Of a stretch of 35,551 bases of DNA, positions 1-35,551 are shown piece after piece. A program made the translations under genes and the position numbers. The stretch is from assembly GCA_903844155.1 (NCBI GenBank), contig CAIMSU010000261.1, positions 1 to 35,551 of the forward strand, in the 5' to 3' direction. This stretch comes from an uncultured Pseudomonadota bacterium (GTDB taxonomy: Bacteria; Myxococcota_A; UBA796; SXON01). Position 1 is the first letter of the stretch, and the number at the start of each line of letters is the position of its first letter. Below the pieces are notes generated by a model. It was given only the letters and a program-made list of their open reading frames with translations, did no database searches and was not told where the DNA came from.

Positions 1-50
1 GAGTCCGGAAGCGCCGCTCGGTGGCTTGGAATTCATCGAATTCGTCAGCG

Positions 51-132
51 GGGGGTAGGCCGTCCCGCAGGGCGGCCGGAGGGGGCGCCTTCAGCGCCCC
101 CTCAAAAGAGAAGGTAGCGTCTCGATCTGAAC
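51..132 (-). repeat. Partial copy of a dispersed structured repeat
   Basis: Read on the - strand, this stretch matches the left part of the elements at 14027-14213 and 35329-35515: a GTTCA-like start, a G-rich/C-rich hairpin, then CTCCGGCCGCC and a CCTACCCCC-like run. The hairpin arms are GAGGGGGCGC (79-88) and GCGCCCCCTC (94-103) with a 5-base loop. The arms differ in sequence from the other copies, but pairing is kept. The match fades below about position 51, so this copy is truncated or diverged. Confidence 0.7.
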
Positions 133-191
133 GCGATCTCGGGCGAAGGGTACCCGGTAGTTTCATGATAGGGCCCCAGCCTGGAGTTCCC

Positions 192-413
192 ATGACCATC
201 CGTGTCTTCCTGCTCTCGCCGCTCGCTTCGATGAAGGGCGAGCACCTGCCCACCGCCGCGATGATCCTCGAAGGGGAGCTCGTCGAGGTGACGGCGTTCG
301 GCGTGCGTCTCCGGGTGAAGCGGTGGATGGACGAGAAGGGCAAGGAGCTGACGTCGGACCCGCGGGATCTGGTGATCCCGGCCGGGAAGGTCGATCACAT
401 CGCGTACCGGTAG
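192..413 (+). CDS. Small conserved-looking protein of unknown function (73 aa)
   Basis: I do not recognise this family. The frame is open further upstream, but ATG 192 is preferred because GGAG lies 5 bases before it and the upstream part runs through the dispersed repeat. The product begins MTIRVFLLSPL and has no signal peptide or membrane segment. It alternates short hydrophobic stretches with charged residues, as in a small beta-rich soluble domain (for example LVEVTAFGVRLRVKRW). The TAG stop at 411-413 is directly followed by the GTG of the next gene, so the two are probably cotranslated. Function unknown; a cytosolic location is inferred. Confidence 0.6.
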   Translation: MTIRVFLLSPLASMKGEHLPTAAMILEGELVEVTAFGVRLRVKRWMDEKGKELTSDPRDLVIPAGKVDHIAYR

Positions 414-1115
414 GTGAGGGGCAGGTCGGCACTGCAGCTCTGCGCGCTGCTCGGGGCGTGCTCGCACCCAACGGTCGGGCGGGTGCTCGGTTCGGACGGG
501 AACCCGGTCGCAGGCGCGTTGGTGCATTCGGAGCGGTGTGATGGGGTCACGGCCGACGACGGACGGTTTGTCTTGCCGTGCGCCGCGACCTCTGGAGACC
601 TCGCGATCTCGCAGCCAGGGTTCCTCTCCGCGACGGTGCGCCTCGGCGGCGACGTGGTTCCCGACCTGGTCCTGCAGAAGATCCCCGTCGAAGCCGGGGT
701 GTACGCCCTGGTGGACGACCGGCTGACGGAGGTGCCGCGGGTGACGGTGTCGAGGCGGCCTGGTGAGGGTGGGGGCTCCGCCTGGTGCGTCGATGCCGAC
801 GCCGTGGGCCTGAAGGCGAGCGCCGGACCGCTACGCCTGCTCGACAACCACGACGTTGACTGGCGGCTCTTCTCCGTGCCTGCCGACGGGTGCCCCTACC
901 GCGTGCAGCCCGGCGACGGCGCGTACTGGACCAGCCCCACGCCGGGGATCGCGGTCGCGCGGGGGAGCGAGGTGGCACCGGGGCGCTCGTGGGTCGACGT
1001 GACGTTGCAGCCCGGGCGCTACGTGCTCCTGGACTGGTACGTTGGCGCTCCGGTGCCCGCCGCGGACGATGCGGCCGCGGACACCTGGCTCGGGCGCCTC
1101 ATCACCGTCCGGTGA
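414..1115 (+). CDS. Lipoprotein with carboxypeptidase-regulatory-like domain
   Basis: The GTG start abuts the previous stop codon. The N-terminus is a short hydrophobic leader ending in the lipobox LGAC with the lipid-bearing cysteine near residue 16, so the product should be a lipoprotein facing the periplasm or cell surface. Just after it, the segment GRVLGSDGNPVAGA ... TADDGRF has the hallmark pattern of a carboxypeptidase D regulatory-like / CNA-B-type beta-sandwich. The remaining 150 residues are beta-rich, with LLDNHDVDWRLF and RYVLLDWYVG stretches, and are not recognised. No enzymatic motif is seen. It is likely a structural or ligand-binding surface protein. The stop is followed after 23 bases by the asparaginase gene. 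Confidence 0.7.
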   Translation: MRGRSALQLCALLGACSHPTVGRVLGSDGNPVAGALVHSERCDGVTADDGRFVLPCAATSGDLAISQPGFLSATVRLGGDVVPDLVLQKIPVEAGVYALVDDRLTEVPRVTVSRRPGEGGGSAWCVDADAVGLKASAGPLRLLDNHDVDWRLFSVPADGCPYRVQPGDGAYWTSPTPGIAVARGSEVAPGRSWVDVTLQPGRYVLLDWYVGAPVPAADDAAADTWLGRLITVR

Positions 1116-1138
1116 GGACGGCGTTAGATCTGCGCCCC

Positions 1139-2107
1139 ATGCACATCGAACAACGACGTGGTGGCTTGACCGAGACGCTCCACCCCGTCTCCGCCGCGCT
1201 GTGGGCAGACGGCGCCGTTCGCTGGTCCGTTGGGCCCGACATCGCGAGCTTCTGGCGTTCGGGCTGCAAAGCCCTCCAGTTGACGTCGTCCCTGAACAAC
1301 CTGCCGGCCGAGATCGTGGCCGGGCTGACGGAGCAGGAGCTGGCGATCGGCGCTGCATCCCACTCTGCCGAGCCGTTGCACGTTGAACGGGTAGTCGGGC
1401 TGCTGGATCGCTTCGGCCTGACCGAGGCTGACTTGCGCTGCGGCGCCCACCGGCCGATGCACGAGCCGAGCGCGCGGGCGTTGGAGCGAAAGGGCGAAAA
1501 GCCGTCGCAGCTCCATAACAATTGTTCGGGAAAACACACGTTCATGCGCGCTGCCGCCCGGTATTCCGGGTGGCCGGCCGACTACCGCGATCCGGACCAC
1601 CCCCTGCAGCGCGAAAACCTCGCGCGCATGACGGAGTGGATGGGCGAGGCGCCTGCCGTCGCTGTCGACGGATGCGGCGTTCCGAGCTTTCATGGCCGGT
1701 TGAGCGCCATGGCGCGCGCCGTGGCCCGGCTGGCCGAGGAGATGGGGACGCGTGCTGTCCCCGGGACCGGCACCACGGCCAGGATCGGCTGGGCGATGCA
1801 CCGGAACCCGCGGTTCATGAGCGGGGAGGGCCGACTGGATCTGCTCGTTGTCGAGGGGGCGACGGAGCCGCTGACCGTGAAGGTCGGGGCGGAGGGATTG
1901 TTCACGATCGCGCTGCCCGATCGTCAGGCCGGGCTGGTGGTGAAGTGCCACACGGGCAACGACGCCGCGTTGGCGGTCGCGGTCGCGGCCGTCCTCGACC
2001 GCGTCTACCCGGGGATCCTCCGCGCGGACGCTGTTGGCGGGTGGTCGTGGGGCACGGTGCTGAACGTTGTCGGGGTTCGGGTGGGCGATCGTCGCGCGGT
2101 CTGGTAG
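1139..2107 (+). CDS. L-asparaginase, asparaginase II (zinc/SxxK) family
   Basis: Predicted to hydrolyse L-asparagine to aspartate and ammonia in the cytosol. The 322-residue product carries the motifs of the family typified by the Rhizobium etli enzyme ReAV. A Ser-x-x-Lys pair (S41, K44) corresponds to the catalytic S48/K51. A Cys-x-x-Lys in NNCSGKH (C129, K132) and a Cys in VDGCGVP (C179) correspond to the zinc ligands C135, K138 and C189. ASHSAEPLH around residue 75 matches the conserved SHSGE region. Correspondence is by eye, using spacing. ATG 1139 is chosen because the homology begins there; the frame is open upstream only as a shadow of the preceding gene. There is no signal peptide. 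It differs from the classical AnsA/AnsB threonine-type asparaginases. Confidence 0.88.
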   Translation: MHIEQRRGGLTETLHPVSAALWADGAVRWSVGPDIASFWRSGCKALQLTSSLNNLPAEIVAGLTEQELAIGAASHSAEPLHVERVVGLLDRFGLTEADLRCGAHRPMHEPSARALERKGEKPSQLHNNCSGKHTFMRAAARYSGWPADYRDPDHPLQRENLARMTEWMGEAPAVAVDGCGVPSFHGRLSAMARAVARLAEEMGTRAVPGTGTTARIGWAMHRNPRFMSGEGRLDLLVVEGATEPLTVKVGAEGLFTIALPDRQAGLVVKCHTGNDAALAVAVAAVLDRVYPGILRADAVGGWSWGTVLNVVGVRVGDRRAVW

Positions 2108-2118
2108 GGAGACCGGTC

Positions 2119-2772
2119 ATGCACGACGTCTGGAACACGCCCTACGAACGTCCGATCCGGTCGCGCTACCTCGATCCGCTCGATGTGGTGTGGCTCGCCA
2201 CGGCCCGCCGCCTCGGCTTGCGCGTGCGCCGCAACCCCGCGATCTTCTCAGCGACGAATGGCGAGGGCCTGCTGGAGCTCGGTCCGCGCGACACCCTCGA
2301 TCCCGACGACACGACGGCGCAGATGATCTTCCACGAGATCTGCCACTGGATCGTCAACGGCGCCGACGCGATCCACCACCGCGACTGGGGGTTTGCCCTG
2401 CAGGCGGATCTGGACTGGCGTGAGCACGCCTGCCTCCGCCTTCAGGCCGCGCTCGGGGACAGGCACGGGCTCCGGCTGATCCTCGCGCCCACGAGCCAGT
2501 TTCGCGCCTACTTCGACGCGATCCGGGCCGACCCCTTTGTGCCGCTGCCCGACGCCGAGCTCGCCGCGCACGGGAGCGACGCGGAGCGAGAGGCGCGGGT
2601 GTGCGAGCGCGCCCGGACCGCGCTTGTGGACGCCGACGGTGAGCCCTGGGGGGGCGCCGTGTCGGCCGCGCTGACCGCCACGGCGCAGTTCTCGTCCATG
2701 CTCCAGCCCTTTCTCGCGGCCTACGCGAGTGATGTCGATGATGACCCACTCGCTTCGCTCTGGAGTGGCTAG
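2119..2772 (+). CDS. Putative zinc metalloprotein with HEXXH motif
   Basis: The 217-residue product has a clear HEXXH zinc-binding motif, FHEICHWI (H72, E73, H76), followed by NGADAIHHRDWGFALQADLDWREHACLRLQ, where His or Glu could supply the third ligand. This is the arrangement of gluzincin-like metalloproteases, but also of non-peptidase families such as EpmC (elongation factor P hydroxylase, HEIAHW). It is too different from either for me to name. There is no signal peptide, so it is probably cytosolic. ATG 2119 lies 11 bases after the asparaginase stop, and its own stop TAG (2770-2772) directly abuts the GTG of aat. Translational coupling with aat suggests a role near protein modification or turnover, but that is inference. 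Confidence 0.65.
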   Translation: MHDVWNTPYERPIRSRYLDPLDVVWLATARRLGLRVRRNPAIFSATNGEGLLELGPRDTLDPDDTTAQMIFHEICHWIVNGADAIHHRDWGFALQADLDWREHACLRLQAALGDRHGLRLILAPTSQFRAYFDAIRADPFVPLPDAELAAHGSDAEREARVCERARTALVDADGEPWGGAVSAALTATAQFSSMLQPFLAAYASDVDDDPLASLWSG

Positions 2773-3477
2773 GTGCCCGTCTTCCGCCTGAACGAGCTGC
2801 CGATCTTTCCGCCCGCGCACCTCGCGGAGCAGGGCCTGCTCGCGGTCGGCGGAGACTTGTCGACGCAGCGGCTGATCGCGGCTTACCAAGCCGGAATCTT
2901 TCCCTGGTACACCGAGGGCGAGCCAATCTGGTGGCACTCGCCCGACCCGCGTTTTGTGCTGGAGCCCGCCCAGCTTCACGTGCCCCGCTCGCTGGAGAAG
3001 ATCCTGCGGCGCGGCGACTACGAGATCCGCTTCGACACCGCGTTCGCGGACGTGATCAAGAACTGCTCCCAGCGGGCGCGGCCGGGCCAGCGCGGGACCT
3101 GGATCACCCGCGCAATGCAACGCGCGTACATCGCGCTTCACGAGCTTGGCCTTGCCCATTCCGCCGAGGCCTGGCAGGACGGCAAGCTCGTCGGCGGCCT
3201 GTACGGCGTGAGCCTTGGCGACGTGTACTTTGGCGAGAGCATGTTCGCCGTGGCGCCGGACGCGTCCAAGTGCGCGTTTGTGACGCTGGTGCGCTGGCTC
3301 GTGGCGTCTGGCGTCCAGCTCGTCGACAGCCAGGTCCACACCGAGCACCTGGAGCGCTTTGGCGCCGAGGAGTGGCCCCGGGAGCGCTACCTGGCGCGGT
3401 TGGCCGAGCTGGTTCACGCGCCGACGCGGTCGGGGATCTGGGATGTCCGGGTGCCGCGGCGGCCGGCGGAGCAGTAG
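2773..3477 (+). CDS. aat: Leucyl/phenylalanyl-tRNA-protein transferase
   Basis: Transfers Leu or Phe from aminoacyl-tRNA onto proteins with N-terminal Arg or Lys, marking them for ClpS/ClpAP degradation in the N-degron pathway (cytosol). The 234-residue length is normal. Family signatures are all present: GLLAVGGDLS (21-30), AYQAGIFPWY (37-46), WWHSPDPR (53-60), the GLYGVSLGDVYFGESMF block (142-158) and D185-x-Q187 in LVDSQVHTEHLERFGA, matching the Asp/Gln pair used by the E. coli enzyme. The GTG start directly follows the TAG of the HEXXH gene. A palindromic G+C-rich hairpin follows the stop. Confidence 0.95.
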   Translation: MPVFRLNELPIFPPAHLAEQGLLAVGGDLSTQRLIAAYQAGIFPWYTEGEPIWWHSPDPRFVLEPAQLHVPRSLEKILRRGDYEIRFDTAFADVIKNCSQRARPGQRGTWITRAMQRAYIALHELGLAHSAEAWQDGKLVGGLYGVSLGDVYFGESMFAVAPDASKCAFVTLVRWLVASGVQLVDSQVHTEHLERFGAEEWPRERYLARLAELVHAPTRSGIWDVRVPRRPAEQ

Positions 3478-3491
3478 GGACGCACGTGTTT

Positions 3492-3525
3492 CCTCCCCTT
3501 TCGGGGGGAGGTGCCCCGAAGGGGC
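3492..3525 (+). terminator. Double G+C-rich hairpin after aat
   Basis: Two adjacent inverted repeats occur 14 bases after the aat stop: CCTCCCC (3492-3498) with GGGGAGG (3505-3511), then GCCCC (3513-3517) with GGGGC (3521-3525). No T-run follows, so a classical intrinsic terminator is not proven. A palindromic extragenic repeat is equally possible. It separates aat from the next lipoprotein gene. Confidence 0.4.
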
Positions 3526-3556
3526 GGACGGGGGCCTCGCCGGGTAGAGTGCGGGG

Positions 3557-5737
3557 ATGCGCCTCTATCCCTCCTTCCCCGGCCACCGCGCCCTGGCCTC
3601 GTCTGCCGTCCTCCTCCTCGCATCGGCCTGCACGGGCAAGACCGAACCGGTGAACACCGCGCCGACCTGCACGATCACCGCGCCGACCGACGGCGAGGTG
3701 TTCCTCTCGGGGGCCGACGAGACGCTCACCGCCGACATCGCTGATGCGGACGGGGACACGCCGACCTCGATCTACTGGACCACGACCGCGAGCGGTCCCA
3801 TCGCCGACGGCGCGGCCACGGACGCCGTGCTCCCAGACGGCGCGCAGATCGTGACCGTCCAAGCGTCGGACGGGCATGGCAACGATTGCAGCGCATCCGT
3901 GAGCATCGTCGTCGACCAGGCGCCGACGGTCACCGTCCAGTTCCCATTGAACCTCGCGAAGGTCGCCTCGGCCACGCCCCTCGGGCTCTCCGCGCTCGTC
4001 ACCGATCCGAACGACGTTGCCACGGACCTCGTCGTCAGTTGGACCGACTCCGTCGCCGGTGCGCTTGGGTCGTCGAACGCCGGAAATGACGGTGTCGCCA
4101 CGCTCGTCGCGCAGCTCGCGTCCCCGGGCCCGCACACGCTCACTGCGACCGTCACGGACCCGGCGGGCGCCACGGCCGTCGCCTCCGTGGACGTTTCCGT
4201 CGACTCACCGCCCGGAGCGCCCACGCTGGCGATCTCCCCGGGTTCGCCCGCCACTGCAGACGACCTCGTCGCCAGCGTGACAGCCGACTCCGTCGACGCC
4301 GATGGCGACGCCGTGACGTACTCGTGGCTGTGGTACCTGAACGGCACGCTCTCCGACGCGAGCACAACCGACACCTTGCCGGCCTCGGCGACCACGAAAG
4401 GCGACGTCTGGACCGCTCGCGCCGTGCCGAACGACGGGGTGATGGACGGGGTCGCCGGCGAGGCCAGCGTGACAATCGGGGACACGGCGCCGACGATGCT
4501 GTCGCTCACGCTCTCGCCGGACCCGCTGCACTCCAACGAGAACGCGACCGCGGTGCCCGTGGCCGAGGACGTCGATGGCGACACGATCACCTACACCTGG
4601 GTGTGGGGTGTGGACGGTCGTCACGTCATCGACACCGCGGACTCCCTCGGCGGGTTCAATTTCTCCCGTGGGCAGACGGTGAAGGCGACGGCGACACCGT
4701 CGGACGGCGAGCTCTCCGGTGACCCGATGGCCGCCTCCGTCGTCGTCGTCAACAGCCCGCCCGACAACGTCGTCCTCAGCGTGACGAACGCGCCCATCGT
4801 CGGTCTCACCGACATCGTCTGCAGCGTGACCAACGCCGGTCACGACGCCGATGGCGACCCGATCGCGCTGACGTTTGCGTGGACGGTCGACGGCACCGCG
4901 TTCACCGACACCACCACGACCGTCAATGCCGGGGACACGGTGCCCGCCGCGGCGACCAGTGAGGGCGAGGTCTGGACCTGCAGCGTCACCCCGAACGACG
5001 GCTACGAAGACGGCGTTGCAGCGACATCGTCGGCGACCGTGCGCGCGTGCGCCGGGGGCGACGTGACCTGCCCCGTGGCCGACTGCCAGGCCGCGCTCGA
5101 CGGCGGCGGGAGCGGTGGCGACGGCCTCTACTGGCTCGACATCGACGGCACGCTCGGCGCGCCCGTCCAGGCCTGGTGCGACATGACGCACGCCGACGGC
5201 GGCTGGACGCTGGTCGAGTCCTCCAGTGACGACGGAGTCGCGACGTTCACCTGGGACAACACCGCGCTTACCGACGACGTCGGCACGGCCGACGGGACCG
5301 GCGACTACCGCGGCGAAGGCCTTGCGGGGCTCGGGTTCGTCGACCTCCTCGCCGTTCACGCGCCTTCGGGTGTGTGGGCCAGCTACTCGCCGGGGACCGG
5401 CGGGACGCTCGCGGAGTTCCTCGCTGGGCAGCCAACGGACCCCGTGACAGCGTCGCCCATGGTGGATGGCACGCTCGCCGTGGCGGGCACATTGTGCAGT
5501 ACGGACCTTGGGTACAACGTCGTGGACGCGAGCGGTGGGGGCGACAGCTACGGGCCGACCTGGTCCGTCGACCCGGGGACGGGTTGTGGGACGGCGCCGG
5601 GGGCGAACGGCGGGATCGGGCCGGACGAAGCCGATAGTTTGGCAGAGTCGCCGGCACGCGGATTTGGGGCGGCGCTGGGGCTGAACACGGGCACGCCGGG
5701 CGCGGGCGAGAACCGGATCGCGATCTACGTCCGCTGA
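3557..5737 (+). CDS. Large Ig-like-repeat lipoprotein with C-terminal fibrinogen-like domain
   Basis: This 726-residue product starts with a signal peptide ending in the lipobox LASAC (lipidated C25), so it is an envelope or surface lipoprotein. Residues 35 to about 490 hold five similar beta-sandwich (Ig/cadherin/PKD-like) units of roughly 90-100 residues. Several are marked by a D-x-D-G-D motif followed by an aromatic strand, for example DADGDAVTYSWLWYLNG, DVDGDTITYTWVWGVDG and DADGDPIALTFAWTVDG. The acidic loops look suited to calcium. From about residue 497 it switches to a fibrinogen-related domain: CPVADCQAALDGG, GLYWLDIDG, VQAWCDMTHADGGWTLV, the signature of FReD domains. These domains bind glycans or proteins in animals and in scattered bacteria. 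The likely role is adhesion or recognition; no catalytic motif is seen. Confidence 0.8.
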   Translation: MRLYPSFPGHRALASSAVLLLASACTGKTEPVNTAPTCTITAPTDGEVFLSGADETLTADIADADGDTPTSIYWTTTASGPIADGAATDAVLPDGAQIVTVQASDGHGNDCSASVSIVVDQAPTVTVQFPLNLAKVASATPLGLSALVTDPNDVATDLVVSWTDSVAGALGSSNAGNDGVATLVAQLASPGPHTLTATVTDPAGATAVASVDVSVDSPPGAPTLAISPGSPATADDLVASVTADSVDADGDAVTYSWLWYLNGTLSDASTTDTLPASATTKGDVWTARAVPNDGVMDGVAGEASVTIGDTAPTMLSLTLSPDPLHSNENATAVPVAEDVDGDTITYTWVWGVDGRHVIDTADSLGGFNFSRGQTVKATATPSDGELSGDPMAASVVVVNSPPDNVVLSVTNAPIVGLTDIVCSVTNAGHDADGDPIALTFAWTVDGTAFTDTTTTVNAGDTVPAAATSEGEVWTCSVTPNDGYEDGVAATSSATVRACAGGDVTCPVADCQAALDGGGSGGDGLYWLDIDGTLGAPVQAWCDMTHADGGWTLVESSSDDGVATFTWDNTALTDDVGTADGTGDYRGEGLAGLGFVDLLAVHAPSGVWASYSPGTGGTLAEFLAGQPTDPVTASPMVDGTLAVAGTLCSTDLGYNVVDASGGGDSYGPTWSVDPGTGCGTAPGANGGIGPDEADSLAESPARGFGAALGLNTGTPGAGENRIAIYVR

Positions 5738-5757
5738 GCCCGGGATAAACCACGGCG

Positions 5758-6705
5758 ATGCTCTACCCCGAAGTCCCCCCGACCCGCACCGGGATGCTCC
5801 GCGTCTCCCCGCTCCACGAGATCTACTGGGAGGAATGCGGGAATCCGACGGGCATCCCCGCCGTGTTCGTCCACGGCGGCCCGGGTGCCGGCTGCGATGC
5901 CGTCCACCGGCGGTTCTTCGACCCCGCCCGCTACCGCATCATCCTGTTCGATCAGCGTGGGTGCGGGCGCTCCAAACCGCACGCCGAGCTGGCCGAGAAC
6001 ACGACCTGGGACCTGGTCGCCGACATGGAGCGGATTCGTGAGCTGCTCAACGTCAAGTCCTGGCTGGTGTTTGGCGGGAGCTGGGGCAGCACGCTCGCCC
6101 TCGCGTACGCGGAAACGCACCCGGAGCGCGTCCGGGCGCTGGTCCTGCGCGGGATCTTCCTGCTTCGCGACTGCGAGATCCAGTGGTTCTACCAACAGGG
6201 CGCGAGCTGGCTCTTTCCCGACTACTGGACGGACTACCTCGCGCAGATCCCCGGTGAAGAACGTGGTGACCTCGTCGTCGCCTACCACCGCCAGCTCACC
6301 TCGCCCGATCCGGCCGTCCGTCTCGCCGCGGCGAAGGCCTGGAGCATCTGGGAGGGGCGCACGTCCAAGCTGCTGACGAGCCCGGACATGGTCGACCACT
6401 ATGCCAGCGACGAGTTCGCCCTCGCCTTTGCCCGCATCGAATGCCACTACTTCATCCACCGCGGGTTCTTCGCCCGCGACGATCAGCTCCTTGCAGACGT
6501 CGGGCGGATCCGGCACATCCCGGCCGTCATCGTCCAGGGCCGGTACGACGCGGTGTGCCCGATGAAAAGCGCGTGGGATCTGCACGAGGCCTGGCCTGAA
6601 GCGCGCCTTCTGGTGGTGCCGAACGCGGGACATAGCGCCTTTGAGGACGGGATCCTCGCGGGGCTGGTGCAGGCGACCGACGATTTCGCGCGCACGCTGG
6701 GATAG
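5758..6705 (+). CDS. pip: Proline iminopeptidase (alpha/beta hydrolase, peptidase family S33)
   Basis: Releases N-terminal proline from peptides. The 315-residue length and motifs are typical: HGGPGAG (39-45) oxyanion region, DQRGCGRS (65-72), nucleophile elbow GGSWGS with Ser108, Asp264 in QGRYDAVCP and His292 in PNAGHSAFE, completing the catalytic triad. The opening YPEVPPTRTGMLRVSPLHEIYWEECGNP also matches the family. There is no signal peptide, so it is cytosolic. ATG 5758 lies 20 bases after the previous stop. A 95-base gap follows it, and that gap is the most likely place for the promoter of the CapBC-type operon, although I see no convincing -35/-10 pair there. Confidence 0.93.
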   Translation: MLYPEVPPTRTGMLRVSPLHEIYWEECGNPTGIPAVFVHGGPGAGCDAVHRRFFDPARYRIILFDQRGCGRSKPHAELAENTTWDLVADMERIRELLNVKSWLVFGGSWGSTLALAYAETHPERVRALVLRGIFLLRDCEIQWFYQQGASWLFPDYWTDYLAQIPGEERGDLVVAYHRQLTSPDPAVRLAAAKAWSIWEGRTSKLLTSPDMVDHYASDEFALAFARIECHYFIHRGFFARDDQLLADVGRIRHIPAVIVQGRYDAVCPMKSAWDLHEAWPEARLLVVPNAGHSAFEDGILAGLVQATDDFARTLG

Positions 6706-6800
6706 TTCTGTCACCCTCGCCGCATGGCCGCGCGTCACCCAGTGCAATAAACCGCGTGCATGCGCGCTCAGCGGCCCCAACACGCCTCCGCGGGCTCTGA

Positions 6801-8699
6801 TTGACGCTGGCCTTGTGGCGCGGTCCGATCGTCGGCGCCCTCCTGGCCGGAGGGCTGGCCCTGCTCTCCACCGCGATGGACTGGCGAGGCACTGACTGGG
6901 TTGGCACGCTGGTTCCTCCTCCACAATTGGGGGCTGTGCTGGTGACGGGGCCGATGGCCGAAGCGGTCGCGTCGGCGCGGGCGGCGGGCGCTGACCCGGT
7001 GTACGGGGCCTTTCCGAGCGGGAGCAAGTGGTTGGCGGGGGCGACGGGCGAGCCGGTGGGGCTCGAGCAGGACTCGCGCGGGAGGATCCGGACGTACAAC
7101 GGTGAGGAGCTGCCGCTCCCGGAGGGGCTGCGCGGCGTCGTCGGCATGACGGCCGACCAGCTTGCGGGCGACGGGCAGTTCCTGAAGGACCGGACGGTCG
7201 TGGTCGTCGACGCGGACGCCGTGGCGGGAGACGAGGTGCTCGTGCCGGGGGTGGCGGAGCCGGTGGACCGTGGGCGGGTGCTGGCCGTTGCGCTGGGGTC
7301 GGCGGCGTCGGGCGCGTTCCTGCATGCGCCGGCAGCCGGGGTGGTGGTGGGTGGTGTGGCGGCGTCGGCGCTGGTGTGGGGGTTCGGCCTGGCCCGGCTT
7401 GCGCCCGATCGCGCGGTGATCGCGGGCCTGATCGCGGGGGTGCTCGCGCTGGCGCTTGTGGTGGCGGCGCGCGTGGCACGCGTCGACCTGCCGCTCGTTC
7501 CGCTCGTTGGGATGTGCCTTGTGCCCGCAGCCGTCCGCTACGTGGACGCGGCGACCGCGGCGTTCGCAGCGCTCGACCGCGTTGCCTGGCGGGTGGGCCG
7601 GAACCCCGCGGCGGCGCAGCTCCGAGCGCAGATCGCGGGGCGTGCGGCGTTGGCGGCGTTGCACGGAGAGGGTGCTGTGGTGTGGGGGGACGCGTCGCCC
7701 CCCACCATCGTCGCCCGTGCGGGACGAACGCCGGTCGTGCCCGAGCTGGCTTCCCTCCCCACCAAGAGCGAGTGGCGGGAGGGCTTCTGGATCGTGCCGG
7801 TCCACCACGAGGGCCGTGCCATCGGCGCGATCGGGCTGGTCAGCCCCGCCTCGGATCCGCTTCGCGGCGAGCTCCTCGGCCCCCTTGCCGGTGGCTTGAA
7901 GCCCTCCGCGCTCCCGAGCTACCCCGAGCTCCGGGCCACCCTCGCGGTCAGCGCCGTGGAGCGCGCGGCCGAGTCGTCGCGGTGGTGGGAGATGGTGCTC
8001 GCCGATGCAGGCCTCTACGCGGGGGTGTTCTCGCTCGGCGGGGACCTGATGGTGATGAGCCGGGGCTTCGCCGACTGGGTGCGGCCGAACGACGCAAACC
8101 CGCTCACGGCCGCGCTCGCGCGCATCGTTGGCGGCACCGATCGCGACAACCTGCGCGCCCTCCGAACGGCGCTGACGGGGCGGAGCGCGCGCGTGCTGAC
8201 GGAGGACGGGCGACAGGAGCTGCGGGTCACGCAGATCGTGTCGGGGCGGGTTCCGCAGGGCTTCCTGGTCCTGGTGCTGCCCATCGGCTCGGCGGCGGAT
8301 CGCTCCGAGCGCGCGCGCCTGCACGAGGCGCTCGTCCGGGTGACCGAGCGGTTGGGGCCAGAACGCGCTGCTGCCCTCATCGTCGATGCTCCCGGCCTGG
8401 CTCAGCCCATCGCAGCCCCGGCCGCAGAACTTGAGGAGATGCTGTACGAGCTCCTCGACGGGTGCCTCGCCCGCAACGCCCGCGCGATGATCCGCGTTCA
8501 CGCGGAATACCATGGTCTCGCATTGGAGATGACGGTGGTCCCAGAACGGCTCGACTCCGGAACGCTGCGCACGCTGCGCGAGGAGCTCGACATGCTCATG
8601 CGGCCGTTGGAGGAGCTTGGTGCCACGGTTGAGCCGGTCGCGTTTTCGGGAGACGGGCTCGTCCAGGTTGCCCTCTTCCCTTTCCATGCCCGAAGCTAG
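6801..8699 (+). CDS. Membrane sensor-like protein (CHASE2-like plus degenerate kinase-like C-terminus)
   Basis: First gene of the CapBC block (632 residues, TTG start). One membrane segment at about 8-26 precedes an extracytoplasmic region. That region ends in LKDRTVVVVDAD ... VLVPGVAEPVDRGRVLAVALGSA, reminiscent of the end of a CHASE2 domain, followed by three or so membrane spans (about 160-248). The cytosolic part shows a GAF/PAS-like stretch (WIVPVHHEGRAIGAIGLV, then about 390-500). The last 95 residues, beginning ELEEMLYELLDGCLARNA, resemble the N-box of a histidine-kinase ATPase domain. I see no phospho-acceptor H-box and no G1/G2 glycine boxes, so kinase activity is doubtful. It is probably a regulatory partner of the polymer synthesis machinery. 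Its stop is 6 bases before the capC-like gene. Domain names are by eye. Confidence 0.6.
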   Translation: MTLALWRGPIVGALLAGGLALLSTAMDWRGTDWVGTLVPPPQLGAVLVTGPMAEAVASARAAGADPVYGAFPSGSKWLAGATGEPVGLEQDSRGRIRTYNGEELPLPEGLRGVVGMTADQLAGDGQFLKDRTVVVVDADAVAGDEVLVPGVAEPVDRGRVLAVALGSAASGAFLHAPAAGVVVGGVAASALVWGFGLARLAPDRAVIAGLIAGVLALALVVAARVARVDLPLVPLVGMCLVPAAVRYVDAATAAFAALDRVAWRVGRNPAAAQLRAQIAGRAALAALHGEGAVVWGDASPPTIVARAGRTPVVPELASLPTKSEWREGFWIVPVHHEGRAIGAIGLVSPASDPLRGELLGPLAGGLKPSALPSYPELRATLAVSAVERAAESSRWWEMVLADAGLYAGVFSLGGDLMVMSRGFADWVRPNDANPLTAALARIVGGTDRDNLRALRTALTGRSARVLTEDGRQELRVTQIVSGRVPQGFLVLVLPIGSAADRSERARLHEALVRVTERLGPERAAALIVDAPGLAQPIAAPAAELEEMLYELLDGCLARNARAMIRVHAEYHGLALEMTVVPERLDSGTLRTLREELDMLMRPLEELGATVEPVAFSGDGLVQVALFPFHARS

Positions 8700-8705
8700 G
8701 ACCCG

Positions 8706-11468
8706 ATGAACTTCCTCTTCATGCCCGCCTCCTCGATCGATGCCTCGATCGTCGGCCCGGTCATCCTGGGCTTGATCGTCCTGTGGGCGTTCCTCGAGAC
8801 GCTTGGCTGGAACTTCACCGGCATCGTCGTCCCCGGGTACCTCGCCTGCGTCCTCGTGCTGCAGCCGGTCACGGCGGCGTTCATGGTCGGCGAGATCCTG
8901 CTCGCCTGGCTCGTGGTCGTCAGCGTCTCCGACCACATCTCGCCGAACTGGCCTTGGACGCCGTTTTTCGGGCGAGAACGGTTCTTTCTGGTCCTCGTCG
9001 TGTCGGTCGGGGTGCGCGTTGCCGTGGAGGGTGGCCTGCTGCCGTTCCTCACGCCGGACAGCGGGAGTCTGTCCACAGCGCTGCATTCGATGGGCTTTGT
9101 CGTCGTGCCGCTGGCCGCGAACGCCCTCTGGCGCACGGGGCTCGGCCCGGGCATGACGCGCCTTGGCGTGCCTGTCCTGATCGTGTGGGCGCTGCTGAAG
9201 TTCGTGATCCTGCCGTACACGTCGATCTCGCTGCAAGGCTTCCAGCTCGTCTACGAGGACCCCTCGCTGAGCTTCCTGTCGAGCCCGAGGGCCTACATCC
9301 TGCTGCTGTTCGGTGCGTTCGTCGGCAGCACGGCGAACCGGCGCTTCGGGTGGGACTTCGGGGGCATCAGCGTCTCGGGGCTGCTCGCGCTTTGCTGGCT
9401 TTCGCCATGGCGAATCGTGACGACGCTCGCCGAAGCCGTCTTCATCGTCGTCACGTACCACGCCGTGGTGCGACTGCCCGGGTTTCGCAACGCGAACATC
9501 TCGGGCGGACGCCCGTTTGTCCTGGCTGCCGCGCTCGCGTTCCTGGCGAAGGCGCTGTTTGCCCGTGGGCTCGCCTACTGGCTGCCGGACCTCGGCGCCC
9601 AGCAGTTCTACGCGTTCGGCTACCTGCTCTCCGCCCTGATCGCGCTGCGCTGCATCAAGTACGGCGACCTGTGGCGTCCCATCTTCTCCGCGGTCGTCAC
9701 GAGCTTCCTGGGGTTTGTGACCGGGAGCGCCGTCGGCTACGCGTTGGCAGTAGCGCTGCCGCCGCCCGCGCCGGAGGCGCTCAAGGAGACAGCCGCGGCG
9801 ACGACGTCGTGGGCCATCGAGCTCTGGCGCGGCACCGTTCGCACTCCGACGGGCGAACCGGCGCTGGCGAGCACGCTGCTCTCAGCCCGAAAGGACGCGG
9901 TGTACGGCGTCGGCGGAGAGGCGGGCGCCGGCTTCTGGAACCGGGATGGGGCGAAGAACCTCGCGGTTGTCGTGATCAACAACACCGACCTGGCGCCGGC
10001 GGTGGCGGCGGGCCTGGCCGAGAAGCTGGACGCGCGCGCCGCGCTCGTGTGCGCGAAGAGCGGGCCTGAGTGCGAGCAGGACATCAAGGATCTCGGCGGC
10101 GAACTCCCGGTGCTGCGGGTTGAGCGGGTGACGGGGAGCGAGCCACCCGCGCTGACTGCACCCGGGCAGCTCCCCCCCGACCTCCAGGTAGGCGTACTCC
10201 GTGCGCTTGAGAGCGATCTTCGGATTGACGTCGGCGGGACGCGGGACACGCGGGTGCGGCTCTCCAGGGACGGGTGGAACGCCGCCGCAAACCTTGGACT
10301 TGACGCAACGCCGGCGCCGCTTGTGGGTGTGGTGGCGGACCCGCCCGGTTGGCTGACGGTCTCGGACTTCGAGGAATCCACGCTGCTTGCCATGCAGGGG
10401 GCGCTCTTCGGGCCGATGCAGGTCTGGCAGAGCTCCGGTGACGAGCAGCAGCTTCGCATCGCCGCAGCGGCGGCGCGCGCGTTCGGGCTCACGCTCCGGC
10501 GAATCGGCCCGCTTGCGGTCGTCGACGGCCCGGATTGGCGCGTGATCGTGCGCACCAGCTCGCCCGGCGATGTGCGGGACGGGAACCTGCTGATCATGTC
10601 GCCCGGGTCCTCGGACGAGCCCACCACCCTCCCCGCCATGTTCAGCCTCGGCGAGGCCATGGGCGCCTCCGCTTACGTGCTCGACAGCGCGCCGACCCTC
10701 ACGTCCGAGCACCTTCCGCGGGTGCGCCCGTCCCAGGTCGCCCTGCTGCGCTTCCTGATGAACGCCGACGGCGCAACGCGGAAGAACACCCAGGTGCTGA
10801 GCATCCGGGACGTGAACGATCAGCTCGACATCGGCGGCGACATCGTCACCTCCATCGGCCGCCCGCTCGCCACCGCGGACGCCCTTGCGAACGCCGTGCC
10901 GCCCGTCCTCACCGAGGTCGAGGCGCTCGCCGCGCGCAGCGGCCTGAACACCGCCCGCTACGACGGCGCCGGGCTGCGGATCACCCTGCAGGACCCCTTC
11001 GATCCGGTGCGGTACGCAGCGCGCGCTTCACAGGGCGACGATGCCCACGTGGCCGTGTTCATCGGGCCGAACGCGCGGGCCCGTTTCCGTCGGCCCGAGG
11101 TCGACCCCAAGTTCGGGCCGCTCCTGCTTGGCCTCGGCGAACAGCCGCTCTCGGCCTACGCGGAGTCCGACTTCGTCGAGCCGGATGCGAGCTGGGCTGC
11201 CGTTCGCGACGCGATGGACGCGCTCGGCGACAAGCCGACGAAGGCCCACTTCTCGGCCGCCATCGCCGCAGGTGCCGCGACAGGGGCCGAGGCCTCCTTG
11301 GTCTGCGACCCCCTGCTCGGCTGCCGGTGGCTCGCCTTTGAGCGGGATGATGGTGGCCACCGCCGCGGAATCCTCGCCCCGCTCATCCGCGGCGGGACGG
11401 CCGAGGCGGGTGACTTCCGGCGTCGCACGGCCCTCGGCTCGGCCGACGTCGCCTGGGCGGTGCCATGA
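8706..11468 (+). CDS. CapC/PgsC-like polymer synthesis membrane protein, tandem-duplicated, with large extension
   Basis: CapC/PgsC is the small membrane partner of the CapB ligase in poly-gamma-glutamate synthesis. In Bacillus it is about 150 residues; here the protein has 920. Residues 33-54 carry the family signature GWNFTGIVVPGYLA ... QP, and FVVVPLAANALWRTGL (131-146) matches the second conserved block. The same order recurs about 180 residues later: GWDFGGISVSGLLAL (215-229) and YLLSALIALRCIKYGD (306-321). So two CapC units lie in tandem within the first 350 residues, about ten membrane segments. Residues 360-920 are soluble, have no recognised motif, and contain alternating hydrophobic strands. 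ATG 8706 follows the upstream stop by 6 bases. The TGA stop overlaps the next ATG (ATGA). Confidence 0.8.
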   Translation: MNFLFMPASSIDASIVGPVILGLIVLWAFLETLGWNFTGIVVPGYLACVLVLQPVTAAFMVGEILLAWLVVVSVSDHISPNWPWTPFFGRERFFLVLVVSVGVRVAVEGGLLPFLTPDSGSLSTALHSMGFVVVPLAANALWRTGLGPGMTRLGVPVLIVWALLKFVILPYTSISLQGFQLVYEDPSLSFLSSPRAYILLLFGAFVGSTANRRFGWDFGGISVSGLLALCWLSPWRIVTTLAEAVFIVVTYHAVVRLPGFRNANISGGRPFVLAAALAFLAKALFARGLAYWLPDLGAQQFYAFGYLLSALIALRCIKYGDLWRPIFSAVVTSFLGFVTGSAVGYALAVALPPPAPEALKETAAATTSWAIELWRGTVRTPTGEPALASTLLSARKDAVYGVGGEAGAGFWNRDGAKNLAVVVINNTDLAPAVAAGLAEKLDARAALVCAKSGPECEQDIKDLGGELPVLRVERVTGSEPPALTAPGQLPPDLQVGVLRALESDLRIDVGGTRDTRVRLSRDGWNAAANLGLDATPAPLVGVVADPPGWLTVSDFEESTLLAMQGALFGPMQVWQSSGDEQQLRIAAAAARAFGLTLRRIGPLAVVDGPDWRVIVRTSSPGDVRDGNLLIMSPGSSDEPTTLPAMFSLGEAMGASAYVLDSAPTLTSEHLPRVRPSQVALLRFLMNADGATRKNTQVLSIRDVNDQLDIGGDIVTSIGRPLATADALANAVPPVLTEVEALAARSGLNTARYDGAGLRITLQDPFDPVRYAARASQGDDAHVAVFIGPNARARFRRPEVDPKFGPLLLGLGEQPLSAYAESDFVEPDASWAAVRDAMDALGDKPTKAHFSAAIAAGAATGAEASLVCDPLLGCRWLAFERDDGGHRRGILAPLIRGGTAEAGDFRRRTALGSADVAWAVP

Positions 11469-13999
11469 GCCTCGCCCGCATCCTCGGCTGGCTGACCGTC
11501 ATCGTCGGCGTCGCGTTCCTGCTCCTCGCCCGCCCGACGCTGGACGACGGGGCGATCGCGCGCGATCGGCTCATCACCTACCGGGTCGAGGACGGCCTCA
11601 CCTTCGCCCTGAGCCCCGACGAGGAGCAGGTCAAGTTCATCAGTTGGCTCGTCCCGCCGACGCATCAGGCGCCCGACACGCGGCGAAGCTGGCCGTACCG
11701 GGTCGAGGCGATCGTCCGAGACGTCGCTGGCAAGGAGGTTGAGAGCCAGCAGTTCTGGATCCGCGGCCGAATGGGCTGGATCGAGCGGCTCGACACGCAC
11801 GCGTTTGAGGCGCCGAGCCGCTTCGAGGCCGACGACTCGCTGACGATCTGGCCAAACCGCAGCACCCGTCCGCCCGAGGACATCTGCGACGATCGCCTCA
11901 CGCTCCTGGACGTCCACGGCCTCGTCCCGCACGGTGGAACCATCGAGATCCACCCGTTGGACGTGCCAGAAGGGGGTCGGCTGGTCGGCATCGCGTTTGA
12001 GCGCTCCCGGCGGTCCGACGTCGATCAGGCGCGCGAGGCGAGCCGCAAGGGCTCCACGGTCCTGGCACGTGCGGCCGCCCGACTGGGACCGTTCGACTTC
12101 CTCGAGTACTCCGAAGACTGGCGGATGAACCTGGCCGAGTTTGAGTGGCGTCGCTTGAGCGCGCTGAACGACGGGATTGACCGCAACGAGCCCCGGCGGG
12201 TCGAGGCGGCGTTCGAACGCCTGCCGTTTGAGGACGTCGCCGCCGTGGCGTGGCCGCTGTGGCCGGGTGGCGTCGCGTCCTTCAATCTTGAGGGCAAGGC
12301 GTCCATCGCGTTCCAATGGTGGAAGACGGACGCGAGCGGGGTCGTAAACTCCGCTGCCTTGATGCGGATCGTCCACAACAACCGCGCGCCAGACGCGCCG
12401 ACGACCATCGACAAGACCTCGTCGTTCGGGCCCTTTGAAGTGGACGGTGGAGTCAACACCGTGGAAGTCGCGCTGCCGCCGGATGCGCCGGGGCCGCTGC
12501 TCCTCCGGGCGACAACGACGGGGGCCGAGGTGGACCGCGCGTTCGGTGACCCGCCGCGCCGGGCCTACCCGGATGGGGTTCAGGCCGTGGCGCCCGATCT
12601 CCGCAGCGTCGTTCCATGGCGTACTGGCCCGGGGCTCTCGCCGCTCTACTACAACCTCAACCCTGGCGAGCTGGTGCAGGTCACGGCTCGGCAGCGCCTC
12701 GCGCCGGGGCTTTTGGCGGCGTTTGACGTGCCTGCGCTGGAGACGGGCGTGTCGGTGGTGGTGGAGGCGCTCGACCCGGCCGACAAGGTCATCCGGTCGT
12801 GGACGCGCATCCTCACGCCGATGGCGAGCGCCTGGGAGCGGTACACCGAGCAGGATGATCCGTCGACGGCGCGGGTCTCGGAGCCGGAGCGGGTGTGGTT
12901 CGAGCCGGCGCCGGGGATGGCGGGGCTTCGGATCTCGGCGACGGGCCTCGTGGACGTGGACATGGAGGTCAAGCTGCCGTTGCCGGAGATCGTGGCGCGC
13001 GAGTACGACCTGCCCTCGGACACGGACCCGCACGTGAGCGTCGACTGGGAGCCGCATCGGGACACGCCCTGGCAGGCCCGGAACCCCCGCGGTGCGGAGG
13101 GGTTGTTCGAGGAGCACCGCCAGGTTCGCATCGACGGGCAGGTGCGGCTGGACTGGCGGCCCGACGAGCCCGTCGTGCCCGCGCCGATCACCGTGCCCCC
13201 GGGCGGCGTTCCGGGGATCGTGCATGTTCCGGCGGTCGTCGTGGTCCCACCCGCCCGTCACTACGAGCCCTTGCCGGTGCCCGCGCCGTTTGAACTCGTC
13301 GCGCGACCTGCTGGGAACGGCGGAGGGGAGGGCGGCGCCGTCAGCCACCTCGGCCGCGATGCGTCCACCGTCGTCATCGGCGATGACGGCGCCCTGGAGG
13401 TCGAATATCGCGTGGCTGCCGCGCTCGTCGGCAAGACCGCCACGTTCAAGGTCGGCGGGCAGCCGTGGAACCCGCTGCTGGAGTCGACATCGGGCACCCT
13501 GCGGCTGGAGGGCCTCAACCCGGGCTCGGTGCACGTGGGCGTGTCGACGGTCGGAACGTTCCTTGCCCGCGCTGTGGGGAGCGACGCGTGGAGCATTCGC
13601 AAGCTGCGGCCGCTCAAGCCCGGCGCCACCTTGCACATCACGTTGCCCGAGGGCGCCGGCCAGGTGCTCGTGGACACGTACTCGACGGCGGGCGTGGCGT
13701 TGACCTGGGACCTGCAGGACGAGCGCCAGGAGGGGCTGTTGGAGCATCCGCCCGAACGCGGAGGCGTGGCCCGGCTTGCAGCGAGACGGCCGGCCTCGGC
13801 GCTCTCGTTCGAAAGCCCGACGCTGCAGCAGCTTGATCCGCTGGTCATCGAGCGCGGCGTGGCGCGGGGCGAGCTGAGCATCTCGTACACAGCGCTCCCG
13901 GGCTCGGCGGGGCAGCCGCTCTACATCCGCATCCTCGCCGAAAAGGGCGGGACAGCCCCGACCGACCCCACACGCCACTGGCGCACGGGGGTGAGATGA
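11465..13999 (+). CDS. Membrane-anchored periplasmic protein of the CapBC-type operon (844 aa)
   Basis: I do not recognise the family. One N-terminal membrane segment (about 5-22, ILGWLTVIVGVAFLLLA) is followed by more than 800 residues without another hydrophobic span, so it is likely anchored in the inner membrane and projects into the periplasm. The body is beta-rich. A proline-rich stretch at about 567-613 (VVPAPITVPPGGVPG ... EPLPVPAPF) separates it into two parts, like a hinge or spacer. The C-terminal part has repeated short strands (STVVIGDDGALEVEYRV, TLRLEGLNPGSVHVGVSTVG). The start codon overlaps the capC-like stop by four bases, and the stop overlaps an ATG of the next frame, so it is cotranslated. 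A scaffold linking inner and outer membranes is an inference from this layout. Confidence 0.65.
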   Translation: MSLARILGWLTVIVGVAFLLLARPTLDDGAIARDRLITYRVEDGLTFALSPDEEQVKFISWLVPPTHQAPDTRRSWPYRVEAIVRDVAGKEVESQQFWIRGRMGWIERLDTHAFEAPSRFEADDSLTIWPNRSTRPPEDICDDRLTLLDVHGLVPHGGTIEIHPLDVPEGGRLVGIAFERSRRSDVDQAREASRKGSTVLARAAARLGPFDFLEYSEDWRMNLAEFEWRRLSALNDGIDRNEPRRVEAAFERLPFEDVAAVAWPLWPGGVASFNLEGKASIAFQWWKTDASGVVNSAALMRIVHNNRAPDAPTTIDKTSSFGPFEVDGGVNTVEVALPPDAPGPLLLRATTTGAEVDRAFGDPPRRAYPDGVQAVAPDLRSVVPWRTGPGLSPLYYNLNPGELVQVTARQRLAPGLLAAFDVPALETGVSVVVEALDPADKVIRSWTRILTPMASAWERYTEQDDPSTARVSEPERVWFEPAPGMAGLRISATGLVDVDMEVKLPLPEIVAREYDLPSDTDPHVSVDWEPHRDTPWQARNPRGAEGLFEEHRQVRIDGQVRLDWRPDEPVVPAPITVPPGGVPGIVHVPAVVVVPPARHYEPLPVPAPFELVARPAGNGGGEGGAVSHLGRDASTVVIGDDGALEVEYRVAAALVGKTATFKVGGQPWNPLLESTSGTLRLEGLNPGSVHVGVSTVGTFLARAVGSDAWSIRKLRPLKPGATLHITLPEGAGQVLVDTYSTAGVALTWDLQDERQEGLLEHPPERGGVARLAARRPASALSFESPTLQQLDPLVIERGVARGELSISYTALPGSAGQPLYIRILAEKGGTAPTDPTRHWRTGVR

Positions 14000-14026
14000 A
14001 AGGGTGGATTTCACGGCTGAGGCCTG

Positions 14027-14213
14027 TTCAGGCGAAGACGCGACCCTGTGTTCTGAGGGGGGACGCCGAGGGCGTCCCCCCTCCGGCCGCCGGGGGCGGC
14101 CTACCCCCGGGCCGGGCCCTGACGGTGATTCGGGGTACCGAATCACCGCGACTTTGCGCGACCGGGAGCGCCGGAGTACCGGCGGCCGGTCGCGCAAAGG
14201 TCCGGGCCGGCCG
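14027..14213 (+). repeat. Full copy of a dispersed structured repeat inside the operon junction
   Basis: This element matches 35329-35515 over its whole length and, in part, 51-132 on the other strand. It contains three stems. Stem 1: GAGGGGGGACGCC (14055-14067) with GGCGTCCCCCCTC (14071-14083). Stem 2: GGTGATTCGG (14124-14133) with CCGAATCACC (14138-14147). Stem 3: CTTTGCGCGACCGG (14152-14165) with CCGGTCGCGCAAAG (14186-14199), which encloses an inner stem CGCCGG (14169-14174) with CCGGCG (14179-14184). Several stem positions differ from the other full copy in a paired way. The element lies between the stop of the 844-residue gene and the signal peptide of the next gene, and has no in-frame stop. 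Confidence 0.85.
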
Positions 14214-14217
14214 TCAT

Positions 14218-17200
14218 TTGAGCACCGTCGCGGCTCCCACGGCACGCCTCGGGGGCGGCGCCGCGATCCTCGCTCTCCTGGCCGGTCTGGCCCTCCGGCC
14301 CGAGGCCGCCCAAGCCGCGTCGTGGTCCGAGGCCGAGCCGCTGGTGCGCAACCTTCAGCCGGACGGGACGCTGCCGCTGGTCGCGGGGCGCGCCCTGCTG
14401 ATCGAGCCCGGCGCCGCGCAGATCGCGATCACGACGGCGGACGGCGATGCGGTGCCGGTCAAGGTCGAGGGGGCCGAGGTGCTCATCCCGTCGACGGAGT
14501 CGCTGCGCCGCCTGACCTTTGACGGCGATCTGCGAGGGGTGGCGGTTCGTTTCCAGGAGCGGCGCGGGGACGCGGGCCAGTGGGAGGCCTACGAGCGGCG
14601 GGTGCTGCGGCTCCTTCGCACGCCGGATCTCGGGCAGATCGGGCAGGTGGAGACGACCCCCTGGGGCAGCGCGCGATTGTCGGCGTCGATCCGGCTTCGT
14701 GCCCGGGCCGTGGTGGACGCTGGCATCGCGCGGCTGGGAGCGCTCGCGGATCTCGAGGCGGACCGTCCTGCGAGCTACCCCTCGCACGGCGCAGCCGTCA
14801 TCGTGCTGGATCGCCTGGCGCAGGCCGGGGCTCCGGCGGGCTCGCACGGCGCGTTCTCGGTCGTGGGTCCCGGACTCGTGCGGGTACGCGTCCAGCCAGT
14901 CGCGAACGGCAATTTCGTCCGCTTTCCGACCACGGTGAGCATCGACGGCAATGTCGTCCTCGCGCGCGTTGAGGGGTCGACGGGCACGGTGCCGTACTCC
15001 GAGGACCTCTGGCTGCCGCCGGGCTCGCACGACGTGACGGTCGACACGGCTGGAACGCCGGCCACGTTCGGCGCCGAGGTTCACCGCTTGCGCGGTTGGA
15101 CGCTGGCCGGGCGGGTTGGGGCGACGGGGCGGGAGACGGGCATGGCGTTGGCGGAGGCGCAGTTCCTGGCCGGGAAGCGGGAAGACGCCGTCGCCTTGTT
15201 CCGGTCCCACCTCAAGGATGAGGGGGTCGCTGGCGCGTTCGCCCGGGCGCGCGTGATCCTGCTGACGGACGATCTGGACGAGCTGCGTCGGCTGGCGACG
15301 GAGGCGATGAGCGAGACCGTCGGCAGTGCCTGGCAGCCAGTTTCCCACGATCAGGACGTGGTCGAGGTGACGGCAGACGCGATCCTCCGGCGCGGCGCGG
15401 CGCTGGACCCGACGCTGGTGCGCGCCGCAGTGGACGCTGCGATGGACCCGGACCCCGAGGCGCTGGCCGCGTGGCTCGACAGCCTCGGGGGATCGCGTCC
15501 GCGCGGGCTGGCCTGGCAAATGCGGGGCGCGGATGTGCCGCTCGGCGAGGACCCGCGGAAGGGGGCGCTGCGTGAGGCGGCGCGGTCGACACGCTGGGTG
15601 CGGATGACAGCCTCATCCGGGATGGACGGCGGGTTTGTCTCCAGCGACCAGTGGCCAGGGGTCCCGCGTGCGCACGTCATCGCCGGAGCGCAGTTCGATG
15701 TGCAATTGCCGGACGTCGGGCACGGGCGGGTCCCCGTGCTCGCGCTCAACTCGGTTGGGCCGGCCCGCTACCAGATCGACGGGGTCGAGCACCAGACCCA
15801 GGGTGGCGACCTCACCGTCGCTTTGCCTGCGGGTGACCACACGCTCGCGGTCGAGTCCGGCGAGATCGTCGTCCCCGAGGCCTCGCTCGTGCCGCTCGCG
15901 CCGCGCACCTACGACTGGCAGCGCACCATGCTCCCCGCGACGTTCCCACTGCCTGATGCCGGCGCGCCCGTCGCCCTGCGTGTCGACGCCGCGGGCTTGC
16001 GGGTCGTGCACGCCGTCCTCCGCACCGCGACCGGGACCGAGCGCCCGGTTGATCTCGACGTCTCCGACGGGGCGGCCGTGTTCAGCGCGAACGCGGACGA
16101 GACCTCCGTCAGCTTCGCGGGAGTCGTTGGCGGCGAGGTTGGTCTGGCGATGCGGACCGTGCGCGTCGATCCGCCGCCCCGCACGGTCTTTGACGGCGAC
16201 CCCGGGCCGTTGCTCGCGGAGATCGCGCGTTTGAGCACCGAGATCGACCACACCACCGGGGGCGCCGCTGCGGCCTCCCGCATCGACCGCGCGCGCCTGT
16301 TGGCTACGCTCGGGCAGGTGACCGCGTGCCGTCAGGACCTCGCCCGCGCGCTCGCTGCGGACCCCAGCTTGCGCGAGCCCGCAGGTGTCGTGGCGGCGCT
16401 CCTGCCCGACGTGCCTTCGGCCGTCCTCCCCGGGCCCCAGACCACCGCGGCGACGATGGCAGCCGCGAACCCCGGCTTGTCGTTCTCGTTCGGCGGAACG
16501 CCCGCGGACCGGGCCACCCAGCTTGAGGTCCTCGGCGACTCCGTCAACGGCGCCTGGCTCGCAGCAGCCCGCGAGCGCCAGACGGCGGGCGACCTCGTCA
16601 AAGCCCTCGACGACGCCCGCCTCGCCGGTCCGGAGGGCGTAGAGCTCGCGACCCAACTGGAGCTTCGCGTCCGCTACAAGAGCATCCCGCGCGTCGACAC
16701 CTCCGCCGGTCTCGTCCCCGTCAGCGTGAAGCCCGACCCCGTCGACCCGAACGCACCCCTCTGGCACCGCGTCCGCGACGCGCTGCTCGCCGCTCCCGCC
16801 GATTTCCAGGACGCCACGAAGACCGTGACGCTGCGTGGCCCCGGCGGCGATCTCGCAACGGCCAAGGGCTCGACGTACACCGTCCGGCTGTACTGCCGCC
16901 AGGAGGGCGCGATCGGGCCCGACGGCGTCGCCGATTCCTCCTCGCCGCCGTGCGTGGTCGCCATCCGCTTCGATGATGAGCACCGCCTCGTCCAGATCGC
17001 AGACGGCAGCGCTGCGCAGGTGGACTTCAAGGGGCCGCGCGGCCTGCATGACGTCGAGATCAGCGGGCCGGGCGACGGATACGCCGTGCTCGCCCGCGTG
17101 GACGTTGACGGAAAGCCCCTGGCCATGCACGTGACGCGCAACGCCATCCGGGTGATGCCCGGGCAGCCGATCGCCGTCTCGGTCGCGGGCGAGGGGGTCG

Positions 17201-18318
17201 TGCGCGTGGACGCGGTCTCCGGCAGCCTCAAGGTGCGGCTCGGGGATGGCGCGGGCGCGGTGCATGGCGTGGCGACAGCCGGAGCGCCCTTCGTCGCTGC
17301 GGCGCCGGGCGAGGGTGCCCTGGTGCTGCACGTCGTCGGCGACGGCGAAGTGTTCATCTACCGGGGCACGTTTCCGAGCGTCACCGCGCTCGCGGGCGCG
17401 CCGGACATCCCGCGCGGATTTCCGTCGCCGTCCTTCCCCGTCGACTCGCTGTTGGCTCGTCAACCGCTGCCCCCGTCGGACGTGCTGGGTGAGCCTGGCA
17501 GCCGCGGCTCCGTGCGGGTTGGCGCGGCGGTGGTGGTTGACTCGCTTCGGGCGGCGAGCGTGCCCTACGCCGCGCTCACTGGCGAGTGGCTGCGGACCGA
17601 GGGGCACGGGTGGCTGCGAGCCGGGGCGTGGACGCACGTCCCCCTCAACAGCGTTTCCGTTGGCGGAGACGCCGCATACATCTGGACCAACGGGTTCCTG
17701 CAAGGCCACGGCGACCTCGTCGCTGAGCCGGGCTCCGTCGGCCTCGACGGCTTTCTGCGCGTGCGCGAGGGGGTGCCCTTTGCGGCGAATTGGCAGGTCC
17801 GCGGGCGCGCCGAGCTGTTTGCGCGGCCCTCGTTCTCCAAGCCCCGCCTCGGCGGTGACCCCAACGTCTGGACGCTCTACCGGGCCGACCACCCGTTTGG
17901 CGCAAGCCTGGACGCCAGCGTCCTCTCGACGCCCACCCGGGACCTGCGCTGGGAGGGCGGCTTGAGCCTCATCACCAACGCCGGCCCGACCATCGACCAG
18001 ATCGGCCCCTACCTCTCCGTCGACCTCCTCCCCGGTCCTGCGACCTGGCTTGGCTTCGATCTCCGCACGCCGCTGAAGCTCGCCGACGACCATCGGGCTG
18101 CCACCGTTTTTGCCCCGCGCGTTGAAGCGCTCGTGAATGAGGCCATCTGGATGCAGGACACCCGCCGCCTCGTGCTGTACTCGAAGATCGGCCTCGAAAC
18201 GGACACAGTCTCGCCCGACTTCCAGGCCGGGCTCACGTGGATGTGGACCGACCACCGCGGCCTCCGCGACCTTGCGCCGGACGGTGAGCCGTTCATGACG
18301 ACCCGGGAGGCGCTGTGA
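14218..18318 (+). CDS. Very large exported protein of the CapBC-type operon, possible outer-membrane barrel
   Basis: I choose TTG 14218 because the product then begins MSTVAAPTARLGGGAAILALLAG..., a proper signal peptide with a likely cleavage after AAQA near residue 33. The frame is also open from ATG 13996, which overlaps the previous stop as ATGA, but that start would put 74 residues of repeat-derived sequence before the signal peptide. From TTG the protein has 1366 residues. It has beta-rich regions, a TPR-like helical stretch at about 310-365 (AEAQFLAGKREDAVALFRSHL) and another at about 660-725. The last 270 residues (about 1097-1366) alternate polar and aromatic/hydrophobic residues in short strands, such as DAAYIWTNGFLQGHGDL, LRWEGGLSLITNAG and RLVLYSKIGLETD, as in outer-membrane barrels. 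The family is not recognised. The stop overlaps the next GTG. Confidence 0.65.
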   Translation: MSTVAAPTARLGGGAAILALLAGLALRPEAAQAASWSEAEPLVRNLQPDGTLPLVAGRALLIEPGAAQIAITTADGDAVPVKVEGAEVLIPSTESLRRLTFDGDLRGVAVRFQERRGDAGQWEAYERRVLRLLRTPDLGQIGQVETTPWGSARLSASIRLRARAVVDAGIARLGALADLEADRPASYPSHGAAVIVLDRLAQAGAPAGSHGAFSVVGPGLVRVRVQPVANGNFVRFPTTVSIDGNVVLARVEGSTGTVPYSEDLWLPPGSHDVTVDTAGTPATFGAEVHRLRGWTLAGRVGATGRETGMALAEAQFLAGKREDAVALFRSHLKDEGVAGAFARARVILLTDDLDELRRLATEAMSETVGSAWQPVSHDQDVVEVTADAILRRGAALDPTLVRAAVDAAMDPDPEALAAWLDSLGGSRPRGLAWQMRGADVPLGEDPRKGALREAARSTRWVRMTASSGMDGGFVSSDQWPGVPRAHVIAGAQFDVQLPDVGHGRVPVLALNSVGPARYQIDGVEHQTQGGDLTVALPAGDHTLAVESGEIVVPEASLVPLAPRTYDWQRTMLPATFPLPDAGAPVALRVDAAGLRVVHAVLRTATGTERPVDLDVSDGAAVFSANADETSVSFAGVVGGEVGLAMRTVRVDPPPRTVFDGDPGPLLAEIARLSTEIDHTTGGAAAASRIDRARLLATLGQVTACRQDLARALAADPSLREPAGVVAALLPDVPSAVLPGPQTTAATMAAANPGLSFSFGGTPADRATQLEVLGDSVNGAWLAAARERQTAGDLVKALDDARLAGPEGVELATQLELRVRYKSIPRVDTSAGLVPVSVKPDPVDPNAPLWHRVRDALLAAPADFQDATKTVTLRGPGGDLATAKGSTYTVRLYCRQEGAIGPDGVADSSSPPCVVAIRFDDEHRLVQIADGSAAQVDFKGPRGLHDVEISGPGDGYAVLARVDVDGKPLAMHVTRNAIRVMPGQPIAVSVAGEGVVRVDAVSGSLKVRLGDGAGAVHGVATAGAPFVAAAPGEGALVLHVVGDGEVFIYRGTFPSVTALAGAPDIPRGFPSPSFPVDSLLARQPLPPSDVLGEPGSRGSVRVGAAVVVDSLRAASVPYAALTGEWLRTEGHGWLRAGAWTHVPLNSVSVGGDAAYIWTNGFLQGHGDLVAEPGSVGLDGFLRVREGVPFAANWQVRGRAELFARPSFSKPRLGGDPNVWTLYRADHPFGASLDASVLSTPTRDLRWEGGLSLITNAGPTIDQIGPYLSVDLLPGPATWLGFDLRTPLKLADDHRAATVFAPRVEALVNEAIWMQDTRRLVLYSKIGLETDTVSPDFQAGLTWMWTDHRGLRDLAPDGEPFMTTREAL

Positions 18319-21300
18319 GCACCCCCGCCGAATCCGGCCATCCGCCCCGGCGCTCGCTGCACGCCCGCGCAGACGCGTTCGTGCCCCCGCTGCGCCCGTC
18401 CAACCTGCCGGCGCACCCGCTCGCGACGTGGGTACGGCCGCTCTTTGCGCGCGTTCGTCGCGAGGAGTTGGACTGGTTCACGCCGCAGGTGGCCGGCCTG
18501 GGGCTCACGGCCACGGCCGAAGCGGTCGTTCAGGCGATCCAGGCGGCGCGACGGGAGCGCGGCGGGTTCGAGGAGCGGGCGGAGCTCCTGAAGGCGCAGC
18601 ACGATCAGGCGCGCACCGAGGTTGAACGACGCGAAGTGTTGGCCCGCTACCTGCGAGTGAACGCGGTGCCGGGGAACGCCCGGGGGTTGAGGCGGGACCT
18701 GCGCGCGCTCCGCGACACGTTGGATCTGGGTGCCGTGCTGGAGCGGGAGGCGCTGGAGGTCGAGCGGTGGGGCGCGCGAATCGAGGTTGGCGCCGAGCTG
18801 CTCGCCGGGCTGGTGAGCGAGGTGTGTGCGACGGATCCGCAGGAGGCCGGCAGGCTCCTCGACGAGACGGTCGGCTGGCTGCTCGCGGATCTGCTTGGCG
18901 ACGTGCGGAAGCCAACGCGCCGGACGGCTGCGCGGGCGTTGGCGGAGGCGGGGGCGACCGTGCTGGACGCGAAGGGCGGCCTGTCATCGGAGCGGCTGGC
19001 CCCGCTGCAAGCGGCAGTCACCGATCAGGACGAGGATATCTGGGTGCGACGCGCGGCGCTGGGACTTGCGCTGGGGCTCGACGCCCCGACGGCGCAGCGG
19101 TGGATCCAGTACGGGCTTGAACCCCGCGGCGTCGATGCGGCGCTGCTCCGCGCCAGGGCCGTTGAGATCGCGCTTCGCCGTCCGGAGGCGTGGGGACGCA
19201 CGATGCCGATGGGCCTGCTCGAGGACCCGGCGGAGGTCGTCCGTTTTGCCTACGTGGAGGGCCTCGCGGCGCGCTCGGAGTGGGACCCCATCGCCCCCTC
19301 GGACCTGGCCCAGGTCTGCGAGGGGGCGCGCGACGCCCGGACCCGCGCGCTGGCTGCGTGTCGGCTCGGCGAGGCTGCGGCCCGGCATGCTCACATCCCG
19401 CTCTCCGGGTTGGTCACGGCGGTGCTGGACGAGGCGTTGGTGGCGGGTTTTGCGCTCGAAGGCGTCCTCGCTGTGGTTCGGAGTGGTCGCCAATTGACGG
19501 AGACCCTGCGCGAGACGTTGATCCTCCTCATCGGCTCGGACTCGCCGCCCATCGCGCGACTGGCGGCGCTGGCGCTCTCGACCGAGCACGGCGCGCAGAG
19601 CTCGGTCCGCGGGTTGGCGGCGGAGATCGCGGGCTTGCGCCTGGGAGAGGTCGGGACGGTCACGCTGCCGGAGGACATGGAGGTCGGGGAGCTGGCGCAG
19701 GCGCTGGTCCCGCACGCGGCCGAGGGGTTTGGCTTTGCCATCGATGTCGGCCGTTCCGGCGGGCAGAGCCGGTTGCGGATCAGCCGCGGCGACGCCATGG
19801 AGATGACGAACTGGCGGGTGATTCACGAGATCCGCAACCCCGGGCCGGTCAAGCGGCAGACGATCAGCCACACCACGGGGCGTGCGGACACAGGCTCGGT
19901 GCGCATTCCCCCGTCCCGGCTCGCGGAGGAGAGCCCGACCGGGGTGCCGGGCCAGCGATTGGTGGTCGAGCGCGAGGGCGGCTGGGCGCCGGTGGTGCCG
20001 ATGGTCGACGATTTTCTCCATGCGGCGCGGCGGGGCCGGGTCACGGTCGTGTCGGCTGAGGGGGTCACGGAGATCGAGGGCCCTTCGACCTGGATGGGGC
20101 GCATGCGGGCGCGTTCGGCGATCACCACGCGCTACCGGGCTCTGGACGCGAGCCGGACGGCGTCGCTGGCGGAGGAGGATCCCCAGCTCCGCCGCCGTTT
20201 CGTCGCGGCGTTCGAGGAGCTCGGGTTCACGGTGAAGTCGTCGGCGGTCGGCGTATTCAGCCGGTATTTCGACAGCGGGTTCCGCATCCTCGACCCCGTC
20301 GCGTTCGTGCTGTCGATGCGGTCGAACACGATCGTGCACGTGGCGTGGGTTGTCGCGTTCTTCGCCGCTCTGCTGGTGGCGCGGCAGATCCAGGTGCGCC
20401 TGCAGGTCAACGCGGCGCGGCGGAAGATCCCGCTGGTCGTCGGCGGGTGGGGAACGCGCGGAAAGTCCGGCAGCGAGCGGCTCAAAGCGGCGGTGCTGGA
20501 AGGGCTCGGGATCCCGTACCTGTCCAAGACGACGGGCTGCGAGGCGATGCTGTTGCACGGGCCGCCCGGCGGTCACGCGCTGGAGCTCTTCCTGTTCCGC
20601 CCCTTCGACAAGGCGACCATCTGGGAGCAGGCCGACTGCATCAGCCTGGCGCCCCAGCTCGGTGCGCGTGCGTTCCTCTGGGAATGCATGGCGTTGAACC
20701 CCGTGTACGTGGACATGCTGCAGCGCTTCTGGATGAAGGACGACCTCTCCACGTTGACCAACGCGTACCCCGACCACGAGGACATCCAGGGCCCGAGCGG
20801 CATGGACGTTGCCGAGGTTCTCGGTGTCTTTGCGCCCCCCGGCGCCACGCTCGTGACGACGGAGGCGAACATGCTCCCGGTCCTGGAGGAGCAGGCGCTC
20901 AAGCGGGGCTCAAGCATCATGGCCATCGGGCGTGCGGACCGCGAGTTGGTCGCCCGCGAGCTGATGGACCGGATGCCCCACGTCGAGCACCCCGCGAATG
21001 TTGCGCTCGCGACGGCGTTTGCGGCGGCGCTTGGCGTCCCTCCGGTCGAGGCGGTCGGCCTGATGGGCGAGCACGTCGTCCCCGACCTCGGCGCGCTGAC
21101 GATCACCCCGACGGCGTCCACGGAGGACCGCGAGGTCGTGTTCGTGAACGGCATGTCCGCGAACGACCTGCTCTCCTTCCGGCACAACTGGCGACGGGGT
21201 GGCTTTGCCGATCACGACGTGGTCCGCGACCCGGGGACGTTCCTGGTGACCGTCGTCAACAACCGCGACGACCGGGCCGCCCGCAGCCGCACGTTCGCGG

Positions 21301-22352
21301 GCGTGCTGGCCACCGAGGGCGCCGCTCACCGGCACGTCCTGATCGGCACGAACCTCGCTGGCCTGCGCCGGATGGTCGACGACGCTGTCAACGAGCGACT
21401 CCGCGCCACCTCGCTTGAAGACGGCGACCGCGTCGAAGCGCTGTTCCGCCATCTCAAGATCGTCCACCCGGTGCTGCTCGCGGGGGCCTGTGGCAAGCGC
21501 CTCGGGCTCGGCGAGACGACCGGCATCCGCGCCGCGCTGACCGATCTGGAGCTTCCCGAGCCCACCTGGCCGGACGCCCAGCATCGCGCTGAGTCCTTGC
21601 GCCCGGCGTTCACCGCCTTCGCCGAGTCGCACACCGACCTCGTCGACCATCTCGTGGCAGCAGCCGCCCGCTGGCTCGCCCTTCAGGCCTGCCTCTCGGC
21701 CCGCCCCGCCGCCGCGTTCACCGTCTACCGCGAGATCGTCCGCGCCTCGCTCATCACCGTCGACGACCCCGGCGCCAGCGCCGATCAGGTCATCGCCGCC
21801 GCCGTCCACGCTGCCCCGCCCGGCACAAATGTTCGCATCATCGGCGTCCAGAACATCAAGGGCACAGGCCTCGCGTTCGCGTACGAGTGGGTCCACTTCC
21901 GCCGGTTGTGCGTGCTCATACGCAATCTTTCCAGCCGCGATGGTGACGCTCGCCGCGACGCGCTCGACGCGATCGAGGGCCACCCCATGGCCTCCGTCAT
22001 CGCCTACGACACCGCCATCGGCGCGCTCCAGACGGTCACCGACCCGCGGCTGATCGAGCGGGTCACGGCGATCACCGCGCGTTTCCGGGCGGAGCGGGAG
22101 CGGTTGATGAGCATTCGGGACATTCGGCGAGGCTCCTGGTTCATGTCGCCCCTGCAGGCTGCGTTGGGCCTGCTGGAGCGCTTCCTCGACCCGTTTGACT
22201 CGCTCTTGCGGCGCTGGGCGGCAGACAAGGTGTTCCGGGACCTCGCGGCGATGCGGATCTCGCATGTGCGCGCGTCCCAGAAGTTGGCGGAGCTGACCGA
22301 GCGGCAGAAGGGTGGCTGGCTCGGGGGGTGGAAGCAGGCGGGGAAGGATTGA
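18315..22352 (+). CDS. CapB/PgsB-like poly-amino-acid ligase fused to a HEAT-like N-terminus
   Basis: CapB/PgsB is the ATP-dependent Mur-ligase-like amide ligase of poly-gamma-glutamate synthesis. It is about 400 residues in Bacillus; this product has 1345. Family motifs lie in the second half: Walker A GTRGKSG (713-719), SKTTGCEAM, WECMALNP (789-796), LTNAYPDHEDIQGP (814 onward, with D820 and H821), TTEANMLPVLEEQALKRG, EHPANVALATAFAAALG and FVNGMSANDLLSFR. One membrane segment (about 671-690) comes just before the P-loop, as in Bacillus PgsB. Residues 180-430 are alpha-helical pairs of HEAT type; 430-570 is a beta-rich domain; the tail after 1080 is not recognised. The GTG start overlaps the upstream stop (GTGA). 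Substrate cannot be inferred; glutamate is only the precedent. Confidence 0.85.
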   Translation: MSTPAESGHPPRRSLHARADAFVPPLRPSNLPAHPLATWVRPLFARVRREELDWFTPQVAGLGLTATAEAVVQAIQAARRERGGFEERAELLKAQHDQARTEVERREVLARYLRVNAVPGNARGLRRDLRALRDTLDLGAVLEREALEVERWGARIEVGAELLAGLVSEVCATDPQEAGRLLDETVGWLLADLLGDVRKPTRRTAARALAEAGATVLDAKGGLSSERLAPLQAAVTDQDEDIWVRRAALGLALGLDAPTAQRWIQYGLEPRGVDAALLRARAVEIALRRPEAWGRTMPMGLLEDPAEVVRFAYVEGLAARSEWDPIAPSDLAQVCEGARDARTRALAACRLGEAAARHAHIPLSGLVTAVLDEALVAGFALEGVLAVVRSGRQLTETLRETLILLIGSDSPPIARLAALALSTEHGAQSSVRGLAAEIAGLRLGEVGTVTLPEDMEVGELAQALVPHAAEGFGFAIDVGRSGGQSRLRISRGDAMEMTNWRVIHEIRNPGPVKRQTISHTTGRADTGSVRIPPSRLAEESPTGVPGQRLVVEREGGWAPVVPMVDDFLHAARRGRVTVVSAEGVTEIEGPSTWMGRMRARSAITTRYRALDASRTASLAEEDPQLRRRFVAAFEELGFTVKSSAVGVFSRYFDSGFRILDPVAFVLSMRSNTIVHVAWVVAFFAALLVARQIQVRLQVNAARRKIPLVVGGWGTRGKSGSERLKAAVLEGLGIPYLSKTTGCEAMLLHGPPGGHALELFLFRPFDKATIWEQADCISLAPQLGARAFLWECMALNPVYVDMLQRFWMKDDLSTLTNAYPDHEDIQGPSGMDVAEVLGVFAPPGATLVTTEANMLPVLEEQALKRGSSIMAIGRADRELVARELMDRMPHVEHPANVALATAFAAALGVPPVEAVGLMGEHVVPDLGALTITPTASTEDREVVFVNGMSANDLLSFRHNWRRGGFADHDVVRDPGTFLVTVVNNRDDRAARSRTFAGVLATEGAAHRHVLIGTNLAGLRRMVDDAVNERLRATSLEDGDRVEALFRHLKIVHPVLLAGACGKRLGLGETTGIRAALTDLELPEPTWPDAQHRAESLRPAFTAFAESHTDLVDHLVAAAARWLALQACLSARPAAAFTVYREIVRASLITVDDPGASADQVIAAAVHAAPPGTNVRIIGVQNIKGTGLAFAYEWVHFRRLCVLIRNLSSRDGDARRDALDAIEGHPMASVIAYDTAIGALQTVTDPRLIERVTAITARFRAERERLMSIRDIRRGSWFMSPLQAALGLLERFLDPFDSLLRRWAADKVFRDLAAMRISHVRASQKLAELTERQKGGWLGGWKQAGKD

Positions 22353-22691
22353 CGGCGACGGGGCTCACTGCAGGAACAGGTAGGCCGTGCCGAGGTCCCG
22401 CCGATTGCCGGTGGACTCCGCGCCCTGCGGCGGATCGGGGATGGAGAGGTTTTCGGGCACCCTCACGGTCGCGCGCCGCGCCGCCGGCCAAAGCCCAGCC
22501 GGTCCAGGCGAATGGTGTGACGTTCAACTCGACTGGCGAGTAAGCCCCGGCGGAGCTCCCGAGGTCCAAAACACAAGTTCGGGGGCGGACACTCTGGCGG
22601 ACGCCTGCTCCAGCGCGACGTACGGTGCCCTTGTCATGGCGTTGGAGCGGGTCTGACACTGCCGACGGGCAAGCCGGTGCTATGTTCGATC
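22353..22691 (+). other. Gap after the CapBC-type operon
   Basis: This 339-base stretch separates the ligase gene from the arylsulfotransferase-like gene. It has no clear hairpin terminator, repeat or RNA gene that I can see. The only coding signal is a doubtful small ORF (22387-22656). The promoter of the next gene may lie in the last part of the gap, but no convincing motif is visible. Confidence 0.5.
22387..22656 (+). CDS. Doubtful small ORF, possible gene remnant (89 aa)
   Basis: The frame opens with GTG 22387, or ATG 22441 for a 71-residue product starting MERFSGTLTVARRAA. The latter part looks protein-like: a beta-strand opening, GEWCDVQLDWRVSPGG, and DACSSATYGALV near the end. Two cysteines would suit a disulfide in an exported domain, but there is no signal peptide. 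Its third codon positions contain more A and T than the neighbouring genes, so it may be a decaying fragment of a secreted protein. No ribosome binding site is convincing. It could equally be chance. Confidence 0.22.
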   Translation: MPRSRRLPVDSAPCGGSGMERFSGTLTVARRAAGQSPAGPGEWCDVQLDWRVSPGGAPEVQNTSSGADTLADACSSATYGALVMALERV

Positions 22692-24047
22692 ATGCCCGTT
22701 CACGGCTCCCGGCGTTGTTCGTCCACCGCACGCCTCCTCGCCCTCACCCTCACCCCCGCTTGCACCCACGGCGGCACCATCGACGTGCCCGTCTCCAACC
22801 CCGTGACCGTCACCCTCGACGCGAACATCGCCACCGTCCTCCACCTCACCTGGACCACGACCACGGCGGTCGCCAGCACGGTCTCGTTTGGCGAGGGCAG
22901 CGCCTACGATCGCGTCGTCACCGAGCCCACCGCGACCACAACGCATGCGGTGAGCCTGACCGGTCTGCACGCCGACACGGACGTTCACTACCAGGTCGAC
23001 GCCGCCGGCACGGCCGAGGACCAGGGGGACGCCGTCGCCCACACCGGCCCGCTCCCGCGCGATCTCCACGCCTTCACGGTCTCCTCGCCGATGACCAACG
23101 CGAACGTCGGCCCGTACGTCCTCACCAGCTTGCTCTCGTTCAACGCCCACACCAGCACGATGGTCATCCTGGACAGCGCCGGCGCGGTCGTGTGGTACTG
23201 GCGCGTGACGGGCGACGTGGAGAGCGTGCGCGAAACGCAGGACGGCACAGGCGTTGCCTTCATTGTCGAGGCCGACGGGCACCACGAGCTGAGCACGTTC
23301 GACCTCGTGTCCTGGGACGGCGTCGCCACCGAGATCCCGGCGCCATGGGCGCACCACGACCTCGCGGAGGTCTCGGACGGCCTCTGGGTCGTGCCCGTCA
23401 GCGATTTCCAGACGATCGATGGGGTCGCGGTGGCCGGCGATCAGCTCGTGGAGATCGACGCGAACGGGCTCGGGCGCGTGATCTGGGACGCGTTCGGGGC
23501 GCTGACGGTCGAGCAGAACGACGGCTGGACCGCGGGCGACCTGCCCGGCTACGCCGACTGGACCCACGCGAACGGGCTGGCCTACGACCCCGTCGCAGAC
23601 ACGCTCTACGCCTCGCTCTACTTTCCCGAGGAGCTGGTGAAGGTCGAGCGGGCCACAGGCGCGACGGACTGGATCCTGGGCGGGAACGAAGGCCAGTTCG
23701 CCTTCCGGAACAGCGGCGCCTTCGGCCCCCAACACGCGCCGGAGCTGACCTCGCAGGGCCTCCGCCTGTTCGACAACCACAACGTCGACGGCTCCCGCGC
23801 CGTCGAACTCTCCCTGGACGAATCCGCGATGACGGCGACGGAGACGTGGTCCTGGTCACCGCCAACCGCCGTCTGGACGCCTGTGTTCGGCGACGTGCAC
23901 CGCTTCGACGACGGGAGCGCGCTCACCGGCTGGGGGATGACGGGCGGGATCCGCGCGGTGGACGCCTCGGGCGGCGAAGCCGGAGAATGGCAGGCGACAA
24001 CTGGGGACATCGTCGGGCAGGTTTCGACGGTCGACGGTTTTGAGTAA
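22692..24047 (+). CDS. Arylsulfotransferase-like (ASST) beta-propeller lipoprotein, copy 1
   Basis: The 451-residue product has a signal peptide ending in the lipobox LTPAC, so it is an envelope lipoprotein. Residues 35 to 125 form a fibronectin-like N-terminal domain. The rest has the repeated strand pattern of an arylsulfotransferase propeller: GAVVWYWRVTGDVES, DWTHANGLAYDPVADTLYASLYFPEELVKVERATGATDWILGG and LRLFDNHN. H292 and N294 in THANG match the H356/N358 pair of the E. coli enzyme, but the Arg that follows in that enzyme (SSR) appears as Tyr here (SLYFPEE), so sulfotransfer activity is uncertain. ATG 22692 is chosen over GTG 22677 because the signal peptide follows it closely. A close paralogue lies at 31302-32552. 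Confidence 0.8.
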   Translation: MPVHGSRRCSSTARLLALTLTPACTHGGTIDVPVSNPVTVTLDANIATVLHLTWTTTTAVASTVSFGEGSAYDRVVTEPTATTTHAVSLTGLHADTDVHYQVDAAGTAEDQGDAVAHTGPLPRDLHAFTVSSPMTNANVGPYVLTSLLSFNAHTSTMVILDSAGAVVWYWRVTGDVESVRETQDGTGVAFIVEADGHHELSTFDLVSWDGVATEIPAPWAHHDLAEVSDGLWVVPVSDFQTIDGVAVAGDQLVEIDANGLGRVIWDAFGALTVEQNDGWTAGDLPGYADWTHANGLAYDPVADTLYASLYFPEELVKVERATGATDWILGGNEGQFAFRNSGAFGPQHAPELTSQGLRLFDNHNVDGSRAVELSLDESAMTATETWSWSPPTAVWTPVFGDVHRFDDGSALTGWGMTGGIRAVDASGGEAGEWQATTGDIVGQVSTVDGFE

Positions 24048-24072
24048 CTACCCCTCCGCGTCTTTTGTGGTA

Positions 24073-24089
24073 CTGTCGCGGCGCGACAG
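24073..24089. promoter_or_regulatory. Perfect 8-1-8 palindrome upstream of the small secreted protein gene
   Basis: CTGTCGCG-G-CGCGACAG is a perfect inverted repeat with a one-base centre, 42 bases before ATG 24132. A further half-site CTGTCG follows at 24096-24101. The position between the stop at 24047 and the next start suits an operator for a dimeric repressor, but it could instead be the stem of a terminator for the preceding gene. No T-run follows. Confidence 0.35.
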
Positions 24090-24131
24090 AACTTGCTGTC
24101 GTTTCCCTTGCGCCACCTCCGGAGACCGCTC

Positions 24132-24572
24132 ATGCTCACCCGCTCCACGATCCTCGCCGCCCTCCTCGTCCTTCCTGTTTCCGCGTTCGCCAAGTCGGAC
24201 GACAGCCACAAGTCCGACAGCGACAGCCACCACAGCGACAGCCACCACAGCGACGAGAGCAAGGTGTCGTGCCCTTGCTTCACCAAAAAGACCTTGAAGA
24301 GCGAATTCGGCAAGAGCGACCTGTGCTTTGACTACACCGCCACCTCGACCCATGGCAACGGCACCTACCTCGCCTACTACACGGGCCAGGGCAAGGAAGC
24401 CGGCGTTGCCGACTGGTACTATGCGTCCGTCCCGTTCTGCGCGGACGTGAACCTGACCACGGGCGCCGGGGCGTTCGTGGCCCCGGTCACCACGGACCAG
24501 TACGACGCCTGCGCCGACATCGTGCTGGACGTGGCCGAGGACCTCGGCCTGAAGTGCGCGACGGCGCCGTAG
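24132..24572 (+). CDS. Small secreted protein with His/Ser/Asp-rich N-terminus (146 aa)
   Basis: The family is not recognised. ATG 24132 is preferred over the upstream ATG 24093 because it has GGAG 7 bases before it and opens directly onto a clean signal peptide ending ALLVLPVSAFA, with cleavage near residue 20. The mature protein starts with a low-complexity stretch built from S-D-S-H-H units (residues 21-44), a plausible binder of Zn, Ni or Cu ions. It then has a folded part with five cysteines (SCPCF, LCFDY, FCADV, DACAD, KCATAP: six counting both in CPC) that could form disulfides in the periplasm. The leader CCGGAGACC is shared with the MopE-repeat lipoprotein gene at 27028, hinting at similar translation signals. 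Confidence 0.7.
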   Translation: MLTRSTILAALLVLPVSAFAKSDDSHKSDSDSHHSDSHHSDESKVSCPCFTKKTLKSEFGKSDLCFDYTATSTHGNGTYLAYYTGQGKEAGVADWYYASVPFCADVNLTTGAGAFVAPVTTDQYDACADIVLDVAEDLGLKCATAP

Positions 24573-24611
24573 CGCCTACCAGCACGGCCGATTTCGGGCT
24601 ACCCGCCGAGG

Positions 24612-26933
24612 ATGCCGAGCGCCAACCCGTCGCCTGAACCCGACGTGTTGGACGCGCGCATCGCCGCGGAGCTTGAGCAGTATTGGGGCTACACGTCGTT
24701 GCGCCCCTTGCAGCGCGAGGCGGTCCTCGCAAGCGTGCGAGGGCGAGACTCGGTCGTGGTGATGCCGACGGGCGGTGGCAAGTCGCTGTGCTACCAGCTC
24801 CCGCCGCTGCTGCGGAGCCAGGGGGAGCGGTCGCTCTGCCTCGTCGTCTCGCCGCTGATCGCGTTGATGAAAGACCAGGTCGACGGCCTGAAGTTGTTGG
24901 GGTACCCGGCGGCGGCGCTGTACAGCGGCCATGGCGCGGATGAGCTTGGGGACGTCCGACGAAAGCTCGAGCAGGGGCAGCTTCGGCTGTTGATGACCTC
25001 ACCGGAACGGCTGCTGACGGACGGTTTTCTGGAGCTGCTACGAGCGCTACAGGCGCGGTCGGGCGCGGGTGTGGCGAACGTCGCGATCGACGAGGCGCAC
25101 TGCATCAGCCAGTGGGGCCATGATTTTCGCCCCGAGTACCGCCGACTCGCGGAGCTACGCGAGGTGCTGCCCGGCGTGCCGGTCCACGCGTACACCGCCA
25201 CGGCGACGCCCCGGGTCCGCGACGACATTGCCTGGCAGCTCCGCATGGAGGATCCCGCCGTGCTGGTAGGCGTGTTCGACCGTCCAAACCTGACGTATCG
25301 GGTGTTGCCCCGGGTGGGACAGGGCGAGGACCAGATCGCCGAGCAGCTTCGCCGGCGAACGGGAGCCGCGGCAGGCGACGGGCAGGATGCGGCGATCGTC
25401 TACTGCATCAGCCGCAAGCAGACGGAGCAGCTCGCCGAGGGGCTGACGGCGCGCGGGTTTCACGCCGAGGCCTACCATGCGGGCATCGAGGCGCGGCAGC
25501 GGGCGCGGATCCAGGATGATTTTCTCGCTGAGCGGCTCCCCGTCGTCGTCGCGACGGTCGCGTTCGGGATGGGGATCGACCGGGGCGACGTTCGGACAGT
25601 TGTGCACGCGTCGATGCCCAAGTCGGTCGAAGCGTACCAGCAGGAGACGGGTCGGGCAGGGCGGGACGGGCTGCCGGCAGACTGTGTGTTGCTCTACGCG
25701 GCGTCGGACGTGGTCCGTTGGGGCCAACTGATGGAGCGGTCGGCGGCGGACAGTCAGACGGAGGTGCCGCCCGAGGTGATGCAGGCCCAGCGCGATCTGT
25801 TGAACCGCATGCAGCGGCTGGCGACGGGCACACAGTGCAGACATCAAGCGCTTTCCGAGTATTTTGGCCAGACCTACGCTTCCCCGGGGGGCGAGAGCTG
25901 TGGCGCGTGCGATGTGTGTCTGCTCGAGCTGGAGGAGATCCCGGACTCCACGATGATCGCCCGGAAGGTGCTCTCCTGCGTGGCCCGGCTGCGCGGGACG
26001 CGGAACGAGGCGTTCGGCGCTGTGTACGTCGCCGAGGTGCTTCGGGGTGCGGCGACGGCGCGCGTGCTTGCGCGAGGGCACGACAAGCTCACCACGTGGG
26101 GCCTGCTCAAGGACATCGACAAGGACACGCTCGTCGGCTTCATGAACCAGCTTGTGGACCTTGGCGCGCTGGCCCGGGACGAGGGCGAGTTTCCCGTGCT
26201 CCGGCTCACCTCGGCCGCCGGTCCGATCCTGCGGGACGAGCAGCCCGTGCGCCTGTTGCGAGCGAAGACGGCCAATGCAAGCACGGCCGCCCAACGCAAG
26301 CGTCGGCTGGTCGACGGCTCTGCGGCAACCGTGCTTTCCGGCGACGAAGCCGGGTTGTTCGAGGCGTTGCGCGCCCTGCGCCGGGATATTGCCCGGGAGC
26401 TTGGCGTTCCCCCGTACATCGTGTTCGGCGACGCCGCGCTGGAGGAGATGGCCCGGGTGCGGCCGGGCACGCTCGCCGGCTTTGGGGCGATCAAGGGCGT
26501 GGGTCGGGCGAAGCTCGCACAGTTCGGCGAGCGATTCTCCACGCTGATCGCCGCCCATTGCGCCCAGCACGGGATCGCGCCGGCGAGGGTCCCTGCGTAT
26601 GCGGCTCCGACCGCGCCCGCTCCAGCGCCGGGGGAGATGCAACGGGCCGCCGCTCGCCTGTTTGAACGCGGTCTTCCGCTGGCGGAGGTCGCGCGGGAGC
26701 TCAATCGGGCGCCGTCGACCGTCATGCAGTACCTGCTCGAATGGATCGGGGCGTCGTGCCCTGCGTCGGTTGGAGCGTGGGTCACGGACGCGGACTACGC
26801 ACGCATCCTCGCGGGCGTGCAGGTGGTGGAGAGCGACCGGCTACGCCCGCTTTTCGATCACTTTTCGGGGGAGATCCCGTTTGACACGCTGCGGATCGTG
26901 CTCACACACCGGAGCGGCCTGGGGCGCGGGTAG
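24612..26933 (+). CDS. recQ: ATP-dependent DNA helicase RecQ
   Basis: A 3'-5' superfamily 2 DNA helicase acting in recombination and replication-fork repair. The 773-residue product has the full set: Walker A MPTGGGKS (51-58), DEAH (160-163) with HCISQWGHDFRPEY, SAT-equivalent TATATPRVRDDI, motif VI YQQETGRAGRDGLPADC, and the zinc site with CRHQALSEYFG and SCGACDVC. An RQC winged-helix region, an HRDC domain (FEALRALRRDIARELGVPPYIVFGDAAL ...) and a C-terminal helix-turn-helix extension (ARLFERGLPLAEVARELNRAPSTVMQYLLEWI) follow. It is longer than the roughly 600-residue E. coli protein because of that extension, which occurs in a subset of RecQ proteins. It is flanked by envelope protein genes unrelated to DNA repair. 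Confidence 0.95.
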   Translation: MPSANPSPEPDVLDARIAAELEQYWGYTSLRPLQREAVLASVRGRDSVVVMPTGGGKSLCYQLPPLLRSQGERSLCLVVSPLIALMKDQVDGLKLLGYPAAALYSGHGADELGDVRRKLEQGQLRLLMTSPERLLTDGFLELLRALQARSGAGVANVAIDEAHCISQWGHDFRPEYRRLAELREVLPGVPVHAYTATATPRVRDDIAWQLRMEDPAVLVGVFDRPNLTYRVLPRVGQGEDQIAEQLRRRTGAAAGDGQDAAIVYCISRKQTEQLAEGLTARGFHAEAYHAGIEARQRARIQDDFLAERLPVVVATVAFGMGIDRGDVRTVVHASMPKSVEAYQQETGRAGRDGLPADCVLLYAASDVVRWGQLMERSAADSQTEVPPEVMQAQRDLLNRMQRLATGTQCRHQALSEYFGQTYASPGGESCGACDVCLLELEEIPDSTMIARKVLSCVARLRGTRNEAFGAVYVAEVLRGAATARVLARGHDKLTTWGLLKDIDKDTLVGFMNQLVDLGALARDEGEFPVLRLTSAAGPILRDEQPVRLLRAKTANASTAAQRKRRLVDGSAATVLSGDEAGLFEALRALRRDIARELGVPPYIVFGDAALEEMARVRPGTLAGFGAIKGVGRAKLAQFGERFSTLIAAHCAQHGIAPARVPAYAAPTAPAPAPGEMQRAAARLFERGLPLAEVARELNRAPSTVMQYLLEWIGASCPASVGAWVTDADYARILAGVQVVESDRLRPLFDHFSGEIPFDTLRIVLTHRSGLGRG

Positions 26934-27027
26934 GCGAGCGTCACCATCGGCGACGGTTTCCGCGAGCCGACCCGCGACAACCGCCGCTCGGCGGGGCATA
27001 TTGGCGCACGTTTCCGGAGACCACCCC

Positions 27028-31230
<4,203 letters not shown>

Positions 31231-31301
31231 CCCTCCCCGCCGCCGGCACCCGCTCGCTCGCGCCGCTCTTCGCCATCGCCCTCTTCGGGTGCGGGCCCGG
31301 G

Positions 31302-32552
31302 GTGTCCGTCACCGCGACCGTCGACCCCACCATCGCCACGGTCCTGCATCTTTCGTGGACCACGCCAACGGCGGTTGCCCAGAGCGTGTCGTTCGGTGAG
31401 GGCGACGTCTACGATCGGGTGGTGACCGAAGCGAGCGCGAGCACCACGCACGCCGTGAGCCTGACCGGCCTGCATGCCGACACAGACGTTCACTATCAGG
31501 TGGATGCCGCCGGCTCCTCCGAAGATCGCGGCGACGCCGTCGCCCGTACCGGCGCCCTCCCACGTGATCTCCACACCTTTGAGGTCGTCTCCCCGATGAC
31601 CAACGCGAACCTCGGTCCCTACGTCGTCACCAGCCTGCTCACCTACGTGGACGAGACGAGCACGGTGCTTGTGGTGGACGCCTCGGGCGCGGTCGTCTGG
31701 TATTGGCGGGTGACGGGCGGGATCGACAGCGTGCGACCAACACGTGACGGAACCGGGGTGGTATTTGTCGTCGACCACTCCGCCGACCGGACGCAGAACA
31801 CCCTCGATCGGGTGTGGTTTGACGGGCGGGCGACCGAGACGCCGGCGCCATGGGCCCATCACGACGTCGCGGAGGTCTCCGACGGGCTCTGGGTTGTGCC
31901 CGTCAGCACGTTCCTGACCATCGACTCAGAGAACGTGGCCGGCGATCAATTCGTGGAGATCGACGCCGACGGGTTCGGCCGCGTGATCTGGGACGCCTTT
32001 GACGCGCTGACCGTCGTGCGGAACAACGGATGGACCTCCGGGATCATCCCGGGTGCGGAAGACTGGACGCACACCAACGGCCTCGCCTACGATCCCGTCG
32101 CGGACACGATCGTTGCGTCGCTGTACTTTCCCGAGGAGGTCGTGAAGGTGGAGCGGGCGACCGGGGCGACCGATTGGGTGCTGGGCGGTACGGACAACAC
32201 GTTCACGTTCCCGAACGGCGCCCAATTCGGGCCGCAGCACGCGCCCGAGCTGACGGCGTCCGGGCTCCGGCTCTTCGACAACTACGACATGTCCGGCTCG
32301 CGCGTCGTGGAGCTCGCGCTGGACGAGTCGGCGCTCACGGCGACGCAGACCTGGTCCTGGGGCCCCACGACGCCGCTCTGGACGCCGATCCTGGGCGACG
32401 TCCACCGCTACGACGACGGCAGCGCGCTGAGCGCGTGGGGGCTCACGGGCGACGTCCTTGCCGTTGACGGCGCCGGTGGCTCCGCGGGCGAGTGGCTGGC
32501 CGGCGCCGGCGACGTGGTGGGGCAGGTGTCGGACCTGGCAGCGTTTCGCTGA
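31302..32552 (+). CDS. Arylsulfotransferase-like (ASST) beta-propeller protein, copy 2
   Basis: This is a close paralogue of the protein at 22692-24047 along its whole length (shared TVLHLSWTTPTAVAQSVSFGEG, SLTGLHADTDVHYQVDAAG, PMTNANLGPYVVTSLL). H257 and N259 in THTNG match the ASST H/N pair, and again Tyr replaces the Arg of the E. coli enzyme (SLYFPEE). GTG 31302 is the first canonical start, giving 416 residues. However, the same frame continues upstream without a stop and encodes SLAPLFAIALFGC, a signal peptide with lipobox, at 31254-31292, so the true product is probably a lipoprotein starting further up. The only candidate there is CTG 31224, overlapping the end of the previous gene. 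Translation coupling to that gene is therefore plausible. Confidence 0.75.
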   Translation: MSVTATVDPTIATVLHLSWTTPTAVAQSVSFGEGDVYDRVVTEASASTTHAVSLTGLHADTDVHYQVDAAGSSEDRGDAVARTGALPRDLHTFEVVSPMTNANLGPYVVTSLLTYVDETSTVLVVDASGAVVWYWRVTGGIDSVRPTRDGTGVVFVVDHSADRTQNTLDRVWFDGRATETPAPWAHHDVAEVSDGLWVVPVSTFLTIDSENVAGDQFVEIDADGFGRVIWDAFDALTVVRNNGWTSGIIPGAEDWTHTNGLAYDPVADTIVASLYFPEEVVKVERATGATDWVLGGTDNTFTFPNGAQFGPQHAPELTASGLRLFDNYDMSGSRVVELALDESALTATQTWSWGPTTPLWTPILGDVHRYDDGSALSAWGLTGDVLAVDGAGGSAGEWLAGAGDVVGQVSDLAAFR

Positions 32553-32627
32553 CCCTCCACGTCAGCGTCGCGTTCGGGCGGTTGATCGGGAATGCCCTCC
32601 GCCTGGCGCGGTGGTAGAGCCGGGAGC

Positions 32628-33803
32628 ATGGTCAACCCCATCGCGCTCGCCATCCCCTTCCTGCTCGGCGGGGTGGTGTTCGAGGTGCGGGCGGCGAGGA
32701 CGCGGTCGCGGGTGGCTGGAGGGCTCGACAAACGCCCGATCTACCGCCCGGCGGACGCGCTCGCCGACCTTGGCTGTGGGGTCGTCTCGCAGGCGACAGG
32801 CCTGTTCCTGACCGGCGTCGTCGAGGCTGGCGCCTACGTCGCCGCGTTCCGGCTGGTGTCGCCCTTCGAACTGCCCGCTACCAGCCCCTGGACGTGGATC
32901 TTTGCCTTCGTCGCCGTGGACTTCTGCTACTACTGGTGGCACCGCGCGAGCCATCGGGTGAACGTGATGTGGGCGGCCCACGTCGTGCACCACCAAAGCG
33001 AGGATTACAACCTCGCCGTCGCCCTCCGCCAGGCCATCTTCACGCCACTGACGTCCATCCCGTTCTACCTCCCGCTCGTTCTTGTCGGCGTCTCACCGCT
33101 GGAGTTTCTCACATGCGCGGCGTTGAATACGCTGCTCCAGTTCTGGTTCCACACCCGCCTCATCGACCGCATGCCCGCCTGGTTCGAGGCCGTCCTCAAC
33201 ACCCCCTCCCATCATCGCGTCCACCACGGCATCAACCCGGCGTACATCGACCGGAATCACGGTGGCGTGTTCATCCTCTGGGATCGGCTCTTTGGCACGT
33301 TCCAGGCGGAGGAGGCAGAGCCCGTCTACGGCGTGGTGGAGGGGCACCCGACCTACGATGTGCTGGCAGCCAACGTTCTGCCGATCCTCAAGCTTGGGCG
33401 CAACATGGCCCGCGCCGGTGTCCTCGACGGGGTGAAGCTGGCGTTCTCGCCGCCGGAGTGGCGACCGCCGTCCCTCGGCGGGCCGGTCGTCATCCCGGAG
33501 CCGGCAGTCGCTGTTCGGTATGACCCGGTGGTGCCACCCGCGGTCCGGCGCTACGCGATCGCCTGGTTCGTGCCGATGTCCGCGGTGCTCCTGGCGATGT
33601 TGTGGGCAGCCGGGGGAAACCTGGGCGCGAGCACGGTGGACGGCCGATGGTTCTGGCTTGGCTTCCTCTTCATCGTCGCCACAGAAGTCAGCCAGGGCGC
33701 GCTGCTGGACGGACGAGCCTACGCGCGCCGCGTTGAGGCGTTACGCCTCGCCGTGGTGCTTCCTGCGCTGATCCTCGGGGCTCTGGCTTTGGCGCGGGGG
33801 TGA
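32628..33803 (+). CDS. Fatty acid hydroxylase / sterol desaturase superfamily membrane protein
   Basis: The superfamily uses a di-iron centre held by eight histidines to hydroxylate or desaturate lipids. The 391-residue product shows the histidine boxes: WWHRASHR (H105, H109), HVVHHQ (H118, H121, H122), FWFHT (H175) and HHRVHHG (H195, H196, H199, H200), followed by NHGGVFILWDRLFGTF (210 onward), typical of the alkylglycerol monooxygenase-like branch. Several membrane spans surround these, and two or three more occur in the C-terminal 100 residues, after the catalytic region. ATG 32628 has GGGAG close upstream. The substrate is not predictable; an ether lipid or sterol-like lipid is possible. 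The gene ends 14 bases before the convergent aspartic protease gene. Confidence 0.85.
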   Translation: MVNPIALAIPFLLGGVVFEVRAARTRSRVAGGLDKRPIYRPADALADLGCGVVSQATGLFLTGVVEAGAYVAAFRLVSPFELPATSPWTWIFAFVAVDFCYYWWHRASHRVNVMWAAHVVHHQSEDYNLAVALRQAIFTPLTSIPFYLPLVLVGVSPLEFLTCAALNTLLQFWFHTRLIDRMPAWFEAVLNTPSHHRVHHGINPAYIDRNHGGVFILWDRLFGTFQAEEAEPVYGVVEGHPTYDVLAANVLPILKLGRNMARAGVLDGVKLAFSPPEWRPPSLGGPVVIPEPAVAVRYDPVVPPAVRRYAIAWFVPMSAVLLAMLWAAGGNLGASTVDGRWFWLGFLFIVATEVSQGALLDGRAYARRVEALRLAVVLPALILGALALARG

Positions 33804-33817
33804 CGCGTGACAGGGGC

Positions 33818-35209
33818 CTACTGCAGCCCGGGCGGCCGCGGAGGAGGCCCGCGGAAGTGGGGCATGAGCTGGAACCAGGGCACGCCGTCCTTTTGCTCGG
33901 GCTTGTTCGCGGGTGCGAACGAGGACGAGCACCCCGACTCCGGGGCCAACCCGATCCTGTTGTTCGTCACGTCAAACACCGTCAACAGGCCCGCGAGCAT
34001 CGTGTCGCCGAACAGGGAGTAGGCGTTGCGACCGCCCGACCCGGAGGAGCTCATGGCCCAGCAGAACTCTGAGCTCCCGTGCCCGGTCGAGTACTCGTAC
34101 AGGTAAGAGCGCGTAGGCGCCAGCTCCACGGTGAACGTGCCGCCGTCGGCGTTCTGCAGCTTGAGCGTGAACGCGGGGAGGGTGGCGTTCACGTCTGCCG
34201 CGGTGACGCCGCTCGCTGAGACGCAGCTCCCGCGACTGGAGTCCGCGAGCGTGGAGCTTGGGAACAGCGACTTGAACCCCGAGTCGTTGTTGATGGCTGA
34301 GAGGATGGAGTTCTCGGCGGGCGTCGGCACGTAGGAGATGCTTGTCCCCGTGTCGAGGATGACGTAGCCGAGGTCTGAGGTGTTCAGCCCGAGGCTCGAT
34401 CCGCCGATGGAGATGTCGTCGAGGTCGATGGAGAAGTAGGGGTTGGTGTAGGTGTCGATCGCCACCATCGGCGTGTACTTCACCGTCGTGCTCGCCGCGC
34501 TGCTGTCGTAGCCGCCGACCCACATGTCCCCCTTGTCCGTGCAGAGACGGAACGCCATCTCGTCTGCCACGCCCTTGGCCGCGACCTGGTCCATCCACGA
34601 GGTCGTGTTGCGGTAGAGCAGCTCGTCGGTCCCGAGGCCGACGATGCCCTGGTAGTCGTTGCCGGAGAAGAAGCTGTTGTCCGTTGTGATGTTGACAAAG
34701 TCGACCTTCACGCTGGGAACGCCGGTCACCGAGACGGTGTCCTCATACACGTCGCCCGACCAGCCGCTGCCATCGCCGTACGTCGCCGTCACGGTCTTGT
34801 TCTTGTCGGTGGCGCCGCTGCCGGGGGTGTAGGTCGGCGAGACGCTGCGGCAGCAGCCGGAACCCGCTACCGCCGCGGTGGTCGAGCCGGTGTCGACGAT
34901 CTCGGCGAACGTGCCCGTGCCAATGCCCATCTTCATCGTGTAGGAGAACGCTCCGAGGCTCACGAGGGGGATGTGGATGGCGTCGCCACTGCTCGTGTCG
35001 GTGTCCGTATCGGTATCGGTGTCCGTATCGGTGTCGGTGTCCGTATCGGTGTCGGTGTCGGTGTCCGTATCGGTGTCCGCCGAGGAGTCCCCGGACGTGT
35101 CGATGACGCTGCTGTCGTGCTTGCCGATGGTGATGTGACCACCGGCCTTGGGTCCGCAGGCGGCGAGGAGGACGAGGGGTGAGAGCGGGAGGAGTGCTGC
35201 GAGGCGCAT
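33818..35209 (-). CDS. Pepsin-like aspartic protease lipoprotein
   Basis: The only gene on the - strand. From ATG 35209 the 463-residue product has a signal peptide with lipobox LAAC (C18). ATG 35239 is an alternative, but it would place ten extra residues before the leader. Residues 45-72 are (Asp-Thr)14, a flexible acidic spacer between the lipid anchor and the catalytic part. The rest is a two-lobed family A1 peptidase: catalytic D106 in VDTGSTTA, flap Y144 in ATYGDGSGWSGDVYEDTV, and catalytic D286 in LDTGTSISYVP, with NDYQGIVGLG and YSLFGDTMLAGLLTVFDVTNNRIGLAP, the pepsin-type ending. Such proteins are abundant in eukaryotes and scattered in bacteria. No activation propeptide is obvious apart from the linker. 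The likely role is extracellular proteolysis at the cell surface. Confidence 0.88.
   Translation of the reverse strand: MRLAALLPLSPLVLLAACGPKAGGHITIGKHDSSVIDTSGDSSADTDTDTDTDTDTDTDTDTDTDTDTDTDTSSGDAIHIPLVSLGAFSYTMKMGIGTGTFAEIVDTGSTTAAVAGSGCCRSVSPTYTPGSGATDKNKTVTATYGDGSGWSGDVYEDTVSVTGVPSVKVDFVNITTDNSFFSGNDYQGIVGLGTDELLYRNTTSWMDQVAAKGVADEMAFRLCTDKGDMWVGGYDSSAASTTVKYTPMVAIDTYTNPYFSIDLDDISIGGSSLGLNTSDLGYVILDTGTSISYVPTPAENSILSAINNDSGFKSLFPSSTLADSSRGSCVSASGVTAADVNATLPAFTLKLQNADGGTFTVELAPTRSYLYEYSTGHGSSEFCWAMSSSGSGGRNAYSLFGDTMLAGLLTVFDVTNNRIGLAPESGCSSSFAPANKPEQKDGVPWFQLMPHFRGPPPRPPGLQ
34995..35078 (-). repeat. Six-base tandem repeat encoding (Asp-Thr)14
   Basis: Fourteen hexamer units, written on the + strand as GTGTCG, GTGTCC or GTATCG, encode alternating Asp and Thr in the protease linker. 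The three variants are interspersed, as expected for a microsatellite-like tract that expands and is then marked by synonymous changes. Unit number could vary between strains and alter the spacer length without breaking the frame. Confidence 0.9.
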
Positions 35210-35328
35210 GGGCGTTCCGGGGGCACGCGCACTATGCATCCCCGTGGCCGAAGTTCAAGAGAACTGTGCGCGCTTGCAGACTCTTGACGGGGTGGGCAAG
35301 CCCCGGTGGGCGATCGGGCTCGACGCCC
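35210..35328. other. Upstream region of the aspartic protease gene
   Basis: This short stretch separates the protease start from the dispersed repeat. It should hold the protease promoter, reading leftward. The - strand gives CCCCGGAACGCCC just before ATG 35209, a weak ribosome binding site. No clear promoter hexamers or hairpins are seen. Confidence 0.4.
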
Positions 35329-35515
35329 GTTCAAATCGACGCGCTACTCTGTTTTCTGAGGGGGGCGGCTGCTCGCCGCCCCCCTCCGGCCGCCAAGGGC
35401 GGCCGACCCCCGGGCCGGGCCCTAACGCTGATTCGGAGTACCGACTCAGCGCGACTTTGCGCGGGCGGAAGCGCCGGAGTACCGGCGGCCGCCCGCGCAA
35501 AGGTCCGGGCCGGCC
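35329..35515 (+). repeat. Full copy of the dispersed structured repeat
   Basis: This matches 14027-14213 end to end. Stem 1: GAGGGGGGCGGC (35357-35368) with GCCGCCCCCCTC (35374-35385). Stem 2: GCTGATTCGG (35426-35435) with CCGACTCAGC (35440-35449), one mismatch. Stem 3: CTTTGCGCGGGCGG (35454-35467) with CCGCCCGCGCAAAG (35488-35501), enclosing the inner CGCCGG/CCGGCG stem. The stems differ from the other full copy at paired positions. It lies in non-coding DNA upstream of the protease gene. The conserved core between stems 1 and 2 includes CCTCCGGCCGCC and ACCCCCGGGCCGGGCCCT. Confidence 0.85.
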
Positions 35516-35551
35516 GCTCGTTGCGGCTCGGGCCGGAGCGGGGGGCGGCGC

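Follow-up and report, generated by a model that had tools for sequence, protein, structure and literature searches.

The window, the whole stretch of 35,551 nucleotides that was analysed, carries five reading frames at 6801-22352, all on the + strand, and these form a CapB/CapC-type operon, as the initial annotation had described. Six bases separate the end of the sensor gene (P1) from the CapC gene. The CapC, P3, P4 and CapB genes are linked by 4-base overlaps (ATGA/GTGA) at 11465, 13996 and 18315, so that the CapC and CapB genes are indeed bound to two large middle proteins. The genes and their parts are:

6801..8699, + strand: P1, CHASE2-type membrane sensor, with an N-terminal transmembrane segment (TM), a periplasmic domain, three TMs, a GAF-like domain and a kinase-like end that is degenerate
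8706..11468, + strand: tandem CapC protein, 920 aa (PF14102, 4.5e-35, in two stretches)
8766..9146, + strand: CapC domain 1 (PF14102, 75.9 bits)
9312..9665, + strand: CapC domain 2 (PF14102, 61.6 bits)
10374..10868, + strand: hydrolase-like domain of the CapC soluble part (aligned by hhalign to amidohydrolase family A5 of the relatives)
11465..13999, + strand: P3, inner-membrane-anchored periplasmic multi-beta-sandwich protein of no known family, with one N-terminal TM
13996..18318, + strand: P4, predicted exported scaffold with a signal-like segment, beta domains, a TPR-like helical part and, at the C-terminus, an outer-membrane barrel (AlphaFold)
16204..16662, + strand: TPR-like helical region of P4 (model residues 497-649, P4 residues 737-889)
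17509..18246, + strand: predicted 14-strand outer-membrane beta-barrel of P4 (model residues 932-1177)
18315..22352, + strand: CapB-type amide ligase, 1345 aa, with large N- and C-terminal additions (TIGR04012)
20346..21443, + strand: CapB Mur-ligase core (P-loop GTRGKS, KTTG, ECM, TN..DH, NR.DR)

A sister metagenome-assembled genome (MAG) from Lake Baikal, the only genome found when named genomes were scanned with P3, keeps all five proteins at 63-75% amino-acid identity, and its differences from the window fall mostly at third codon positions (0.21/0.15/0.48 per site in CapB). Because the five frames are conserved in this MAG with changes biased towards the third position, they are real genes. 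A scan for promoters and terminators gave nothing beyond chance.

The CapC protein matched PF14102 at 121.1 bits in a Pfam profile search (cut-off 27), and its two matching domains are homologous to each other (hhalign E 1.5e-8). In this protein the CapC unit has been duplicated in tandem and joined to a large soluble portion of 560 residues; the original assignment had the family right and overlooked the duplication. The protein is conserved across aligned relatives and scores 57 bits against TIGR04011, the PgsC equivalog, below the cut-off of 96.45. The hydrolase-like stretch of its soluble part aligned to family A5 with hhalign probabilities of 93-95 (E 3e-7 to 3e-8), with the A5 motif 'APH' changed to 'SPG' and the catalytic motif degenerate in the window protein.

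CapB matched TIGR04012, the PgsB equivalog, at 192.5 bits (E 9.1e-57), below the cut-off of 222.7; judged by these profile scores, it is homologous to PgsB without being classed as PgsB. All 24 long proteins compared, and 14 that are short or come from other phyla, retain the Mur-ligase motifs, and the long type has residues of its own, such as GGW ahead of the P-loop. The profile matches and intact ligase motifs uphold the calls of CapC-like and CapB-like proteins that had been made from motifs alone, with the reservation that CapB falls short of its equivalog cut-off and had no Pfam match for the window protein. Its N-terminal part matched HEAT_2 (3.3e-4 in the window, 1e-8 in relative L049), and a TM lies at residues 670-692. 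No significant sequence match in the PDB was obtained for CapB, CapC or the hydrolase family.

Model confidence was middling for P3 and most of P4. The AlphaFold model of P3 (pLDDT 69.8) is nearly all beta, and a structure search with it gave low-TM beta-sandwich matches only; since these matches are weak, we assign P3 no function. Neither P3 nor P4 had a Pfam family, in the window or in the 11-12 relatives examined, beyond weak TPR matches for P4 (in relatives, TPR_9 0.02 and TPR_2 0.013 for its helical region). About 75 residues following position 13996 have no counterpart in the sister MAG and precede a signal-peptide-like segment, which leaves the true start of P4 uncertain. The P4 model covers the last 1200 residues, and its barrel, raised earlier only as a possibility, is well predicted: Foldseek matched it to OmpG (TMt 0.66, prob 1.00) and to PelB, PgaA and AlgE (prob 1.00), and VIA gave Z scores of 19.1 for OmpG, 14.3 for BcsC and 13.8 for PgaA. 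Amphipathic barrel strands are retained in relatives at ~20% identity. On the strength of this model we predict that P4 is an outer-membrane barrel exporter, the export function itself being inferred. Inward-facing charges of the window barrel are balanced (12+, 13-), and in relatives their net value takes either sign, from -9 to +9, so barrel charge gives no pointer to a polyanion.

The window P1 had only a weak GAF match. Its positional counterparts in relatives matched CHASE2 (up to 3.1e-13) and PhoR-type histidine kinase (up to 1.6e-13), supporting the proposed sensor-like membrane protein at the front of the operon as a CHASE2-type sensor; the sister copy is 68% identical. No CapA was found at the locus, in that PF09587 matched none of the five proteins or the scanned flanking genes. 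The reported lack of CapA therefore holds for the locus but not for the genome, which has CapA-like (PF09587) genes unlinked to the operon. The reading frames considered were all longer than the roughly 50 residues expected of a small PgsE/CapE peptide.

The order capC - P3 - (hydrolase) - P4 - capB, with start-stop overlaps, recurs in many Myxococcota genomes of many genera and is retained over deep divergence, with P4 identity down to ~17%. Surveyed for this gene order, Myxococcota showed the set co-occurring across the phylum, with no CapA at the locus, in keeping with the distinct system that had been suspected. We do not claim restriction to Myxococcota, because the phylum scan stayed within that phylum. 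Long CapB and tandem CapC occurred together in 24 of 25 genomes (kinship uncorrected). In most relatives P3 and P4 are separated by a sixth gene, encoding a putative metal-dependent amidohydrolase that the five-gene description had missed; in the phylum scan it was present in 25/25 long-CapB genomes and 4/259 others (kinship again uncorrected). Absence of the hydrolase from the window genome was considered and rejected, as a copy with the full motif lies at C338, unlinked to the operon.

Also missing from the earlier description was the ordinary short PgsB/PgsC type in the same phylum. Within Myxococcota, long CapB and tandem CapC form a clade apart from the short type (100/100). The tree was rooted on pgsB from records of Streptomyces, Chroococcidiopsis and Cetobacterium as outgroup, the anthrax plasmid being left out. 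The branch of long-type CapB is very long (3.05 changes per column). P3 and P4 genes were found beside long CapBC and were lacking at the four short-type loci inspected (L144-L147). Three genomes hold both types, which suggests that the two have different jobs. In a plasmid collection, the matches to CapB were all pgsB-type genes and covered the ligase core, and there were no matches for CapC or P4.

We lean towards reading the operon as a machine that spans the envelope and is dedicated to an amide-linked polymer, joining a CapBC-type ligase to a TPR-barrel exporter in a Pga/Bcs/Pel-like manner. A reading of this kind had been offered at the outset; the family matches, predicted barrel and co-occurrence now support it, and the product chemistry remains inference. 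What the data establish are the genes and their order, the ligase motifs, the fold predicted for the barrel and the co-occurrence. Counting against the reading are the CapB score and branch length, a barrel charge that does not indicate a polyanion, the middling models of P3 and most of P4, and the weakness of the TPR matches. CapB, an ATP-dependent Mur-type ligase at the cytoplasmic face, would extend a poly-amino-acid chain together with tandem CapC as its membrane partner, perhaps in place of a CapC dimer. The chain, whose identity we infer to be most likely poly-gamma-glutamate or a closely related polymer, would cross the inner membrane via CapB/CapC and be received in the periplasm by the anchored P3 and the soluble part of CapC. 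The TPR-like scaffold of P4 may then lead it into P4's own outer-membrane barrel, an outward direction that is likewise inferred. By inference also, the periplasmic amidohydrolase (adjoining P4 in most relatives, unlinked here) would trim or free the polymer, and the CHASE2 sensor would gate expression or activity.

The same machine could have a product other than poly-gamma-glutamate, either a different amide-linked polymer or short chains of amino acids on a sugar or lipid carrier, an alternative we regard as unlikely yet worth keeping in view. Because CapB scores below its equivalog cut-off and lies on a very long branch, its substrate may differ from that of PgsB. The separate clade with its GGW residues, the CapC score under the PgsC cut-off, the presence of both types in each of three genomes, and a barrel charge that lends no support to a polyanion all point the same way. 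Against this, the ligase motifs common to PgsB are retained, and the co-occurring amidohydrolase, although its substrate is unknown, fits a gamma-glutamyl-type bond.

It is also conceivable that CapB and CapC alone make an ordinary capsule and that P3 and P4, an anchored protein and a porin, are merely co-transcribed with them and have no export role, given that many diderms have capB and capC with no known outer-membrane exporter (PMC5542703; short-type loci L144-L147). We find this improbable: the gene order has held while P4 diverged to ~17% identity, and P3 and P4 accompany long CapBC but none of the four short-type loci inspected. Reuse of a degenerate, non-catalytic CapBC remnant as an envelope scaffold would fit the degenerate hydrolase-like domain of CapC in the window but is hardly tenable with ligase motifs intact in 24/24 long proteins compared and a strong purifying pattern relative to the sister MAG.

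The chances seem to us about even that the operon represents an undescribed secretion class, with a CapB/CapC-type polymerase, TPR-barrel exporter and polymer hydrolase in one operon: a synthase-dependent poly-amino-acid route for diderms, parallel to the Pga/Bcs/Pel polysaccharide routes and possibly not for poly-gamma-glutamate. Passage of poly-glutamate across the outer membrane of capB/capC diderms was not covered in the papers we found, and the exporter papers concern polysaccharides. For the parts still missing the operon offers candidates (a periplasmic protein with a membrane anchor, an exporter of the TPR-barrel kind and a hydrolase that would trim the chain), and it has a sister type in the same phylum, which makes the export question directly testable. 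Tandem CapC and modular CapB also provide a tractable form of the synthase, for which we found no solved sequence relative.

The Bacillus proteins PgsB and PgsC polymerise gamma-PGA (PMC5751247), and a survey of capsules takes capB and capC as the genes that define the system (PMC5542703). The window operon resembles Bacillus PgsBCA(E)/CapBCA(E) in pairing a CapB-type Mur ligase, with common motifs, and a CapC membrane partner in one operon. It differs in its tandem CapC fused to a large soluble part, in the HEAT-like N-terminal domain and C-terminal addition of CapB, and in having no CapA at the locus but two additional envelope proteins, of which one has a predicted outer-membrane barrel. 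The short PgsB-PgsC(-PgsW) loci of Myxococcota and other diderms share the ligase and CapC families, and occur in the same phylum, but belong to a separate clade, with a CapB of ~400 aa and a CapC of ~150 aa that score above the equivalog cut-offs, and no P3 or P4 was seen in them. PgsW occurs in L146 and the Cetobacterium record; its model (TIGR04332) matched none of the window's five proteins and scored 334 bits on a short-type locus. Chroococcidiopsis thermalis pCHRO.01 likewise has two CapC-like units in one protein (333 aa) beside pgsB, but this protein lacks the large soluble C-terminal part, the PgsB is short, and no P3/P4-like genes are annotated in the 10.8 kb examined. PNAG, cellulose and Pel are exported by TPR-barrel proteins (PMC9384988; PMC12141448). 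Unlike the Pga, Bcs, Pel and Alg systems, the window operon has a Mur-type amide ligase with CapC as its polymerase and no glycosyltransferase among its five proteins, and the P4 barrel has 14 predicted strands rather than the 16 reported for PgaA/BcsC (PMC9384988). With PgaABCD, Bcs, PelB/PelC and AlgK/AlgE it shares the general plan of an inner-membrane synthase, periplasmic proteins, an outer-membrane barrel (predicted in P4) and a polymer-processing enzyme; for a TPR scaffold ahead of the barrel, P4 shows a helical region in its model and only weak TPR matches.

The window spans the whole of contig C261, which belongs to a draft genome of 8.1 Mb. The nearest relative found for this genome in the named collection was Baikal-deep-G128, a MAG labelled 'Myxococcales' from Lake Baikal. 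Five plus-strand genes form a tight unit at 6801-22352, in which genes 2-5 are joined by 4-base overlaps (ATGA, ATGA and GTGA) and the sensor gene stops six bases short of the capC start:

6801-8699, plus strand, CHASE2-type sensor
8706-11468, plus strand, tandem CapC protein of 920 residues with two PF14102 domains
11465-13999, plus strand, P3, with a single N-terminal membrane segment and predicted to fold into several sandwich domains, almost entirely of beta structure
13996-18318, plus strand, P4, of which the last 1200 residues were modelled
18315-22352, plus strand, CapB-type ligase of 1345 residues, matching TIGR04012 (PgsB) at 9.1e-57

Long opposite-strand frames are typical of 70% GC DNA, and those found here were set aside because the sister MAG from Lake Baikal keeps all five genes (63-75% identity for all five proteins), with substitutions mostly at third codon positions.

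The CapB protein keeps the motifs common to short PgsB (P-loop GTRGKS, KTTG, ECM, TN..DH, NR.DR and a late NI.G), and scores under the TIGR04012 equivalog cut-off. About 660 residues are added N-terminal and about 300 C-terminal to the ligase core. The N-terminal addition gives a HEAT-like signal (3.3e-4 in the window protein, 1e-8 in one relative) and is probably a cytoplasmic module, since in the distant relative L097 it has its own gene, whose product shows no evident signal peptide. The two PF14102 domains of CapC are homologous to each other, and a soluble part of about 560 residues comes after them.

The order capC-P3-P4-capB was found in genomes from several families of the class and, further afield, in more remote families of the phylum, sometimes divided between two contigs or with genes inverted (loci L058/L099 and L100); at two distant loci, L135 and L136, the P4 model had no match at the P4 position. 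Most relatives carry an extra gene between P3 and P4, encoding an exported protein of about 280-330 residues. Its invariant positions (APH...D..T, HG and H.E) are those one would expect in a metal-dependent amidohydrolase, an activity that is only inferred because the product has no match in either Pfam or the PDB. A diverged copy of this hydrolase domain lies within the soluble part of CapC (hhalign E 3e-7). The hydrolase gene lies on another contig in both the window's genome and its sister, and the window genome's copy has an intact motif. Directly downstream of that copy is a gene whose exported product, 2075 residues long, is of unknown family (L141, contig C338, 5015-11242).

Searching 284 genomes of the phylum for CapC and CapB, we found two groups of matches: a short type in 41 genomes, with a short CapC and a CapB of about 400 residues, and a long type in 25, with a tandem CapC and a CapB generally of at least 1300 residues. 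Both types occurred together in 3/284. In a ligase-core tree, all 26 long proteins fell on one side of a branch of length 3.05, which had support of 100/100 and was present in 200/200 bootstrap trees. A strong hydrolase match was present in 25/25 long-type genomes versus 4/259 others, one of which (G037) has a tandem CapC; short-type genomes in this survey showed no link with the hydrolase. These counts are uncorrected for kinship, and the families concerned are spread across the phylum. One genome with both types, G073, pairs the long-type L097 with an ordinary short PgsB-PgsC-PgsW operon (L146). The window's own family also contains a second, more diverged long-type lineage (L048, L050). Its placement among distant families in the CapB tree suggests either horizontal transfer or old paralogy.

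For P3, a Pfam search gave no family and a structure search weak matches only. The P4 model runs through beta domains, a helical region, TPR-like helices and further beta domains to a C-terminal 14-strand barrel of good model confidence. Foldseek matched this barrel with probability 1.00 to OmpG (TMt up to 0.66), PelB, PgaA and AlgE, and a second structural comparison gave Z scores of 19.1 for OmpG, 14.3 for the cellulose exporter BcsC and 13.8 for PgaA, well above the background of 7-8 quoted by the tool. When strand faces set from the window sequence were applied to relatives, charged residues were mostly inward-facing in ten barrels (at locus L053, 31/80 inward versus 7/82). The P4 C-terminus is predicted, without an experimental structure, to be an outer-membrane barrel.

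Searched alone, the window's first gene gave only a weak GAF match and no recognisable kinase signature; genes at this position in relatives match CHASE2 (up to 3.1e-13) and a PhoR-type histidine kinase (1.6e-13). The remaining genes of the window include:

22677-24047 and 31302-32552, two arylsulfotransferase-like proteins (PF05935) in the operon's flanking region
26599-31230, a protein of 1543 residues in which 13 stretches match MopE-type copper-binding repeats (PF11617, 1.6e-114)
33818-35239, minus strand, a pepsin-like aspartyl protease (PF00026, 2.5e-33), of a family unusual in bacteria

We did not file the operon as PgsBCA because it meets neither the equivalog cut-offs nor the requirement for CapA in the locus. 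CapA-like proteins are encoded elsewhere in the genome, so a role for an unlinked one cannot be excluded, and a published capsule model already permits capB and capC without capA (PMC5542703). In another diderm, an ordinary pgsB-pgsC-pgsW cluster on a Cetobacterium somerae plasmid (L150) lies between succinylglutamate desuccinylase and gamma-glutamyltransferase genes, again with an amidohydrolase beside capB.

In the mechanism we propose, an amide-linked chain made by CapB and tandem CapC would be handed across the periplasm by P3 and CapC's soluble part, P4 would export it and the hydrolase would trim or release it, while the CHASE2 protein may sense conditions at the envelope or surface. Poly-gamma-glutamate, or something closely related to it, is the most likely polymer; the long CapB branch and the neutral pore leave a different product open.

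Gamma-PGA polymerisation in Bacillus is the work of PgsB and PgsC (PMC5751247), and the operon likewise has these synthase parts. In PNAG, cellulose and Pel secretion the polymer leaves through a TPR-containing outer-membrane protein, which in the PNAG and Pel systems also modulates a processing enzyme (PMC9384988; PMC12141448); such export parts are likewise present here. A tandem CapC also occurs in a cyanobacterium. We found no description of such a system in the open-access library searched; the novelty lies in the linked envelope apparatus and in the giant modular forms.
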